A stretch of 64,000 nt of DNA from Halobacillus hunanensis (GTDB lineage: Bacteria > Bacillota > Bacilli > Bacillales > Halobacillaceae): assembly GCF_900166655.1 (NCBI RefSeq), contig NZ_FVZB01000006.1, positions 372,001-436,000 on the forward strand. Direction: 5' to 3'. A program made the position numbers and the translations under genes. Positions 1 through 64,000 of the stretch are shown in pieces; the first letter of the stretch is position 1; the number at the start of each line of letters is the position of its first letter. Under the pieces are notes generated by a model, which saw only the letters and a program-made list of their open reading frames with translations, had not been told where the DNA came from and did not search any database.

Positions 1-698
1 AAATGATTCCTGTGGTTCTCGAATTAGGAGGTAAAGACCCAGCCATTGTTCTCGATGATGCCGATCTTGACTTGGCTGCAGATCAAATTGTCAGCGGGGC
101 CTTTTCCTACTCGGGACAGCGATGTACTGCTATCAAGCGAGTATTAGTCGGTGAGAAAGCAGCCGATAAACTTACAGAAAAAATCAAACAAAAAGTTGAA
201 GGATTAACAGTTGGAAATCCGGAAGACGACGCTGCCGTTACACCATTAATTGATAATCATGCGGCTGATTTTGTACAAGACTTAATCGATGATGCCTTAC
301 AAAATGGAGCAGAACTTGTTACAGGCAATAAACGAGCAGACAATTTAATTTATCCTACATTGCTCGATCACGTACACCCACACATGAAAGTTGCTTTGGA
401 AGAACCTTTTGGTCCCGTTCTCCCAATTATTCGTGTACAGGATGAGGTTGATCTTGTTTCTATCGCCAATGAATCAGATTATGGTCTTCAAGCCAGTGTT
501 TTTACAGCTGATGTTCAGAAGGCCATGGACATCGGAACAAAACTTAACGTTGGTTCCATCCAATATAATGCAAAAACGGAACGGGGGCCCGATCATTTCC
601 CCTTCATCGGTGCGAAAAACTCCGGCCTCGGCTCACAAGGGATCCGCCGCAGCATCGAATCCATGACACGAGACAAACTATTCGTACTAAATATGTAA
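1..698 (+). CDS. gapN: NADP-dependent glyceraldehyde-3-phosphate dehydrogenase (GapN), C-terminal part
   Basis: The 5' end is outside the window; the visible reading frame runs from base 3 for 231 codons to a TAA. It is the C-terminal half of an aldehyde dehydrogenase superfamily enzyme. The general-base glutamate lies in LELGGKD and the catalytic cysteine in GQRCTAIKR. The closing ERGPDHFPF stretch is typical of non-phosphorylating GapN, which oxidises glyceraldehyde-3-phosphate directly to 3-phosphoglycerate with NADP+. The family is about 475-490 residues, so roughly half is missing. A perfect palindrome follows ten bases after the stop. A related semialdehyde dehydrogenase is possible, but the C-terminal motif favours GapN. 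Confidence 0.85.
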   Translation, partial: MIPVVLELGGKDPAIVLDDADLDLAADQIVSGAFSYSGQRCTAIKRVLVGEKAADKLTEKIKQKVEGLTVGNPEDDAAVTPLIDNHAADFVQDLIDDALQNGAELVTGNKRADNLIYPTLLDHVHPHMKVALEEPFGPVLPIIRVQDEVDLVSIANESDYGLQASVFTADVQKAMDIGTKLNVGSIQYNAKTERGPDHFPFIGAKNSGLGSQGIRRSIESMTRDKLFVLNM

Positions 699-707
699 CC
701 CATAAAG

Positions 708-750
708 TACCACCTCAGGTCATCCAAAATTTGGATGACCTGAGGTGGTA
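708..750. repeat. 43-bp perfect palindrome, complete copy of a dispersed repeat
   Basis: Two 21-base arms (708-728 and 730-750) are perfect reverse complements around one central base; the core is CCACCTCAGGTCATCC. The same core recurs at 35190-35222, 36031-36073 and 37536-37562. It lies between the convergent ends of gapN and the siderophore-binding gene. Neither strand has a T tract after the stem, so it is not a textbook intrinsic terminator, although it may still stop or protect both transcripts. Confidence 0.85.
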
Positions 751-762
751 AAAAAATCCATA

Positions 763-1752
763 CTATTGCTTCTCCACTAATGCGTCGGCAACTTCGATCG
801 CCAGCCGCTCAGCGGATAAAGGACCGGCGAATGTTCCCATATCACCGGGAAGTTTATACGTGCGATCATCTTGTACAAATTCGAGGTTCGTCCATGCCGG
901 GTTATCAGCAAATTGGTTTGTAAAGATATTATCATCTTGTTGTACAAGATAGAAGAAATGGCTGTTTTGATAATTTTGCAGTGCTTCAACAGAAGTCGAA
1001 ATGAATCCATAAATCTCCGGCTGTTTAGTTTCGACCGCATTCGCCACTCCCATTTGTTCCAGCACACCAGCTACAACAGAATTATCTGTAAACAACCTCA
1101 TAATCGGGGAGTTCTGTGAAGTGAAGGCCTGGGTGACTACGGCTTCGATGTCAGATAATCCAGCTTCTTCTATCCGTTTCCCCTGATCTTTAAATGTTTG
1201 CTCCAACTCCTGCTTCACTTCCTCAGCCTTTTCCTGTTTATCAAATATTTTGGCCACAGCATCAAATTCATTCAACATATGCTGATACTGGTCGTCCACT
1301 CCTTCTTCTGAATAAGGAGCAAACAATACAGTTGGAGCTATCGATTCAAGTTCTTCTATAATGGTTTCATGGCGGTATTTAGCTCCAATGATAAGGTCAG
1401 GCTTTAATCGAGCAATCGCCTCTAAATTCGGTTCTGCACGTGTCCCCACATCCTCTGTAGATTCAGAGAGCGGTTCACCTACATTGATCCATTTATTATA
1501 ACCTTCAACATCTGATACACCGACAGGTTCAATCCCTAATGGCAGCATATGCTCTACATAAGTCCATTCCAGAACTACAACCCTTTGCGGAACACCTTGT
1601 ATTGATTTCTCTCCCATCCCTGTATCAACCGTAACAGAACGCTCAGACTCACTTTCCGCTGAGCTGTCTTTCGCTTCTTGATCGCTTTTATTACAAGCTG
1701 CCAGTATAGCTAGTATAAGTATTACAATAAGCAGACCAAGTTTTTTCATCAT
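763..1752 (-). CDS. Iron-siderophore ABC transporter substrate-binding lipoprotein (FecB/FhuD-like)
   Basis: A 329-residue lipoprotein. Its N terminus has two lysines, a hydrophobic stretch and a lipobox ending LAAC near residue 20, so it is probably lipid-anchored to the outer face of the membrane. The body fits the periplasmic-binding fold of ferric-siderophore or ferric-citrate receptors (YfmC/FecB group), with RVVVLEWTYVE and a central NLEAIARLKPDLIIG segment. A ribosome site GGAGTGG precedes the ATG ATG pair. No permease or ATPase gene is adjacent, so it must use a transporter encoded elsewhere. A Fur-type operator sits about 70 bases upstream. Ligand unknown. Confidence 0.85.
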   Translation of the reverse strand: MMKKLGLLIVILILAILAACNKSDQEAKDSSAESESERSVTVDTGMGEKSIQGVPQRVVVLEWTYVEHMLPLGIEPVGVSDVEGYNKWINVGEPLSESTEDVGTRAEPNLEAIARLKPDLIIGAKYRHETIIEELESIAPTVLFAPYSEEGVDDQYQHMLNEFDAVAKIFDKQEKAEEVKQELEQTFKDQGKRIEEAGLSDIEAVVTQAFTSQNSPIMRLFTDNSVVAGVLEQMGVANAVETKQPEIYGFISTSVEALQNYQNSHFFYLVQQDDNIFTNQFADNPAWTNLEFVQDDRTYKLPGDMGTFAGPLSAERLAIEVADALVEKQ

Positions 1753-1810
1753 TTATCATCCACTCCATTAACTTATTTCAATCGGATCTAAAAACATTAT
1801 GTATAATTTC

Positions 1811-1849
1811 GATCACAATTGATAAGGATTATCATTATCAATTGTGATC
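1811..1849 (-). promoter_or_regulatory. Fur box / iron-responsive operator
   Basis: The 19 bases at 1821-1839 match the classical Fur box GATAATGATAATCATTATC at 17 of 19 positions. The site is embedded in a larger perfect inverted repeat of 15-base arms (1811-1825 and 1835-1849). It lies just upstream of the siderophore-binding lipoprotein gene on the minus strand, as expected for iron-repressed uptake. By family knowledge, Fur with Fe2+ would repress the gene. Confidence 0.85.
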
Positions 1850-1880
1850 ATATCCCTATTCTGGCTGTTTGTCAACTTAT

Positions 1881-1926
1881 TAAAAAGTCTCTAACTATGA
1901 ACAATAAAGTTCTTAGTTAGAGACTT
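1881..1926 (-). terminator. Intrinsic terminator of the SDR gene
   Basis: Arms at 1885-1897 and 1914-1926 form a 13-bp stem. Read on the minus strand, it is followed by a run of five T. It starts a few bases past the stop of the short-chain dehydrogenase gene. Confidence 0.8.
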
Positions 1927-1930
1927 ACAA

Positions 1931-2728
1931 CTAAAGTGCTTTTACTAAGCCGCCATCGATCACAAGAGATTGTCCAGTCAAATATGTGTTCCCGCCGGAG
2001 GCTAGAAAAACAACCGCTTTCGCAAACTCCTCAGGTTCCCCATAACGTCCCATCGGTATCGACTGCTCTGCTTTTCCTCTGATCTCCTCGGGCTTTACAC
2101 CCAATTTCTCGGCATTCTTCTCATCAAGTGAAGCTACCCGGTCCGTGGCAATCCTGCCCGGCCCTACTGTATTAATCAAAATATTATCTGCTGCCAGCTC
2201 CTGGGACAAACTTTTCGATAACCCGACAACCCCCGCTCGGAATGTATTCGATAGGATCAGATTATCCAGTGTCTGTTTAATAGAAGAAGAAGCAATATTG
2301 ATGATTCTGCCGCTTTGTTGCTTTTTCATAGAAGGAAGTACTTCTCGAATCGTTCGGATAAAACTTAATAAGTTTAATTCAAATGCACGACTCCAGTCTT
2401 GATCCTCAAAGTCATTGAAAGTTCCGGCTGGCGGACCTCCCGCATTATTAATTAACACATCAATTGTTCCATTGTATTCAACAGCTGTTTGTGCTAAACG
2501 TTTAATTTGATCAGGATTCGTTACATCACATACTATGTAATCAACGTGCGGGTTTCCGCTAATTTCCTTAATCTCTGTTTGCGCCTTTTGCAGCTCGTCC
2601 TCACTTCTGCTTGAGAGTAAGACACTTGCTCCTTCCTTTGCAAACTCTAAGGCAGTGGCTTTCCCCAGCCCTTTACTTGCCGCGGTAATGACAACTGATT
2701 TCCCCTCTAAGTTAAGATCCAAGCCCAT
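1931..2728 (-). CDS. Short-chain dehydrogenase/reductase, 3-oxoacyl-ACP-reductase-like, with atypical active site
   Basis: A 265-residue Rossmann-fold protein. It has a nucleotide-binding loop near residue 18 (AASKGLG, in place of the common TGxxxGIG), NNAGGPP near residue 92, and a C-terminal FLASGGNTYLTGQSLVIDGG. The catalytic YxxxK normally seen near residues 155-160 is not present: the aligned stretch reads SNTFRAGVVGL, with neither the Tyr nor the Lys. This resembles the BKR-like SDR subgroup that lacks a perfect catalytic tetrad. The substrate is unknown and catalytic competence is doubtful. GGGAAGGGATGG precedes the ATG. It is a single-gene unit ending in an intrinsic terminator. Confidence 0.85.
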   Translation of the reverse strand: MGLDLNLEGKSVVITAASKGLGKATALEFAKEGASVLLSSRSEDELQKAQTEIKEISGNPHVDYIVCDVTNPDQIKRLAQTAVEYNGTIDVLINNAGGPPAGTFNDFEDQDWSRAFELNLLSFIRTIREVLPSMKKQQSGRIINIASSSIKQTLDNLILSNTFRAGVVGLSKSLSQELAADNILINTVGPGRIATDRVASLDEKNAEKLGVKPEEIRGKAEQSIPMGRYGEPEEFAKAVVFLASGGNTYLTGQSLVIDGGLVKAL

Positions 2729-2857
2729 CCATCCCTTCCCTAATAGATTTCATGTATAGCAACTTTCCACAGTTATATTATACATCCAAGTGATAGAATC
2801 TTCAGTCATTGAAGATCCATTTAGTACTACTTTTCGAAAAATTTCTCATTATAATGT

Positions 2858-2898
2858 GTCCTGAAGTGAGCCTTGAACTCTTCGGCTCACTTCAGGAC
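2858..2898 (-). terminator. Hairpin after the giant surface-protein gene
   Basis: A perfect 15-bp stem (2858-2872 and 2884-2898) with an 11-base loop begins six bases past the stop of the giant gene. No strong T tract follows on the minus strand, so termination may be Rho-assisted or the stem may stabilise the 3' end. Confidence 0.65.
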
Positions 2899-2903
2899 AG
2901 GTA

Positions 2904-5900
2904 TCATTCTCTTCTCTCATTAATCCGTACTTCCTCTGAATTCTCAATCCGAATATCTCGGTTTATCGTCCGGTTCACGCTAATGATTCCTGACAAATTC
3001 AGATTTCCCTGGGTTTCACTAGTACCTCCATTTCCAGAAGGTCGCACCATCCAATCAAAAAGACTCTGTAATTCTGTCAGCAATTCATCTAACAGGATAG
3101 GGAACGTGGGTGAAGGTTCAGGCTGCCGTGTTTGTTCTAACGGAATGGTAACCCTGACTGTCTCATCACTTTCTAAATTAACAGATGTCGCTTTCGATAC
3201 GTAATTAGAGGCAGAAGCTATCAAAATAAATTCCCCAGGAGCTAAATTGGTAAAAACAAATTCACCTTGTTTGGATGTGGTAACGATTTCGATAACACGA
3301 CCCCGAGTAGTTTTCAACGTAACGGTTCCCTCAAAAACAGGCTCCATAGTAATTTCATTTATGACCCTGCCAATAATCGTACCTGGTTGGCTAATCACTG
3401 CTAAAGTAAAGTTTGCCGTTTCTTCTTCGCCAGGTATTAACAGAATAGTGCTGGTTTCGGGTAAATAACCCGTGGCAGAAGCCGTGGCCATAAAGGTCCC
3501 TGAAGGCAGATTCCCTATTATATAGAAACCATTTTCATCCGTTACTCCCCGACCAATGATATTACCAGGCTCATCAAATACGGTTACAGAGCCATTTGAA
3601 ATTGGAATCCCCTCATTACTAAGAATTTGCCCGTTAAGACGAGCAGGATTACGAGGCAGCTGAAAATCAACGGTCACTTCTGAATTCGCTGCAATAGTAA
3701 CAGTTTGTGATCCTGACGCAAAGCCGAAAGCAGATGCCCTTACTGTATAATCTCCTGGGATGATTCCTCTAATATTATAGGTTCCATCAACTTCTGTAAC
3801 TGTCGTGACTACAGGACGTGTCTGCTGGTCAAATAAGACGACAACAGCTCCTGCAATCGGGTTTCCATTTACCTCCTCTGTCACTGTACCATTTATACTG
3901 CCTGGGTTAGCCGTTAAGGTGAAATTAATGGTGACAGTTTCTCCTGCTTCAACTGAAAAAGATTCCACTTCATTCGCAAATGAAGGGTTGAAGGCAGTGA
4001 TGCTGTACGAACCAGCTCGCAAGCCTTGGATGCGATATCGCCCTTCCGCATCTGTTGTAGTTCTGGCAATCACGGCACCATTTGCATCAATAACTCGGAT
4101 CAGAGTATCTGGAACTGGTACACTGTCTTCATTTGCCACTACTCGCCCGAGAGCTGTAGCAGGATTAGGGAACAAAGCAAAATTTTGTTCAGTTGTTTCA
4201 TTACTTACAGCCTGAGCACTGGCCGCTTCCGATCCGAACCCTGGCGCACTCACTATAATGGTATAAACCCCTGGGCGCAGACCACTAACAAGGTATCTCC
4301 CATCTGCATCCGTTTCAACAGAAGCAACAATCGGCCCAGATGGACTTAATTGCCTCACTTGAACAAGTGCGTTTGGTACCAGCTCTCCTGTTTGTGCATT
4401 CGTTACTGTTCCTGCAAAACTTCCAAGCAAAAATGCAACGGTAAAATCAATTGTCTCCCTTTCACCTGGGACTAATGAGATCGTCTTCGTTTCGGTTGTA
4501 AACCCAGGGGCTGAAGCTACAACTATGAAAGTTCCAGCCGGTAAATTCCCAATAAAATACTCACCGTTGAGATCAGTGACACCTCTTCCGACAATATCAC
4601 CGCTCGCCATAGACGTAACCAACGAGGCAATCTGTCCGTCCTGGGAAACAACCGTGATGGATGCATTTCTAATCGGCGTTCCCTCTTCTGTCCTCACTAT
4701 TCCAGTGATTTGAGCTGGGTTCCTAGCAAGCTGAAAATTCGCAGTGGTTGTTAAATTCGAACGAATCGAAGCGGTTTGAGTACTTGCGGCAAATCCAAAA
4801 GCTGCTGCTTTAACTGTATATGAGCCAGGAGCCAGGCCACTCACTTCATATATTCCATTTACGTCTGTAGTTGTGGATAACAGTGGTTCATTGGACAGAT
4901 CATAAATCACGACATCCGCTTGAGCTATCGGATCTCCACTTATTTCATCCAGCACTGTACCGGTAAGGGTTCCTGGATTTCCTTCCAGTACAAAATCTAC
5001 TGTCTGAATAAGACCAGGACTTAGTGTAACCTCCCTTGACTCACTTTGGAATTCAGGATTAAAGGCAACCACTTGGTAAGTCCCGGGATCAAGACTATCT
5101 ACAGTGTATAAACCACTTTCATCTGTTTGGACTGTATCTACTACTGTCCCGCCTGCATTAATAACTTGGATCACAGTATTTGGAATAGGGTCACCTGTAT
5201 TAACACTGGTTACAGAACCTTCAATACCTGCCCGGGTAGGGAACAGTATGAAATCCTGAATTGTGGTTTCTCCTCCTGCGACTTGTTGACTTGCATCTGC
5301 TGCACCAAATCCTTCTTTGCTAACTACAACCGTATAAACACTCGGAGTTAATCCAGATACCGTATAGCGGCCATTTTCGTCTGTGGTAGTTTCAAAAACG
5401 ATAGTACCCGCTGGACCAAACTGCCTGACTTCAATAGTCGCATTTGGAACAGGGTCACCCGTTAAACCGTTCGTCACTAGTCCGGCCAGGTTTCCTAAAC
5501 TTCGTCTTAATACAAAATCGATCCTTTGTTCTTCTCCAGGAGATAATGTTGTCGTAATACTTTCCGATATATACCCTGGTTCAGCAGCTGTAACTGTAAT
5601 AGTTCTGGGTCCAGATGGTAAATTTCCAATGACATAATTCCCATTTGGCCCTGTTAAACCTCTCCCGACGATATTTCCATCAGCATCGAACACGGAAATA
5701 CCTGCATCTATTAAAGGGATACCTTGTTCATTTGTAACGGTACCAAAGATTTGCGCTGGGTTCCTCTCCAGGGCGAAGTTGGCCTCACTTGTGCTGCCAG
5801 CTAAAACAATGACTTGCTGAGCACTAGTTGCATACCGAAGAGCGGAGGCGCGAACTGTATATGTCCCTGGTTCAAGACCAAAAATGGTATAATCCCCAGT

Positions 5901-8900
5901 TTCATTAGTGATCACAGTAGCAATCGGTCGATCCTCATGTTCTGATGCAATCACTACGGATCCAGTAAGCGCTTCACCTGTGATAGCATTAGTTACCCTG
6001 CCAACGATTGTGCCAGGATTCCCTTCAAGAACAAAATTAACAACAGCTGTTTCACCAGGATCAACGGTAAATTCTCTTAGTTGACTTTCATAATTTGGAT
6101 TTAAGGCAATGATGCTATATGAGCCTGCATCAAACTGACTGATCAGGTAAGATCCATCAATATCCGTTTGTACTTCTTTAACAGGTGCGCCGACACCATT
6201 AACTAAGCGAATCAACGTATCTGATAGAGGATCCCCTTCACTAGAAGTAACTCTTCCCTGAACATTTGAGGAACCAGGAAACAAGATTAATTCTTGAAGC
6301 GTTGTCTGATTACTGTTTACCTCATCGCTTGCTTCCGCCGTACCAAAACCTTCACGGGTTGCCACAACCGTATAAATTCCTGGGGGAAGACTGTTTACAA
6401 CATAATTTCCTGATTGATCTGTAATCGCCGTAGCAATGACTGGTCCTGCTGGGCCCAGTGTACGAACTTCGATCAGAGCGTTGACAACAGCTTCTCCTGT
6501 AATCCCATTCGAAACAACTCCGGACAACCTTCCTGGGTCAGGTTCCAGGAAGAAATCGTCAACAACAATTTCGTTAGGATCCAGATCCGCACTAGCTATT
6601 TGTGTTGAAAAATTAGGTGCCGCTGCTGTCACTTGATACAATCCAGGGGATAAAGTGAACAACGCGTAGTTCCCGCTTGATTCCGTCAACACGGTGGCGA
6701 CAACAGCACTGGTGAAATCAGTAACTGTAACTGTGGCCCCCGCAATCGGGTTTCCGGTTCTTTGGTTCACAACCATCCCTTGTAACGTTCCAGGATTTAC
6801 GGTAGGCGACAATGTTGTCAAAGATACTTCTCCAGCTTCAATAATAACTGCTTTGGAATCACCACCAAAACCTATTCTAGAAGCTGTAATATTCAAAGTA
6901 CCCGGGGGAAGATTGGAGATCACAAAATTTCCGCTTTGATCAGTTGTTTCAGTAGCTAAAGTGTTTCCATTGAGGTCCTTTGCCGTAACAAGTGCACCCT
7001 CGATCCCCATGTTAGTGGAGGTGTTGACTACAGTGCCCGAAACACTTCCCACACCTCGTTGAAGCTGAACCGTAGCATTGGTCACTTCACCTGCTGTTAC
7101 AAGAGCCGGAACAACAGCTGCCTGAAAGCCTTGCGCTGTTACATTGAGTACATATCGTCCTGACTGAAGGAAGGATAAAGTGAAAGCCCCGTTTGAATCT
7201 GCCAGAATGGTTTGTAAAACAGCTCCATTTTCATCGACTAGACGGATGGCTATATTCTGTCCGATTATCAAATTACCTTCTTCATCCACAACAGTTCCAC
7301 TAATTGTTCCAAACAAAGCACTCAATCCTAAATTAGCTATGGTAACTTCGCCACTGGTGATTATCGCTCCGACCGAACTAGATGAAAACCCTGCTTTTCC
7401 TGCTATTACAGTATAGGAACCCTCTGACAACCCCGTCACCACATACTGACCATCCGAATCAGTCACTACAGTCCTTAATGTAGTACCAATTGCATTAAGC
7501 ACATTCACGGTGACACCTTCTAACGGGTCGTTATCTTGCAGGCTAGTAATCAGACCGCTAATGCTCCCTGGATTTGGTGTTAGCATGAAGTTCACATCAT
7601 TCACTGCTTCCCCGCGTGTAAGTGTAATCCCGCCTATCACATTAGCGTACCCAGTGGCTGTGACGAGTATAGAAAAAGTTCCCGCCGTCAAGTTTGAAAT
7701 TTGGTAGATTCCATTCACATCTGTTGCCGCGCTTCCAAGTACTACATTATTCGTGTTTATGACTTTTACATTAGCAGTTGTAACAGGGTTTCCATCAAAG
7801 TCTGTTACTCTTCCACTGATCAATGCCGGGTTCGGAACTAAAGCTATATTTGTCGTTGAAACCTGGTTGGATTCTACTGTGCTTCCCTGGGAATTGCGTG
7901 CATAATCTGTTGCCGATGCAGCCACTGTGTACGTCCCCGGCGCCAATCCACTTATTAGGAAGTTGCCAAGGTGATCTGTAACCGCTCGAGCAATCGGATC
8001 AATTTCAGAAGCTCCAAATACAAGAACGAGCGCTCCGACTAACGGTGAATTTGTAGTAACATCGGTAACTTTCCCAGTTATCCTTCCAGGTTCTGAGTTC
8101 AAAGTAAAATCCATGACTACTACTTCATCTGGTGTAGCTGTAAACGATAATTCTCCCCGTTGGAACACAGGGTTAACGGCGACTAAACGATATTGCCCTG
8201 AACGAATTCCTGTTATCCTATAGAAACCATTTGCATCCGTCTCAACGGATTGAAGCAAAACACCAGCATCGTTGTATAGACGAACTAAGGTATCAGGCAA
8301 TGGGGAGCCCGTGGAGGCTGACCTCACTGTTCCTTCGACCTCAGCAGGATTTTCTGAAAGTAACAGGTCTGTAGAAACCGTCTGATTAGCAGGTACATTT
8401 ACCGAAGCTTCACCGGCCCCAAAAGAGTCAGCGGTCGCAATTACGGTGTAGACATTAGGTGCCAAATTAGGGATGACATAAATCCCTTGCGCATCTGATA
8501 ACGTCGTAGCAATGATCGGACCAGAAGGAGATAAGAAACGAGCCACTATCGTGGCGCCGCCAATTGGTTGGCCAGTTTGTTGATTTATAATCGTGCCCTG
8601 GATCGTTCCAGGCTGTGGGGTGAGAGCAAAACTTAATACCGTTTGGATTCCTGACCTAATTGTAAAACTTGCTGTTTGAGTGGAAAATCCATCAGCACTT
8701 ACTATCGCGCGATAACTCCCAGGGTTAAGACCTTCCACTAAAAATTGACCGAACCCGTCTGAGACCGTATTCGTGACTTGTGACCCTGTTTCAGTCGAAA
8801 TAAGCACAACACTTCCAGAAACTGCATTTCCTGTCTGCAGGTCTGTAACCAGCCCAGTCAAAGAGCCTGGATTCGGAGATAGACGCAATGTTACAATCGA

Positions 8901-11900
8901 GGTTTCTTCAGGGTCCAGCATAACCGTTGCTGTATCAGATCCAAAATTCTCCGCAGACGTACTGACAACCAACACCCTAGGTGGTAGTCCCTCGACTGTA
9001 AATTGCCCATTCTCCCCAGTCACTTCCCTTGAAATGAAAATGCCTTCCGGGGTCGTGACTGTTACAAATGCCCCTTTAATTCCTTCTCCGTTTGTTTCGC
9101 TAAGCACACTTCCTGTAAGAGTTGCTTGGGCTGGGCTTAATCTTATAGTTACGCTCACCGTCTCAGCAGCCACAACATCTACCGGGACTGTATTCGCTGT
9201 AAATCCTGGGGCAGTCACGTTTAGTAAATACCTTCCCGGTGCCAAATCTGACACCGAAAATGTCCCGCCCGATTCCGCTAGAAAAGTTTGAAGCAATATA
9301 CCTGTACCGTTAAATAATTTAACTTCAATATGATTTCCTGTCACCGAATTGCCGTCTTCATCCACTATGCTGCCCGCGATATCCCCTACCGTTCTGGAAA
9401 GGGTAAGATCCGCTGCAGAGGTTTCATCGCTGGCCACAATAACACCAACTGACGCAGTCGAGAAGTTATCAGCACTGGCAACGACTGTGTAACTTCCTGG
9501 AGCTAAGTCACGAACGAGGTAATTTCCGAACGGACTCGTCACGACAGATGTAATAAAGGCCCCGTCACTAGTTCTTATTAACACAACGCTTCCTGAGATA
9601 GGGCGACCATTTGTATCCGACACCTGACCGCTAATTCCACCAGGGTTGGGCAGAAGTTGAAAGTTTAGATCATTCACCGTTTGGCCTGCCTCCAGGGAAA
9701 CACCGCTTGTTACCGAGGAAAAATTAGGGGCCGTGACAATTACACTGTACGTACCCGGTGGCAGGTTTCCAATTGAATAATCCCCATTGTTATCCGTTGT
9801 TCCTATACCAATAATAGTTTCATTGGCATCAAAAATTTTTATTGTGGCATTAGACAACGGGTTTCCAGCCTCATTTGTTACGGTTCCATTAATTATTGAC
9901 GGGTTCGGGTTTAATTGAATAGCAACATCAGTTATCTGGTCGGCTAAAACGGTGGCTCCAATTGTTGAAGTCTGATAGTTCAGCGCAGCTGCCGTCAATA
10001 TATACTGACCAGGTGCCAGTGAATTAAAACGAAATTGACCAGTTGGGTCAGCTGTTGTAGAAGCAATAAAAATATTATTGGAAGTATATAATTGAACACT
10101 TGCTCCGAATATCGCCGGATTAACGATTCCACTAATGGCTCCCGGATTTTCACTTAAACGAAGGATAATAGGAGTGGTGAGATTGGGCTGTACAACTGCC
10201 CCAATAACGCCCTGTTGCAATCCTTGAGCACTGGCTGTAACTGTATAATTTCCAGGCGCCAGCCCCGTAACATTATAATTACCCTGTGAGCCAGTGATAA
10301 CAGTATCCACTACTAGGCCACTAGCATTGGTCACTCGGACAATCGCCCCTGGTACCCCTTCGCCTGTTACATCATTAAAAATAGACCCGGAAATCGATCC
10401 CGGGGATGGGCTTAAATCGAGGCGAACATTCTCCACCTCTCCCGGATTTAAGCTGACTGTCGCTGAATTAGTTTGGAAGTCAGATGCCATGACAACTACA
10501 ATATAAGTTCCTGGTGCTAAATTATTTACAACATAGTTCCCGTCTGGATCAGTAAAGGTCACGGCTATAATTGAACCATTTATATCTGTTATTCTTATCT
10601 CTATCCCAGCACCGACGATCGGTTGGCCCGTGACACTATTAAAGATGACACCCATAATGGCAGCAGGATTTAACAAAAGAGAAAAATCGATGACAGCCGT
10701 TTGATCTGCCCCCACATTAACTCCCGTTACTTCAGTTTGGAAATTATCAGCTGTTACAGTAATGGTATAGTTATCTGGCGATAATCCTGTCACGTTATAC
10801 ATGCCACCATTATCGGTTACTGTTCTTGAAACGACAGTAGATCCCTGATCCCGAACCACTACCGTAGCACTGGAGATTGCCGCTCCTTCCTCACTTGTAA
10901 CGGTGCCTGCGATCCCTCCAGGGTTGAGCTGTAATTGAGCATCCACTACCGTTACTTCATCAGCCACGATTAGAGCTCCTACCGAATTTGTCGCAAAAGT
11001 ATCGGCACTGACTACTAACGTATAAGAGCCTGGAAGAAGGTTTGCAATGGTATAAATTCCATTCTCATCAGTTACTGTTGAGCTAACGAGCGTATTGTTT
11101 GAAAACACCTTAACAAATGCACCGGCAAGTACTGTGCCATTTGTGTCTGACACAGTCCCCGTAATTGTCCCTGATATTCTTGCTAATTCTGCATCAACTA
11201 TAGTCGTTGAGTCAGATTGAATCATGGCGCCGATGATTTTTGTTCCAAATCCATCTGCGGTAAATCTTACGGAATAATTTCCTGGGGGAAGAGAATCAAC
11301 AAAGTATGTTCCAGCCTCATCAGTGATGGTGGCTGCTACAGTTATGCCTTCACTGTTTAAAACACTTACTCCCGCTCCATTAATAGCATCTGTACCAGCG
11401 GCTGTTACGTTTCCGGTCAATACACCTGGGCTTTCGGCAAGTGCGGCATCAATGGTTACAGATTCACCTGCCGCTAGTGTACTTCCTATAATTTGAATTG
11501 CAAACCCCGGCGTACTGAATCTGATTCGATAGGTTCCGGGTGCCAATTGGGTAATAAAGTACAACCCTGTACCGGCCGTTGTCGTACTGACGATAACATT
11601 ACCAATTTCATTTAATACTTCAACCATAACACCAGATAGAGGATTTCCGTTTTCATCTGTTACGATCCCCTGTACTGATGCTGGGTTTAATGGAAGGGAA
11701 AAGTTCGTAGTTTCTGTTTCATTGGGGGCGATATTCACACCGGTCGTTACGGATTGTAACCCTTCGGCAGATGCAGTCAGATTATAAGAACCGGGGACTA
11801 AATCTGAAAAAGTGTACTGCCCATTTCCATTCGTTATGGTTTGCTCAACCAGAGTTCCAGCTGTATTACTTAAAAAAAGCGCAGCATTTGAAACAGGAGT

Positions 11901-13250
11901 CCCTATTTCATCTGTGACAACACCGGAAATCTCTCCTGGTAACGGGGTTAATATGGTAATCAATCGCGTAATATCTCCTGGAATGACGCTTACTAGTTGA
12001 TTGGTGGTCATATAGTCTTCTTCCATAAACGCAACTGTATAATCACCCGGGGGGACCTCTGTAAAACTGTAATCTCCATTCTCACTTGTAGTCCCGACAG
12101 CTACTACCTCACCGTCCTGTTTCAGCTGCACTGATACCCCGCCCAAAGGAAGTCCGTTCGAACCATCCAGTACCGATCCTACAATTCCTCCAGTCGCCCG
12201 AACTACAATGTCAGTACTTGCGGAGGCAGGCTGGATCTGTTTCCCTGTAAAACTGTCGATGCCATTTACCGTAGCTGTTTCCAGCGTTCTTGAACCTTCC
12301 CTAGTGAAGTACCCCGTCACACTAAATGTCAACGTTACGGAATTACCAGGAGCCACATTCCCAACGTTCCAGCTTAATGTATTTGAGGATGAGTCAAACG
12401 AAGCACTTCCCGAACTAACATTTTGAAGGGTAAAGTCAGATAGGATATCCAATCCTATGAGGTCCCTGACAAAAACAGTGGTTGCTTGACTTCTTCCAGG
12501 ATTGGCGACTGTAATTCTGGCTGTGTAGGAGGCTGATTCTCCCGCTGTAACCGTGCCAGAACCTGAAACTAACGTTTTAGTTATTTCCAATTCAGCTCTT
12601 ACGTTTGCTTCGACTACAGGCTCAGGTTCGGAAAAAGCATTGATAAATTGAAATCCTTCATTTGTTTGAAGCGAATCCTTGTTGAAATTATTAGCATTCG
12701 TAGAGGTGAAGGAGATCAACTGAAGCGGTGTATTTTCTGTAATGTTTAGAAAGGAAAATAACGTGCTGGCTGGAATGAAGAAATCTATAAAAAAATCCGC
12801 ATTCCCACTAATATTGGATCCTGCTGGACTCACTCTGGCAATATCGAAGTTTATAATTGGCTGACTAAAATTAGGCGACCCTCGACCATTTGTTCCTTCA
12901 GCTTGATCATTCCAAGTATTAAACTGTTTACTAGTGTTTTGAATTAATTCCAATCGTCCTGTTTTCCCATTAACAGCTAATACCCATTCATAGGTTCCGG
13001 ATACGCCATCCGTATTAAATAATATTCCCCACACAAAATTAGCAAAAGCCGTTCTGGCCGCATTTCTCGGTTCACCGTTCACCCTTAACCGAAAATACAC
13101 ATTGACTCCATCGTACGCATAATAAAAGGAAGGAAACGATGAATTTCCTACCAGATCTGTCCCTGTAGGGGATTCATCCCCGCTATTATCAAAATACGGC
13201 TGTCCGTTAAGAGAAACAGCCGAAAACTGATTATCATCTGGAAACGGCAT
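2904..13250 (-). CDS. Giant protein of ~35 tandem carboxypeptidase-regulatory-like (beta-sandwich) domains
   Basis: About 3448 residues if it begins at the ATG at 13250, which has AGGAG eight bases upstream; a GTG at 13259 overlaps that ribosome site and is less likely. Residues ~1-215 form a unique beta-rich head. Residues ~220-350 look like a DUF11-type adhesin domain. Residues ~353-3370 contain about 35 repeats of about 86 residues of the CarboxypepD_reg/transthyretin-like type, recognisable by G-x-V-T-D, D-x-x-G-x-Y and L-x-P-G-x-Y-x-V. The last 75 residues are non-repetitive. There is no signal peptide, membrane segment, LPxTG or S-layer anchor, and I saw no cysteine. The protein is acidic and lysine-poor. 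The repeats are organised in 8-domain and 4-domain super-units. A structural cell- or spore-surface fibre is likely; function is inferred only. Confidence 0.9.
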   Translation of the reverse strand: MPFPDDNQFSAVSLNGQPYFDNSGDESPTGTDLVGNSSFPSFYYAYDGVNVYFRLRVNGEPRNAARTAFANFVWGILFNTDGVSGTYEWVLAVNGKTGRLELIQNTSKQFNTWNDQAEGTNGRGSPNFSQPIINFDIARVSPAGSNISGNADFFIDFFIPASTLFSFLNITENTPLQLISFTSTNANNFNKDSLQTNEGFQFINAFSEPEPVVEANVRAELEITKTLVSGSGTVTAGESASYTARITVANPGRSQATTVFVRDLIGLDILSDFTLQNVSSGSASFDSSSNTLSWNVGNVAPGNSVTLTFSVTGYFTREGSRTLETATVNGIDSFTGKQIQPASASTDIVVRATGGIVGSVLDGSNGLPLGGVSVQLKQDGEVVAVGTTSENGDYSFTEVPPGDYTVAFMEEDYMTTNQLVSVIPGDITRLITILTPLPGEISGVVTDEIGTPVSNAALFLSNTAGTLVEQTITNGNGQYTFSDLVPGSYNLTASAEGLQSVTTGVNIAPNETETTNFSLPLNPASVQGIVTDENGNPLSGVMVEVLNEIGNVIVSTTTAGTGLYFITQLAPGTYRIRFSTPGFAIQIIGSTLAAGESVTIDAALAESPGVLTGNVTAAGTDAINGAGVSVLNSEGITVAATITDEAGTYFVDSLPPGNYSVRFTADGFGTKIIGAMIQSDSTTIVDAELARISGTITGTVSDTNGTVLAGAFVKVFSNNTLVSSTVTDENGIYTIANLLPGSYTLVVSADTFATNSVGALIVADEVTVVDAQLQLNPGGIAGTVTSEEGAAISSATVVVRDQGSTVVSRTVTDNGGMYNVTGLSPDNYTITVTADNFQTEVTGVNVGADQTAVIDFSLLLNPAAIMGVIFNSVTGQPIVGAGIEIRITDINGSIIAVTFTDPDGNYVVNNLAPGTYIVVVMASDFQTNSATVSLNPGEVENVRLDLSPSPGSISGSIFNDVTGEGVPGAIVRVTNASGLVVDTVITGSQGNYNVTGLAPGNYTVTASAQGLQQGVIGAVVQPNLTTPIILRLSENPGAISGIVNPAIFGASVQLYTSNNIFIASTTADPTGQFRFNSLAPGQYILTAAALNYQTSTIGATVLADQITDVAIQLNPNPSIINGTVTNEAGNPLSNATIKIFDANETIIGIGTTDNNGDYSIGNLPPGTYSVIVTAPNFSSVTSGVSLEAGQTVNDLNFQLLPNPGGISGQVSDTNGRPISGSVVLIRTSDGAFITSVVTSPFGNYLVRDLAPGSYTVVASADNFSTASVGVIVASDETSAADLTLSRTVGDIAGSIVDEDGNSVTGNHIEVKLFNGTGILLQTFLAESGGTFSVSDLAPGRYLLNVTAPGFTANTVPVDVVAAETVSVTIRLSPAQATLTGSVLSETNGEGIKGAFVTVTTPEGIFISREVTGENGQFTVEGLPPRVLVVSTSAENFGSDTATVMLDPEETSIVTLRLSPNPGSLTGLVTDLQTGNAVSGSVVLISTETGSQVTNTVSDGFGQFLVEGLNPGSYRAIVSADGFSTQTASFTIRSGIQTVLSFALTPQPGTIQGTIINQQTGQPIGGATIVARFLSPSGPIIATTLSDAQGIYVIPNLAPNVYTVIATADSFGAGEASVNVPANQTVSTDLLLSENPAEVEGTVRSASTGSPLPDTLVRLYNDAGVLLQSVETDANGFYRITGIRSGQYRLVAVNPVFQRGELSFTATPDEVVVMDFTLNSEPGRITGKVTDVTTNSPLVGALVLVFGASEIDPIARAVTDHLGNFLISGLAPGTYTVAASATDYARNSQGSTVESNQVSTTNIALVPNPALISGRVTDFDGNPVTTANVKVINTNNVVLGSAATDVNGIYQISNLTAGTFSILVTATGYANVIGGITLTRGEAVNDVNFMLTPNPGSISGLITSLQDNDPLEGVTVNVLNAIGTTLRTVVTDSDGQYVVTGLSEGSYTVIAGKAGFSSSSVGAIITSGEVTIANLGLSALFGTISGTVVDEEGNLIIGQNIAIRLVDENGAVLQTILADSNGAFTLSFLQSGRYVLNVTAQGFQAAVVPALVTAGEVTNATVQLQRGVGSVSGTVVNTSTNMGIEGALVTAKDLNGNTLATETTDQSGNFVISNLPPGTLNITASRIGFGGDSKAVIIEAGEVSLTTLSPTVNPGTLQGMVVNQRTGNPIAGATVTVTDFTSAVVATVLTESSGNYALFTLSPGLYQVTAAAPNFSTQIASADLDPNEIVVDDFFLEPDPGRLSGVVSNGITGEAVVNALIEVRTLGPAGPVIATAITDQSGNYVVNSLPPGIYTVVATREGFGTAEASDEVNSNQTTLQELILFPGSSNVQGRVTSSEGDPLSDTLIRLVNGVGAPVKEVQTDIDGSYLISQFDAGSYSIIALNPNYESQLREFTVDPGETAVVNFVLEGNPGTIVGRVTNAITGEALTGSVVIASEHEDRPIATVITNETGDYTIFGLEPGTYTVRASALRYATSAQQVIVLAGSTSEANFALERNPAQIFGTVTNEQGIPLIDAGISVFDADGNIVGRGLTGPNGNYVIGNLPSGPRTITVTAAEPGYISESITTTLSPGEEQRIDFVLRRSLGNLAGLVTNGLTGDPVPNATIEVRQFGPAGTIVFETTTDENGRYTVSGLTPSVYTVVVSKEGFGAADASQQVAGGETTIQDFILFPTRAGIEGSVTSVNTGDPIPNTVIQVINAGGTVVDTVQTDESGLYTVDSLDPGTYQVVAFNPEFQSESREVTLSPGLIQTVDFVLEGNPGTLTGTVLDEISGDPIAQADVVIYDLSNEPLLSTTTDVNGIYEVSGLAPGSYTVKAAAFGFAASTQTASIRSNLTTTANFQLARNPAQITGIVRTEEGTPIRNASITVVSQDGQIASLVTSMASGDIVGRGVTDLNGEYFIGNLPAGTFIVVASAPGFTTETKTISLVPGERETIDFTVAFLLGSFAGTVTNAQTGELVPNALVQVRQLSPSGPIVASVETDADGRYLVSGLRPGVYTIIVSAPGFGSEAASAQAVSNETTEQNFALFPNPATALGRVVANEDSVPVPDTLIRVIDANGAVIARTTTDAEGRYRIQGLRAGSYSITAFNPSFANEVESFSVEAGETVTINFTLTANPGSINGTVTEEVNGNPIAGAVVVLFDQQTRPVVTTVTEVDGTYNIRGIIPGDYTVRASAFGFASGSQTVTIAANSEVTVDFQLPRNPARLNGQILSNEGIPISNGSVTVFDEPGNIIGRGVTDENGFYIIGNLPSGTFMATASATGYLPETSTILLIPGEEETANFTLAVISQPGTIIGRVINEITMEPVFEGTVTLKTTRGRVIEIVTTSKQGEFVFTNLAPGEFILIASASNYVSKATSVNLESDETVRVTIPLEQTRQPEPSPTFPILLDELLTELQSLFDWMVRPSGNGGTSETQGNLNLSGIISVNRTINRDIRIENSEEVRINERRE

Positions 13251-13278
13251 AACGCTCACTCCTATAAAATAAAATGAC

Positions 13279-13287
13279 TACATTATG
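13279..13287 (-). promoter_or_regulatory. Candidate sigma-K -10 element for the giant gene
   Basis: On the minus strand the nine bases read CATAATGTA, a perfect match to the B. subtilis sigma-K -10 consensus CATANNNTA, about 30 bases before the ATG. A good -35 AC at the usual distance is not obvious. The divergent DUF2642 genes carry an equivalent motif. Confidence 0.45.
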
Positions 13288-13318
13288 TCTATTCACACTG
13301 TGAAGAAATGAATAGACA
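13286..13318. promoter_or_regulatory. Inverted repeat in the giant-gene promoter region
   Basis: Nine-base arms TGTCTATTC (13286-13294) and GAATAGACA (13310-13318) are perfect reverse complements around 15 bases. They lie just upstream of the candidate -10 element. A further GAATAGATA-like half site follows near 13331. This is compatible with an operator for a transcription factor, unidentified. Confidence 0.45.
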
Positions 13319-13426
13319 CCTGTGGCAGGAGAATAGATATTTACACCGTTTCTTTTATCAAAATTGAAAAAACTAATAATCTTATAGGTGATGTGCGGAA
13401 TTATCTAGTAAGTTATGTGTACGCCC

Positions 13427-13456
13427 GTACGATTGAATATAAGAAGACATATGGTA
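13427..13456 (+). promoter_or_regulatory. Candidate sigma-K promoter for the DUF2642 pair
   Basis: CATATGGTA at 13448-13456 fits the sigma-K -10 consensus CATANNNTA. An AC dinucleotide at 13429-13430 is about the right distance upstream for the sparse sigma-K -35 element. It lies about 30 bases before the ATG at 13488. Prediction from motif only. Confidence 0.45.
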
Positions 13457-13487
13457 AATAGAAACTATCATAGAAAGGATGAATACA

Positions 13488-13853
13488 ATGGCAAATCTAA
13501 CAGAAAGTCAGGCTAACCTATTAAGATTAGCGAATCAATTGTCCCAAAGCCTCATGACTGGTGACAGAGATCCTGATTTTTCACTTGACCTACCGGGATT
13601 AGATTTTGATTTTAATTTGGATATAGGAGAAGACGCATCACCAGATACTCCAACACCTCCTGCAACAACGCCTGACACACTAACAGAAGTATTGCTAAGA
13701 TTACGAAACGAACAAGTGGAAATTACCACTCCATTTGGTACTGTTACCGGCACACTACTGGTCGTGGAAAGCGACTATGTCGTAGTAGTGGAAGCTTCTG
13801 GCGCTCAAGTACTTGTCCGTATAGATAAAATTGAACTAGTCAGTGAATTATAA
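13488..13853 (+). CDS. Small DUF2642-type, spore-coat-like protein
   Basis: A 121-residue acidic protein with an N-terminal helical segment, a D/P/T-rich linker around residues 35-70 (DLPGLDFDFNLDIG then a PxTPPATT-type stretch), and a C-terminal domain resembling DUF2642/YuzF: FGTVTGTLLVVESDYVVVVE followed by IDKIELV. The ATG at 13488 is chosen because AAAGG lies nine bases upstream, while the upstream ATG at 13479 directly abuts that site. DUF2642 proteins are largely confined to spore-forming Bacillaceae. It is transcribed away from the giant gene and paired with the next small gene. Confidence 0.75.
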   Translation: MANLTESQANLLRLANQLSQSLMTGDRDPDFSLDLPGLDFDFNLDIGEDASPDTPTPPATTPDTLTEVLLRLRNEQVEITTPFGTVTGTLLVVESDYVVVVEASGAQVLVRIDKIELVSEL

Positions 13854-13866
13854 GGGAGGGATATAA

Positions 13867-14079
13867 ATGTTTGAAGCAACCTTTACTGCTGAACTCGCCA
13901 CTCATGTTGGCACAAGGGTTGAAGTAGCTACCGATAACAATTTAATTGAAGGTCTTCTCTCAACAGTTACTGAAGATTTAATTTTAGTTATTGAGGTAGA
14001 TAGTGGATACGGTGATAATAATAAGCTATATATTTCTGTTGATGCGATCAATTTCGTTCGTTTACTTGCAACAGTATAA
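13867..14079 (+). CDS. Small DUF2642-like protein
   Basis: A 70-residue protein beginning 13 bases after the previous stop, with GGGAGGG as ribosome site. It resembles the C-terminal half of its neighbour: a small beta-rich unit with ELATHVGTRVEVATDN, an EGLLSTVTEDLILV turn, and a final VDAINFVRLL that parallels IDKIELV. It has no signal peptide or membrane segment. The pair probably forms a two-gene operon ending at the terminator at 14114. A structural or coat role is inferred from family and context. Confidence 0.7.
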   Translation: MFEATFTAELATHVGTRVEVATDNNLIEGLLSTVTEDLILVIEVDSGYGDNNKLYISVDAINFVRLLATV

Positions 14080-14113
14080 AAGAACACAGTCCAACAGGAA
14101 TATATGAAGTTAG

Positions 14114-14145
14114 AAACACCCTGGTTTCAAAAACCAGGGTGTTTT
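14114..14145 (+). terminator. Intrinsic terminator after the DUF2642 pair
   Basis: The 12-base arms ACACCCTGGTTT and AAACCAGGGTGT (14116-14127 and 14131-14142) are perfect reverse complements with a three-base loop and are followed by a short T run on the plus strand. Confidence 0.85.
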
Positions 14146-14240
14146 CGTGCTGGTTGCAAAATATCAACAGCCATATTCTCAAGCAACAATTTTTTAAATA
14201 ATACCCCAGTTCCCAACATATAGATGTAAAATGAATGAAC

Positions 14241-14286
14241 AAAAAAGGAGTGTCCCAAAAATGTAAATCACTTGAGGGACACTCCT
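14241..14286 (-). terminator. Intrinsic terminator of the UDP-sugar 3-dehydrogenase-like gene
   Basis: The arms AGGAGTGTCCC (14246-14256) and GGGACACTCCT (14276-14286) are perfect. On the minus strand they are followed by six T. It faces the plus-strand terminator at 14114, so the two convergent transcripts are separated. Confidence 0.85.
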
Positions 14287-14342
14287 GTGATCATGAAATT
14301 GTTCGTGTTTATTCACAGCAAATCAACCAACTTGCTACAGCA

Positions 14343-15284
14343 TTAAGGTTTCTTCCTGCTGACAGCATCACTAATTTTATTGGTGATTCTCAGGGTTTTC
14401 ATCCCATCCTCCCCTGATACCGTCGGCTCTTTATCAGACTGGATACAGGTTATAAAATCCATTAATTCAACACTTAGCGGCTGAATCGTATCGTCAACTT
14501 GTATAAGTTCAGTAATCGTTACAGAACATTCACTCGTATTCTCTTTCATCATTCGAGTGATTTTGATTTCCCTATTCAGAAGATCTGCTTCAATTAGTGC
14601 ATCCTCGGTAAGAATTTGAATCGTTCTTGCTTTACGTTTGGATTTGAAACTTGCCGTAAGCTGTGCTGTCACCCCTCGTGAAAATTCGGTGATCACTACA
14701 GCATGCTTTGGGGTGTCTTCCATGACTTTGCCCAACGCATGGAATTCTACTATTTTATCGTCTAGAAGCTCCTTTAGAATATACAGATCGTGAATCATTA
14801 AGTCTTTTACCACATCCACATCTTTGACCCTTTGATTGTATGGACTCATTCTGTGAAAATCGATCGCTATGATGTTCTGACTTTCTACTTCTTTTTTAAG
14901 AACTTGAATGAGTGGGTTAAACAGCTCTATGTGCCCTACCTGAAGTTTAACCCCTGTTTTTCTGGCTTTGTTAACTAAATCTTCCGCCTGATTAATCGTA
15001 CTTGTAATCGGTTTTTCCATTAGCATGTGCACATTGTGTTGAATACAAGTTAACCCAATACCATAATGAAATTCAGTCGGCACAGCAATGCTGACGGCAT
15101 CCACTGAGTTTAATAGGTCATTCATAGATTGAAATGGTTTAACCTGGTATTTTTCAGCCATTTGATGACATCGTTCATGATCGTTGTCGTATATCCCGAC
15201 AAGCTGGCAATGATCATGCATCGACAGATAAGTTCGCACATGATTTTCTCCCATATTCCCTGTTCCAATTACACCGACCTTCAT
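14343..15284 (-). CDS. Gfo/Idh/MocA-family oxidoreductase, probable UDP-GlcNAc(A) 3-dehydrogenase
   Basis: 313 residues from the ATG at 15284, which has GAGGAG seven bases upstream. The N-terminal Rossmann fold has VGVIGTGNMGENH; EKPI near residue 95 carries the conserved catalytic lysine. VGHIELFNP and DVDVVKDLMIHD resemble the WbpB/WlbA/GnnA branch, which oxidises the C3 hydroxyl of UDP-GlcNAc or UDP-GlcNAcA before transamination. The other enzymes of that pathway (6-dehydrogenase, aminotransferase, hexapeptide acetyltransferase, 2-epimerase) lie within 12 kb, which supports the assignment. It is divergent from the glycosyltransferase operon. A myo-inositol-type dehydrogenase is the main alternative. 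Confidence 0.75.
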   Translation of the reverse strand: MKVGVIGTGNMGENHVRTYLSMHDHCQLVGIYDNDHERCHQMAEKYQVKPFQSMNDLLNSVDAVSIAVPTEFHYGIGLTCIQHNVHMLMEKPITSTINQAEDLVNKARKTGVKLQVGHIELFNPLIQVLKKEVESQNIIAIDFHRMSPYNQRVKDVDVVKDLMIHDLYILKELLDDKIVEFHALGKVMEDTPKHAVVITEFSRGVTAQLTASFKSKRKARTIQILTEDALIEADLLNREIKITRMMKENTSECSVTITELIQVDDTIQPLSVELMDFITCIQSDKEPTVSGEDGMKTLRITNKISDAVSRKKP

Positions 15285-15316
15285 AAAAAATCTCCTCACT
15301 CTTATAAATACTAATG

Positions 15317-15325
15317 TATTCTATG
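15317..15325 (-). promoter_or_regulatory. Possible sigma-K-like -10 upstream of the 3-dehydrogenase gene
   Basis: The minus strand reads CATAGAATA, fitting CATANNNTA, about 35 bases before the ATG at 15284. No convincing -35 element was found, so this is weak and mainly notable because the same motif occurs at the spore-surface-like locus next door. Confidence 0.3.
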
Positions 15326-15430
15326 TGCCAGCTATCGAGCGAAATAGACTGACATAACGGTTACACATAAATTTGGCGTTTGTCCTCCTGATCAACTGCT
15401 AGATTATTTACAAGAGAGGAGATAACGTAC

Positions 15431-16357
15431 GTGATACATGTCTTGTTTATCGCAGAAGATACATCAGCCATGTTACACAAGAACTTTTACTATTTAGAAC
15501 AGGAACTTGCTAAATCAGTCAACTTAACCGTATGGAGAAAGCCTGGTCATATCGACTACATTTTGAAACAAATAACTAAACGTCCGGACTTTATTCTACT
15601 GCTGCATGATGTGGACAGAAAAATGGCTCCAACGATTAAAGGGCTTTCTACCACCAACATTCCAACAGGGCTATTTGTAAATGACGTTCACCGTCTGACT
15701 AATCTTAGACGAAACTTTATAACAAAAAATAAGATTGATTATCTGTTTACGATCGTGCGAGACAAATTTACAGAGACCTATCCAGAATTCAAAAATAAAA
15801 TGGAATGGTTCCCTCATTTTGTTAATACAGAAATATGTAAGGACTATGGATTAGAGAAAGAGATCAACTTGTTAATGATGGGAGCAGTCAACGACAACTT
15901 TTATCCTTTAAGGAGAGATATTGTGGAGGCGTATAAAGGAAATGAGGAGTTCGTGTATCATGACCATCCGGGCTATCGACATTTCAACAAACAAGATGAA
16001 CGCCAGCATTTAATTGGAGATTCGTATGCCCGGGAAATCAACCGAGCAAAAATTTTTTTAACAACTCCCTCTATTTTAAATTACCCAGTCATAAAATATT
16101 TCGAAGTGCTAGCCTGCAGGACCCTGCTCCTTGCGCCTACCTTTAAGGAATTAGAGGACCTCGGCTTTATTCCATGGGTCCATTTTGTACCTATCGATGA
16201 AACCAACTTTGAGGAACAAGCAGCCTATTATCTAGCGAATGAAACAGAACGGGAGACCATTGCTGATCAGGGATACGATTTCATCCGTCAAAAGCATTCG
16301 CTTACAGTACGTACTAAACAGCTCGTGGACCGGTTAGAAGAAATACTTTGTAAATAA
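15431..16357 (+). CDS. CgeB/YkvP-like glycosyltransferase
   Basis: A 308-residue protein with a GTG start nine bases after AGAGGAG. The C-terminal half resembles the Glyco_trans_1_2 domain found in CgeB/YkvP proteins: NLLMMGAVND, YRHFNKQ, REINRAKIFLTTPS and PVIKYFEVLACRTLLLAP, the last being the usual nucleotide-sugar-binding end of a GT-B fold. B. subtilis CgeB belongs to a sigma-K operon that glycosylates the outermost spore layer, which is suggestive here. It is first in a plus-strand operon with the hexapeptide acetyltransferase. Acceptor and donor are unknown. Confidence 0.75.
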   Translation: MIHVLFIAEDTSAMLHKNFYYLEQELAKSVNLTVWRKPGHIDYILKQITKRPDFILLLHDVDRKMAPTIKGLSTTNIPTGLFVNDVHRLTNLRRNFITKNKIDYLFTIVRDKFTETYPEFKNKMEWFPHFVNTEICKDYGLEKEINLLMMGAVNDNFYPLRRDIVEAYKGNEEFVYHDHPGYRHFNKQDERQHLIGDSYAREINRAKIFLTTPSILNYPVIKYFEVLACRTLLLAPTFKELEDLGFIPWVHFVPIDETNFEEQAAYYLANETERETIADQGYDFIRQKHSLTVRTKQLVDRLEEILCK

Positions 16358-16374
16358 GAAGGAGGTTTTTTACG

Positions 16375-17055
16375 ATGTCTAACATTCCTAACAGTGTACA
16401 GCTTGGCAACAACGTAGTCATTGAGGAAGACGTAATCATAGGAGAACATGTGGTGATTGGTCATAATACCATTCTGTTAAAAGGAACCCGAGTTGGTGAT
16501 CATGTCACCATCGGCGGCAACTGTGTGCTTGGCATTCAACCTAGCATCAACCAGCGAATGCGTAAAATTGCAAAGATGTACACACAGCTTATCATCGAGT
16601 CCGGGACCCGAATCGGTCACGTCGCTTCCATCTACTCAGGTACTCACATTGGAAAAAATGTATTTATTGGAGATCATGCAAGTATTAGGGAGAATGTCAG
16701 AGTTGGTGAGGAATCGGTGGTGGGGAGAGCTGCGATTGTTGAACTAAATACGACTATCGGAAAGTCCTGTACCATTCAAACACTGGCTTATGTTACAGGT
16801 GATACGACGCTTGAAGATAATGTGTTTCTTGGCCCTTGCGTATCCATGTCCAATGATAAGTACATGGGGGCTCAAGATTATTCCCTGAAAGGTCCGCATA
16901 TTAAAAAAGGAGCTAAAATCGGAAACAACGCTTCCCTTTTACCAGGAGTGACAGTAGGCAGCAATACTATTATCGGTGCGGGAGCTGTAGTCACGAAAGA
17001 TGCGGAAGATAATATTGTGGCAGCAGGTGTTCCAGCTAAAAAAATAAAATCTTAG
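16375..17055 (+). CDS. Left-handed beta-helix (hexapeptide) acyltransferase, WbpD-like
   Basis: 226 residues, ATG preceded by AAGGAGG. Nearly the whole protein is made of hexapeptide turns of the [LIV]-G-x-x-x-x type (NNVVIEEDVIIGEHVVIGHN, KIGNNASLLPGVTVGSNTIIGAGAVVTKD), the fold of trimeric acetyl-CoA-dependent N-acetyltransferases. The final AAGVPAKKIKS is standard for the family. In the UDP-2,3-diacetamido-mannuronate pathway WbpD/WlbB acetylates the 3-amino group made by the aminotransferase; this gene is the natural candidate. A sialic-acid-type or O-acetyltransferase is an alternative. Confidence 0.8.
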   Translation: MSNIPNSVQLGNNVVIEEDVIIGEHVVIGHNTILLKGTRVGDHVTIGGNCVLGIQPSINQRMRKIAKMYTQLIIESGTRIGHVASIYSGTHIGKNVFIGDHASIRENVRVGEESVVGRAAIVELNTTIGKSCTIQTLAYVTGDTTLEDNVFLGPCVSMSNDKYMGAQDYSLKGPHIKKGAKIGNNASLLPGVTVGSNTIIGAGAVVTKDAEDNIVAAGVPAKKIKS

Positions 17056-17076
17056 TCTCAAAATGAGGTGAAGTGG

Positions 17077-17348
17077 ATGTCATCTGAATCGATTGATAAT
17101 ATTAAAGTGATAAAACAGGATCAGTTAGAGGCCATTGGTAAGAAAATAGGTAATGAATGATATGTCCCTATGTCATTTCTTGAAAAAGGATTCAACTTAG
17201 AAAAAGTATGGGTTGAAGCGCAGAATCATGGGGATATCATGTCGGCCACATTCATTTACTGGATGCTCTGAATTCGATCGAAAAAGATCCAAAAATGAAT
17301 GAAGCATTAACAAGATGGAAGGGTTATTTAAATGGGATAACCAAGTAG
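17077..17348 (+). pseudogene. Decayed short gene with one in-frame stop and one frameshift
   Basis: An ATG at 17077 opens a frame of 27 codons ending in TGA at 17158. The same frame continues without a new start (YVPMSFLEKGFNLEKVWVEA) to about 17240. A frameshift near there would restore a third coding segment, GHIHLLDALNSIEKDP to ITK, closing at TAG 17346-17348. Joined, they would make a protein of about 90 residues. I do not recognise the family. It lies between the acetyltransferase and the next glycosyltransferase, on the same strand. Confidence 0.55.
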
Positions 17349-17406
17349 CAAAGAAAAGTAAGGGATTGCCTAATGTGGGTGCAAGCTGCTCAAGAAGGGG
17401 TGGGTA

Positions 17407-18633
17407 ATGGTGTCAAAAAGGATCTGCATGGTTGTGGCCTATCATCCGTTTCTAGATGCGAGAATTTTCAGGAAGGAAGCTAAGAGTCTACAGAAAAAGG
17501 GATACCATGTAACGATGATTGTTCCGAAAAAGAATGGATATCTATTCGATATTGATGGGACCCCATTTACAAACCGCTTTAGAAACAAAGTATTTACCCA
17601 TGAGGGAATAAGAATCGTCACTTACAATTGGGAGACTTGCAGAAATCAATTAAGTAAAGTGTTGAGTGATGAAAATGCTTGGGAAAGACAGGGGTTTACC
17701 AATCAATTAACACAGCTTGCTATTCAGCAAAATGCAGACATTTACCATACACATGAGTACCTTTCTCTTTTTGCTGGAGTAGGTATAAAACGATTGATGA
17801 AGAAAAGAAAAGGCAGAGAGGTGAAGTTAATTTATGACAGCCATGAATTAACCCCCGATCCTCTGAGCCCCAAGTACACAGAGCAACATAGAAACAAGTT
17901 GAAAGAGAAGCTTCTTATTATGCTTGATGAGGTGGATTATTTGATTACCGTTTCAGATTCCATTAAATCATGGTATCTGTCTCACAAACCTAGTCTGCCT
18001 GTGGAAGTGATCTATAACTCACCCCCGCTCGCGAAAAACTATCAGCCTAAAGAATATAATTCTAATAGATTAACGGTTGGCTATGAAGGAAACATCGATG
18101 ATAAAAAAGGGATGAAGGAAAAGATGACTGCTATCACAGAGATATGTTCAAAAAAGATAAACTTCCAATTTAAGATTATGGGAGGGAGCCGGCACGATAA
18201 TCCCTTTGATATCCCGAAACACCTTCAGAGAAACCTATCGTTAACCGGCTGGGTTGATTACCTTGATATTCCAAAGCATATGAAAGATATTGATATTGGC
18301 TGGGTTGATTTGGAAAATGTAGAAAACTCGCTTAATTTCAATTATGCCATGCCGAATAAATTCTTTAGTTATTTGAACAATGGCATTCCTGTTCTAGTCA
18401 ATAAATGCCATGATATGGAGGCTTTTATAAACAAACATCAGTGTGGGTATGTGATAGATAAAACGAACGTAACTGCTCAAGATTATGCAGATGTTTTACT
18501 GGAGCTTAGTAAAAACAAAACCACCTTGAAACAGATGAGCCGCAATGGACGCAAGGTAATGGAAAGCCTGTACTCATGGGAGAGGATGGAAGATCGGTTA
18601 CGAAACGTTTATCAGCAGCTTCTTGCAAGATAA
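17407..18633 (+). CDS. GT4-like glycosyltransferase, paralogue of the 22764 gene
   Basis: 408 residues. It is a GT-B type glycosyltransferase with N-terminal HPFLDARIFRKEAKSL, central IYDSHELTPDP, and PVEVIYNSPPL in the inter-domain linker. The C-terminal donor-binding part has AMPNKFFSYLNNGIPVLVN. It is strikingly similar along its whole length to the gene at 22764, so the cluster contains a duplicated glycosyltransferase. The ATG at 17407 follows AAGGGGTGG. The donor sugar cannot be deduced. Confidence 0.85.
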   Translation: MVSKRICMVVAYHPFLDARIFRKEAKSLQKKGYHVTMIVPKKNGYLFDIDGTPFTNRFRNKVFTHEGIRIVTYNWETCRNQLSKVLSDENAWERQGFTNQLTQLAIQQNADIYHTHEYLSLFAGVGIKRLMKKRKGREVKLIYDSHELTPDPLSPKYTEQHRNKLKEKLLIMLDEVDYLITVSDSIKSWYLSHKPSLPVEVIYNSPPLAKNYQPKEYNSNRLTVGYEGNIDDKKGMKEKMTAITEICSKKINFQFKIMGGSRHDNPFDIPKHLQRNLSLTGWVDYLDIPKHMKDIDIGWVDLENVENSLNFNYAMPNKFFSYLNNGIPVLVNKCHDMEAFINKHQCGYVIDKTNVTAQDYADVLLELSKNKTTLKQMSRNGRKVMESLYSWERMEDRLRNVYQQLLAR

Positions 18634-18677
18634 ATTGCCGAACATCCCTCCTCGGCAAAAAGAAAGGAAAGATCACT

Positions 18678-19682
18678 ATGAGAGTACTGCATATTTCTTA
18701 TGGCTCCCCCATGATCGAATTGTGTAAAGCATTACGGTCAAAAGGAGTTCAGGCCACCTCTTGCCACTTTGATGAACACCCTTTTAAATTTCAACCTGAT
18801 CTAAGTTTACAGCTTAATCAACATCCTAAACAGGAAAGAGAAACTAAAATCGAGAAGTTCTTACGGGAGTCACTCCCAAAGTATGACATCTTCCATTTTC
18901 ATTTTGGTGAAACATTTTTCCCTGATAAAAGAGACTTGGAAATCTTACGGCGTGCTGGAAAGAAGATGGTCGTCCACCATCACGGTTCAGACGTTCGCCT
19001 TCTTTCAGCTGCCCGAAAAAATAACCCTTATGTTCAAGTAAAGCCCGAATGGACAGAAGAAAAAATCTATCAAAATATAGCCGCATTATCCAACTATATC
19101 GATCATGCAATTGTCCAGGACCCTGAATTGGAAGGATATATTTCAAATTTATATAAACATACCCATGTGATCCCTCATACCATTGATGTACACCAATTCA
19201 AACCAAAATATCCAGAAGTCAACCAACCTTCTCCCCTTATCGTTCATGCCCCTACTTCACGACACATTAAAGGAACAGACTTCCTACTTAAAGCCATCGA
19301 AGAGTTACAGCATTCCGGGTTATCGTTTCGCTTTAAATTAGTGGAGGGTTTATCCAATGACGAGGCTAAAGATTTATTTGCGCAAGCAGATATTGTGATC
19401 GACCAGCTGCTGATTGGCGCTTATGGCTATGTTAGTTCTGAGGCGATGGCTTTAGGAAAACCGGTTATTTGCTATATAAGAGAAGACCTCGTCGATAAAT
19501 ATCCTGCTGGTTTGCCCATTGTCAATGCAAACCCTGATACAATTCGTTCCGTTTTAGGAGATCTAATTAGAAATCCAAGGCTAAGAAGGAATACAGGTTA
19601 CGAGGGGAGAATGTACGTTATCAAGAACCATATGGCTGAAAAAGTCGTGGAAAAGTATATAGACATTTATAATAAGTTATAA
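18678..19682 (+). CDS. Glycosyltransferase, GT-B fold (GT4-like)
   Basis: 334 residues from the ATG at 18678, with AAAGGAAA upstream; longer frames begin inside the previous gene without a ribosome site. N-terminal MRVLHISYGSPMIELCKALR and VVHHHGSDVR are typical acceptor-domain elements. LIVHAPTSRHIKGTDFLLKA and VSSEAMALGKPVIC match the C-terminal GT4 donor domain, the second carrying the conserved E-A motif. It ends the plus-strand run and converges on the 2-epimerase gene. Probable role: chain assembly of the cluster's glycan. Confidence 0.8.
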   Translation: MRVLHISYGSPMIELCKALRSKGVQATSCHFDEHPFKFQPDLSLQLNQHPKQERETKIEKFLRESLPKYDIFHFHFGETFFPDKRDLEILRRAGKKMVVHHHGSDVRLLSAARKNNPYVQVKPEWTEEKIYQNIAALSNYIDHAIVQDPELEGYISNLYKHTHVIPHTIDVHQFKPKYPEVNQPSPLIVHAPTSRHIKGTDFLLKAIEELQHSGLSFRFKLVEGLSNDEAKDLFAQADIVIDQLLIGAYGYVSSEAMALGKPVICYIREDLVDKYPAGLPIVNANPDTIRSVLGDLIRNPRLRRNTGYEGRMYVIKNHMAEKVVEKYIDIYNKL

Positions 19683-19731
19683 AGTGCCCAGGGTCTTTCT
19701 CTTTGGGTAGAATGAGTTGTTGGTACACAGC

Positions 19732-20814
19732 CTACTTCCCGTCCATCACCTTAGTTAAAATTTCGATAATGGCGTGTGAAGTTTTCCCATCTCCAAAAAG
19801 GGCTGGCTGTTCCTTCGGGGTTCGGATCGTGTCTGCAGTCTTTAAAATTTGCTGTTTGGATGAACCAACTAAGTGATTCCAGCCATGCTTCACCGTTTCT
19901 CCCCACTCTGTTTCATCTCTAAGCGTAATACAAGGAACTCGAAGCATGTAGGCCTCTTTCTGCAAACCACCTGAATCTGTTAAAATCATCCTCGCCTTGG
20001 AAGCAATCGCTAACATATCAAGATAATTTAACGGTTCGATCAATTTAATAGATGGAGCCGAAATCAATCTGGTTAAATTGAATTGATTTATTTTATTTCT
20101 TGTTCTAGGGTGCAGAGGGAGAACCACCTCCATTTCCAGTTGTTGTAAAGCTTCAAGGATGGAGGTTAAACGAACAGGGTCATCCGTATTTTCGGCTCGA
20201 TGAATCGTGGCTAAATGATAGTTGTGTTCTGAAAGCGATAAATCCTCCAGGAGAGAAGACTGCTGTAGTGCATGTGGTTTAAAGTGTGAAACAGATTCAT
20301 ACATAATATCTCCTACCTGATAGACTCCTTTTGTAATCCCCTCACATCTTAAATTGTCAACGGCGATATCAGAGGGACAGAACAAGTAGTCCGAGAGATG
20401 ATCTGTAATCAATCTATTAATCTCTTCGGGCATCTTTTTGTTAAAACTGCGAAGGCCTGCCTCGACATGAGCTACTGGAATATGGAGTTTTGCCGCAGTT
20501 AAGCTGCCAGCAAGAGTAGAATTGGTATCTCCGTAGACGAGTACCACATCCGGCTGAACAGTCGTCATTATCTTTTCGAGATCAGACAACATGGCGGCTG
20601 TTTGTTTCCCATGAGAACTAGAACCGACCTGTAAATTGTAATCCGGTTTCGGAAGATTCAGCTGCTCAAAAAATATGGTCGACATGTTATCATCATAATG
20701 TTGGCCTGTGTGTACAATGATTTCTTCTATTTTCGAATGAGATTGTAACGTTTTAGACAACATGCATGCCTTGATAAATTGCGGCCTTGCTCCCACTACG
20801 GTTAAGATTTTCAT
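19732..20814 (-). CDS. wecB: UDP-GlcNAc 2-epimerase, non-hydrolysing (WecB/WbpI-like)
   Basis: 360 residues, the usual length. Family motifs are GARPQFIKA at the N terminus, TGQHYDDNMS, LVYGDTNSTLAG, HVEAGLRSFNK, PEEINRLITDHLSD, a HRAENTDD loop, LHPRTRN and LTDSGGLQKEA. The enzyme interconverts UDP-GlcNAc and UDP-ManNAc in the cytosol; the WbpI branch acts on UDP-2,3-diacetamido-glucuronic acid. Which substrate applies cannot be read from motifs, but the neighbouring 3-dehydrogenase, aminotransferase and acetyltransferase make the WbpI role attractive. Downstream of an epimerase and an SDR in a minus-strand trio. Confidence 0.9.
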   Translation of the reverse strand: MKILTVVGARPQFIKACMLSKTLQSHSKIEEIIVHTGQHYDDNMSTIFFEQLNLPKPDYNLQVGSSSHGKQTAAMLSDLEKIMTTVQPDVVLVYGDTNSTLAGSLTAAKLHIPVAHVEAGLRSFNKKMPEEINRLITDHLSDYLFCPSDIAVDNLRCEGITKGVYQVGDIMYESVSHFKPHALQQSSLLEDLSLSEHNYHLATIHRAENTDDPVRLTSILEALQQLEMEVVLPLHPRTRNKINQFNLTRLISAPSIKLIEPLNYLDMLAIASKARMILTDSGGLQKEAYMLRVPCITLRDETEWGETVKHGWNHLVGSSKQQILKTADTIRTPKEQPALFGDGKTSHAIIEILTKVMDGK

Positions 20815-20869
20815 AATATACTCCTCTCAAACCTTTTTCTCGTCAAGCTTAATTTTTGAGGATTTCTGG

Positions 20870-21832
20870 TCAACGGCTTATTTCCACCCACTTCACAGTC
20901 CTGGCAATTCCATCTTTAAAAGGTGTTTTCGGATACTGTCCTACAATAGACTGTAATTTGCTTACATCCCCTCTATGACTATTAACGTCAGCCTTTCGAT
21001 TCGACTTTCTCAAGATTTTCCCTTTATATTTCATAACATCACTTATTGTTTCTACCACTTGCTCAATCGATAATTGTTGATCAGTTGAAATATTTACAAG
21101 ATCACCAGGCGCAAGCTTCATAAACACCTCAGACACAATATCGACCGTGTCTTCTACATAGATAAAATCTCTTGTTTGCTTTCCTGAGCCATGTATTTCA
21201 GGGGATTCTCCTTCAAAGATTTTCTTAATCGTAAGTGGAATGACGCCAGCAAGTGCTCCTTCAAAATTTTGCCTTGGTCCATAATTATTAAAAGGTCTTA
21301 CAATAAAAGCATCTAAATCGAACATTTTCACATAGGATTGCAGCATTAAATCTGCTGAAGCTTTTCCTGCTGCATAAGTCGTTGTAGGGACGAGTGGATG
21401 TTTCTCATCCATAGGCTGATATTGCGCTGAACCATACGCTTCTGAAGAAGAAAAATGACATAACGTTTGGAAGGCTTTCTTGCGTTGAAGTTCTAATAAG
21501 TTTTTTAATACGAGCACATTGGTCATATAAGCATTAGCTGGATTCATGAACGAGTAATTCAAAGCCTTGGTAGCACAGTTAAAAACAATATTAATATCAT
21601 AAACATCTATGATATAGCTGAGAGCGTCTTGATTCTCAGCGTCATCTATATGAAGCACTGCGCCCTTACTCAGGGCCTCTTCTATATTCTCCTTTCTTCC
21701 AACGAAAAGGCTGTCAACGATAATCACCTGCGCCGCTCCTTCTTCCTGCATCTTGTCGACCAAATGACTCCCAATAAATCCAGCTCCTCCAACAATTAAA
21801 ATATTGCTATTTATCAATGACGGTCGCTTCAC
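20870..21832 (-). CDS. NAD-dependent nucleotide-sugar epimerase/dehydratase (extended SDR)
   Basis: 320 residues with a GTG start behind GAGGAG. It is an extended SDR: GGAGFIGSHLVD binds NAD, YAAGKASADLM supplies the YxxxK catalytic pair, and RPFNNYGPRQN and GSGKQTRDFIYVEDT are the usual UDP-sugar-binding elements. It is closest in kind to UDP-glucose 4-epimerase or dTDP/UDP-sugar dehydratase families. The exact reaction is not decidable by eye. It lies between the SDR and the 2-epimerase in a minus-strand operon. Confidence 0.85.
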   Translation of the reverse strand: MKRPSLINSNILIVGGAGFIGSHLVDKMQEEGAAQVIIVDSLFVGRKENIEEALSKGAVLHIDDAENQDALSYIIDVYDINIVFNCATKALNYSFMNPANAYMTNVLVLKNLLELQRKKAFQTLCHFSSSEAYGSAQYQPMDEKHPLVPTTTYAAGKASADLMLQSYVKMFDLDAFIVRPFNNYGPRQNFEGALAGVIPLTIKKIFEGESPEIHGSGKQTRDFIYVEDTVDIVSEVFMKLAPGDLVNISTDQQLSIEQVVETISDVMKYKGKILRKSNRKADVNSHRGDVSKLQSIVGQYPKTPFKDGIARTVKWVEISR

Positions 21833-21857
21833 GATCTGTCACTCCTCTTCTTTATCA

Positions 21858-22613
21858 TCAATAATTTAAGCGGGACTGCCCGCCATCCACTGAAATAGTA
21901 GTTCCTACAATCCATGAAGCCTTATCGGAGGACAAAAAAGCTGCAACATCACCAATTTCCTCCGGCTTACCCAGTCTTCCTGCCGGGATCTTATCCCTGC
22001 CGTATTTATTAAGGAAATCTGGATCATGTTCTAATCTGCGCTGCCACTCTTTATTGGGATGATAAACCGCTCCTGGAGCAATTCCTACAACCCGAACGTT
22101 ATTTTTTATAGCTTCAGAACTGAAGGATTTTGTAAAACTAATAAGCGCTGCTTTAGAAGCATTATAGGAAGGAACTCCCCCTGCTTCTTTTCCATAAATC
22201 GAAGCTACATTAATGATCGTTCCTTGCCCATTGTCGAACATTTGCTTACTTGCTAACTGACTTAAATGGACAGCACAAATGAAATTCAATTCCATGGCTT
22301 TTCCAAATACATCTGGCGGCGTGTTGACTATGCTATCTCCATGACTCGCCCCTGCGTTATTAACAAGAATATCGATGGTATTAAAATCGTCAATAAATTC
22401 ATGAATAAGCTGCTCCCGTTGTTGATAACTTTGCAAATCCTTCTGGTACGTTTCGACGCCTAGTTCCTGTTTGGCTTGAAGGAGTTCATTGTGACTTCTA
22501 GCTGTTACTCCAACCTGCGCCCCTTCCTCGATAAAGGCAGCAGCAATCGCTTTGCCGATTCCTCTTGAGCCACCAGTTACCAGCACTTTTTTCCCTTTTA
22601 AATTCAACTCCAT
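21858..22613 (-). CDS. Classical short-chain dehydrogenase/reductase
   Basis: 251 residues from the ATG at 22613, seven bases after GGGAGAG; an upstream extension of 14 codons has no ribosome site. TGGSRGIGKAIA is the NAD(P) loop, NNAGASHGD follows, and YNASKAALISF holds the catalytic Tyr and Lys, unlike the SDR at 1931. The end DKASWIVGTTISVDGG is standard. It is the first gene of the minus-strand trio, divergent from a glycosyltransferase, so it probably modifies a sugar or sugar-nucleotide in the glycan pathway. Substrate unknown. Confidence 0.85.
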   Translation of the reverse strand: MELNLKGKKVLVTGGSRGIGKAIAAAFIEEGAQVGVTARSHNELLQAKQELGVETYQKDLQSYQQREQLIHEFIDDFNTIDILVNNAGASHGDSIVNTPPDVFGKAMELNFICAVHLSQLASKQMFDNGQGTIINVASIYGKEAGGVPSYNASKAALISFTKSFSSEAIKNNVRVVGIAPGAVYHPNKEWQRRLEHDPDFLNKYGRDKIPAGRLGKPEEIGDVAAFLSSDKASWIVGTTISVDGGQSRLNY

Positions 22614-22763
22614 TTTTGGTCTCTCCCAACCTGTCATGGTTAACGACATCCGCAATTCTTATTGAAAACAACAGATCTTTTAATTGTATGAATAATCCAT
22701 GTGGGGTGTTAATACGTTATTAAAAGGAATCCCATGTGGTTTGTACTAAAGTGGAGGCTAATC

Positions 22764-23984
22764 ATGAAAAAAAAAGTTTGTTTTTTAGTAACGGAACATC
22801 CCTTTTTAGATGCCCGTATTTTCAAAAAGGAAGCTAGAAGTCTAACGAAGCAAGGTTATGAGGTAACCATGATCGTCCCCAGGAAAAACGGCTATCTGTT
22901 TGACATTGATGGCCGTGTTTTTCGTGATACATTTCAAACACAATCCTTTAATTATGAAGGGATTCACATCATTACGTATGAGCAAATCCAGCCGGAGAAA
23001 AAGATTAAGAGTCTTCTTTATAACCTTCGCACAGGAAACTCTAAGCGATTTAACGATCCCCTGACACAGCTGGGTATCGTCCAGCAAGCAGATATCTATC
23101 ATGCACATGAATTTTACTCCCTCTACTCAGGCGTTGGAATTAAACGAGCTCTAACTGCAAATGGTCAGCGTTGCAAATTGATTTATGACAGCCACGAATT
23201 AGAACCTGATCCCTTAGTGGCTCAGCCGAGAAATCTATTAAATAATAAACACCAAATGCTTGAGTTGATGTTGATGGACGTAGACTTCGTTCTAACCGTA
23301 TCGGAATCTATTCAGTCATGGTACCTTGACCTCACTCCCTCCCTTCCTGTCGAGGTAATTTATAATTCACCCCCGCTGGCACCTTCTTTTCAATCCAGCC
23401 AAGAGGCAAAATCACAACTGCTTGTTGCCTATGAAGGCGTCATCAGTAACCAGAGAGGTAATTTCCATAAGTTCTTAGAAATTCTAGAATTGTGCAATCA
23501 ATGGTTTGAGTGCCGAGCGAAAATCATTGGCGGCTGGAAAGACACAAGTCAGGAGCCCTCCCTTCCTCTCTCCTTGAAAGACAAAGTGGAGTTTACTGGC
23601 TGGGTAAACTACGATTCGATCCCTTCGTTAATGAAAAAAGTTGATATTGGCTGGGTAGATTTAGACGCTGAACATTCACTTAACAACCGCTTCGCTATGC
23701 CAAATAAATTCTTTAGCTACTTAAACAACGGCGTTCCTGTTTTAACCAATCAATGCACGGATATGGAAAAATTTATTCAAACGTATGAATGTGGATATGC
23801 CGTTAAGAAGCGGCAGGCAACGGCTGAAGACTATGCCCAAGCCCTTTTATACCTCCATTCTAATCGAGATAAGCTTCTTGAAATGAGTCAGCAGGCCAGA
23901 ACGATCATGGAATCCCAGTTCAGTTGGAGTCATATGGAACATAGACTATCTAAGGTTTATGATCGGCTTGTTCATGACCTATAG
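22764..23984 (+). CDS. GT4-like glycosyltransferase, paralogue of the 17407 gene
   Basis: 406 residues from the ATG at 22764, just after GTGGAGG. HPFLDARIFKKEARSL, IYDSHELEPDP, PVEVIYNSPPLAP and AMPNKFFSYLNNGVPVL match the 17407 product almost word for word, so the two genes derive from a duplication. It is a soluble GT-B protein without membrane segments. It begins a second plus-strand run with the UDP-sugar dehydrogenase and aminotransferase, about 170 bases before the former. Confidence 0.85.
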   Translation: MKKKVCFLVTEHPFLDARIFKKEARSLTKQGYEVTMIVPRKNGYLFDIDGRVFRDTFQTQSFNYEGIHIITYEQIQPEKKIKSLLYNLRTGNSKRFNDPLTQLGIVQQADIYHAHEFYSLYSGVGIKRALTANGQRCKLIYDSHELEPDPLVAQPRNLLNNKHQMLELMLMDVDFVLTVSESIQSWYLDLTPSLPVEVIYNSPPLAPSFQSSQEAKSQLLVAYEGVISNQRGNFHKFLEILELCNQWFECRAKIIGGWKDTSQEPSLPLSLKDKVEFTGWVNYDSIPSLMKKVDIGWVDLDAEHSLNNRFAMPNKFFSYLNNGVPVLTNQCTDMEKFIQTYECGYAVKKRQATAEDYAQALLYLHSNRDKLLEMSQQARTIMESQFSWSHMEHRLSKVYDRLVHDL

Positions 23985-24158
23985 CCCCTCCCACAAAGGG
24001 GGATGGGACTGGAATTTCCCTCACATTTTGTCACCTATAAACCTTTCATTCCTGCATGGAAAAATAGAATAGTCTTAGAAAAAGTCCAAACATTTTGTTT
24101 TTCAACCTCATAAATTATGAAAGAACTTCTAATTGAAATACAGAAATGAGGTTGAAAC

Positions 24159-25460
24159 ATGATGATGGACCAGAACCAGTCATTGCCGAATGTAGCCGTA
24201 GTTGGCCTTGGAAAAATAGGTCTTACTTTAGCAGCTGTATTCGCCAATAATGGGTATAACGTTTTCGGCGCTGACATTAACCATGATGTCGTTTCCTCCA
24301 TAAACAAAGGAATTTCCCACATCAAAAATGAACCAGGATTAGACCAGTTAGTCCAAGATGCCCATGAAAATAAAACTTTATCAGCTGCTGCGTCTACGAG
24401 CAAAGCAGTGGCTCAATCAGATATCACCGTTGTGATTGTACCCGTACTGGTTGACGAAAGTAATAATGTGGACTATCAATTTATCGATGCGGCTGTAGAG
24501 GATATTGCCAAAGGAGTTAAGAAGGGCTCTTTAATCATTTTCGAAACAACGCTCCCCCCAGGAGATACAAGAGATAGATTCGGAAAAAAAATAGCAGAAG
24601 TGTCCGGATTACGTTTAGGGGAAGACTTCTACCTTGCGTATAGTCCTGAGAGAGTCTACTCTAATCGAATCATTCAGGATCTTCAGCGTTATCCAAAAGT
24701 CGTCGGGGGAATCAATCATAAAAGTCTAGAATTGGCATCCGACTTTTATAAAAAGGCATTGAATTGCGAATTGATTGAAGTCAGTTCTCTGGAAACGGCA
24801 GAATTCTCTAAGGTTGCGGAATGTGTGTATCGCGATGTAAATATTGCTCTGGCTAATGAACTTGCACAATTTGCTGAAGAAAAAGGGGTCCAGATGTCTG
24901 AGGTGATCAGGGCAAGTAATAGTCAGCCCTATTCTCATCTGCATTCTCCAGGCATTGGTGTCGGCGGACATTGTATCCCAATCTATCCATATTTTTTTAT
25001 CAATAAAGGATTAGACGAGGGGCTGACGCCGCTGTCCAGGAAAATCAATGACAGTATGGCCGAGTATGCCATTTCCAAATTGGAAAAAGAAATCACCCCT
25101 TTAAAGGGCAAGAATATTTTTATTCTAGGATTGTCCTATCGAGAAAATGTCAAGGAGCCTACGAAATCGACAACTTTACTACTGTTGGAACAACTGCGGA
25201 GCAAAAATGCTAATCTATTCGTTAATGACCCCATGTTTACAAATAAGGAAATTGAGAAGTATGGCGCAACACCATTATCGTTACAGGATCCACTTGTATC
25301 GGAAATGGATGGAGTTATTTTGCAAGCCTTTCATCAGGAATACACTAATTTAGACTTCAAGAAATTCAAAAATTGCAAGCTCGTGTTAGATGGCCGCAAT
25401 CAGTTGAATAAAGAAGAGATCATTGAGTCCGGGATTAAATATGAAGGAATTGGCGGCTAA
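24159..25460 (+). CDS. UDP-N-acetyl-hexosamine 6-dehydrogenase (WecC/WbpA-like)
   Basis: 433 residues of the UDP-glucose/GDP-mannose dehydrogenase family. VAVVGLGKIGLTLA is the N-terminal NAD loop, FETTLPPGDTR and YSPERVYSNR are family motifs, and GIGVGGHCIPIYPYF carries the catalytic cysteine. A C-terminal UDP-binding domain follows (LGLSYRENVKEP). The enzyme oxidises C6 of UDP-GlcNAc or UDP-ManNAc to the uronic acid with two NAD+. With the other four enzymes of this cluster it fits the WbpA step. Three consecutive ATGs make the exact start uncertain by two codons. Confidence 0.88.
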   Translation: MMMDQNQSLPNVAVVGLGKIGLTLAAVFANNGYNVFGADINHDVVSSINKGISHIKNEPGLDQLVQDAHENKTLSAAASTSKAVAQSDITVVIVPVLVDESNNVDYQFIDAAVEDIAKGVKKGSLIIFETTLPPGDTRDRFGKKIAEVSGLRLGEDFYLAYSPERVYSNRIIQDLQRYPKVVGGINHKSLELASDFYKKALNCELIEVSSLETAEFSKVAECVYRDVNIALANELAQFAEEKGVQMSEVIRASNSQPYSHLHSPGIGVGGHCIPIYPYFFINKGLDEGLTPLSRKINDSMAEYAISKLEKEITPLKGKNIFILGLSYRENVKEPTKSTTLLLLEQLRSKNANLFVNDPMFTNKEIEKYGATPLSLQDPLVSEMDGVILQAFHQEYTNLDFKKFKNCKLVLDGRNQLNKEEIIESGIKYEGIGG

Positions 25461-25486
25461 AAAAGATAGAAAGGAGGTTGTATCAA

Positions 25487-26611
25487 ATGCCAAGTAACCA
25501 ATTTGATCACATCCCTATGGTGGATTTGAAGGAAGAATTACGATTGATAAGAGAGCCAATCTTAGCGGAATTAACAGAAGTCATAGATAGTGGCGAATAT
25601 ATATTAGGGAAAAAGAGCGAGGAACTAGAAAGGTTAGTAGCCCAATATGTCGGGGCAGATTACGGAATTGGGGTAGCGAATGGAACAGACGCCTTACAAT
25701 TATCTCTTATGGCGTTAGACATTGGCCCTGGTGATGAAGTCATCACCACTCCATTCACGTTCTTTGCAAGTGCAGAAGCCATTGAACAAGTAGGGGCAAA
25801 GCCTGTTTTTGTAGATATTGAAGAAGAGACGTACAATATTGACCCAGCTAAAATAGAAGCAGCCATCACCCCTGTTACAAAAGCCATACTTGTTGTGCAC
25901 CTGTATGGGCAAGTGGCTGACATGAAAGAAATTATGAAGATTGCCAAAGCAAACAAGCTGAAAGTGATAGAAGATGCCTGCCAGGCTATTGGATCCGAAT
26001 ATGAAGGCGAACGAGTTGGTGCACTAGGTGATATCGGCTGTTTTTCATTTTTCCCTTCAAAAAATCTTGGAGCCTTTGGAGATGCTGGTATCGTCGTAAC
26101 TAACAAGAAAGACTTATATGAAAAAGTCAGTAAACTTCGTAATCACGGGAGTGAACAAAGATATCACCACTCCTCAATAGGGATGAACAGCAGGCTCGAT
26201 GAAGTGCAGGCAGCTATTTTGCTAGTTAAGCTATATTATTTAGATATCTTCTTGCACAAGCGCAAAGAGATTGCCAGAAGGTACACGGAGCACCTTCACC
26301 ATCTCTTCAAAACTCCACCCGTTCAGGAAAACCGCGAACATACTTTTCACCAATATTGTATTGAACTGGACGATCGAGATGAGCTTGCTAAAGCTCTAAA
26401 CACAAATGGTATTGCTTCTGCTATTTATTATCCAATTCCATTGCATCTACAGGAAGCTTTTCAGCACCTCCCCTATAAGGAGGGGGACTTTCCGATTGCA
26501 GAGAAGTCAGCTAAAAAAATATTAGCGCTTCCTATATATCCTATGCTTTCTTTCCAAAAACAAGATTATATTATTTCAACAGTAAAAAGCTTGATGAAGA
26601 ACAATGGATAG
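25487..26611 (+). CDS. DegT/DnrJ/EryC1 PLP-dependent sugar aminotransferase (WbpE-like)
   Basis: 374 residues from the ATG at 25487, with AAGGAGG nine bases upstream. IPMVDLKEEL at the start, NGTDALQLSL for PLP phosphate binding, EDACQAIGS, and FFPSKNLGAFGDAG with the PLP-lysine are all typical. NHGSEQRYHH and GMNSRLDEVQAAIL match 3-keto-sugar aminotransferases such as WbpE/WlbC. It would transfer an amino group from glutamate to the 3-keto product of the Gfo/Idh enzyme at 14343. Last gene of its operon, with a terminator at its 3' end. A 3-keto-dTDP-sugar aminotransferase (FdtB type) is an alternative. Confidence 0.88.
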   Translation: MPSNQFDHIPMVDLKEELRLIREPILAELTEVIDSGEYILGKKSEELERLVAQYVGADYGIGVANGTDALQLSLMALDIGPGDEVITTPFTFFASAEAIEQVGAKPVFVDIEEETYNIDPAKIEAAITPVTKAILVVHLYGQVADMKEIMKIAKANKLKVIEDACQAIGSEYEGERVGALGDIGCFSFFPSKNLGAFGDAGIVVTNKKDLYEKVSKLRNHGSEQRYHHSSIGMNSRLDEVQAAILLVKLYYLDIFLHKRKEIARRYTEHLHHLFKTPPVQENREHTFHQYCIELDDRDELAKALNTNGIASAIYYPIPLHLQEAFQHLPYKEGDFPIAEKSAKKILALPIYPMLSFQKQDYIISTVKSLMKNNG

Positions 26612-26634
26612 GAAAATGTCCATTGTTCTTTTAA
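26597..26634 (+). terminator. Intrinsic terminator after the aminotransferase
   Basis: AAGAACAATGGA (26597-26608) and TCCATTGTTCTT (26619-26630) form a perfect 12-bp stem followed by TTAAT. The left arm lies within the last codons of the aminotransferase. It separates this gene from the convergent glycosyltransferase. Confidence 0.75.
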
Positions 26635-27887
26635 TCTAGCGTTTTTAGGAAATCATTCCACTTGGAAGAATGACTCTTTGTAATACTCTCCGGATGTTCC
26701 CGCACATTATACACAGTAAAATCCTGGTAACGAAATCGTGAGGTTTTAATTAATCGGTTTAGTACACTTACATCCTCGTAAAGCCTTCCCTTTTCAAACT
26801 CCACCACTGGAAATCCACCTTGTTGCTGTAAGGTGGATGTGCGGTAAATTCTCGGACCCAAAGGAAAACGGTAGGACAGAAGATCACTTCTTCCTTTAAT
26901 AGCCACACCTTTCACTAACCTTTTATAAAGTACATCATCCTTTAACTGCTTCCATTTTCTAAAATTACCGTACAGCACTGAGACATCTTTAGGGAGAACT
27001 GCTAATTGTTTTTTAATAACAGAAACAGCGTCAGGGTCGAGCCAGTCATCAGCATCAAGCTCCAATATAAAATCAGATGTTACATACTGTAATAAATCAT
27101 TTATGGCTTTCGCTTTCCCCTCATTCTTTTTGTGAAAAACTCTTACCCGAATTCCATCTTCCCACTGTTGAAGTTTTGTATAAGAGCTATCCGTAGATCC
27201 ATCATCCATGATCAGCAGCTGCTCGATTTCTTCACTTTGCAGCAGACAGGAAACAACGGCTGCTTCTACATACTTCTCCATGTTGTAATTAGTAAGGATA
27301 ACGGAAAGAGTCGGGTGTTCCGTTTTGACCTTATTCAGTTGATACTTCTGGAGAATCTTTTGTTTTTCGATAATATGGGCGGAGCTATTCTTCCTGGATT
27401 GCCTCACGAGGTCATCTTTAAAAGATATAAGCGCTGGGTCGATCGTTGAAAGCCAGGCAGGAAAAAGCGCCTCCTTGAAGGGCAGCTGGTGAGTTAATAA
27501 AAAGCGGTGCTGGTTAAGAAATGCGGTGCTAACTAACAATGGACGCTGGATCTTAAGGTTTCGATTATAGTAAAAGGTCCCTAGTACGGTTTTCGAATGA
27601 TGAAAATGGAGGGTGCTCGCACTGATTGCAGGGGAAAGATAATCTGTGTCTTGAAGAAACAGTACGTATGAGCTGGATATCGTAGGAAGAATTTGATTTA
27701 GAGTTTGTCCCGGGTCATCACTCTCGACAACTTTAACCTGGTTCATTCCTTTATGAAAAGCCATGTTTGGTTCCTGCAAAACAATCGTGGAGTTCAGCCG
27801 GGATCTGATCACTTCTAGAGAGTTTACGCCCTTTTGCAGCGCGGCTTGATTGGAATAATTAACAAGGATGGCTGTGATATCCTTCAA
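26631..27887 (-). CDS. Two-module family-2 glycosyltransferase
   Basis: 418 residues with a TTG start seven bases after GGGAGG. The C-terminal half (from about residue 193) is a GT-A domain: LSVILTNYNMEKYVEAAV, IMDDGSTDSS, a DxD motif as ELDADDW, and GGFPVVEFEKGRLYEDV. The N-terminal ~190 residues begin ITAILVNYSNQAALQKGV and contain LFLQDTDYLSP, which look like a second, strongly diverged GT-A module lacking a clear catalytic set. It could be a bifunctional or partially inactive polymerising transferase. It lies at the edge of the glycan cluster, transcribed towards it. Confidence 0.8.
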   Translation of the reverse strand: MKDITAILVNYSNQAALQKGVNSLEVIRSRLNSTIVLQEPNMAFHKGMNQVKVVESDDPGQTLNQILPTISSSYVLFLQDTDYLSPAISASTLHFHHSKTVLGTFYYNRNLKIQRPLLVSTAFLNQHRFLLTHQLPFKEALFPAWLSTIDPALISFKDDLVRQSRKNSSAHIIEKQKILQKYQLNKVKTEHPTLSVILTNYNMEKYVEAAVVSCLLQSEEIEQLLIMDDGSTDSSYTKLQQWEDGIRVRVFHKKNEGKAKAINDLLQYVTSDFILELDADDWLDPDAVSVIKKQLAVLPKDVSVLYGNFRKWKQLKDDVLYKRLVKGVAIKGRSDLLSYRFPLGPRIYRTSTLQQQGGFPVVEFEKGRLYEDVSVLNRLIKTSRFRYQDFTVYNVREHPESITKSHSSKWNDFLKTLD

Positions 27888-27989
27888 TAATTAGCCTCCC
27901 TTCTGTTTATTCGTAATGAGTTATCTATTTTATTTCTATAAGCTATTCAATTGCTCATTATTTTATGAGATAGGATGTTCTAATGATTA

Positions 27990-28036
27990 TAAAAGCGCTG
28001 TTACTCATGTAAAAAACAAAAGTAACAGCGCTGTTT
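27990..28036 (-). terminator. Intrinsic terminator of the 28-33 kb operon
   Basis: Perfect 12-base arms AGCGCTGTTACT (27994-28005) and AGTAACAGCGCT (28021-28032). Read on the minus strand the stem is followed by TTTTA. It closes the catabolic operon about ten bases after the last stop; T residues on the plus strand could make it bidirectional. Confidence 0.8.
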
Positions 28037-28045
28037 TCCCTATAG

Positions 28046-28498
28046 TTAAATAATCCCTTGCATCCTCAGTACTACTTCCGCAATTAAAGCCGAACCCAGG
28101 AAAGTGCCTAGCATAACGAACGATGCGACCACAATCGTTCTCCATCCGAGCTTAACAAAATCAGTCCATGAACGGCCGATGGCAATACCTGCATACGCGA
28201 GAATCGGTGTAGTTAATGCCAATAGATTTATGCTGTTGGTCATGGCTACGATCTGTTCAGATCCGGGCATCCACGGCATTGAAATCAGCACACCTACAAT
28301 AGCAACGTAAGCTATGCTTGGGATATCAATTGGAATAAGCTTTTGCAGAATCATACCGACTAAGCTGACTAGAATAAGAATGACCATTCCTGGAATGGCC
28401 CCCACCGGGAATGTATCATATCCAATCCAGTTTCCAAGCAGTGAAACAATACCAAAGATTAATAATAGTAATATCCATTCCTGCAAATTTTTCATCAT
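28046..28498 (-). CDS. Small integral membrane protein, partner of the DUF3100 protein
   Basis: 150 residues, mostly hydrophobic, with about five membrane segments and short loops. It starts two bases after the DUF3100 gene ends, and the start MM has a ribosome site overlapping the upstream gene. I do not recognise a characterised family. Because it is tightly coupled to the DUF3100 gene and to two amide-hydrolase genes, the two membrane proteins may form one heteromeric transporter. This is inference from gene order. Confidence 0.7.
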   Translation of the reverse strand: MMKNLQEWILLLLIFGIVSLLGNWIGYDTFPVGAIPGMVILILVSLVGMILQKLIPIDIPSIAYVAIVGVLISMPWMPGSEQIVAMTNSINLLALTTPILAYAGIAIGRSWTDFVKLGWRTIVVASFVMLGTFLGSALIAEVVLRMQGII

Positions 28499-28500
28499 CG

Positions 28501-29319
28501 CTACGCACCTCGCCCCTTCTTAATGTGCGATTTTTTATCTCTACGTGCGGTTAACACATTATATAACTTTTCAGTTAACGGAAGTCCAATAAAGATACTC
28601 ATATATAAACCGGTAGATAAGGATAAGAGGTTACTAGCTCCTGCAAAAGCAAGAATCTCCGTCTCCATACTTGGGAAAGCCGCTACTAATGAGCCACTGG
28701 CCGCAGCCATCATACTTCCGCTGCCAATCCCTGAAGCCATAGCAAAAGATAAGGGGTGAAGAGGAGTGATCGTCGCCAAGAAACCTGATATAAGTCCCAT
28801 AAATACGGCACCGAATACTGTGCCGAATATATAGATCGCCATTACCCCGCGGCCTTCTGGAGAATTAAAGCCATAGTTATTCATGATGAGACCAACATTC
28901 GGTTCCCGCGCTACAGAGTGAGTCATACCAATGCTTTCTCTTTTCAATCCTAGAAAAACAGCAATGGGCAAGGCCAGAAAAATCGTCCCGAGGTTTCCAA
29001 ACTCCTGTAGTAGTAAAGCAGGTCCCGCTTCAATTATTTGCGGAAGCGAGGGACCTATGATGACACCAATTTTTGCTATGAGCAGTGTTACACCAAGAAC
29101 GATTAATGGTTCAGCATTCTTAGATTGTTTCTCTTTTACAGCTGGCGTAAAAAAAAGAGCAAGACCGATAATGATGGCATAAAGCATAGGCAGCAGCAAA
29201 ATAACACCAGGGCCCACCAAAAATTCATGTGTTCCAATCCACTCTGTCAACAACACAATACCAAGTACAAGGGCATGCAGACGCCAGTCTTTCCATAAAT
29301 TTTTTGGAACCTCAGACAT
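28501..29319 (-). CDS. DUF3100-type polytopic membrane protein
   Basis: 272 residues with about eight membrane segments; the ATG follows GAAGGAGGTCC. The stretch ASGIGSGSMMAAASGSLVAA is glycine/serine/alanine-rich inside a membrane segment, as in substrate pores of secondary carriers, and matches my recollection of the DUF3100 family. No biochemical function is established for that family. The tail is basic (RRDKKSHIKKGRGA), probably cytoplasmic. Cotranscribed with an M20 hydrolase and an amidohydrolase, it probably moves their substrate. Confidence 0.75.
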   Translation of the reverse strand: MSEVPKNLWKDWRLHALVLGIVLLTEWIGTHEFLVGPGVILLLPMLYAIIIGLALFFTPAVKEKQSKNAEPLIVLGVTLLIAKIGVIIGPSLPQIIEAGPALLLQEFGNLGTIFLALPIAVFLGLKRESIGMTHSVAREPNVGLIMNNYGFNSPEGRGVMAIYIFGTVFGAVFMGLISGFLATITPLHPLSFAMASGIGSGSMMAAASGSLVAAFPSMETEILAFAGASNLLSLSTGLYMSIFIGLPLTEKLYNVLTARRDKKSHIKKGRGA

Positions 29320-29393
29320 ACATGGACCTCCTTCTAGTTAGTCATTCATCTTAATAAAACAATTAGAGCTAGCTGACTGCGAAGATAAAAATC

Positions 29394-30692
29394 TTATTCT
29401 TTGTCAATCGACTCTACGTATGATTTCAGAACGTGAACACCTTGTACGCAATCGTTTAAAGAAGACCATTCTTTCGGGTTATGACTTATCCCTTCTTTAC
29501 TTTTCACAAATAACATTGCGGTCGGAAGGTGGCGACCGATGATCAGGGCATCATGTCCCGCCCCGCTTGGAAGTTCTGTAGCTCGAATGCTATGCTGTTC
29601 CATAGCCTGGCGCAAATGTTGTTTAATCTCAGATTGAATCGGTACTGGGGTGACTTGTAGTGTTTGTTGATGAGTACAACGAACACCGAATTTATCAGAG
29701 GCTTTCTCAGCTTCTGAAATGATAAGTTGAATTAGTTCTGTGCGCGTTTCTTCATGAATATCGCGAATATCAACATGTAAAGCAACTTTCCCCGGAATGA
29801 CATTGATGCCGTTTGGGTAAACATGGAGCTTCCCTACCGTAGCGACTGCAGAATCACTTACCTGGCCGGGCAGGTCGTGGATGTTGCTAATAAATTCCCC
29901 CGCAGCAACTAAGGCATCTTCTCGTTCTGTCATTGGTGTGTTTCCTGCATGTCCTGCGTTACCGTGGAATTCAACTTCGAGCCAGCTAGGACCTGCAATA
30001 CCAGACACGATCCCTACAGGTAGATTCTGCTGCTCTAACTTTTTGCCCTGTTCAATGTGAATTTCGACAAACGAAGCAATTTCTTCTAAATTTCGTGCAG
30101 CATCGGTGAAACTCTTCTCTGATAATCCAATTTTATTCATTACTTGTTCAAATGAATTTCCATTTGAGTCGACTAAACTACGCTGCAGTTCCATGTCGAC
30201 GTCACCAGTCATTGCCCTGCTTCCTGTCAAGCCGCTGTTAAAACGCGAACCTTCTTCATCAGAAAAAATCACCACTTCGTACGGTCTGGTTGGCTGATAA
30301 CCCGTTTCCTTCCAAGCCTCAATCAGCTCTAACGAAGAAAGTACGCCTAAAGGTCCGTCAAAATGACCGCCATTTGGAACACTATCCAAATGGGATCCAC
30401 TGACAATCGCCGGTAAGGAAGGATTCTCGCCTTCCATTCGGCCGAACACATTTCCAGCACCATCCTCTGTGATGGAAAGGTCTAATTCTTCCATCCATTT
30501 TTTAATCAATGATTTCGCCTGTTTCTCTTCTTGGGAGAAGCCGACCCTGTGACTCCCCCCGTCTTCTGTAAGTCCGATCTTTGAGATTTCATGCAGCCTT
30601 TTCGCTATCCTATCTCCATTAATGCCACTAAAGGATAGAGAAGAATCATAGCCTTCTATTAATCTCGCATATAAATCCCATTCTTTAGACAT
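29394..30692 (-). CDS. M20-family Zn hydrolase (allantoate amidohydrolase / N-carbamoyl-L-amino acid hydrolase type)
   Basis: 432 residues. Metal-ligand motifs of the AllC/HyuC/AmaB branch are visible: GSHLDSVPNGGHFDGPLG with His and Asp, EEGSRFNSGLTGSRA, VEIHIEQGKKLE, and near the end GAGHDALIIG and the SHNPKEW ligand region. Members hydrolyse ureido or N-carbamoyl groups. Its ATG overlaps the preceding amidohydrolase by eight bases, so the two are translationally coupled and probably act in sequence. The real substrate is unknown: allantoate, N-carbamoyl amino acid or beta-ureidopropionate are possible. Confidence 0.85.
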   Translation of the reverse strand: MSKEWDLYARLIEGYDSSLSFSGINGDRIAKRLHEISKIGLTEDGGSHRVGFSQEEKQAKSLIKKWMEELDLSITEDGAGNVFGRMEGENPSLPAIVSGSHLDSVPNGGHFDGPLGVLSSLELIEAWKETGYQPTRPYEVVIFSDEEGSRFNSGLTGSRAMTGDVDMELQRSLVDSNGNSFEQVMNKIGLSEKSFTDAARNLEEIASFVEIHIEQGKKLEQQNLPVGIVSGIAGPSWLEVEFHGNAGHAGNTPMTEREDALVAAGEFISNIHDLPGQVSDSAVATVGKLHVYPNGINVIPGKVALHVDIRDIHEETRTELIQLIISEAEKASDKFGVRCTHQQTLQVTPVPIQSEIKQHLRQAMEQHSIRATELPSGAGHDALIIGRHLPTAMLFVKSKEGISHNPKEWSSLNDCVQGVHVLKSYVESIDKE

Positions 30693-31944
30693 GAGTACCC
30701 TTCCTTTGCATCAAATTTTTATAGATAGCTCCATCTTTCATAACCATCACGATATGTTTGCTGTCCTCCAGGCCCCTAATATTACTGAGAGGGTTCACAT
30801 CCGTCAAAATAATATCAGCAAGCTTTCCGGCTTCAATTATTCCGACTTGATCCTCCCAGCCCAGACATTCTGCTGCTGTTTTTGTAGTAGCTACAAGGGA
30901 CTCCATTGGCGACATGCCAATGTCACACATTAGACCAAGTTCACGCAGATTGGTACCGTGCGCCATCACTCCTGCATCGGTGCCCATTGCAATTTTGACT
31001 CCAGCCTGATATGCCTTTGCAATACTTTCCTTATGGGCCTCTACTACTTCTTTTGACTTTTCAACAGCATAAGGAGCCATCTTATTGTCTTTTTCACTAG
31101 ACTCCAGAACGGAAATGGGAGCGAGCAATGTTGGAACTAGAAAGGTACCGTTCTTCAGCATTAATTCAATCGCCTCGTCATCAATATAGATTCCGTGTTC
31201 AATCGAATAAATGCCCGCTCGAATCGCATTCTTTATGCCTTCCGCTCCTTGAGCATGTGCCATCACTTTTATCCCTTTACGAAAGTGAGCTTCCTCCACC
31301 ATGACCTCAAGCTCTTCCTGAGAAAATTGGGTAAACTCCGGGTGGTCAGTAGGGCTTGATACTCCGCCGGTTGCATGGACCTTAATTACTTCCGCTCCAG
31401 CCCGCAGCATTTCCCGTACAGTTTTACGTACAGCTTCTTTCCCGTCACAGATGGCGTTAGGCATGCCGGGATACGTCTGTAGTGTTGTATCCACTCCGGA
31501 ACGGTTCCAACTATCTCCGTGCCCTCCGGTAATCGTTAACGGGTTGATACTGACTTGCATACGCGGACCTTCTATCAGCCCGTCTTCTACAGCCTTTTTC
31601 ATGCCCAAATCTGAAAATCCTGCATCGCGAACAGATGTGATTCCAACATCCAATGTTCGCTTTAAGAATTGAACACTTTCATAAAATCGATAAGAAAAAG
31701 GCGTAAGAATAGCATCTTGAACGTTTCTCAATTCCATCGCCATGTGCACATGGGTATCAATCAATCCTGGCAACATGTACTGGCCTTCTGCATCAATAAC
31801 AGCTGCGCCCTCTGGAGCCTGGATATCACCTGATTTTCCGACTTCTTCAATATAGTTATCATTGATTAATACGGATGCATCGGTGACCGGCTCATTCCCT
31901 CGTCCATCGATTAAAGTTCCATTTGTAATTAAAGTATATGACAT
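30685..31944 (-). CDS. Metal-dependent amidohydrolase
   Basis: 419 residues of the amidohydrolase superfamily, near the imidazolonepropionase/Xaa-Pro-dipeptidase-like group. LPGLIDTHVHMAME carries the HxH metal ligands, AEVIKVHATGG the probable carboxylated lysine, VMAHAQGAEG and YSIEHGIYID further histidines, and MGTDAGVMAHGTN the catalytic aspartate. It is cytoplasmic. Coupling to an M20 ureidohydrolase suggests it opens or deacylates a cyclic or N-acyl compound first. The substrate cannot be read from sequence. Confidence 0.82.
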   Translation of the reverse strand: MSYTLITNGTLIDGRGNEPVTDASVLINDNYIEEVGKSGDIQAPEGAAVIDAEGQYMLPGLIDTHVHMAMELRNVQDAILTPFSYRFYESVQFLKRTLDVGITSVRDAGFSDLGMKKAVEDGLIEGPRMQVSINPLTITGGHGDSWNRSGVDTTLQTYPGMPNAICDGKEAVRKTVREMLRAGAEVIKVHATGGVSSPTDHPEFTQFSQEELEVMVEEAHFRKGIKVMAHAQGAEGIKNAIRAGIYSIEHGIYIDDEAIELMLKNGTFLVPTLLAPISVLESSEKDNKMAPYAVEKSKEVVEAHKESIAKAYQAGVKIAMGTDAGVMAHGTNLRELGLMCDIGMSPMESLVATTKTAAECLGWEDQVGIIEAGKLADIILTDVNPLSNIRGLEDSKHIVMVMKDGAIYKNLMQRKGTHV

Positions 31945-31963
31945 ATAGAATCTCTCCTTTTAG

Positions 31964-33136
31964 TTAAAGTGTACCGATTAGAATACTTGCAATGACGATA
32001 GATCCTACCGTAACAGAAGTGAAACCTCCGATCAGCATCGGAGCAAGCAATTCATTCATAATCCTGTTCTGTTCAGATTCATTACGTCCAATACTTCGAC
32101 TCACTTCTTCTACAATCAAGTAATCCCCTGGAAATCCATAAAGCGCAGTCAACACAACAGGTACAGCCTTTGTTGGTTTCCACTTAAAGAGTTTAGCTCC
32201 AATCATTCCACCGATGACCAGGCCGCTTGTCCCTATTACGATGACGCATAGCACAGGTATAAGGGAAGATACGACTTGATCCCATGTGATCCCAACAAGT
32301 GAATTGATTACGACTATGATCAAAGCCACCATGGCGAGTCCTGTACTATTCGAGCGATCCAGCGCCTTGTCAGGGTAAATTCGGAGAGCAAATCCTGTTA
32401 TCCCGATAGCGAGCGACCAGAGACTATAGTTGATACCGGTTATTTCCCCCAACCATGTAGCAAGAGCACCACCAATGAATAATAAAAACAAAAGAAAGAA
32501 GTTACTTTGCATAAAACGTTCTGGAAGCAGCAATCCCTTTTCCTTACTTCCTAAGTCCCCTTTTAATTCGTCACCTTTTTGACTGGTGAATTCGTCATTT
32601 GAAAAATCATCCCTTATGGTTACAGCGTACTTACTTAACAGCGTAGAGGTAAGGGGCATGCCAACCAGATTTTGAAGGGCAAACACAACAACGGGAATAG
32701 CCGCAAGTGAGACAAAACCAGCTTCCGTCAGGCCTTCTTGTGTCACGATATAGGCGATAATGCCTCCAGTAAGCGGCCCCGCACCAGCTACTGCCGTCTG
32801 ATAATCGAAAACAAGCGATATGATGATGAGCATAGATGTGACTGAAGCAATCAGTCCTATTAGGGTGATCACTACGGCTTTGTATTGCTTTTTGATAACA
32901 GATAAAGGAATCATTGTCCCAAGATGCACAATTAATACGGGGACTAGCACTCCACCGGCAGCCACGAAGGTTGAGGCCTCAATATAGGACTGTGGCAGTA
33001 TCCCGGTTTGAAGCAGCATAAAAGTTACCGCTACAACGACTAGTAATGTAGGAATCTTCGCCCTGGATGACAGGGAAAGCACTTCCCCTAATGCAATAAT
33101 AGAAACGAGAATTAAAACAATAAATATTGGCGCCAT
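31964..33136 (-). CDS. Polytopic membrane protein, probable secondary transporter
   Basis: 390 residues with about ten or eleven membrane segments and one charged cytoplasmic loop around residues 175-205 (SNDEFTSQKGDELKGDLGSKEKG). The two halves look roughly symmetrical, and LYGFPGDYLIVEEVSRSIG near residue 340 is a conspicuous polar motif. I do not recognise the family with certainty. Lying directly downstream of a regulator and upstream of two hydrolases, it probably imports their substrate. Confidence 0.7.
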   Translation of the reverse strand: MAPIFIVLILVSIIALGEVLSLSSRAKIPTLLVVVAVTFMLLQTGILPQSYIEASTFVAAGGVLVPVLIVHLGTMIPLSVIKKQYKAVVITLIGLIASVTSMLIIISLVFDYQTAVAGAGPLTGGIIAYIVTQEGLTEAGFVSLAAIPVVVFALQNLVGMPLTSTLLSKYAVTIRDDFSNDEFTSQKGDELKGDLGSKEKGLLLPERFMQSNFFLLFLLFIGGALATWLGEITGINYSLWSLAIGITGFALRIYPDKALDRSNSTGLAMVALIIVVINSLVGITWDQVVSSLIPVLCVIVIGTSGLVIGGMIGAKLFKWKPTKAVPVVLTALYGFPGDYLIVEEVSRSIGRNESEQNRIMNELLAPMLIGGFTSVTVGSIVIASILIGTL

Positions 33137-33210
33137 TCCTACACATCCTTTCTTGTTTGTTTAAAAAGGTTAATAGTCAAAATTATATGATAATTAAATC
33201 GAATAAAATA

Positions 33211-33258
33211 TATGGATAACCGACAAAAAATAAAAAAGTGTTTTGTCGGTTATCCATA
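33211..33258 (-). terminator. Long perfect hairpin between the regulator and its operon
   Basis: The 18-base arms at 33211-33228 and 33241-33258 are perfect reverse complements with a 12-base loop. It begins five bases after the regulator's stop and lies 75 bases before the membrane protein start. It may terminate the regulator transcript, act as a leader attenuator, or be an operator. The stem core is GGATAACCGACAAAA. Confidence 0.6.
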
Positions 33259-33262
33259 ATTG

Positions 33263-35044
33263 TTAAGCTTTCATATCCAAATATTCTAAAATTCGGAGTC
33301 CAAGCTGCAATTCAAACGCTTCCCTGCCTGATAACTCCTCGACTCGTAAGATTGTATAGATGGTTTTTAACCGGTACTTCACTGTATTTACATGAACAAA
33401 CAACTGTTTAGAACTCTTCTCCATATTCTGATTGGATTCTAAGTAAACCTGTAACGTCTTTAACAGTTCCGTACCGTTGTTGTGATCATAGTTAATAATT
33501 TCACCAAGAATAGCTTCGGCATACTCCTTTAGTTCTTTTCGGTCAAATTTTAGAAAGAGCCGATAGGGTCCGAGTTGTTTATACGTCAGCAAAGATTCTC
33601 CCTTATAAGCCGTTTGTAAATATTGAACACACCGTTTTGCATCTCTGTATGAAAGATGAACATCCTTTAATTTTTTAACGACTTGACCAAAACCCGCTAA
33701 GTTGGCTAAAGCTAATTTTTCCGAAGAAGTCTTAATGATTTGGCTGAAAAGTTTTTTCAGGTGCTGGAATATTTGTTCTTCATCCAATGAGGAAGAAACG
33801 GTGAACATCAACGTAATTTCCATGTTTTTATCATAAACGAGTGTTTTATATGAAAGGTTTGAAACTTCGCGATAAATGAGCCTCATGAGCTGCTGCTTTT
33901 TACTGCTTATTTTTTCAAAAGCTAGCAGTGGGTTTTTGATAAGGAACTGTACAATAACATAATGATGAGAGTCATGTTCAGGAAAATTGAGTTTTGCCAA
34001 ATGATTAGAAGAAAGCTCATCATATGGGGCATGAATCAACTGTTCTAAGATCGTTCCAGAATTATTAAAATCCTCTGCCAGCAGGCGTTCCTGGCGGTCA
34101 ATTTCCATCGCGAAAATCGGGATGGCTTGTTCAATGGCAATCTTGTCCAGTGGGTCCAATTTGGAATAATCCTCTATGATAATTGTCAGCAAGCCAAGTG
34201 TCATCTTTTCCGTTTTTATAGGGAAAAAATAGATGAAATGCCCCTGTTTGAAAAGGCGAATGCGATGTGAAGAGAACCCCGATTTAGAAAGGCTTGCTTC
34301 CAATAATGAACCAAATTTATCCTTCAAGTCACGGGCTAGAGGTTCAGCTTCTTGACTTGATATCGCCAATGACTCCATGAACTGATTGAACACCAATACA
34401 TGATGATCAATCAATCCTGCCAGTGATCTAGTAATATCACTTAGTCCCCCTTTCGAAAGCGACACTTTCGATAATTCCTCATGTATTCGTTTAGTCCGTT
34501 CATTTTGAGAGAACAGTGTGGCATTCTCAATCGCTATAGCCGCTTGTCCAGCAAACGTCTCTAGCAATTGTAGATCTGCTTCGTCAAATTGAATATCCTT
34601 TTCATAAATATCAACGGTCAGCACACCTATGCACTCATTATTTGAAAGCAATGGGACGCAAATTGCACTTTCAGGGTACTCCATTTTGCCTAATGCTTGT
34701 GCATAATAGTTCTCTGTTTCTTTTGGAATATTAGACATCCCATATGCTGTGTCTTCTTCTGAATAAAATATATTTCCCTTTTTTAACAAGAATGTTCGAC
34801 CACTCATTCCTTCTCCAGGACGTAAACGGGCATGCTTCATAAATTCCATATCGAATCCAATCGCGCTTTTTGCGTAGAGGAATTCTGACTGCTTATCATA
34901 TAGAAATAAGACACTGGCATTAGCGCCGCCTATGACATTATGTACTTCTCTAATTAATTGATGAAGCACTTCTGAAAGATCTCGTGTCGAATTCAAGACA
35001 CGAACGGAATGAATTAAGCTCATCAACCTTTTTTCACTTTCCAT
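33263..35044 (-). CDS. GAF-domain transcriptional regulator with PucR/CdaR-type C-terminal helix-turn-helix
   Basis: 593 residues from the ATG at 35044, with AAAGGAGGTGG four bases upstream. Residues ~15-185 form a GAF sensor (SVLFLYDKQSEFLYAKS, PGEGMSGRTF, ESAICVPLL, FAGQAAIAIENATLF). The middle region is typical of PucR-family activators. The C-terminal ~60 residues are the PucR HTH_30 domain (LQVYLESNQNMEKSSKQLFVH broken by NTVKYRLKTI). Such proteins activate purine, sugar-acid or amide catabolic genes in response to a small ligand. The adjacent amidohydrolase operon is the likely target. Confidence 0.85.
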   Translation of the reverse strand: MESEKRLMSLIHSVRVLNSTRDLSEVLHQLIREVHNVIGGANASVLFLYDKQSEFLYAKSAIGFDMEFMKHARLRPGEGMSGRTFLLKKGNIFYSEEDTAYGMSNIPKETENYYAQALGKMEYPESAICVPLLSNNECIGVLTVDIYEKDIQFDEADLQLLETFAGQAAIAIENATLFSQNERTKRIHEELSKVSLSKGGLSDITRSLAGLIDHHVLVFNQFMESLAISSQEAEPLARDLKDKFGSLLEASLSKSGFSSHRIRLFKQGHFIYFFPIKTEKMTLGLLTIIIEDYSKLDPLDKIAIEQAIPIFAMEIDRQERLLAEDFNNSGTILEQLIHAPYDELSSNHLAKLNFPEHDSHHYVIVQFLIKNPLLAFEKISSKKQQLMRLIYREVSNLSYKTLVYDKNMEITLMFTVSSSLDEEQIFQHLKKLFSQIIKTSSEKLALANLAGFGQVVKKLKDVHLSYRDAKRCVQYLQTAYKGESLLTYKQLGPYRLFLKFDRKELKEYAEAILGEIINYDHNNGTELLKTLQVYLESNQNMEKSSKQLFVHVNTVKYRLKTIYTILRVEELSGREAFELQLGLRILEYLDMKA

Positions 35045-35189
35045 CAGGCCACCTCCTTTATCTTCTTTCAGGAATAGGATTAGAGACAACTGCTTTAAGG
35101 ACTTAATCATAACAAATATTCGCTACCCATATTATTAGGAAAAGAAGAACACAATATGATTTCAACCATATTTAAACATACATAAATAA

Positions 35190-35222
35190 GGCCATCCAAA
35201 TACTGGATGACCTGAGGTGGTA
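35190..35222. repeat. Truncated copy of the dispersed palindrome
   Basis: The right half TGGATGACCTGAGGTGGTA is identical to the copy at 708-750, while the left half is cut to GGCCATCCA with one mismatch. It begins about 18 bases past the stop of the YczE-like gene on the minus strand. Confidence 0.75.
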
Positions 35223-35239
35223 ATGATTTACAAAATATG

Positions 35240-35881
35240 TTACATAAATTGTTTCTGCAGTTCTTGTTCGCTGTTAGGGTGTAACTTGTAATACAGTGGA
35301 TAGAAGCGTGTATAGCAAAGTTGAATCACTGCGCCGAGGAAGATCATCGGTGTCAGTGTCCCAATTCCTACCGGTCCGCCAATTATGAAGGCTAATGTCG
35401 TCATTACCGCTGCAACAATCGTCTGACCTGCTTGCAGACTCAGGTTAAAACGATGACTGACTGCCAGAAATAGTTGATCCACCGGTGCACGCGGGAATTG
35501 CGGAAGGATATAGATCGCAACCCCCATTCCCACAACAGCAACTCCTCCAAGTAACGTAGCAACTTGTAGTATAAATGGAGCTGTCGTTAAATCGACGTTT
35601 GCAAAAACAATTTCCAGCCAAAAGTCCAAGATAACACTTTCCAATAATACTGGGATAATCGCCCGAAATTCCGGCAGCTGATTCATTAATTTTGCATTTA
35701 TAAATATGATAATCAGCTGAAACACTCCATACCAGAACCCGACGGTAAACCCGAGGTGATCTGAAACACCGATAAAGAATGACGTCCAGAATCCTGCACC
35801 TAATGCAGCTTTAATAATAAGTGTAACTCCCAAGAAATTGAGAACCATCCCAAGAAGGTAAATCGTTGTCCGATAAAGCAA
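35240..35881 (-). CDS. YczE/YitT-like integral membrane protein
   Basis: 213 residues if translated from the TTG at 35881, which sits eight bases after GGGGAGGG; the ATG at 35902 has no ribosome site. Five or so membrane segments, with YLLGMVLNFLGVTLIIKA at the N terminus and FPRAPVDQLFLAVSHRF, a motif I associate with YczE-type proteins. B. subtilis YczE influences bacillaemycin/surfactin-type secondary metabolism, but its mechanism is unclear. No operon partner; a repeat copy lies just downstream. Confidence 0.75.
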   Translation of the reverse strand: MLYRTTIYLLGMVLNFLGVTLIIKAALGAGFWTSFFIGVSDHLGFTVGFWYGVFQLIIIFINAKLMNQLPEFRAIIPVLLESVILDFWLEIVFANVDLTTAPFILQVATLLGGVAVVGMGVAIYILPQFPRAPVDQLFLAVSHRFNLSLQAGQTIVAAVMTTLAFIIGGPVGIGTLTPMIFLGAVIQLCYTRFYPLYYKLHPNSEQELQKQFM

Positions 35882-36030
35882 AACGATACCCTCCCCTCTC
35901 ATAAAATGTGTGAACTAAAGAGGGTTTCTCTAAAATTCGTGACCACATTTTATTAGCGATTATTCCATACGTCAATAGAAAAAACTCTGGAAATAACAGG
36001 CTTGATGGGATAATCGAGGAACACTTAGAA

Positions 36031-36073
36031 TCCCACCTCAGGTCATCCAGATTTTGGATGACCTGAGGTGGGA
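36031..36073. repeat. Complete copy of the dispersed palindrome
   Basis: Perfect 19-base arms (36031-36049 and 36055-36073) around a five-base centre, with the core CCACCTCAGGTCATCCA. It lies 15 bases past the D-serine dehydratase stop. Outer bases differ from the 708 copy by compensated changes (TCCC/GGGA versus TACC/GGTA), which keeps the stem perfect. Confidence 0.85.
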
Positions 36074-36087
36074 CTATTTGGATATCC

Positions 36088-37443
36088 TCAATTATTTTCT
36101 TTCAACAGAGATTTGCCTTTTTGATAAAATCTTTTTCTGTCTGCCTCAGGGACGAGAGATCCTCCCGTAGACCAGCAGATATGAGTAGCTTGAGACACTT
36201 TGTCCTGAAGATTGTGCTCTTTAATATAGGTTAAGTTTTTTAGCAACAATGGCCCGAGAAGTCCTGCCGCGGCAGAGGGCTCAACGTTTATACCTTCATT
36301 GTCTGCCAGTAAGGCCAATAATTTATACAGTTCGTCATCTTCAAGAGTGTACAAGCCGCTAACAAGGTAACTACTTATTTCCGTAGCAAAACGGGAAGGA
36401 CGTCCAACTGCTAAACCATCTGCTTCCGTTCGGTTATCCAAGCCAAAATCCTGAACACTGACTTGTTCATTTTTGCCGGTCATCAATCCAAGTAAAACGG
36501 ATGGGGAATGGGTAGGCTCCACGAAGAAGCAGTGAACTGCATCCCCGAATACATGCTTTAATCCAAATGTAATTCCACCAGGTGAACCGCCGACACCACA
36601 TGGCAAATAAACAAACAATGGATGGTCTTCATCAACGGTCACCCCTTTTTCAGCGAGTTGTTGATTTAGCCTTAATGCTGCGACACTATATCCTAAGAAC
36701 AGGGCTTTTGAATCTTCATCATCAACGAAATAACCTTTAGGATCCTCGATCGTTCGATCACGCCCATTCGTGATTGCTTCACTAAAGTCTCCTTCGTATT
36801 CAAAAACCTGTGCTCCTTTTTCACGCAAAAGATCCTTCTTCCATTGTTTCGCATCTGCAGACATGTGCACGTGGACGGTGAATCCAAGTTTCGCACTGAT
36901 CGTCCCAATGCTCAAGGCTAGGTTACCTGTTGAACCCACTCCGATCGTGTACTGGCTAAAGAATTGCTTCATTTCGGGTTCGAGAAACGCCTCGTAGTTA
37001 TCATCTTTTGAAATGAAGCTGTTCTCTAAGGCAAGCTCTTCTGCGTAACTCAGCACCTCGAAAACCCCTCCCCGAGCCTTAATGGAGCCTGAGATCGGCA
37101 GCTCATGGTCACATTTTAAGTATAATTTCCCTTCAAAGTTTTTCTCATACACTTCTTCCATTGTTTTTCCCGTGCTGTCGATATTGCGAATAGGGGATTC
37201 GATGATACCTTTAGTAGAATCTGTTTCAGGAAAGGCTTTCCTAAGAAAGGGAGCAAAGCGTTTCCAAAGCTGCTCCGCTTCGTAGATATCAGCCTTGGTG
37301 ATTGAAAATGGAGGAATCTGATCCATCTTTTTATAGCTTGTATTACTCCATATCACCGGTTCTAATTCCATAATGCTTTCTAATAAAGGTAATTCGTCTT
37401 TCCATTCTTTTAGCGACTTTCCTAGTACTGTACTTTGATCCAA
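36088..37443 (-). CDS. dsdA: D-serine ammonia-lyase (D-serine dehydratase)
   Basis: 451 residues, the usual length. It is a fold-type II PLP enzyme: the Schiff-base lysine is in GSIKARGG, GVGSTGNLALSIG binds the substrate carboxylate, and PCGVGGSPGG is the PLP-phosphate loop. The conserved HVHMSADAKQWKKD and DNRTEADGLAVGRPS are diagnostic of DsdA. It converts D-serine to pyruvate and ammonia in the cytosol, both detoxifying and catabolic. It stands alone here, without dsdC or dsdX; the nearby GntP-family permease belongs to a separate operon. It is bracketed by two copies of the palindromic repeat. Confidence 0.93.
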   Translation of the reverse strand: MDQSTVLGKSLKEWKDELPLLESIMELEPVIWSNTSYKKMDQIPPFSITKADIYEAEQLWKRFAPFLRKAFPETDSTKGIIESPIRNIDSTGKTMEEVYEKNFEGKLYLKCDHELPISGSIKARGGVFEVLSYAEELALENSFISKDDNYEAFLEPEMKQFFSQYTIGVGSTGNLALSIGTISAKLGFTVHVHMSADAKQWKKDLLREKGAQVFEYEGDFSEAITNGRDRTIEDPKGYFVDDEDSKALFLGYSVAALRLNQQLAEKGVTVDEDHPLFVYLPCGVGGSPGGITFGLKHVFGDAVHCFFVEPTHSPSVLLGLMTGKNEQVSVQDFGLDNRTEADGLAVGRPSRFATEISSYLVSGLYTLEDDELYKLLALLADNEGINVEPSAAAGLLGPLLLKNLTYIKEHNLQDKVSQATHICWSTGGSLVPEADRKRFYQKGKSLLKENN

Positions 37444-37535
37444 TCACAACGCCTCCTAATTAAACCTCTATTCTACTACTATTTTTCCCTCACGAAACCG
37501 ATTTAACACATTTGCATGGTACAAGTGCCAAATAG

Positions 37536-37562
37536 TTCCACCTTAGGTCATCCAGAAAATGG
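37536..37562. repeat. Degenerate left half of the dispersed palindrome
   Basis: CCACCTTAGGTCATCCAGA matches the left arm of the 36031 copy with one change (CTC to CTT); the right arm is lost. It lies between the dsdA start and the gntP terminator. Confidence 0.65.
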
Positions 37563-37572
37563 TACAACCCAG

Positions 37573-37603
37573 AAAAAAGCCTGAACACGGTGTGTGTCCA
37601 GGC
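37573..37603 (-). terminator. Intrinsic terminator of the galactonate operon
   Basis: GCCTGAACAC (37579-37588) pairs with GTGTCCAGGC (one G-T pair). On the minus strand the stem is followed by six T. It lies about 15 bases after the gntP stop. Confidence 0.88.
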
Positions 37604-37618
37604 CTTTATCAGCTTTGC

Positions 37619-38977
37619 TTAGATAAACATGCTAATGATCAATGACACTCCAAAACCAACAAAGGCAATGATCGTCTCCATAACCGTCCAGGATTTCAAC
37701 GTATCTTTCTCAGACATCCCGAAGAAGCGGTTCACCATCCAGAAGCCTGAGTCGTTCACGTGAGAAGCAATTGTTGCTCCAGAGGCAATCGTAATAACTA
37801 GAAGGGCAAGCATCGGACCGCCAATTCCAAGCGAATCGATCACTGGAGTGATTAAACTCGCTGCTGTAACCATCGCCACAGTTGCTGAACCTTGCGCAAT
37901 CCGCACAGCAGAGGCAACTAGGAAGGCAAATACAATAATCGGCATGTTCAAGTTATTCATCGAATTTGCCAAAACATCACCAATTCCCGTTTCAACGAGC
38001 ACTTGCCCGAATACGCCACCTGCCCCGGTAATTAAAATAATAATACCTGCAGGCTCCAATGATTTCGTTGCTATTTCTTGAATTTCCTCTTTAGAATATC
38101 CACGGCGCGTTCCTAGCAGATAGAAAGTCAGTAAAGCAGTGATTGTCAATGCAACACCAGGGTTACCAATGAACGTAAGCACGGTCAGTAATGTACTATC
38201 CTCTGCCAGCATTACTCCTCCAAAAGTGTTTAATAGAATAAGAATTAAAGGTAATAGAATTAGAACAGCAATCATACTGAAACTAGGAAGCTCTTTATCG
38301 TATTCCTTTCCCTTCGCTTCTTCTACCATATTCTCAAGCATTACTTTCGGTACTTCTACATGGATCTTTTTAGAAATATAAGTTCCGAAGATAGGTCCGG
38401 CAATAATCGCAGCCGGAATACCAGCAATCAGGCCAAACAGAATAACCCAGCCAATATTCGCTCCTAATAAAGAAGCTACCGCGATTGGTCCAGGAGTAGG
38501 CGGCACGAAGCTGTGTGTAACCGCTAAACCAGCGAGCAAAGGAATACCATAATACAGCAATGATTTACCAGTTTTTTGGGCTAAACTGTATAAGATCGGT
38601 ACTAAAATTACAAATGCTACATCTAGAAACACAGGAATAGAAATAATAAAACCAGTTAATACAAGTGCCCAGTTCACACGTTTTTCTCCGAATTTGTTCA
38701 TCAGCGTCAACGCTAATCGTTCAGCACCGCCAGAAACTTTCAATATTTCACCAAACATGGCACCGATACCGATGATGACCGCAATCTCACCCACGGTTCC
38801 CCCCATACCTGCTGCTACAGCTTCAAATATTTCAGTGGGGCTCATCCCAGCTAAAAGACCAATAATATAACTAACAACAATTAAAGCAATAAATGCCTGT
38901 AACTTCACGCGGATAACTAGGAATAATAACAATGCGACACCAAAAGCTGCCAGTAAAATCAACCCAGTTGTAGACAT
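37619..38977 (-). CDS. GntP-family gluconate/galactonate:H+ symporter
   Basis: 452 residues with about 12 membrane segments and the family hallmarks: GMGGTVGEIAVIIGIGAMFG, HSFVPPTPGPIAVA near residue 155, and GSATVAMVTAASL, ending in ASHVNDSGFWMVNRFFG. GntP carriers import aldonates such as gluconate, galactonate and idonate. As last gene of an operon with DgoD, KDG kinase and aldolase, D-galactonate is the most likely substrate. A terminator follows. Confidence 0.9.
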   Translation of the reverse strand: MSTTGLILLAAFGVALLLFLVIRVKLQAFIALIVVSYIIGLLAGMSPTEIFEAVAAGMGGTVGEIAVIIGIGAMFGEILKVSGGAERLALTLMNKFGEKRVNWALVLTGFIISIPVFLDVAFVILVPILYSLAQKTGKSLLYYGIPLLAGLAVTHSFVPPTPGPIAVASLLGANIGWVILFGLIAGIPAAIIAGPIFGTYISKKIHVEVPKVMLENMVEEAKGKEYDKELPSFSMIAVLILLPLILILLNTFGGVMLAEDSTLLTVLTFIGNPGVALTITALLTFYLLGTRRGYSKEEIQEIATKSLEPAGIIILITGAGGVFGQVLVETGIGDVLANSMNNLNMPIIVFAFLVASAVRIAQGSATVAMVTAASLITPVIDSLGIGGPMLALLVITIASGATIASHVNDSGFWMVNRFFGMSEKDTLKSWTVMETIIAFVGFGVSLIISMFI

Positions 38978-39058
38978 ATGATTTCTCCTCCTCCGTTGGT
39001 TTGTAACCTTATTTTTTCTCTATAGGAATCCGGTTATTGAAATCCGGATTCCTCCCAT

Positions 39059-40213
39059 TTACCACTCTGCAAAAGTACCGTCTTTATGACGCCAAATTGG
39101 ATTCTTCCATTGATGTCCCTCTTCGGATGCTTCTTTCACACGTTCCTCGTTGATTTCGATGCCAAGACCGGCTCCCTTTGGCATTTTCACTGCTCCGTCC
39201 TGATATTCAAATACCGTCGGATCAACTAGGTAATCCAGCAGATCGCTTCCTTTATTGTAATGAATACCGAGACTCTGCTCCTGGATAATGCAGTTCGGTG
39301 TGCAAGCATCAACTTGAAGTGAAGCCGCCAAATTAATCGGGCCAAGCGGCGCGTGTGGAGCAACAGCCACATCAAACGTCTCAGCCATGGCTGCAATTTT
39401 CTTCGATTCAAGAATTCCTCCGGCGTGGGACAAGTCCGGCTGGATAATATCTACGACCCCATCCATCAGCATTTGTTTAAATCCCCAGCGCGTATAATTT
39501 CGCTCACCCGTTGCGATTGGAGTGGTTGTATGACTGGCAATTTCTTTAAAAGCCTCGAGGTTTTCAACGAGTACCGGCTCTTCAATAAACATAGGGCGGT
39601 ACGGTTCAAGTTCCTTCACTAAAATCTTAGCCATTGCCTTGTGAACACGGCCATGAAAATCGATCCCAATTCCAAAGTCATTCCCAACGGCCTCTCGAAT
39701 TGCAGCAACTCTGTTCACAGCTGCATCAACCTTCGAGTAACTATCTATATAGTTCATTTCTTCGGTTCCATTCATCTTGATCGCCGTAAATCCAGCTTCA
39801 GCTTTTTCTTTCGCTGCAGCACCTACATCTTGCGGGCGATCTCCACCGATCCAGGAGTAAACTTGAATCTCATTCCTGACAGCCCCTCCTAGCATTTCAT
39901 GGACAGGCATATTGTAAAATTTCCCTTTTATATCCCACAGTGCTTGCTCAATACCTGAAATCGCACTCATCAGAATCGGGCCGCCACGGTAAAAGCCACC
40001 ACGATATAGTACCTGGAAATGGTCTTCTATGGTACGCGGGTCCTGGCCCACTAAGTACTCCATCAACTCTTCTACACAAGCTGCTACTGTATGGGCACGG
40101 CCCTCAACTACGGGTTCTCCCCAGCCGCTAATTCCTTCATCTGTCTCGATTTTCAAAAACAACCAGCGCGGCGGCACTTGGTAGAGTTTAAAATCAGTAA
40201 TTTTCATGACCAT
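39059..40213 (-). CDS. dgoD: D-galactonate dehydratase (enolase superfamily)
   Basis: 384 residues. It follows E. coli DgoD closely along its length: [49 protein letters not shown] with metal-binding Asp, [24 protein letters not shown], the catalytic histidine in [18 protein letters not shown], and a final [14 protein letters not shown]. It removes water from D-galactonate to give 2-keto-3-deoxy-D-galactonate. The ATG at 40213 overlaps the aldolase stop by one base and has AAAGGA six bases upstream, so the two are coupled. Confidence 0.95.
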
Positions 40214-40848
40214 TACACATCCTTTATTGCTTTTACGAATTGTTGAGCCTTAGCTGTAATCTCCTTCAGGGTCTCCTCATTAAGTGGCTGCTTGAGGTTT
40301 ACGAGAGCACTTCCAAGTCCTGCTGCTACAGCCCCCTTTTCAAAATACTCACGGACGTTTGACAGATCAACACCGCCTGTTGGCATCAATGGAATATGAG
40401 AGAGTGGTCCATGAACATCTTTTATATAGCCAGGTCCCATCGTTCCAGCCGGAAATACTTTAATCAGGTCAGCTCCATGTTCATACGCTGTCAAAATTTC
40501 GGTCGGCGTCATAGCCCCAGGGATACTCACAACCCCATAACGTTTTGTCATCTGAATGGTGTCAAGATTTACAGTTGGGGAGAAAATAAATCGAGCCCCT
40601 GCCATGATTGCGGCTCTTGCTGTCTCAGGGTCCAGCACAGTACCAGCACCTACGATGACTGCATCACCTAATTCATCTTTCACATGCCTAATCAACTCGC
40701 CAACCTGAGGTGTATCCGCTGTAATTTCTAAAATGTGAATGCCACCCTCGTTAAGAGCTTTTGCAATGGGCAGAACCTCTTCGCCTTTAGCCCCGCGTAT
40801 CACAGCTACCAGCTTGTGTTCCATCATCCGCTGTAATGTTTCAGCCAT
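40213..40848 (-). CDS. kdgA: 2-keto-3-deoxy-6-phosphogluconate/galactonate aldolase
   Basis: 211 residues from the ATG at 40848, nine bases after AAGGAGG; a TTG at 40857 directly abuts the site. It is a class I aldolase of the KDPG family: ITADTPQ near residue 40, [20 protein letters not shown], and the Schiff-base lysine in [18 protein letters not shown] is the phosphate-binding loop. It cleaves the phosphorylated keto-deoxy acid to pyruvate and glyceraldehyde-3-phosphate. In this operon the substrate is most likely KDPGal, giving the DgoA role. Confidence 0.92.
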
Positions 40849-40862
40849 ATTGGCCAACCTCC

Positions 40863-41816
40863 TTACCTTTCTACATCATCTTTATCCGTTTGGTTGATAA
40901 ATCCTATTAGTCTATCTCTCTCAGGTAACCCTTCGACATCTCCATCAGCCATCGTAACCATAGCACCGACAGCATTACCGCGTCTGACTGCTTCCCTGAC
41001 ATCGATTCCATCAATCAGTCCAGACAAGCAGCCAGCCGCAAAGCCATCCCCCGCTCCAACTGGATCAACAACTTGCTCCACAGGGAAGCCTTCTACAAAG
41101 CCTTTTCCATCGTTGGAATAGACATAGGCCCCTGCCTTACCGAGCTTGAGAATTACGGTAGCTGGTCCAAGATCGTAAAATGACTTAGCTAAGGTCTCTG
41201 GTGTTGACTTTCCGAAAATAAATTCGGCCTCATCTATTCCTGGCAGCACAATGTCTGCCTGCGCCGACAATTCACGCAAAACCGACCTTGCTCGGTCCTC
41301 GCTCCAGAGTTTACGTCTTAAATTTGGGTCAAAAACAACCTTTACGTTATTTCTTTTTGCATAGTCAATGGCTGCTAAAACGGTTTCATAACAGTGTTCA
41401 CTTAGGGCTGGAGTAATGCCCGTTACATGGAGGAACTGAGCCCCTGAAATATAAGATTCATCCAGATCAGATGCCGACATCCGGCTCGCTGCTGAATCAC
41501 GCCGATAATATTTCAATCTAAATTCACTGGGCGTTAATTTTTCCTTGAAATACAACCCTGTCGCGGCTGTTTCGTCAAACGTTACTTGACTGACGTCGAC
41601 ACCTTCTCCTCGAATAAACGACTGAATTCTTTCTCCGAACTCATCATTTCCAAGTCGGCTGATCCAGCCAGCCTGATGACCAAGCCTTGCTAGTCCGATG
41701 GCAACATTTGATTCAGCGCCGGCTATCTTTGAAGAAAAATCACCAGCATAACGCATCAATCCTGAAGTTTTAGCGGTGAATAATACCATCGTTTCCCCAA
41801 GCGTAATAACGTCCAT
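40863..41816 (-). CDS. kdgK: 2-keto-3-deoxy-gluconate/galactonate kinase (PfkB family)
   Basis: 317 residues of the ribokinase/PfkB fold. LGETMVLFTAK opens it, AGAESNVAIGLARLG is the sugar-binding N signature, and DPVGAGDGFAAGCLSG is the C-terminal PfkB signature with the catalytic Asp. It phosphorylates the keto-deoxy acid at C6 with ATP, feeding the aldolase encoded 14 bases downstream. It belongs to the operon iclR-kdgK-kdgA-dgoD-gntP, although the regulator may also have its own transcript. Confidence 0.9.
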   Translation of the reverse strand: MDVITLGETMVLFTAKTSGLMRYAGDFSSKIAGAESNVAIGLARLGHQAGWISRLGNDEFGERIQSFIRGEGVDVSQVTFDETAATGLYFKEKLTPSEFRLKYYRRDSAASRMSASDLDESYISGAQFLHVTGITPALSEHCYETVLAAIDYAKRNNVKVVFDPNLRRKLWSEDRARSVLRELSAQADIVLPGIDEAEFIFGKSTPETLAKSFYDLGPATVILKLGKAGAYVYSNDGKGFVEGFPVEQVVDPVGAGDGFAAGCLSGLIDGIDVREAVRRGNAVGAMVTMADGDVEGLPERDRLIGFINQTDKDDVER

Positions 41817-41830
41817 TTAATCCCTTCTTC

Positions 41831-42574
41831 CTAATAACCCGTCTGCTCAGAAATTGCCCCGGCTGTCGCTAACAACTTTTCTGCAATTTCTGATTGACGT
41901 GAATATACTCGATTTTTAGGGCCTGCAACACTAATAGCTGCCACCATCTCTCCCGCCGCATTGAATACGGGAGCTGCCAAACAATACAGTCCGCCTTCAT
42001 TTTCTTCGTCATCAATGGCATAGCCCTGTTTGCGAAATTCTGATAGCTGTTTTTCCAACTCCGCCCGATCAGTAATCGTATTTTTCGTGATTGCAGGCAT
42101 ATCAATTTCTGAAAGGATGTTAGTCGTAACTTGATACGGCAGAAAAGCAAGAATGGCCTTACCGAGCCCCGTACAATACATCGGTTTCCTCATTCCTATT
42201 TGAGCACTCGTTCTGACAGATCGATAATTATCGACCTTGGCTACATAAACAAGCTCCTTCTCCAACATAACCGCCATAAAAACAGTCTCTTCCACGTTTT
42301 CCATTAATTCATGAAGATAAGGCTGTGCTTCAGCATTTACATCCAGCGTTTCAAGCGCCCTCGTGCCGATTTGAATTAATTTCGGACCAAGCTTGTACGT
42401 TTTTCGTTCTGTCACAGTCAAAAAACGCCTTGATTCCATCGTCTGAAGCAAGTTAAATGTACTGCTTTGAGGCAAAGACAGCCTGTCAGCGATTTCCTTA
42501 AGAGTTAACCCTGCTGGGAAATCCTTCAATAAATCAAGAATATGAATAACCCGATCAGCTGATTTAACCGTCAT
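41831..42574 (-). CDS. IclR-family transcriptional regulator of the galactonate operon
   Basis: 247 residues from the ATG at 42574, preceded by GGAAGGTG; a longer frame to 42706 has no ribosome site. N-terminal winged helix with LTLKEIADRLSLPQSSTFNLL as recognition region (residues ~27-47 of the family fold) and a C-terminal effector domain (MRKPMYCTGLGKAILAF, DDEENEGGLYCLAAPVF). By family analogy it represses the downstream kdgK-kdgA-dgoD-gntP genes until a pathway intermediate binds. It is first in the operon, so it is probably autoregulated. Confidence 0.9.
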   Translation of the reverse strand: MTVKSADRVIHILDLLKDFPAGLTLKEIADRLSLPQSSTFNLLQTMESRRFLTVTERKTYKLGPKLIQIGTRALETLDVNAEAQPYLHELMENVEETVFMAVMLEKELVYVAKVDNYRSVRTSAQIGMRKPMYCTGLGKAILAFLPYQVTTNILSEIDMPAITKNTITDRAELEKQLSEFRKQGYAIDDEENEGGLYCLAAPVFNAAGEMVAAISVAGPKNRVYSRQSEIAEKLLATAGAISEQTGY

Positions 42575-42591
42575 TTCTCTACACCTTCCAT

Positions 42592-42627
42592 AATTCATAT
42601 ATGTGAATTTAATTTCTATATGTGAAT
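42592..42627 (-). promoter_or_regulatory. Candidate IclR operator: palindrome plus direct repeat
   Basis: AATTCATAT/ATGTGAATT (42592-42609) is palindromic with one mismatch. The 11-base TATATGTGAAT recurs at 42598-42608 and 42617-42627, a 19-base period. These lie 18 to 53 bases upstream of the regulator start, where an autoregulatory site would be expected. Confidence 0.45.
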
Positions 42628-42646
42628 CTTTGTTTATATTAGCACA

Positions 42647-42661
42647 ATAAAACGCTTTCAT
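42647..42661 (-). promoter_or_regulatory. cre-like CcpA site upstream of the galactonate operon
   Basis: On the minus strand the site reads ATGAAAGCGTTTTAT, close to the cre consensus WTGNAARCGNWWWCAW with the last two informative bases changed. It lies about 75 bases before the iclR start. Carbon-catabolite repression of galactonate use is the expected effect. Confidence 0.55.
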
Positions 42662-42956
42662 CAATCCTGGGTTTATTTTTTTTATATGTCTTTGTTGATT
42701 TAGCAATCTGTATCTATCCTGAGTATTTTAGTTATTCCTATCATTACCTACGTTGCCCTCAGTTTAGGGTGGACTTTTTTCCTAATCACGTTATAATTTA
42801 ACGTAAAGATTCGTAATATAGTAAAGCATGAATAGGGGACAAATTGTGCTTTACCAGCCTCATAAAACTCTCCTTGTAGATAACAGAAACTTTTCTAGCC
42901 CTAACTCTAATCCGCTAATAATCTTGTAGTTTTTCTAGTTTAAAGGTAGAATACAA
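42662..42956. other. Intergenic region, no gene seen
   Basis: AT-rich DNA between the divergent galactonate regulator and the TAXI-TRAP genes. I see no open reading frame with a ribosome site, no RNA fold and no strong hairpin. It is bounded by the two cre-like sites and presumably carries the two divergent promoters. Confidence 0.6.
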
Positions 42957-42971
42957 ATAAAACGCTTTCTT
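42957..42971 (+). promoter_or_regulatory. cre-like CcpA site upstream of the TAXI-TRAP genes
   Basis: ATAAAACGCTTTCTT shares its first 13 bases, ATAAAACGCTTTC, with the site at 42647-42659. It lies about 100 bases before the TTG start of the solute receptor. The near identity suggests co-repression with the galactonate operon. Confidence 0.5.
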
Positions 42972-43067
42972 TTAACGAAAAAAGTGGTACTTTTGTTTTA
43001 AACATATTGGCTGATGAGCAGCTAATATGATTTAAATATGAAAAAAATAAATTAAGGGGGTATTCTT

Positions 43068-44081
43068 TTGAAGAAAAGAACTTTATTTTCATTAGTACTA
43101 GTCTTAGCTATCGGCATGATTTTAAGTGCCTGTGGCGAAAGTGGAAATGGCGGCGGCTCTGAAAGCGCTGATAGTGGCGATGGCGGGGAGGCCATGACAA
43201 ACCTGACCATGGGGACAGGCAGTGTAGGTGGCGTCTATTACCCATTAGGTGGAGAAATGGCGAACCTTTGGGCAGATAATATTGATGTGGAAGGTTTTGA
43301 CGTTAGTTCCGTAGAATCCGGTGCATCTGTAGAAAACATTGCCAAGATTCAATCAGGTGATTTCCAGCTTGGAATTGCCCAAAATACAACTATGATCAAT
43401 GCAACAGAAGGTAAGGGAGAATTTGAAGGTAAGAAGATGGATAATGTAGGAGTTATTGGTTCCCTTTATCCTGAAGCATTGCAAGTTGTTACACTAGATT
43501 CAACTGGAATCGAGTCCATTGAAGACTTAAAAGGCAAGCGTGTTGCCATCGGCCCTCCAGGCGGAGCAACTCGAGAAGCAGCTGAACTCGTTCTTTCCGC
43601 ATATGGAATTGAAGAAGGCGACTATACAGCTTATGAAGAAGGATTTGGCGATGCAAAAAGTAAACTGCAAAATGGTACAATTGATGCTTCCTTCGCGGTA
43701 GTCGGGGTTCCTTCCTCCACTACTGACGAGCTGGCTGCGGCAACTGGAGAAGTTAAATTCCTGAATATTGAAGGAGAAGCTCTTAAAACAGTAACAGAGA
43801 ACAGCCAATACGAGGCTTATACAGTGGAACCGGGAACTTATGAGTGGCAGGATGAACCTGTTCAAACTGTTACAGCTATGGCTTTACTATTAGCTTCTAA
43901 AGATCAGGTCAGTGAGGATTTAGCTTATAAGTTAACGAAGACACTTTATGAAAAAGCTGGTGACATGACGATCGCTCAGGCTAAATTAATTACTAAAGAC
44001 AGCGCGTTAACAGGTGCTAAAGATCTTCCGCTTCACCCAGGTGCTGAGAAGTACTTTAAAGAGGCAGGAATTATCGAATAA
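43068..44081 (+). CDS. TAXI-family TRAP transporter solute-binding lipoprotein
   Basis: 337 residues with a TTG start seven bases after AAGGGGG. A type II signal ends LSAC near residue 22, followed by a Gly/Ser/acidic linker. LTMGTGSVGGVYYPLGGEMANLW is the hallmark TAXI opening (G-S-V-G-G-x-Y-Y-P), followed by VESGASVENI and IGPPGGATREAAE. TAXI receptors deliver substrates such as glutamate-like or other small organic acids to a fused TRAP permease, encoded next. The ligand is not known. A strong hairpin lies between this gene and the permease. Confidence 0.92.
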   Translation: MKKRTLFSLVLVLAIGMILSACGESGNGGGSESADSGDGGEAMTNLTMGTGSVGGVYYPLGGEMANLWADNIDVEGFDVSSVESGASVENIAKIQSGDFQLGIAQNTTMINATEGKGEFEGKKMDNVGVIGSLYPEALQVVTLDSTGIESIEDLKGKRVAIGPPGGATREAAELVLSAYGIEEGDYTAYEEGFGDAKSKLQNGTIDASFAVVGVPSSTTDELAAATGEVKFLNIEGEALKTVTENSQYEAYTVEPGTYEWQDEPVQTVTAMALLLASKDQVSEDLAYKLTKTLYEKAGDMTIAQAKLITKDSALTGAKDLPLHPGAEKYFKEAGIIE

Positions 44082-44094
44082 TAGTAGTTGGCGT

Positions 44095-44120
44095 AAGAAC
44101 CGGACAGATGTCCGGTTCTT
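44095..44120 (+). terminator. Hairpin attenuator between receptor and permease
   Basis: AAGAACCGGACA and TGTCCGGTTCTT (44095-44106 and 44109-44120) form a perfect 12-bp stem with a two-base loop, 13 bases after the receptor stop. The following sequence is TCACC, not a T run, so partial termination or 3' protection of the abundant receptor message is more likely than full stop. Confidence 0.65.
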
Positions 44121-44161
44121 TCACCTCACTGCTATTTTTTACAGTGAATGGAGGTTGAACA

Positions 44162-46120
44162 GTGGCTGCACACGATAATAAAGAAATCGACAAACATGAA
44201 TTGATGGCCAAATATGATAAAGAAAGTGCATTTCGTACGAATTTAGGAGCATGGGGATGGATCACGCTAATCCTCGGTGGAGCTCTTACAATTTTCCAGC
44301 TTTACACAGCATTTAGAGGCGCCTATGTATCTATGATTCAGGGTGCGATTCACTTAGGGGCTGCCCTATGTCTGGTGTATCTCTTATACCCGATCAAGTC
44401 CTCTATGACCAAAAATCGCGGTGTTCCCTGGTATGATGCACTCTTAGCAATTGCTGCGTTATTTACTAACTATTATATTATTTATAATTATGAACGTTTG
44501 ATTAATGAAGCAATCATTTTTGGTTTTACTTATCTTGATCAAATTGTTGCAACAGCAGGTATCATTCTATTACTTGAAGCAACCCGCCGTGTTGTCGGAC
44601 TCCCAATCGTTATCATTGCGATCGCTGCTCTGCTTTACGGCTTGTTAGGTCAATATATTCCCGTTATCGGACATGCCGGCTATGACTGGCCAACGCTGGC
44701 AACTGAAATGTTTTACAGCTCTAGTTCCATATTTGGGATTCCGATTCAAATTTCATCGACCTATATTTATTTATTCCTCTTCTTTGGTGTCATTTTAGTC
44801 AAAACAAATATAGGCCAGTTCTTTAATGATATTGCTTTACGATTAACAGGACGCTATACAGGCGGTACAGCGAAAGCAGCTGTAGCAGCCAGTGGCTTGC
44901 AAGGTATGGTTAGCGGTAGTTCAGTAGCCAATACAGTAGGCTCAGGTTCCTTTACCATTCCCATGATGAAAAATGCCGGATTCAAGCCACATTTTGCAGC
45001 GGCAACGGAGGCATCTGCCTCGACTGGGGGACAAATTATGCCTCCGATCATGGGTGCTGCTGCCTTTATCATGGCCTCTTATACAGGTATTCCATATAAT
45101 GAAATCATTGTGATTGCCATTATTCCAGCCGTGCTCTACTTTGCCGGTGTTTTCTTAGGTACACATTTCGAAGCTCGTAAACAAGGAATTATGGGACTTA
45201 AAAAGGAAGAACTTCCAAAAACCAAAAATTTAGCCAAGCGAATCGATCTATTCTTACCGCTTGTCATTATTATCGGATTCTTACTTGTAGGGTACACACC
45301 AACCTATGCAGCGTTATTTGCGATAGGTACAGCGTTTGTCATTAGCTTTTTCCGTAAAGAAACTCGTATGTCCTTAAAAGGGATCATTAAGTTGCTAGAA
45401 GAGGGCGCCCGAACCGCATTACCTGTAATCGCAGCCTGTGCGACAGCGGGGATCATTGCAGGAACTGTAACGACAACTGGTCTTGGACCTAAAATTGCAG
45501 GTGGAATTATCGACCTGGCTCAGGGACAATTCTTCTTAGTTATGTTCTTTACGATGATTGCCTGTATTATTTTAGGCATGGGCCTTCCTACAACAGCAAA
45601 CTATGTTGTTACAGCAACTATGGCAGCACCTGCTTTATTAGCCTTTGACGTCCCAGTTATTGCTGTTCATATGTTTGTATTCTACTTTGGGATTGTGGCG
45701 GATATCACTCCACCTGTTTGTCTAGCCGCGTACGCAGGAGCAGGTATCGCAGGGGCGAACCCAATGAAGGCCGGAGTCACAGCTGTCAAACTGGCTATTG
45801 CCGCCTTTATCATTCCATACGTGTTTGTTTCCCAGCCAATTTTACTCTTACAAGGAGATGCAAACGTCTTAAACGTGTCGATTGCCGTCGTCACTGCATT
45901 ACTCGGCATGGCCAGTATCAGTGCAGCGATGATTGGCCACTTTGTCAGTAAAGTCAACTGGCTAGAGAGGCTCCTCTTATTTGCAGGCGGATTGCTGCTC
46001 GTTTATCCTGCCTATTTAATCTCAGTAATAGGTCTGGCGATTTTCGGTGTAGTGGCCGTTATTCAATTCGCTCGCAATAAGAAGGACGGACCAGGACCAC
46101 AGGAAGCGACTACCTCATAA
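44162..46120 (+). CDS. TRAP transporter fused 4TM/12TM permease
   Basis: 652 residues with a GTG start behind GGAGG. About 16-18 membrane segments: an N-terminal four-helix small subunit fused to a large DctM-type subunit, the standard arrangement for TAXI systems. SGLQGMVSGSSVANTVGSGSFTIP, interrupted by conserved glycines, and ASASTGGQIMPPIMGAAAF are diagnostic, as are LGMGLPTTANYVV and FGIVADITPPVCLA. It is probably driven by a sodium or proton gradient. It is the last gene before a terminator shared with the type VII locus. Confidence 0.93.
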   Translation: MAAHDNKEIDKHELMAKYDKESAFRTNLGAWGWITLILGGALTIFQLYTAFRGAYVSMIQGAIHLGAALCLVYLLYPIKSSMTKNRGVPWYDALLAIAALFTNYYIIYNYERLINEAIIFGFTYLDQIVATAGIILLLEATRRVVGLPIVIIAIAALLYGLLGQYIPVIGHAGYDWPTLATEMFYSSSSIFGIPIQISSTYIYLFLFFGVILVKTNIGQFFNDIALRLTGRYTGGTAKAAVAASGLQGMVSGSSVANTVGSGSFTIPMMKNAGFKPHFAAATEASASTGGQIMPPIMGAAAFIMASYTGIPYNEIIVIAIIPAVLYFAGVFLGTHFEARKQGIMGLKKEELPKTKNLAKRIDLFLPLVIIIGFLLVGYTPTYAALFAIGTAFVISFFRKETRMSLKGIIKLLEEGARTALPVIAACATAGIIAGTVTTTGLGPKIAGGIIDLAQGQFFLVMFFTMIACIILGMGLPTTANYVVTATMAAPALLAFDVPVIAVHMFVFYFGIVADITPPVCLAAYAGAGIAGANPMKAGVTAVKLAIAAFIIPYVFVSQPILLLQGDANVLNVSIAVVTALLGMASISAAMIGHFVSKVNWLERLLLFAGGLLLVYPAYLISVIGLAIFGVVAVIQFARNKKDGPGPQEATTS

Positions 46121-46145
46121 TGTACACCATTTCATAGACAGTAAA

Positions 46146-46187
46146 AAAACAGGGACTGTTCCAAACTTATGGAACAGTCCCTGTTTT
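46146..46187. terminator. Bidirectional terminator between TRAP permease and yueC
   Basis: AAAACAGGGACTGTTCC (46146-46162) and GGAACAGTCCCTGTTTT (46171-46187) form a 17-bp perfect stem with T runs on both strands. It lies between two convergent genes and can serve both. Confidence 0.92.
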
Positions 46188-46191
46188 CTTT

Positions 46192-46674
46192 TCACTCCGT
46201 TTGCTCTTTCATGCGCGGAAGCAACAGAACAAATAGGGTAAGAACAAGCAGTAGAACAATCAAACCTAGTAAAATGGAAAGACCAAGTTGATTCCCTTGT
46301 GCTGTATCAGTCTCGTCTTTTCCTGTTAAACTGCTGCTCTCATTTTCTTCAGACACTGCAAATAAATCCAGTCTCCTAGCTTTCCCTTTTATCGAATCAT
46401 CCTCCGTATTACTGCTGGAGAAAAGAATATTTTTTATTTCTTGATAAGTAGCTTTGGCTCCACTTTCAAAGGTAAGATTCATGATCTCGTCCGGCAATGA
46501 TTCAATTCGTTGAGATTGATCGTCCGAATGACGATCAATCTCTAAAATGATTCTTTTTTCTTCATAATAATGAGGCTCTATATTTAATTCCCCTTCGTCA
46601 GCATTAACAACGCTAGGCAGAAAAAACACTGCGACCGCCATTAGGAAATAAAGATTAAGCTTCTTGAATGTCAT
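46192..46674 (-). CDS. yueC: Type VII secretion protein EssA/YueC
   Basis: 160 residues. The N terminus is a signal or anchor (LYFLMAVAVFFLPSVVNA) and there is one C-terminal membrane segment (LSILLGLIVLLLVLTLFVLL) followed by a short basic tail. The region between is charged and serine-rich. Length, topology and position, last in the yuk/yue operon with a 20-base overlap with yueB, match EssA/YueC, a small membrane component of the Firmicutes T7SS. The assignment rests on position and topology more than motif. Confidence 0.8.
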   Translation of the reverse strand: MTFKKLNLYFLMAVAVFFLPSVVNADEGELNIEPHYYEEKRIILEIDRHSDDQSQRIESLPDEIMNLTFESGAKATYQEIKNILFSSSNTEDDSIKGKARRLDLFAVSEENESSSLTGKDETDTAQGNQLGLSILLGLIVLLLVLTLFVLLLPRMKEQTE

Positions 46675-49570
46675 CGGTCTCTTCCTTTTTACGTTGGAGG
46701 TATTTCACGATATAAGGAATAGCTCCAGCCAATACAGTAATCAAAGCCAGCACAATAACAGCCGGGTAAAAACTTGATTGATCCCCATATTGAATGGACA
46801 TATAAACTTCAGAAACAGGATGATTAATACTAAAGTTAGGCAGGATCACATTCAACAGCGGTGTGACGAAAAAGACCACTAACAATATACCGGTAAACCA
46901 ACCTAAGAATGGTCCCACCGAAAAAGCTAACCTTACTAAGCTGGAACACATGAATAGTACTAATACTGTGAAAACTGTCCACTTGATCGATTGGGTCTCT
47001 CCTAAGGAATAAATGTTTAAACCGTAGATGCTGATAATTAACCCTACAGCTATGTTAAGCAGCAGGAACAAAGACAAGTTAACCAGCGCAGGCACATTGG
47101 AATAATAATTGACGAAGAAACCAATGATTAACCCACTGATCAATACAATGATCAACATCACTACTGGAGAAACAGGTGTTTCCTCCGCTTCATCTGTTGC
47201 AGATCCGACTACATTAACAGGACTAGACAAGTAATTGTACACATAACTATTAACTTGGCCATCCACCATCGTATTATCCAAAATGTCATTCACATCTTCT
47301 TCGACCATTTGCGTAGCATTCACGTTTGTGGCCCACTTCGAGTTCAACGTATCTGCACGCTCTTGCACCGAGCCAATCTGTTCTTGCAGGTTCCCTGTAT
47401 ATTCAATGACAGTAGATTGTCTTTCTGACAAAGAATTTACCAGTTCAACAATTTGATCAACAGAACCTACTGTTGACTGCCGTGTCTCAAGAACGATCTC
47501 CCCTCTCAATTGCTCAATTGGCGGAGGATCTTGTTCGACCTGGACAATGTCCTCTTGAATCGAAGCGGTGATTTCCTGACCCGTTTCCTGAATATTCGAA
47601 AGGGCTGCGCTCATCTGTTGTTGCTGTTCTTTTATAGCTGCATCGTACTCTTTCATTTGCGATAAAATTTTATCCGCATTTTCTTCTGAGCTTGTTAAAC
47701 CGTCTTGGACTGTTGTTAAGCCTTGCTCTACACTGTTTAAATTTTCGTCTATAGCTTCTTCATTTGGATTCTTAACATCATTTTCATTCGAACCTTCATC
47801 ACCAAGCAATGACTGAATTTCGCCATTAATTTCTTTTAGTGCAGACGCTTGTACAAGACTTTCATTATATCTAGTTAGAGCACCGTAATAAGCACCAAGA
47901 TCTGTTATATTGCTACTCATTATCTCTTGAACAAAATAATTTTCAAGGGTTTTATCCTCTTTAAGAATTTCTGCTTCTTTGCTGTTAATCATTGACTTGA
48001 TGTCATCCAGATTAACTGTATCCTTTGAAGCATCCTGTAAACTTTCCACGAGTTCCTTATACTCGTAATAAAGTTTGTTATATGCTTCCTTAAGTTGTAG
48101 GTTTCCTTGTTTACTTGAATCAATAATAGACGAATCCACTTTTTTTTGTAAATCACGCAATGCCGCTATATTCGCTTGTACAGTACTCCAAGTATCTTGA
48201 TTTTCCTTTGGCTGTTCTCCTTCAGGAACCAAACTTTCCAAGTTCTTTTCAAGATTTGTTAAACTTATCTTCATTTTTTTGAGAGCATTGGAAGGATCTG
48301 TAGATTCTCCCTCCTCTGTCTCAAAACTCCCAGGAGATGGGGTAGGAGTGGAATCCTCAGGAATTTCTGGGAAAGTACCAGGAACTTCTCCTGTTCCACC
48401 TGTAACTTCTTCATTATAATCAATAACATTAGCTTCTAAAGTTGTCGGCTTTTTAATGAGTTCTTTAATATTAGCACTAATAACATTTAAAGATTTTTGC
48501 CGTTCCTTGATTAATTCTTTTTTTTCTTTCAACAACGACTCCTGTTTCTCGATATACTCCTGCATTTGGTCCACATTACTTTGAACAGTGCCAAAACTAC
48601 TCTGCAAGGCCTGGTTCCTCTGTAAAAGAGAACCTAGATTAGAAGAAACAGAAGAAACATTCGCCTGCAATCCCGTCTCCTTCGTGGTCAACCGTTCACT
48701 AAGAATCTCCTGCCCTACAGATTGAACACCTTCCTGCAAACTTGCGTTGAGAGTATCTCCTTTGTTCTGAACTAGTTGAATGTTTTTATTGTTTGTTTCT
48801 AAGAATAGTTGTTTTTGCTGTTCTTGATATTCTTGATAACGTTCCACGTTGTTTAAGAAAGACGTCACCTGATCCTCAGTCGCTTGCAATGACTCCAATG
48901 AACTAGAAGAGGTATTTTCTGCCGTTTCTACAGTAGAAAATAAATCTTTAAGCATGCTTCGCTGTTTGTTAATTTCTTGGGCGATATCCTGAGAATTAGG
49001 TGAGTAAAAATTGTACATGGTTTCCTGGAAAGCTATTTCTCGCTCCACAATAGTATCGAACTTCTCACGAAGATCTGCTATCTCCTGTGAAACACTACTC
49101 CAATACAATGAGGAAATCTCCGAGTTTATCATTTTACCGGCTGATTCTAATGCACTCTTTACCTCTTCTTGGTTCTTCACTTCTAAATTCGGTTGAATCC
49201 GGTAATCGATTGAAGCGTGTGTCGGCTGCTGTTGTTTGTAGGACATTACATGCTCAGAGAAATTAGATTTCACATGGAAAATAGCGTCGTATTCTCCATC
49301 AGCAAGTCCTTCCTGAGCTGTGTTCCGACTTACTGTTTCCCATTCATAATCAGACTTTCCCGCGACTAATGCTGTTAGATCCTGCCCAAAAGTTACAGAC
49401 TCGCCTGCAACCTCAGTCCCATTATCCTCATTGACGAAGGCAATTTTACCTGTTGCTTTCTCACTTTCTTGCAGTGGGTTTTCACCAATGTAATTAAAGT
49501 ATAAAGTGGGTAAAATGAGGATCGACACCATGACGATGACTAACTTTATTGTGCTCGCTTTATTTTTCAT
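46655..49570 (-). CDS. yueB: Type VII secretion membrane protein EsaA/YueB
   Basis: 971 residues. One membrane segment at residues ~9-28 (LVIVMVSILILPTLYFNYI), a large extracellular coiled-coil-rich domain (to about 795), and five or six C-terminal membrane segments. The N-terminal GKIAFVNEDNGTEVAG is the YhgE/Pip family signature. YueB is the phage SPP1 receptor in B. subtilis and an essential T7SS part. It is slightly shorter than B. subtilis YueB. A proline/serine/threonine linker lies near residues 390-425. The start ATGA overlaps the essC stop. Confidence 0.93.
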   Translation of the reverse strand: MKNKASTIKLVIVMVSILILPTLYFNYIGENPLQESEKATGKIAFVNEDNGTEVAGESVTFGQDLTALVAGKSDYEWETVSRNTAQEGLADGEYDAIFHVKSNFSEHVMSYKQQQPTHASIDYRIQPNLEVKNQEEVKSALESAGKMINSEISSLYWSSVSQEIADLREKFDTIVEREIAFQETMYNFYSPNSQDIAQEINKQRSMLKDLFSTVETAENTSSSSLESLQATEDQVTSFLNNVERYQEYQEQQKQLFLETNNKNIQLVQNKGDTLNASLQEGVQSVGQEILSERLTTKETGLQANVSSVSSNLGSLLQRNQALQSSFGTVQSNVDQMQEYIEKQESLLKEKKELIKERQKSLNVISANIKELIKKPTTLEANVIDYNEEVTGGTGEVPGTFPEIPEDSTPTPSPGSFETEEGESTDPSNALKKMKISLTNLEKNLESLVPEGEQPKENQDTWSTVQANIAALRDLQKKVDSSIIDSSKQGNLQLKEAYNKLYYEYKELVESLQDASKDTVNLDDIKSMINSKEAEILKEDKTLENYFVQEIMSSNITDLGAYYGALTRYNESLVQASALKEINGEIQSLLGDEGSNENDVKNPNEEAIDENLNSVEQGLTTVQDGLTSSEENADKILSQMKEYDAAIKEQQQQMSAALSNIQETGQEITASIQEDIVQVEQDPPPIEQLRGEIVLETRQSTVGSVDQIVELVNSLSERQSTVIEYTGNLQEQIGSVQERADTLNSKWATNVNATQMVEEDVNDILDNTMVDGQVNSYVYNYLSSPVNVVGSATDEAEETPVSPVVMLIIVLISGLIIGFFVNYYSNVPALVNLSLFLLLNIAVGLIISIYGLNIYSLGETQSIKWTVFTVLVLFMCSSLVRLAFSVGPFLGWFTGILLVVFFVTPLLNVILPNFSINHPVSEVYMSIQYGDQSSFYPAVIVLALITVLAGAIPYIVKYLQRKKEETDDIQEA

Positions 49571-52500
49571 ACGTTCACTCCTACTGACTCACATGAAGGA
49601 ATTTGGATTTTTCGTTCTTTTCCATTTGAAATATAGTAGCCATATCCTGGCTGGATTTCTGCTTCTTTTCGTGAAAATGGTAATGTAAACAAGCTTTGCT
49701 CTGATTTCTTCATAAGCAGAACGGCCTGACGAATCTGTTTCAGTTCATTGGATAAAGGATCAAATCCTTTCGTAAACTCATTGATATTACCAGCGACAAT
49801 TACCCTGAATCCTAAGTGACTGTACTGCTTCATCAAGGAAGCCATTTTACTTTGAATCGTGCTGTCGATCGTTTGATGGAATCTTGACATGCTATCCACC
49901 AGCAAATAAATCGGTCCACGACTTTCCTCGTTATTAAATTTACCATCAATCTTATCGAGGAATTCTTGTTCTTTTTGTAACAAAAGCTGTTCCACCTGCG
50001 CCAGCCAGTCCTGGATGTGTTCTTTCGTTTCAAGATAAGACACGTTCTCTTCTTTATTAAAGGTAGATAAACCGCGGTCTGTTCCGTCAAAAATGGCCAT
50101 CGAATCTATTGACTGATCTAGAAGCTGCCTGATGATGATGCGGAGAACATTCGTCTTCCCATTACGTGACTGTCCCGTCACAATACAATGTGAGGTCAGG
50201 TCAATCGCAACCGGTTTAACAGATTCTTCATCCAGTCCAACCGCTACTTGATCTCGCGTAGGTGCCGTCACATAGGACTCAATAAAGGTATCGTATTCCA
50301 GACGAGTCGGAAGCATTGGAATAGGCTCCGGCCCCTTGTTGGCAGGATAGCTTTGTTTGATGTCCTGAACTTGCTCTTTCACATGATTAAGAACGGCAAG
50401 GTCATCTTCACCATGAGCGGGCAGGAATATTTGGGTTAAATACGATTTCTCTTTATTGATAATCGCCCTCCCAGGCACAGCTTCCACTTCATATGGCGTA
50501 CGGCCTACTAATGAATACTTCTCTGAAGCATCCATCAAATAATGGATCACTTTTGTTTTCAAATTATTCATCAGCGGCTGACGAACCGAATTGATTCGGG
50601 TAGCAGTAAACAGCATAAAGATGCCAAGTGTCTGCCCATCTCTGGCAAACTGAATAAACTGATTTTCCAATTCCTGCAATTCTTCCTTCACCAAGTCAAA
50701 ATTATCAATCGTAATAAAAATGGTTGGCAGTTTTTCTTCAGACAGCTGGTTATACAATCGAATGGAACTGACTTCTGCTTCGAGAAATAGTTGCTTACGC
50801 CGTTCGATTTCCGACTTCATTAAGTTCATGAACTTTTCAATTTTTCTATGACTGTCATAGCGGAAATAATCAGCGGTGTGCGGCAGTTGCCGCAGTGGTA
50901 ACAGTGCACCATTTCCAAAGTCAAAAATGTAGTAATGAAGTTGTTCCGGACTGTACGTTTTTGCAAAATCAAGTAACAAAGTCATCGCTGTCGTAGATTT
51001 TCCGAAGCCTGGAGACCCAAAAATCCCGATGTTTCCATCATCCATAAATTCATAGATATAAGGATTCTGACTTTGTTTCTCCGGCTCATCTTTATAGGCG
51101 ATGGCAAATTGCCCCTCAGCAAGTTTGGTCTCTTTTTCCCTGAATAATCTTGCAGGGAGCGGAGGCAGCCAAGGACTTGCTAATTTTCTAATGCCCATTA
51201 CTTCTTGGGTGTTTGAAATTTGTTCGACCGTTGCTTCGATCTCAGTAAGCTTGTGTGCTGGTTTCTGATCAGTTGGTGCTTCAACATCTGACACACGAAT
51301 GAGACCTAAATCGGTTACAATTGAGACTTCATCTTCTCCTTCATATGTATCTAGTTGATAAGGAGCGCCACTCCATGCTGATTGAAATAGCTCATAGATT
51401 TCATTGTTACCTACTTGGAGATAGCCGCGTCCCGTAACTTTTAAGTCAGCTGCATCAGTATTTTTTAAGATTTCCTTACTATCATTAGCGTCCTGAACCT
51501 GCAAGGCGATTCTAAACCTGGAGTTACTCCAAATTTGATCATCGATAATTCCTCCAGGTTTTTGGGTAGCTAGAATTAAATGAACTCCTAAACTACGCCC
51601 GATTCTTGCTGTACTCACGAGCTCGCGGATAAACTCGGGCTCTTCATTTTTCAATTCAGCAAATTCATCTGAGATTAAGAACAAATGAGGCAATGGGTCG
51701 GCAGCTTTGCCTTCTTTATAAAGGTTCGTATAGTCATTTATGTGATTGACTTTATATTTATCAAACAAAGTCTGTCGCCGTTTAAGCTCACTGTTGATTG
51801 ATGCTAAGGCACGTGTACTAAAGTTTTTGCTTTCGTTAATATTTGTAATTGTACCTAGCAGGTGTGGAATATTTTCAAAAGGCTGAGCCATGCCGCCGCC
51901 TTTATAGTCAATCAATAGAAAAGCTACTTCATGCGGGTGATAGTGAACGGCAAGCGACAAGATGTACGTTTGCAACAATTCACTTTTACCAGAGCCCGTT
52001 GTACCTGCAAGTAGACCATGTGGTCCATGGGCTTTCTCATGCAGATTCAATTCGACTATATCTTCCTTACCCTTTAAACCAATTGGGACGGCTAGAGATT
52101 TAGAAGACTGGTTAGTTATCCAATTTTGCTGAATAGGCAATTGATTCGCTTCCTTTGCTCGCAGCAGATCTAAAAAGGAAACGACTTCTGGAATGGAATT
52201 ATTAATTCCGGTCTGATGGTCGAGCGAGTGCAGCATTCTTGCATAAGAATCATTTCCTTCATGATGGTGCGCGTCTAAAGCGAAAGGCTTGTGAGCCGCC
52301 TTGCCTTCCTCAATTAATATTTCTCCTTCTCGATCATTTACATAGCGGACCAAGGTGTGAATATGATTGGATAAGCTTTCCTTTGTTTCGGTCGCGAAAA
52401 TGATCGAAATCCCAAGGTTTTCAGCTTCACTCTCTAAGTACTCCATAATCACATGTTCTGAGATCAACTGCTGGTTTGTCACAATGAAAATTAAATGTGG

Positions 52501-54042
52501 TGTAAAAATCTTCTTACTTTTGTCTTCATCCAGATCGCGATCTCTAACCATGGCATAAATCGACGAAAGCAGCTGATCTCTCGTTTTTTCGTTATAAATC
52601 ATACCTTTAGCGAAAGATTGAGGAAGTTGAATATGAGGAAGCCACTTCACCCATTCCCATTCTTCATACTCGTCTTCGTCAAAAATGGTAATGAACCGGA
52701 CATCATGATAACTATGGAAAAAAGCCAGCTGGCCAATGAGCTGATGGATTTCTTTTCGAACAATACTTTTCTTACCCACCATTCCTAAAGGACCTTCAGC
52801 AAGCCTGATGGATAGCGGAACATTAGATAAATAACTATACGCTTGAACCATTTGCTGAGACTTCTCAAGAAGATCATCGATTTCACGATTCGCAAAGTCC
52901 CCTGATCCTACCGATACTTCATAACTGGAAGGTACGGTAGCTTTACCAATTCTTAATTCTAAAAAGTCTTCACTTTCCAGGGTCCGCTCCCAAATTCGAT
53001 CACTAACATAAGAGGTCAAATACTTCATTCGCTCAAATGAAGGAAAGTGATAGAACAGCACCTCTGTCTGCTTTTCTCGCAGCGATTGCAGTTCTTCCCT
53101 TTTTTGCTCCAAGTAATTGTTATAAACACGGTGACGTTTTTCTTCTCGTTCCTTTGTTCTGCGACGTTCTTTAAAATATTGAACCGTCGATGTGATTAAC
53201 GTCGTCGTAAACATCATGATTGAAATGATAATAAAAATCCCTCGAGGAATGACCAATGCCACAATCCCCATGACAATCAACATGACGAGCGGCGGTAAAA
53301 TAATCAGCCATAACGAGCGTTGATTGTCATCTCCTTCTTGTCCTGGAAATGAAAACGTTACTCTATCATCAGGAAGATCGAAAATCATCCGAGGGGTTCT
53401 ACGGTATTGTGGATATTGTTTTTTCATTTCCGATATAGGCAATTGTGAAGAAGGCAAGCTGCTTTGATGCCTCTCTTCACTAACAACCTGCAGCATATCG
53501 TCATCCGTAAACGTAAGTGTTAAGTAAGGAAAGAATATAACATCCCCTACTGTAATGTTCGTTTTCCCTTTTACCTGATGGCCGTTCACATATACATGTT
53601 CAGTTGACGCTGCCTCTAATATCCAACCACGTTTTCTCCGAAGAAAGCTGAATTCAACAGGGCTTTCTTCATCTTGAACAGGATCCTTTTTGATCATGGA
53701 GGTAGCAAGAGACCCTACCGTCACCTCATTATGCTGGCCAACATAATAAGTATCAGCAGATGTACTGCTTGATGTAAAAACAATCGTTAATGGATCAGAG
53801 TCTGCTGAAATCGTCAATTGTTCCCCAACTGCCAGCTTTCCATGCAGATTCTCGCCCTGGATAACGTTTAAATGACCATCCTGCATGCCTTTTTGTACAG
53901 TAATCGAACCTTCATTTAACTCCAAGTCCCGTAAAGAGATATCACACTGGTCACTTTTCCCTATGCTCATCTGAATTTCTTGGTCGTCATGGAGGGGATG
54001 ACATTGATATTGATTTTGATAAAAAATATATAGTTGACTCAT
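49567..54042 (-). CDS. essC: Type VII secretion FtsK/SpoIIIE ATPase EssC (YukBA)
   Basis: 1491 residues, the full fused length. Residues ~1-190 contain two FHA-like domains, with LYIFYQNQYQCHPL at the start and VYVNGHQVKGKT in the second. Two membrane segments follow at about 246-290. Three P-loop domains are recognisable: GTTGSGKSELLQ near 685 with Walker B LLIDYKGGG, GSPGFGKSTTAM near 1010, and GQSRNGKTNVLR near 1292, the last two being more degenerate as is normal. It powers export of WXG100 and LXG proteins. The C-terminal tail often specifies the effectors. Confidence 0.96.
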   Translation of the reverse strand: MSQLYIFYQNQYQCHPLHDDQEIQMSIGKSDQCDISLRDLELNEGSITVQKGMQDGHLNVIQGENLHGKLAVGEQLTISADSDPLTIVFTSSSTSADTYYVGQHNEVTVGSLATSMIKKDPVQDEESPVEFSFLRRKRGWILEAASTEHVYVNGHQVKGKTNITVGDVIFFPYLTLTFTDDDMLQVVSEERHQSSLPSSQLPISEMKKQYPQYRRTPRMIFDLPDDRVTFSFPGQEGDDNQRSLWLIILPPLVMLIVMGIVALVIPRGIFIIISIMMFTTTLITSTVQYFKERRRTKEREEKRHRVYNNYLEQKREELQSLREKQTEVLFYHFPSFERMKYLTSYVSDRIWERTLESEDFLELRIGKATVPSSYEVSVGSGDFANREIDDLLEKSQQMVQAYSYLSNVPLSIRLAEGPLGMVGKKSIVRKEIHQLIGQLAFFHSYHDVRFITIFDEDEYEEWEWVKWLPHIQLPQSFAKGMIYNEKTRDQLLSSIYAMVRDRDLDEDKSKKIFTPHLIFIVTNQQLISEHVIMEYLESEAENLGISIIFATETKESLSNHIHTLVRYVNDREGEILIEEGKAAHKPFALDAHHHEGNDSYARMLHSLDHQTGINNSIPEVVSFLDLLRAKEANQLPIQQNWITNQSSKSLAVPIGLKGKEDIVELNLHEKAHGPHGLLAGTTGSGKSELLQTYILSLAVHYHPHEVAFLLIDYKGGGMAQPFENIPHLLGTITNINESKNFSTRALASINSELKRRQTLFDKYKVNHINDYTNLYKEGKAADPLPHLFLISDEFAELKNEEPEFIRELVSTARIGRSLGVHLILATQKPGGIIDDQIWSNSRFRIALQVQDANDSKEILKNTDAADLKVTGRGYLQVGNNEIYELFQSAWSGAPYQLDTYEGEDEVSIVTDLGLIRVSDVEAPTDQKPAHKLTEIEATVEQISNTQEVMGIRKLASPWLPPLPARLFREKETKLAEGQFAIAYKDEPEKQSQNPYIYEFMDDGNIGIFGSPGFGKSTTAMTLLLDFAKTYSPEQLHYYIFDFGNGALLPLRQLPHTADYFRYDSHRKIEKFMNLMKSEIERRKQLFLEAEVSSIRLYNQLSEEKLPTIFITIDNFDLVKEELQELENQFIQFARDGQTLGIFMLFTATRINSVRQPLMNNLKTKVIHYLMDASEKYSLVGRTPYEVEAVPGRAIINKEKSYLTQIFLPAHGEDDLAVLNHVKEQVQDIKQSYPANKGPEPIPMLPTRLEYDTFIESYVTAPTRDQVAVGLDEESVKPVAIDLTSHCIVTGQSRNGKTNVLRIIIRQLLDQSIDSMAIFDGTDRGLSTFNKEENVSYLETKEHIQDWLAQVEQLLLQKEQEFLDKIDGKFNNEESRGPIYLLVDSMSRFHQTIDSTIQSKMASLMKQYSHLGFRVIVAGNINEFTKGFDPLSNELKQIRQAVLLMKKSEQSLFTLPFSRKEAEIQPGYGYYISNGKERKIQIPSCESVGVNV

Positions 54043-54063
54043 TACATTCTCTCCCTGAACGAG

Positions 54064-55296
54064 TTATTCCTCATTATTCTGCTGCTCTTCACTTTTAGAA
54101 GAATTCTGGTCAGATTGTTGGTTTTGTTCCTCCTGTTGCTGTTGTTCTTGTTCCTTTACATACTCATCCAGCTCAGTCTGGATACTGTCCAGTTTCTGTT
54201 GTTTTTCTTCTCCTGAAAGGCTGTCATTATCTTTGACGTCCTCTCGCAAGTTCAACAGCGCAAACATAATGAGATCACGATCCTCAAGCGATCTGGCCAA
54301 ATCAACCGCTTTTTCGTTCATACCGCGTCCAACATGAATCCAATATAGGAAATATCGATTATCTGATTGAAGTGTGATCGTGTTCTGAATGTTCTTCTTC
54401 TGCTCAGCGGTAAGCGACTCATTTACGATATAGGAAGTAGCCAGTTGAAACTGCGTAACATACGGCATATCTTCAGCATCATAACCATCCAATGTCTCCA
54501 CCACTTCGCTATAATTACTATTTAAAAAGAATTCACTGGTCTCTATGTACGCTTCTTGTTTAGGCTGAATAAAAAAGATCGAATAAATCGTAAATACGAG
54601 AATAGGAACGAGCAGAACGATGCTTCCAATTAACATATACTTACGAATCTTCCACTTTTTCTTTGGTTCCTTAACCAGCTCTTTTTCTTTGTTTTCAAGA
54701 CTGCGAATATGACGTCCAATCAATTCACGTAAAGTATGGGTATCCTCAGCATACAACATTTCTTTTACCGCATCGGACAACTTCAATGTATCCCTGTATT
54801 TCAAATACCTTTCAAAACTTTGCGACCCATCAACAGCCGCTGCCACTGCCGCTTTGAGTTCTTCAAATACCCGCTCTTCCTCCTTCTCATAAGGAGGAAG
54901 GCTCTCCGTCACACCGTAATGTAGAAAATAGGGTGTCATGCTTGAATCAATGACAATATTCTCTGGGCAAATCAGTAAGTTTAATCTATTCAACTGGTGA
55001 TCCTCTACTTTTTTGACCAATTGATCAGCAAATAGCCATTTAGCATATTCCTGCTTTTTATGTATGTGCTTAAAATCGATAAACGAAGAAGGAATATGTA
55101 CTGTTATGTTTAACTCATCTTCATCCATTTGAACTTCCTTAGTTAATTCATGATCAGCATCACGAATTAATTCAATTTCAAGCTGATCCTGCAGTCTAAG
55201 CCGAGCTTTTTGAAATGTAATAAGGTAAGAATCATCCTGCTTTTCCAGAACGGCTTCCGTTTTTTCATGAAAATAGGATTGTTTTACATCTGACAT
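54064..55296 (-). CDS. yukC: Type VII secretion protein EssB (YukC)
   Basis: 410 residues. The N-terminal ~200 residues match the cytoplasmic pseudokinase domain of EssB/YukC. One membrane segment lies at about 222-242 (YMLIGSIVLLVPILVFTIYSI), followed by an extracytoplasmic helical domain and a Gln/Glu/Asn-rich tail from about 385 (EQQQQEEQNQQ). It links YukD and EssC in the membrane complex. ATG behind AGGAGCAG, 22 bases after yukD. Confidence 0.94.
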   Translation of the reverse strand: MSDVKQSYFHEKTEAVLEKQDDSYLITFQKARLRLQDQLEIELIRDADHELTKEVQMDEDELNITVHIPSSFIDFKHIHKKQEYAKWLFADQLVKKVEDHQLNRLNLLICPENIVIDSSMTPYFLHYGVTESLPPYEKEEERVFEELKAAVAAAVDGSQSFERYLKYRDTLKLSDAVKEMLYAEDTHTLRELIGRHIRSLENKEKELVKEPKKKWKIRKYMLIGSIVLLVPILVFTIYSIFFIQPKQEAYIETSEFFLNSNYSEVVETLDGYDAEDMPYVTQFQLATSYIVNESLTAEQKKNIQNTITLQSDNRYFLYWIHVGRGMNEKAVDLARSLEDRDLIMFALLNLREDVKDNDSLSGEEKQQKLDSIQTELDEYVKEQEQQQQEEQNQQSDQNSSKSEEQQNNEE

Positions 55297-55318
55297 TGCA
55301 CGCTGCTCCTTTTGAATC

Positions 55319-55558
55319 TTACAAAATTTCTAATTTATCTCCAGAAGTGATGCCACTCTCTTCCAAAGTGGCATTTCCAGCACAAACCATCTGCTTATTC
55401 ACCACACGTACCCAATCTCCGTCGCGAGGAGGTGTGTCTAATTGGGAAACTTGCCAAACGATATCGATTAATCTCTTTACCGTGGAACGGCTGGATAATC
55501 GTAAGTCCAGTTCTTTCTTATGATAGTTTTGTAAATTGATAGATACTTGGATGTACAC
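55319..55558 (-). CDS. yukD: Ubiquitin-like type VII secretion protein YukD (EsaB)
   Basis: 79 residues with a GTG start behind GGGAGAGAGG. It is a small beta-grasp protein: YIQVSINLQNYHKKELDLRL at the start, STVKRLIDIVW and SGITSGDKLEIL at the end, as in B. subtilis YukD. It is a cytoplasmic regulator or component of the T7SS that contacts EssB. In B. subtilis it lies immediately after yukE; here six other genes separate the two. Confidence 0.93.
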   Translation of the reverse strand: MYIQVSINLQNYHKKELDLRLSSRSTVKRLIDIVWQVSQLDTPPRDGDWVRVVNKQMVCAGNATLEESGITSGDKLEIL

Positions 55559-55573
55559 AAGCCTCTCTCCCTT

Positions 55574-56077
55574 CTATTCAAGGCCTTCTACGGTATAATC
55601 AATGTTATGTTCTTCTGCCAGCTTTTCCATGCCCTTTTTATACTCATTAATCGTCGCTTGGGCGTCGGCTATTTGTCGATTCGAGCTATTCATAAGAGCT
55701 TGATCTTTTTTTTTAAGTGCTTCGACAGCGTCCTCAAATCCATTAAGTTGTTTTTCCGCTCCCTCTAAATACTGTTGATGTAAATCTTGTAATTCCTTTG
55801 TTTCAGGTTGAATAGTTTGAAGTTTATCTACTGCTTTCCTATATGTAGGAAGTATCTCTTCTTCCAATGCTTGTTTTAAAGTTTCGTCATTCGTGTAATT
55901 ACTTCCTGTAACACTATGTAAGCTCGTTAGTGTTTGCTCTTCTAACTCTCCAATTGGTTCAAGCTCTTCATTAACATAGTTGAGAAAATCATTTTGAACA
56001 GGTGTCGCGGATTCAGAGCAACCCGCGATAAAAAATATAAGGCATAATCCATAAACAATTCGGTTCCACATTTTCAT
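55574..56077 (-). CDS. Helical lipoprotein inside the T7SS operon
   Basis: 167 residues from the ATG at 56077, with GAAAGGG upstream. A type II signal ends IAGC near residue 18. The mature part is almost wholly helical, with heptad-like stretches (EELEPIGELEEQTLTSLHSV, EALKKKDQAL) and no recognisable domain. It is 15 bases before yukD, so it is probably cotranslated with the machinery rather than with the toxin. Possibly a surface accessory of the secretion machine or a toxin-neutralising lipoprotein. Unrecognised family. Confidence 0.75.
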   Translation of the reverse strand: MKMWNRIVYGLCLIFFIAGCSESATPVQNDFLNYVNEELEPIGELEEQTLTSLHSVTGSNYTNDETLKQALEEEILPTYRKAVDKLQTIQPETKELQDLHQQYLEGAEKQLNGFEDAVEALKKKDQALMNSSNRQIADAQATINEYKKGMEKLAEEHNIDYTVEGLE

Positions 56078-56127
56078 TACCCTTTCAGATATTCTCAATT
56101 CTGAATTTTATTAATCTATAAAATTTA

Positions 56128-56448
56128 TTACTTTATTTGGTGAACACCTTTCAAGTAATTTTTCTTAAATCTTGGGTATATTTTCTTGTAGATAAGAATA
56201 GCAACCGCAATACCAGGGACGGTTGAAATTAAAGCTAAGAAACCATTAGGATGAACAATAACGCCAACCAGAATAAAATAAATTGTAAACAAAAAAAGAA
56301 AACTATATATAAAGAGAAATAATATGTTGAAGTAAACTAAACTTAATATCTTCGCTTTATTCCCCTTTAAAGTTTCGTTCTTGCTCAACTGCCAATTATT
56401 CTTAACTTCTTGGAATGAATTCTTAAAAGGTTCAATTATAAAATTCAT
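56128..56448 (-). CDS. Small two-to-three-helix membrane protein, paralogue of the 60066 gene
   Basis: 106 residues. The N-terminal EPFKNSFQEVKNNWQLSKNE is amphipathic, followed by two long hydrophobic segments (residues ~33-58 and ~64-85) and a basic tail ending GVHQIK. It is about 70% identical by eye to the 60066 gene. Both follow a DUF4176 gene or remnant, so the pair is a mobile unit. In LXG loci such small membrane proteins are candidates for immunity. Function not known. Confidence 0.72.
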   Translation of the reverse strand: MNFIIEPFKNSFQEVKNNWQLSKNETLKGNKAKILSLVYFNILFLFIYSFLFLFTIYFILVGVIVHPNGFLALISTVPGIAVAILIYKKIYPRFKKNYLKGVHQIK

Positions 56449-56462
56449 GTCGTGAACATCCT

Positions 56463-56756
56463 TTAAATAAGTTTCTTTAACTCTCTACGAAAAGCGATTT
56501 CACCATCCGTTATAAGCCCTTGATGGACTACTTCACTAATTTGACTATGATCGAAAAAAACATTCGTATCATTTGAAATATGACCTTGTGGATATGGACA
56601 CGCTACATAATCCCATATTTTATCGTTATTTGCTTGCTCTTGCTTTCTTCCATAAATCATAACTGCCTGTTCTACAAATTCTAAGGTTACTACGGTTCCA
56701 ATAGGCAATAACTCTTCACCTTTTGGAATGTTTAGCGAATTAAAATTCTCAGCCAT
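56463..56756 (-). CDS. DUF4176-type T7SS-associated protein
   Basis: 97 residues, acidic, without signal. LLPIGTVVTLE, VMIYGRKQEQ, WDYVACPYPQGHI, and FFDHSQISEVVHQG match the DUF4176 pattern common next to Firmicutes LXG toxins. The small domain is beta-rich with conserved aromatic residues. Its function is unestablished; a chaperone or immunity-adjacent role is usually supposed. It lies 31 bases after the toxin gene. A decayed second copy is at 60403-60558. Confidence 0.8.
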   Translation of the reverse strand: MAENFNSLNIPKGEELLPIGTVVTLEFVEQAVMIYGRKQEQANNDKIWDYVACPYPQGHISNDTNVFFDHSQISEVVHQGLITDGEIAFRRELKKLI

Positions 56757-56787
56757 AAGATAACAATCTCCCTATTTTAAACTCTAC

Positions 56788-58254
56788 TTAATTCTCTGGT
56801 TCTTTCTCGAAGCTTATGCCAAGCCTGACACCAAATACAAAACGCAAATCCAAAACTGTTTCTTTACCGATTTTAGCTTCTCCCCCAATACTTCCTGCAG
56901 AGGCTCCTAAAGTGAATTTGGTATTAATATCAGTAAAAGGGATACCAATTATTGGGGACACTTCTCCCTCTACTACTGCTACTTTAGCAGCTACCCCAAT
57001 TGAGGAATTATCTACTCCTGCATATGCTTTAGCATTTCCGATGGTTCCTCTAACTTCGATTCCTGACCCCCCTACAAGATTGCCGACGTAATCCAGATTA
57101 CTGACTAGCTGTGTTCTCCCATGCCAAGTAATGCCTGAAGCTTGGGCTTTAACTAGTGGTAATACTGACTTCCCACCTATGCTGGCTTGGCCATCTAATT
57201 TAAGAATATCCTGTCTTAGGGTCCCATCCATAATGTTAGTATTCCACTCACTTCCAGCATAAAGACCGGTAAAGGTACTGGATCCTCCAATTTGATCATC
57301 GGTTTGAAGACCATTTAACCCCTCCCAATCATGGCTGCTTTTTCCGAATCCAGTTCCGACCAAAAAACCTTCTCCGACGTCTTCGCTTTGCCCTAAAAGA
57401 AAGTCATCCTTTGAAGACAGGTCGGTTTCCGATTCTTTACTTATAGCTACATGTTTAGAAACTACTGTATTTAAGTAATTGAAACTATCAAATTTATAAT
57501 TTGAGTTCGGACTAATCCAGTTGTTAAAGCCGGTATATCCATAATTTTTTAAAAAAAGCAAAGATGTTGTCATTATTGGTATTTCACTATTAACCTTTGA
57601 AAAAACTGGGTGAAAATGATGCAAGGCAGACAACTGGTTAGAGTCATAATTTGGGATTGATAACTGACCAAATTGAAACTTAGAATTTATGATTTCTACA
57701 AAGTTAATCATCCATTCTATATCTGTTTGTATAGGTCGGAGAGCAGCAGATTGCTGCTGGTCAAACTCATATAACTTTTGAACCGTTACATTGATTGACT
57801 GTTCTGCTTTCCTAACTTGCTCAACCATCACGTTTTCATCAACTGCGGGAACTGCTACTATGTCTTGAATACCATCTATCGTACGGTTCGCATCTTGTAT
57901 TATACCTGAGCTCATAATTATAAGCTGGCTTAATCCCTGTTGCAGTGATCCTTCTATAAATGACTGATCAATATAACCTTGTTCATGAGGTTCTAAGCTA
58001 TTTAATGAAGAGTTCATTTGATTTAACACTATTTCATATTTAGATAGAAAATTATTCATAAACTGTAGGAATGGCTGATGACACTCTTCATAAAAAGAAC
58101 GAATAGATGAACCACCTCTACCACCAAATGACTCCAAATGCACTAACTGTTGTACAGCACTCTCAATTTTAGAAAAAGAAGCTTTCAAATCTGCTAAAAT
58201 TCCCAACAAATCATTTATGCCATTATGAAAAGAGCTTACATGCAACGTTTTCAA
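56788..58254 (-). CDS. LXG-domain type VII-secreted toxin with glycine-rich C-terminal domain
   Basis: 488 residues, TTG start seven bases after GAGGT. Residues ~1-210 form an LXG domain (FGGRGGSSIRSFYEECHQPF is typical). Residues ~210-330 are a linker with two near-repeated 'GF' loops (GFLVGTGFG). The C-terminal ~150 residues are rich in small amino acids and alternate hydrophobic/polar (VRGTIGNAKAYAGVDNSS; SIGGEAKIGKETVLDL), suggesting a beta-rich or glycine-zipper domain instead of a nuclease or deaminase; I see no catalytic motif. Preceded by two small helical partners, followed by DUF4176 and membrane-protein genes. Antibacterial activity is inferred from the family. Confidence 0.85.
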   Translation of the reverse strand: MKTLHVSSFHNGINDLLGILADLKASFSKIESAVQQLVHLESFGGRGGSSIRSFYEECHQPFLQFMNNFLSKYEIVLNQMNSSLNSLEPHEQGYIDQSFIEGSLQQGLSQLIIMSSGIIQDANRTIDGIQDIVAVPAVDENVMVEQVRKAEQSINVTVQKLYEFDQQQSAALRPIQTDIEWMINFVEIINSKFQFGQLSIPNYDSNQLSALHHFHPVFSKVNSEIPIMTTSLLFLKNYGYTGFNNWISPNSNYKFDSFNYLNTVVSKHVAISKESETDLSSKDDFLLGQSEDVGEGFLVGTGFGKSSHDWEGLNGLQTDDQIGGSSTFTGLYAGSEWNTNIMDGTLRQDILKLDGQASIGGKSVLPLVKAQASGITWHGRTQLVSNLDYVGNLVGGSGIEVRGTIGNAKAYAGVDNSSIGVAAKVAVVEGEVSPIIGIPFTDINTKFTLGASAGSIGGEAKIGKETVLDLRFVFGVRLGISFEKEPEN

Positions 58255-58264
58255 TTTTCAGACC

Positions 58265-58549
58265 TCATTTCATCATAGAACCAGCAACGGTTTCATCGGT
58301 AGCTAACAGTGTTTCAATAGATTGTTTAGTAGCACTCTCATTATTTAATAGAAGAGTTTTATAACTATTGATTAATTGTGCAAGGCTAGAATTTAACTCA
58401 TTAAGTTGATCAACAACATCTAGCCTGTTCTGCCCTGAGACATCCTTTATAGATGGTGGCGTAAGAGATTGAGTTGCAGTTTGAAGATTGGACAAGGCTT
58501 GTTCCACATCGCTAACTCTTAGTTTTATTTCATTACTCAACGAATTCAC
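58265..58549 (-). CDS. YwqI-like (DUF5344) small helical T7SS partner
   Basis: 94 residues with a GTG start. Almost entirely helical with LSNEIKLRVSDVEQALSNLQ at the start. Size, helicity and place directly before an LXG toxin match B. subtilis YwqI (DUF5344). Recent work on LXG toxins shows such WXG100-like partners bind the LXG domain and target it to the secretion machine. It starts 18 bases after the DUF5082-like gene and ends ten bases before the toxin. Confidence 0.78.
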   Translation of the reverse strand: MNSLSNEIKLRVSDVEQALSNLQTATQSLTPPSIKDVSGQNRLDVVDQLNELNSSLAQLINSYKTLLLNNESATKQSIETLLATDETVAGSMMK

Positions 58550-58567
58550 TACCCTTCACTTTTATTA

Positions 58568-58930
58568 TTACTGTCGATCAGGATTCGCTATTTCATACCT
58601 TACGGAATTAATCCTTTGCTCATAAAAAGATAGGTCTAGTTGTAGAGTATTTATTTTGTTGTTAATGATATTCAATACATTTGAAAACTGTTTATAATCT
58701 ATAGACCTATACTGGGTTAATATGCCGTTTATTCTTATATTTTCAAACTCGTCGGTAAGTTGGCCAGCCCATGTTCCAGGAGCTAATTCCGGACGAAGGC
58801 AATTCTTTTGTTGACTGGCGAACTCTTCCCTATAACCATCTAATGTTCTCTCAGCTTCTCTTAGTCTTTGCAATTCTTCTTGTTTTTGAGCCTGCAAACG
58901 ATTGTAATAGCTTAATAGATCAATTAGCAT
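58568..58930 (-). CDS. YwqH-like (DUF5082) small helical T7SS partner
   Basis: 120 residues, ATG behind GGAGGCG. Long helices (YYNRLQAQKQEELQRLREAE) flank a turn with WAGQLTDEFE, a W-x-G type motif near residue 54. It matches B. subtilis YwqH (DUF5082) in length and position. It begins the toxin module, about 120 bases after yukE's terminator. Probably a targeting partner of the LXG toxin. Confidence 0.78.
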   Translation of the reverse strand: MLIDLLSYYNRLQAQKQEELQRLREAERTLDGYREEFASQQKNCLRPELAPGTWAGQLTDEFENIRINGILTQYRSIDYKQFSNVLNIINNKINTLQLDLSFYEQRINSVRYEIANPDRQ

Positions 58931-59013
58931 TTAAGTAACGCCTCCTAAAGTCTAATACAGTTCCTTATACTTTCTTTACATACTGAATTAATACAAAAAG
59001 AAAGTACAAGGAA

Positions 59014-59037
59014 AAAGCACCGCAAAAAGGGTGCTTT
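59014..59037 (-). terminator. Terminator/attenuator directly after yukE
   Basis: AAAGCACC (59014-59021) and GGTGCTTT (59030-59037) form an 8-bp stem; on the minus strand TTTTTCC follows. It separates the WXG100 gene from the toxin and machinery genes. Partial readthrough would give yukE a much higher message level than the rest. Confidence 0.75.
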
Positions 59038-59051
59038 CTCCTGTAAAGTCA

Positions 59052-59345
59052 TTAGCCGCGAATTTGTCCAGCGATTTGCTGATCTGTATCTTCTAATGTA
59101 GTAGCTGTGCTGTTCAGCTGTTGAGAAACCTCAGCTAGCAATGTGCTCATTCTTTCAAATGAAGGACGCAGCTCCTGATACTGAGAAGCAAACGCTTCAC
59201 TGGAAGCACCTTCCCAGATTTCTTGCAACTGGCCGCTCATGCCATCCAAACGTGAGATCAATTCTTGTACATTAGAACTCTCGGTATTATACTGTCTAGC
59301 AAACTCTCTAAGTTCATCTGGTGTTAAACGAATATTATTCGACAT
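59052..59345 (-). CDS. yukE: WXG100 protein YukE (EsxA)
   Basis: 97 residues from the ATG at 59345, with AAAGGAGTGAC upstream; nine upstream bases are not part of the gene. A helix-turn-helix hairpin with the signature WEG in EIWEGASSEAFASQYQ near residue 42. The C-terminal helix ends DQQIAGQIRG. It is the secreted substrate and allosteric trigger of the EssC motor. It is the first gene of the locus and has its own promoter and terminator. Confidence 0.95.
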   Translation of the reverse strand: MSNNIRLTPDELREFARQYNTESSNVQELISRLDGMSGQLQEIWEGASSEAFASQYQELRPSFERMSTLLAEVSQQLNSTATTLEDTDQQIAGQIRG

Positions 59346-59374
59346 AAAAGTCACTCCTTTTCCAGTTTGATTTT

Positions 59375-59403
59375 ATGTTACCCTTGATAATTTTACCAGT
59401 CAA
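59375..59403 (-). promoter_or_regulatory. Sigma-A-type promoter of yukE
   Basis: On the minus strand TTGACT (59398-59403) and TAACAT (59375-59380) are separated by exactly 17 bases, about 30 bases before the start of yukE. This is a good -35 and a fair -10. Confidence 0.65.
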
Positions 59404-59635
59404 TTGAATATATACAATCAGTAATAATTACCTAGTAGTTTTATACAATGACACATAATTACAGCTATTTTATTACCATTTAATTACAATTGAGATTTTA
59501 TTTTGTTTACCACAAAAAACATCTACTATGTAGTCTTGATAACTTGAAAAGAGTAGTGAAGCCATTCTATTCTTTACTAAAATAATTAATTTAACGAATT
59601 CCTAAACATATAAGTCTTCATATGTAATAACATCT
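59404..59635. other. AT-rich spacer upstream of the yukE promoter
   Basis: I see no gene, RNA or strong hairpin in these ~230 bases. It separates the immunity-like island from yukE and may hold regulator sites for the secretion locus. Confidence 0.5.
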
Positions 59636-59947
59636 TTAGATTACCTCCATCAATAAATCGCCGAATACGGAGATTAATACAATGAGTACACCAGAATATA
59701 ATAAAACTAAAATTCGTGCAAAAAACCAATTTGTTTTATTGTAAAAGAACGTTGCTGCATAGTAGCTGAGACCACAAAAATAAAATGAAATGATCGAAGA
59801 GATAAAAAGAAACACTCCATCAAATTCCCTAGTAAGGCAAGGATAAAAGTTACTAATCCCTTTATAGGCAATTAAAAATAATAATCCATATAATAGGTTT
59901 AAAACTAAAAGACCCTGTAAAGCAACAATAAGAACTCCTAAATCCAC
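59636..59947 (-). CDS. Small three-to-four-helix membrane protein, paralogue of the 61098 gene
   Basis: 103 residues with a GTG start behind GAGGTGG. Strongly hydrophobic with about three or four membrane segments. LLYGLLFLIAYKGISN and TNWFFARILVLLY are shared with the product of the gene at 61098 (LLYGAFFLIAYRGISN, FNWFFARLLVLFY). Both are on the minus strand upstream of yukE. Immunity to a membrane-acting LXG toxin is a plausible but untested role. Confidence 0.7.
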   Translation of the reverse strand: MDLGVLIVALQGLLVLNLLYGLLFLIAYKGISNFYPCLTREFDGVFLFISSIISFYFCGLSYYAATFFYNKTNWFFARILVLLYSGVLIVLISVFGDLLMEVI

Positions 59948-60069
59948 TTAACCACCTCTAGTGCCGAATCAAATGTCACGAGTGTTGCATGAATATCTGA
60001 ATGTCTAAACTTAGGGCCTGCCCAAAATACAGGACATCCGTATGGACAAGAATATCGCAAAAATGTCAT
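59938..60069 (-). CDS. Possible 43-codon small gene, coupled to its neighbours
   Basis: An ATG at 60069 overlaps the upstream stop by ATGA, and the frame ends ten bases inside the next gene. The product would begin MTFLRYSCPYGCPVFW and has two closely spaced cysteines (CPYGC). The tight overlaps argue for coding; the short length and lack of homologues I can recognise argue against. It could be the tail of a decayed gene. Confidence 0.3.
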   Translation of the reverse strand: MTFLRYSCPYGCPVFWAGPKFRHSDIHATLVTFDSALEVVKWI

Positions 60070-60389
60070 TTTATTTGTTTAATACCTTTCAAATAATTCA
60101 TCTTTAACTTTGGGTACGCTCTCTTAGAGATAAAGATTGCAAAGGCAATACCTGGAATGGTTGAAATTAAAGCTAAAAAACCAAGAGGTTGAATAATTGC
60201 ACCAACCAAAATAATATAAATTGTAAACAAAATAAGAATGCTATATATAAAGAGGAATAATACATTGAAGTAAACTAAACTTAACACCTTCGCTTTATCC
60301 CCTCTTTTCAAAGCTTCGTTCTTGCACAATTGCCAATTAGTTTTAATTTCTTGGAATGAATTCTTAAATGGCTCAAACATAAGATTCAT
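60066..60389 (-). CDS. Small membrane protein, paralogue of the 56128 gene
   Basis: 107 residues from the ATG at 60389, chosen because it aligns with the start of the 56128 product. EPFKNSFQEIKTNWQL, AKVLSLVYFNVLFLFIYS and GFLALISTIPGIA repeat the 56128 sequence with few changes; the tail is GIKQIK instead of GVHQIK. Two hydrophobic segments. The upstream DNA holds the decayed DUF4176 copy, so gene order matches the operon copy. Candidate immunity or accessory protein. Confidence 0.72.
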   Translation of the reverse strand: MNLMFEPFKNSFQEIKTNWQLCKNEALKRGDKAKVLSLVYFNVLFLFIYSILILFTIYIILVGAIIQPLGFLALISTIPGIAFAIFISKRAYPKLKMNYLKGIKQIK

Positions 60390-60402
60390 GGTTGCAAACA
60401 TC

Positions 60403-60558
60403 CTTTAACTCCGTATGAGAAACGTTTTCACCCAGAGATATCAATCTTTTATGTACTTCTTTATTTTGACTATGGTCAACATTCGTATCAATTGAGCTTT
60501 TAGAGATGAGCACGCTACTTAATCCGATATTTTACCTTTATTTACTTGCTCCTCCTTT
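60403..60558 (-). pseudogene. Decayed copy of the DUF4176 gene
   Basis: The stretch aligns at DNA level with the DUF4176 gene at 56463-56756. Examples: CAACATTCGTATCA, CACGCTAC-TAATCC-ATATTTTA and TTACTTGCTC are shared in the same order and orientation. About half the gene is missing and no frame is open. It sits directly upstream of the paralogue of the gene that follows the intact copy. Confidence 0.65.
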
Positions 60559-60566
60559 CAATAAAA

Positions 60567-60830
60567 TTATTCTTCTTCCTCCCATCCCTCTCCTTCTTCA
60601 AATAACTCAGGTGCATATTGTTCCAAAGGCTCAAACACCCATTTAGCCAATTCCTTATTAAACAGCAATTGATAAGTTGGTATCACAATCTCCTTTGTAG
60701 AGGTTTCAATGATAAACCCTTCAAAAATCACCGTCCAAAACTTTTTTCTATTTAAACCATAGGCAAACGAAGATACTGTTTCAAAAGGTATTTTCTCATC
60801 TTTATAGTAAAAACCGGATTCATCGAACAT
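60567..60830 (-). CDS. Small soluble beta-rich protein, or 3' part of a split gene
   Basis: 87 residues. FDESGFYYKDEKIPFETVSSF and IIETSTKEIVIP resemble the PH-like C-terminal half of YcxB-type proteins. The tail is very acidic (EEGEGWEEEE). The ATG overlaps the stop of the 60830 gene (TAATG), so either the two are coupled or they are one gene split by a frameshift in the A-rich run near 60841. Confidence 0.55.
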   Translation of the reverse strand: MFDESGFYYKDEKIPFETVSSFAYGLNRKKFWTVIFEGFIIETSTKEIVIPTYQLLFNKELAKWVFEPLEQYAPELFEEGEGWEEEE

Positions 60831-61117
60831 TAATAAGATAATTTTTGAGGCTTAAAAAGAAAATAGGTACAGGATAGAAATGCCGTTAGGAAAAATAGTA
60901 GAATAATCGAAACCGATAAGTAAATGAAAACCTTTGACAATGAACTTTCATTGACTATAAAATCACTGAAAAGGACAAGCGATATCACAGCTATGAATAT
61001 AAATGCTACAGATGCTTTTATGGCAACTGTTTTTCGGTTGTATGTAATATAGTGCATGTACTCCCCCCACGGACTTAACCATGTTACTGTTTCTTTTTTA
61101 TAAAGATCCAAAAACAT
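60830..61117 (-). CDS. Small two-helix membrane protein, or 5' part of a split gene
   Basis: 95 residues, with membrane segments at about residues 31-50 and 62-90. The N terminus has YKKETVTWLSPWGEYMHYITYNR broken by aromatic residues. Together with the next gene it would give the two-helix plus PH-like layout of YcxB-type proteins. It overlaps the 61098 gene by 20 bases. Function unknown. Confidence 0.55.
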   Translation of the reverse strand: MFLDLYKKETVTWLSPWGEYMHYITYNRKTVAIKASVAFIFIAVISLVLFSDFIVNESSLSKVFIYLSVSIILLFFLTAFLSCTYFLFKPQKLSY

Positions 61118-61400
61118 TAATCATAACTAGTATTAGGGCAATATGAATAATAAGATAAAACAGTACCAATAATCTTGCAAAAAACCAGTTGAACTTTTCA
61201 TACAGAAAAGTCGCTGTATGGTAACTTAACCCCAATAATGGAAAAAAGACTACCATTCCAATATTGAAAATTATACCAATTTGTTCTTCAGAGATCCATT
61301 CATATAGATTACTGATTCCTCTATAAGCTATAAGGAAGAAGGCACCATACAATAAGTTTGTCACCAGGAAAAAAATAATTGCAAATATAACGTAATCCAT
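61098..61400 (-). CDS. Small membrane protein, paralogue of the 59636 gene
   Basis: 100 residues, ATG behind GAGGTG, three or four membrane segments. NLLYGAFFLIAYRGISNLYEW and FNWFFARLLVLFYL pair with the 59636 product. The duplication of an otherwise unique membrane protein near an LXG locus suggests an immunity cassette array. Confidence 0.7.
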   Translation of the reverse strand: MDYVIFAIIFFLVTNLLYGAFFLIAYRGISNLYEWISEEQIGIIFNIGMVVFFPLLGLSYHTATFLYEKFNWFFARLLVLFYLIIHIALILVMINVFGSL

Positions 61401-61426
61401 CGAAGCACCTCTGTTTTCTCACCCTA

Positions 61427-62119
61427 TTACCAACTATTTTCTAAGTTCCTAGATTTTTTTGGTCTTCCAAGGACTGGGTATTTAACCATTAGCTCTTCTT
61501 TATATTTTATTAGGAAAAAGTACTGGTGAATTAATTTTACAGCTAATATTGGATAAATAGTTACCAAAGTTAGCGCGCCAACAAAAATAAGTGACTTAAT
61601 GTCCCCACTTTGAATTGCTGTAAAGACAAATTGTGCAAACAAATAACTGAAACCTGGTATAACAGCTACCCATTTTGGCCATGTACCCGGACCCTCTTGT
61701 ATTTTAAAGTTGTCGAGTAATGTTAGATGTTGCATGACTAAAACACTAGAAACACTTAAAAGATAAAATATTAACCCAACATAGAAAAATCCAAGAGATT
61801 CAAATTGAACAATATTGTATAGAAACTTTTGTATAACTAGAAAATGTACAAATGATGTTAATAAGCCCCATACTCCATAAAATAATACAAAGGATAATTC
61901 ATATCGATATGGAGCAATTATGTATAAAACAGACCACACATTTAAAATTATAACCGGAACTAACCCTAGGTTGAATATAAAGCCTAATTCAGAATGTCCG
62001 AATAGCATATATAACCCCATAAAATCAGTAAAGAGCAGAACATGAATAATAGTCATGGATCTAATTTCCGCTGCTAAATATCTAATTGTTAAGTATTCCG
62101 TAAACTTGTTTTGATTCAT
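61427..62119 (-). CDS. Six-helix membrane protein, intact member of a local paralogue array
   Basis: 230 residues from the ATG at 62119, the start that aligns with its broken neighbour; a TTG at 62137 is also open. About six membrane segments; LYIIAPYRYELSFVLFYGVWG and FLVIQKFLYNI are the most characteristic stretches. Basic tail (GRPKKSRNLE). Intact copy of a tandem family whose other members at 62185 and 62930 are broken. I do not recognise the family; polytopic immunity proteins of membrane-targeting LXG toxins have similar size. Confidence 0.7.
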   Translation of the reverse strand: MNQNKFTEYLTIRYLAAEIRSMTIIHVLLFTDFMGLYMLFGHSELGFIFNLGLVPVIILNVWSVLYIIAPYRYELSFVLFYGVWGLLTSFVHFLVIQKFLYNIVQFESLGFFYVGLIFYLLSVSSVLVMQHLTLLDNFKIQEGPGTWPKWVAVIPGFSYLFAQFVFTAIQSGDIKSLIFVGALTLVTIYPILAVKLIHQYFFLIKYKEELMVKYPVLGRPKKSRNLENSW

Positions 62120-62184
62120 AGTTATTTCTACTCCCAATTAATCTAGTGATTATGATTTTAAAAGATGCTTTCCATTTTTATCTG

Positions 62185-62868
62185 TTAGCTTAATTTCCTC
62201 TGTTTCTTAGGTGCATTCAATTTGGGGTATTTCTCATTCAAAGCATGTTTGTTTTTTCTTGAAAAATAATATTGGTGAATAAATTTAATACAAAAAACAG
62301 GATAAAGAATAATCATAGATTCACATGCTACAAAGATTAATGCTTTTAAATCATCACTTAATATAATAGAAAAAATAAATTGCCCTATTACGTAACTTAA
62401 GGCAGGTGTTATTGCCACAAGGGGAGCCCAATTTCGCCTTGGACCTTTTAGTGGACTCAGCTTTCCATATAGAAATAATAGATGAAGCACTTGTACAGCA
62501 ATAATACTCAGAATATAAAGCCTCAACGAAATGAAAAAAAATTGGAGTGATTGAAACGGAAAAAGGTTATAAAGAAACTTCTGAATAACTAAAAACATTA
62601 TGAATGAGGTGAACAATCCCCAGATCCCAAAGAATAAATGAAAAGAACTTTCAAATCTGTAAGGAGCAATCAAATATAACAAAGCCTACACGTTTAAAAT
62701 CATTCCCAGAACGGTTGCGATCGGTAAAGCAAAAGGCAACTCAGAAGGACCTAATAAAGCATAAAGTCCCATCAAATCAGTTAAAATTAAAACATGTAAA
62801 ATACCCTTCGACCGAATTTCTCCATGATCTTCTAGTTTTAGATATTTTTCAAACATTTTTTTGTTCAT
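62185..62868 (-). pseudogene. Paralogue of the 61427 gene, split by one nonsense codon
   Basis: The reading frame starts at the ATG at 62868 and runs without a frameshift to 62185, but a TAG lies at codon 61 (62686-62688). The intact paralogue has TGG (Trp) at that position: ILNV-W-SVLYIIAPYR against ILNV-stop-ALLYLIAPYR. Restoring Trp would give about 227 residues. A recent single-base inactivation is the simplest reading; translation of the C-terminal part from an internal start is possible but unsupported. Confidence 0.8.
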
Positions 62869-62929
62869 GTTTTACAATCTTTTCCCCTTCTACTATTTCT
62901 TGAGATACCTAAAGTACATGTTCTACCAA

Positions 62930-62995
62930 GGGTTCCTAATAAGTGGGTAAGTCTCGCCATAAGAATTGGATAAAGCATAGCTAAAACAACATTTT
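62930..62995 (-). pseudogene. Short C-terminal remnant of a third copy of the 61427 family
   Basis: On the minus strand one frame reads VLAMLYPILMARLTHLLG, which aligns with LVTIYPILAVKLIHQYF near the end of the 61427 product. It has no start and no open upstream sequence. The match is short, so confidence is limited. Confidence 0.4.
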
Positions 62996-63112
62996 ATCGA
63001 ACTCATTTTCCCATTTCCAGTTATGCTACTATAGTAATCAGTTGAAACATATAAAGATTGACAGTTGAATCATTAAATATAATAGTTTAGAAGTCAAAGG
63101 AGACATGCTTAT

Positions 63113-63934
63113 ATGGAAAACAAAGAATCTTTATATTTAACGCACAAGGAAATATATGTATTACTAGGTTTAATAAAAGCACCAATTGCTTTTGGGATAG
63201 ATGACCCTTTCCTTGCTTTATCAAGTGAAGAGGTGAAGAAAGAATGGGAGGGAGTCATAATAAGCCTAAGGGATAGAAACCTCTTAGGGAAGGACGAAGA
63301 CGGCGAATTCTGGATCGATGAAGATATGATCACCTCTTTGTCCGTAATGGCCTATTCAAATGTGGTTATACAGGTTGACTCTCTTTATAAAATGACATCT
63401 CACTCTACCTTCTATGTCGCGGAAGAGTTTGTGATAGAATGTGAGAAACTGAATAACAAAATATTTAGATTGCAACAACTGGATGAACCAAATGTTTCTA
63501 TAAAAAACGTGATCCTTCCAAGAGTAGGCCTTGATCATAAGAATCCATCTAAATCAGGAATTCTCACGTTACCTGGAACATTTATAAACGAATTCATCGA
63601 CAACAAAAGCTATCTCAATGTAGAGGATGAAGATGTTAGAAACCTCAATGATAGTACTCAGAGTCTAAGTTTATGGAAAGATCTAAAAAAATCCTTAAAC
63701 CGAAGTGAGCGAATTAGCCGCATGGTGATGTATTATTTTACCGATAATAATTGGAAAGTTGAAGGCGTTTTTGCGGTGTTTTCCCCTTCAAACAATTGGA
63801 CACTTAGAATGATTGAAAAAGACGGTAAGGAGTATCTTCAAGCTAAACAAGTTGATTTACTTGGTCTCACAAAGGAGTATGGTGCAGTGTTGGAACGTAC
63901 ACTTAAGGATAAAGATTTTCTTATTTTAAAATGA
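63113..63934 (+). CDS. EspG-like / T7SS-associated protein, divergent from the locus
   Basis: 273 residues, ATG behind AAAGGAGAC. No signal or membrane segment. The N-terminal layout LTHKEIYVLLGLIKAPIAFG, then SLRDRNLLGKDEDGEFWIDEDM and SVMAYSNVVIQV, resembles the start of EspG-type chaperones (a helix, a small-residue turn, a second winged-helix-like unit). The C-terminal half is beta-rich with WTLRMIEKDGKEYLQAK. In mycobacteria EspG binds secreted WXG-family pairs before export; Firmicutes relatives are poorly described. Assignment by pattern only. Ends in a strong terminator. Confidence 0.6.
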   Translation: MENKESLYLTHKEIYVLLGLIKAPIAFGIDDPFLALSSEEVKKEWEGVIISLRDRNLLGKDEDGEFWIDEDMITSLSVMAYSNVVIQVDSLYKMTSHSTFYVAEEFVIECEKLNNKIFRLQQLDEPNVSIKNVILPRVGLDHKNPSKSGILTLPGTFINEFIDNKSYLNVEDEDVRNLNDSTQSLSLWKDLKKSLNRSERISRMVMYYFTDNNWKVEGVFAVFSPSNNWTLRMIEKDGKEYLQAKQVDLLGLTKEYGAVLERTLKDKDFLILK

Positions 63935-63944
63935 AAGGTTTATC

Positions 63945-63983
63945 AGGCATTTATGTACCGAAGGTACATAAATGCCTTTTTTT
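63945..63983 (+). terminator. Intrinsic terminator of the EspG-like gene
   Basis: AGGCATTTATGTACC and GGTACATAAATGCCT form a perfect 15-bp stem with a three-base loop, followed by seven T. Confidence 0.93.
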
Positions 63984-64000
63984 AAATAACTCATATATGA

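Follow-up and report, generated by a model that had tools for sequence, protein, structure and literature searches.

A giant CarboxypepD_reg repeat protein of Halobacillus as a candidate spore-surface stalk

Introduction

The spore surface governs the sticking, clumping and spread of spores, and to our knowledge the known spore fibres are either polymers (ENA) or collagen stalks (BclA). DUF3992 is one ENA subunit domain. Another, DUF4183, is the subunit domain of F-ENA, as stated in the parts of PMC11952670 drawn on here. DUF11 repeat proteins, in turn, occur in the appendages of Clostridium taeniosporum and as CrdA-C of B. cereus (PMC5749712, in the parts drawn on here). Finally, GFP fusions of BMQ_0737 and CotX were located outermost on Priestia megaterium spores, according to the sections of PMC4656864 used.

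Here we analysed a 64-kb stretch of Halobacillus hunanensis DNA (the window), which encodes a giant protein that looks like a formerly undescribed stalk or hair on the spore exterior. Like ENA, the proposed stalk would be a spore-surface fibre (PMC11952670); however, ENA are polymers of repeated subunits, as that source describes them in the parts used, whereas the giant consists of a single, very long polypeptide that has a head of its own and CarboxypepD_reg repeats. With the BclA collagen nap glycoproteins it would share a long spore-surface stalk (PMC11952670, same parts) and has sugar genes nearby, but it lacks a collagen repeat and, if our reading is right, carries its anchor at the C-terminus. 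F-Anchor-3 of Clostridium aceticum resembles the giants in linking DUF11 domains with a domain of the exosporium lattice (PMC11952670, same parts). The DUF11 proteins are similar in placing DUF11 at the spore surface and in the sigma-K-type promoters of the C. taeniosporum cluster, but they span a few hundred residues (CRD1 564 and CRD2 413 aa), and the parts of the source drawn on mention no CarboxypepD_reg array (PMC5749712). Literature searches combining CarboxypepD_reg with spores gave nothing relevant among the matches listed, and those combining DUF2642 with spore found no paper.

Results

The minus-strand reading frame at 2904-13259 comprises 3451 open codons when counted from a GTG. 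This GTG (13259) was rejected as the start because a ribosome site and the homologues favour the ATG at 13250, three codons inside, giving a gene (2904..13250, minus strand) for a protein of 3448 aa, 356.7 kDa and pI 4.1. At its N-terminus lies the family-defining head domain (residues 1-208; 12627..13250, minus), which has the lowest dN/dS of the gene among the compared relatives. Behind the head, a structure-model match placed an Ig-like domain (approximately residues 213-352; 12195..12614, minus), which we take to be DUF11-like; in the model comparison, region 218-351 matched integrin alpha Ig-like domains with Z 12.9 and rmsd 2.8 over 127 aligned residues. A PDB sequence search with the head returned a single match at E 0.86, and when a head plus Ig-like model (pLDDT 90) was searched with Foldseek and VIA, the matches were filled by the Ig-like part.

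The bulk of the protein consists of 35 CarboxypepD_reg (PF13620) repeats, arranged head-to-tail (3126..12191, minus). Pfam recognised 35 stretches and our own segmentation 35 units with a spacing of 81-97 aa, in agreement with the roughly 35 beta-sandwiches that an earlier note on this DNA had described, and similarity among the repeats is raised at lags 4 and 8. A C-terminal tail of 73 aa (2907..3125, minus) completes the chain, and a terminator-like hairpin (2857..2899, minus; -31.0 kcal/mol over a 60-base stretch) stands directly behind the stop codon. The same note had claimed that the giant lacks a signal peptide and a sorting motif, and this held by hydropathy, used in place of a dedicated predictor (best 12-residue value 0.29 in the first 45 aa, versus 2.34 by the same measure in a distant homologue with a signal peptide), and by a pattern search, which found no LPxTG. 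Among 68 relatives the first-45 value rose to 2.09 (L042), within the conserved head. Over the whole giant, the best 19-residue value was 1.92, again by hydropathy instead of a dedicated transmembrane predictor. The 3448 residues include no Cys, Gly-X-Y collagen repeats were not found (longest run 2), and the ENA domains DUF4183 and DUF3992 were absent from the giant's best 25 of 31 Pfam families and from the tail scan.

Scanning a named collection yielded at least 80 relatives. The head domain defines a family of giants of 1,895-7,457 aa that is almost confined to spore-forming Bacillota: 73 of 78 head loci in this collection, among the matches listed, belong to Bacillota. The window giant shows these traits of the family: its approximately 208-aa head sits right at the N-terminus, it has no signal peptide, and its CarboxypepD_reg array is long. 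In a class sample, a phylogenetic profile suggested by the earlier note came out in favour of the spore reading, with all 16 strong head matches in SpoIVA-positive genomes and none in a SpoIVA-negative one (SpoIVA was present in 268 of 398 genomes overall); these 16 span just four genera, which makes the profile weak by genus and counts against the spore reading. One of the two weak matches lay in a SpoIVA-negative genome. Besides the window genome, four others held a strong giant match, and a contig search with the entire giant as query gave no match.

Across 14 pairs of giants, dN/dS was 0.05-0.21, and the genes are under purifying selection. Ten of the pairs aligned gap-free over 1903-3428 aa, which indicates equal repeat-array length. 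Length is not invariably fixed, with 34 gap columns in one pair and 7159 versus 7457 aa in the giants of two P. megaterium plasmids. The repeat number is one in clostridial members, 35 in the window giant and, by estimate, at least 80 in P. megaterium. The family contains several broken copies, and the window giant gene is accessory, as the sister species holds a decayed copy. Distant head-like domains sit in signal-peptide proteins (L007). A short clostridial member (L089) adjoins a SipL/SPOCS gene scoring over the cut-off, with a second one below it, and lies 2 kb from sigG. Among the 40 largest neighbour clusters, none was conserved in position across genera except a BMQ_0737-like downstream gene, found in three genera.

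The C-termini of the giants were compared in a census of 57 intact relatives, defined as closed frames of at least 1200 aa and excluding L098-L100. In 15 of them the C-terminus is fused to a domain related to BMQ_0737 of P. megaterium, and all 15 match its profile NF052457 (199 positions; 71-bit cut-off), a profile that itself has no head or repeat array. The tail alignment gave the same picture, its 15 members, 14 of them fused tails, all matching NF052457 at E<=0.001. The fused Halobacillus tail scored 87.6 bits; of the fused tails scored singly, one exceeded the cut-off and two fell below it (63.8 and 49.1 bits). In Thalassobacillus, a separate gene directly after the giant encodes the domain, with a score of 199. 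Two P. megaterium plasmid giants terminate instead in Coat_X (PF07552), the domain of the CotX/CotV crust proteins, at 65.6 and 38.1 bits (cut-off 27); against the 57 intact relatives the Coat_X model found no match (best E 0.53). Tails from Fictibacillus and Alkalihalobacillus are weakly CotZ-like (hhalign probability 19 over 32 columns, E 0.0012 as a single comparison), compared with probability 0.2 and E 0.3 for the head-CotZ comparison that served as reference. Acidic runs end a further 18 of the 57 (17 from Paenibacillus or Cohnella, one from Marininema), and 11 more fall into a Brevibacillus class or an unassigned remainder, two of these (L045, L092) with a BMQ_0737-like gene downstream. 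Cys residues are concentrated in the last 230 aa of the 57 relatives (17.9 per 1000 residues versus 0.56 elsewhere), and the 15 with fused BMQ_0737-like tails hold 159 of their 160 Cys inside the tail. PDB sequence searches gave unrelated matches at E 0.62 or worse for the CotZ-like tail and none for the BMQ_0737-like protein, and a model of the BMQ_0737-like tail (pLDDT 83.7) had no PDB match at E<=0.001.

The tail of the window giant matched no Pfam or NCBIfam model, NF052457 (71 bits) and PF07552 (gathering score 27) included. Its final residues are weakly like the first strand of Coat_X, at 6.4 bits, a score above 2000 shuffles that is not significant within the whole protein. The window organism's genome gave no match for BMQ_0737 proteins. 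It does encode SpoIVA, SigK, CotZ and CotX; the host's own CotX frame is about 200 aa long and, as a difference from the giants, carries no giant array.

We then considered promoters, with a sigma-K criterion of a -10 box CATANNNTA plus a -35 AC 16-17 bases upstream. The -10 motifs reported earlier in both directions are present: CATAATGTA (13279..13287, minus), a sigma-K-type box 37 bp before the giant start, and CATATGGTA (13448..13456, plus), 40 bp before the DUF2642 gene start at 13488 and with an AC 17 bases upstream (13429-13430). By eye, the giant's box has no well-placed -35 AC. The 64 kb contain 25 CATANNNTA sites on both strands, that is about 0.011 expected per one-strand upstream slot. 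For the family, five loci without a start and five fragments or doubtful loci were excluded, and 69 upstream regions were dereplicated to 58. Unguided EM on these recovered CATAtanTAa with log-likelihood 51.2, versus 25.5-28.9 for six mononucleotide-shuffled sets run with 40 seeds against 150 for the real set. CATANNNTA preceded 14 of 58 family members versus 7 of 205 same-locus control upstreams (p 5.4e-6), a family-wide enrichment, whereas the sigma-A box TATAAT was not enriched (3 of 58 versus 22 of 205, p 0.31). Judged by their sequence, the family boxes are of sigma-K type, a class here not safely separable from sigma-E.

On the plus strand, 13488..13853 encodes a DUF2642 protein of 121 aa, its start set by a ribosome site (PF10842, 26.4 bits versus a cut-off of 22.7). 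Of the two DUF2642 proteins proposed earlier, this one stands; its 70-aa partner (13867..14079, plus) had no PF10842 match at that cut-off and bears a weak likeness to the DUF2642 domain of the larger protein (29%, E 0.007 as a single comparison). The two adjoin in all five genomes with the pair, the smaller one having 68 aa in G042. AC-N16/17-CATANNNTA precedes the DUF2642 gene in all four genus genomes carrying it and is absent in the fifth carrier, G042, from another family. The giant and the pair were rejected as a conserved unit, and the partnership claimed for them fell, as an intact giant occurs in one of the five pair genomes and other giant carriers are pairless. The pair groups with the adjacent sugar cluster and is preceded by a sigma-K-type promoter of its own. 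Next to it, a Gfo/Idh-type dehydrogenase gene (14343..15299, minus) has a CATAGAATA box in all four genus genomes compared, and a sugar/glycan cluster (15431..27887, both strands) encodes glycosyltransferases, a hexapeptide transferase, a UDP-GlcNAc 2-epimerase, a dehydratase, a UDP-sugar dehydrogenase and a DegT aminotransferase. The CgeB-like label formerly given to 15431-16357 derives solely from PF13524. Between 13.2 and 27.9 kb, CATANNNTA boxes precede 5 of the 15 genes, versus 0 of 28 in the rest of the window (Fisher 0.003, for a region picked post hoc), and the sugar cluster around the giant appears sporulation-controlled.

Discussion

We consider it likely that the window giant is a spore-surface stalk made by the mother cell. 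A place on the spore surface is favoured because boxes are enriched, coat modules are fused and strong homologues lie nearly only in endospore formers, and also because the clostridial member L089 has spore genes nearby; on these grounds, the mother-cell spore-surface protein of the earlier note survives, while the conserved DUF2642 unit attached to it does not. Signs of two outcomes that the note had named as refuting did not appear where they were looked for: sigma-A boxes are not enriched in the 58 upstream regions, and no strong match in the class sample falls in a SpoIVA-negative genome. The reading as a whole is further favoured because Cys is concentrated in the C-terminus, selection is purifying and array lengths are mostly equal, and also because the host has SpoIVA, SigK, CotZ and CotX, with BMQ_0737 and CotX outermost in P. 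megaterium. The reading is weakened because the window tail matches nothing and its genome lacks BMQ_0737, and by the decayed sister copy, broken copies, relatives with acidic or unassigned ends, fused tails below the cut-off, neighbours that differ between genera, variable arrays, the few genera of the class sample, the lack of a well-placed -35 AC and distant heads with signal peptides.

As we picture it, the predicted sigma-K-type promoter would drive transcription of the giant gene at a late stage in the mother cell, and the protein would remain in the cytoplasm, which would account for the missing signal peptide, before being deposited onto the forming spore. The C-terminus, often an outer-coat module (BMQ_0737-like, Coat_X, perhaps CotZ-like), would act as the anchor, docking into the lattice of the crust or exosporium; for the window giant's own C-terminus this role is uncertain. 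The Cys-poor, transthyretin-like repeat array may form an extended spacer of set length, presenting the conserved head at the free outer end, where it could attach to other spores, to a glycan or to a surface. The neighbouring sugar cluster with its sigma-K-type boxes probably glycosylates the spore surface, possibly including the stalk.

Whether the giants add a third class to the endospore surface fibres, next to ENA pili and collagen naps, is, in our estimate, an even bet. Such fibres would be single-chain stalks with a length set by repeat number, exchangeable C-terminal modules fitting the host's outer layer (crust CotX, BMQ_0737 exosporium, possibly CotZ/ExsY) and a conserved head tip; linked sugar genes would probably glycosylate them, and the class would be partly carried on plasmids and frequently lost. 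If true, transthyretin-like giants with known coat modules would rank among the largest proteins suggested for any spore, their length being gene-encoded. They would offer testable spore-fibre candidates in Paenibacillus, Brevibacillus, Rossellomorea, Priestia and marine Bacilli, and the natural giant-coat fusions hint at which of the coat proteins serve as docking modules.

The window copy might instead be a relic of a family that makes spore stalks, anchorless and released, inert or decaying. At most a first Coat_X-like strand remains before the immediate terminator, the protein has no Cys and the sister copy is already broken; however, the 3448-codon frame is intact, with ribosome site and promoter box, and the 18 intact relatives with acidic ends likewise lack a recognisable anchor, three such pairs having dN/dS 0.06-0.09. 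We therefore regard a relic as rather unlikely. Returning to the stalk, its Cys-rich C-terminal coat modules and mostly fixed length would also suit a structural component inside the coat or crust, with repeats cross-linked or layered and not projecting. This we judge improbable: the repeats are nearly Cys-free, the window giant is acidic, the head's dN/dS, the lowest in the gene, suggests an exposed binding end, and BMQ_0737 and CotX are outermost in P. megaterium, in the sections of PMC4656864 used.

The single unit of giant, DUF2642 pair and sugar cluster that the earlier note envisaged finds some footing in the CATANNNTA boxes on all three in the window, in the sugar cluster that also follows the P. 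megaterium plasmid giants, and in a 44% relative of the glycosyltransferase at 15431-16357, which lies roughly 1 kb away from a broken head gene of Scopulibacillus (L097). Yet three congeners have the pair and sugar cluster but no intact giant, other giant carriers lack the pair, at E<=1e-25 only 2 of 78 loci, among those listed, match any of 12 sugar proteins from the window, and the 2-epimerase alone matches both plasmid clusters (33%), so that we give this unit little credence. That the giant is instead a surface adhesin or matrix protein of vegetative cells, leaving them by lysis or by non-classical export, seems very improbable: secreted adhesins commonly contain CarboxypepD_reg arrays and one distant relative has a signal peptide, but the enriched boxes are sigma-K-type and not sigma-A-type, the C-termini carry spore-coat modules, and the strong matches, among those listed, lie nearly all in spore formers.

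Architecture of the giant and its family

The giant gene lies in a frame of 3451 open codons on the minus strand of the window (2904-13259). Judged by its ribosome site and homologues, translation begins at the ATG at 13250, so that the protein is 3448 aa long (356.7 kDa, pI 4.1). It contains no cysteine; hydropathy reveals no signal peptide, and an LPxTG motif is lacking as well. The N-terminal 208 aa form a head, for which no name emerged among the best 25 of the 31 Pfam families listed. Directly C-terminal to it follows an Ig-like domain, which we take to be DUF11-like and whose model matched integrin alpha Ig-like domains in a structure comparison (Z 12.9, rmsd 2.8, 127 aligned). An array of 35 CarboxypepD_reg repeats spaced 81-97 aa apart makes up the bulk of the protein; mean identity between repeats was 35-36% at lags 4 and 8, compared to 29-32% at other lags up to 12, with no rise at lag 12. 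The last 73 aa constitute the tail, and a strong hairpin lies directly 3' of it.

Using the head as a probe, we found matches in 6 of 61 genomes (the host and 60 relatives), namely the host, four other strong carriers, one of them with two copies, and one weak carrier. Scanning a named genome collection revealed at least 78 head loci, 73 of which belong to Bacillota. A single match in a cyanobacterial MAG, 59% identical to the query, probably stems from a mis-binned contig, and four distant ones (29-34% identity) come from Ignavibacteriae and Patescibacteria-type MAGs. The Bacillota carriers include Fictibacillus, Alkalihalobacillus, Rossellomorea, Metabacillus, Priestia, Halobacillus, Thalassobacillus, Brevibacillus, Paenibacillus, Cohnella and Marininema, all endospore formers, along with short clostridial forms. 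Among seven plasmid records with a head, five annotate the gene only as carboxypeptidase regulatory-like domain-containing protein, while the other two have no gene annotated at that place; among the literature matches listed, titles and abstract openings did not describe the giants as spore proteins.

Intact giants range upwards from 1,895 aa. Open frames of 6,778 codons occur in two genomes (sequence examined in one), and two P. megaterium plasmid giants reach 7,159 and 7,457 aa by annotated coordinates (NZ_CP085418.1 16859-38338; CP109763.1 35351-57724), a difference of 298 aa. P. megaterium isolates with a plasmid-borne giant include CK7 and P-NA14. Within groups, array length is often fixed: Brevibacillus giants measure 2184 aa at all four loci, and 10 of 14 giant pairs compared aligned gap-free over 1903-3428 aa, the remaining four showing gaps of 1, 2, 5 and 34 columns. 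Whole-gene dN/dS was 0.05-0.21 across these 14 pairs, and the head was the lowest part of the gene in every one (0.01-0.12). For a repeat array, such mostly fixed lengths argue for selection on length, despite the exceptions. Short or broken head-gene frames were seen at eight loci of the named collection (L044, L071, L088, L091, L093, L094, L095, L097), so the head gene seems often to be lost.

Sporulation-type promoters and distribution among spore formers

An unguided EM search of the sequence between -80 and -16 in 58 dereplicated members yielded the motif CATAtanTAa, which has the form of a sigma-K -10 box, at a log-likelihood of 51.2; six shuffled sets, mononucleotide shuffles run with fewer starting seeds, gave 25.5-28.9. 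Complementarily, CATANNNTA was present in 14/58 giant upstream regions, compared to 7/205 upstream regions of other genes from the same loci (p 5.4e-6), and CATANNNT with a -35 mAC at 14-18 bases in 5/58 compared to 3/205 (p 0.015). The sigma-K-type boxes that the earlier note had suggested looking for are thus enriched across the family, whereas the sigma-A box TATAAT is not (3/58 giants, 22/205 controls, p 0.31). By these counts, most giants lack an exact sigma-K-type box, and no well-placed -35 AC was seen by eye upstream of the window giant. Sigma-E is a possible alternative to sigma-K at these promoters. The host genome itself encodes SigK, scoring over the cut-off, as well as SpoIVA, CotZ and CotX.

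In a sample of 398 genomes of the class, 18 carried head matches, 16 strong (including the host) and two weak. SpoIVA was found in all 16 strong carriers and in 268/398 genomes overall, as compared by eye, and was absent from one of the two weak carriers. The phylogenetic profile proposed in the earlier note points to spore formers; since the strong matches fall into four genera only, it is weak on its own. A phylum sample of equal size (398 genomes) yielded five head matches: the host, three weak ones and a 380-codon form, by coordinates the clostridial locus L089. There, a SipL/SPOCS gene lies just upstream (33.3 bits, Pfam cut-off 23.6), and a second one scores below cut-off (18.1 bits). 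The locus also contains sigG (503 bits), at a distance of about 2 kb, and a gene with weak likeness to BMQ_0737, which at 25.7 bits stays below cut-off. Two small, Cys-rich, unannotated genes recur by eye 3' of the short clostridial head gene at L087, L089 and L090; those scanned, from L087 and L089, had no Pfam or NCBIfam match.

Spore-coat modules at the C-termini

Many giants end in outer spore-coat domains. The profile NF052457 (BMQ_0737 family, a morphogenetic spore coat protein) matched the fused tail of a Halobacillus giant at 87.6 bits (cut-off 71) and a separate gene directly after a Thalassobacillus giant at 199 bits; in two relatives, matches over cut-off formed part of longer frames (3197 and 3127 aa). 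By motif, 15/57 intact giants carry a fused BMQ_0737-like tail, and neighbour clustering placed a BMQ_0737-like gene downstream at four loci in three genera (L031, L044, L045, L092). All 15 members of an alignment of 14 fused tails and the Thalassobacillus downstream gene matched the BMQ_0737 profile at E<=0.001, two of the fused tails staying below the NF052457 cut-off when scored singly (63.8 and 49.1 bits). In the Halobacillus giant, the BMQ_0737-like tail (L062 18809-19378) looks circularly permuted, with the C..VxxVxDW strand last, an order also seen in other proteins among some of the BMQ_0737 genome matches.

The ends of the two P. megaterium plasmid giants, in turn, match Coat_X, scoring 65.6 and 38.1 bits where the cut-off is 27. 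A Coat_X model found no match among the 57 intact giants (best E 0.53). Twelve members, from Fictibacillus, Alkalihalobacillus and related genera, share a 60-aa tail that is weakly CotZ-like. Across the 57 intact giants, the C-terminal 230 aa contain 17.9 cysteines per 1000 residues and the rest of the chain 0.56. Published work places GFP fusions of BMQ_0737 and CotX outermost on P. megaterium spores (PMC4656864) and indicates that essential exosporium genes of QM B1551 seem to be carried by plasmid pBM600 (PMC4674009).

The tail of the window giant had no database match. A model derived from eight Coat_X domains, those of CotX in the host and its relatives and of the plasmid giant tails, scored it above 2000/2000 shuffles. 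The score was only 6.4 bits, however, the match covered about 15 residues, and it was not significant in a search of the whole giant. Direct alignments were divided, one supportive (score reached by 3/1000 shuffles) and the other not (112/1000). Of the nine genomes of the genus, four encode CotX together with the DUF2642 pair and four others have a BMQ_0737 match (below cut-off in G003). No genome of the nine combines the two, a hint that the genus may have two alternative outer layers on its spores; in another family, G037 has CotX as well as a BMQ_0737 match. The window tail could be a CotX-like anchor, a suggestion that would fit a CotX-type host.

A proposed spore-surface stalk

Promoters, coat-module tails, distribution and neighbours together support well the core idea of the earlier note, a spore-surface giant made in the mother cell, and extend it much further than the window. 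On the giant's localisation, its orientation and the function of its head we can only infer. The giant would be made late in the mother cell and kept in its cytoplasm, until the outer coat lattice captures it through its C-terminus. The captured chain would then stand out from the spore as a stalk, with the head at the free end. Domains are typically 3.5-4.5 nm long, at which 35 repeats would span roughly 120-160 nm.

DUF2642 genes and sugar cluster beside the giant

The earlier note had also drawn the giant and the divergent DUF2642 pair (13488-13853 and 13867-14079) as one unit, which is not supported. The DUF2642 gene occurs in 5/61 genomes, adjoined by its small partner in all five, and every other giant carrier lacks it. 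Three congeners keep the SDR gene, the DUF2642 gene with its partner, the Gfo/Idh gene and the sugar genes together, two of them with a rearrangement beside the SDR gene. The sister genome G007 retains a decayed giant in the syntenic place (L020 8154-9380) with recognisable start and C-terminal end; no remnant was detected in the other two at the sensitivity used. The adjacency is therefore old within this clade, but by phylogeny does not mark a functional unit.

The proposed link of the neighbouring sugar cluster (about 15431-27887) to spores fared better. The DUF2642 pair has its own AC-N16/17-CATANNNTA in all four genomes of the genus that carry it, the motif being absent in the fifth carrier, G042, from another family, and CATAGAATA precedes the Gfo/Idh gene in 4/4 genomes of the genus compared. 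Within 85 bp of the start, CATANNNTA was found for 5/15 genes in window 13.2-27.9 kb and 0/28 elsewhere (Fisher 0.003, the region having been chosen after seeing the data). Judged by these boxes, the sugar cluster seems to be a sporulation locus. Sugar genes also lie downstream of the giants on the P. megaterium plasmids, encoding a 2-epimerase, a polysaccharide biosynthesis protein, an SDR and a sulfotransferase. Of the window genes, the 2-epimerase alone matches both plasmids (33%), and the dehydratase matches one (25%). At E<=1e-25, any of 12 window sugar proteins was matched at two of the 78 loci listed; at one of these, a 44% relative of the glycosyltransferase at 15431-16357 lies about 1 kb from a broken Scopulibacillus head gene.

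At the place corresponding to window 17056-17406, the sister genome carries one more gene (L020 13198-14220, about 340 aa), which is absent from the window. Further along, the minus strand of the window carries WXG100-type secretion genes at 49567-55296 (YukC, FtsK/SpoIIIE-like).
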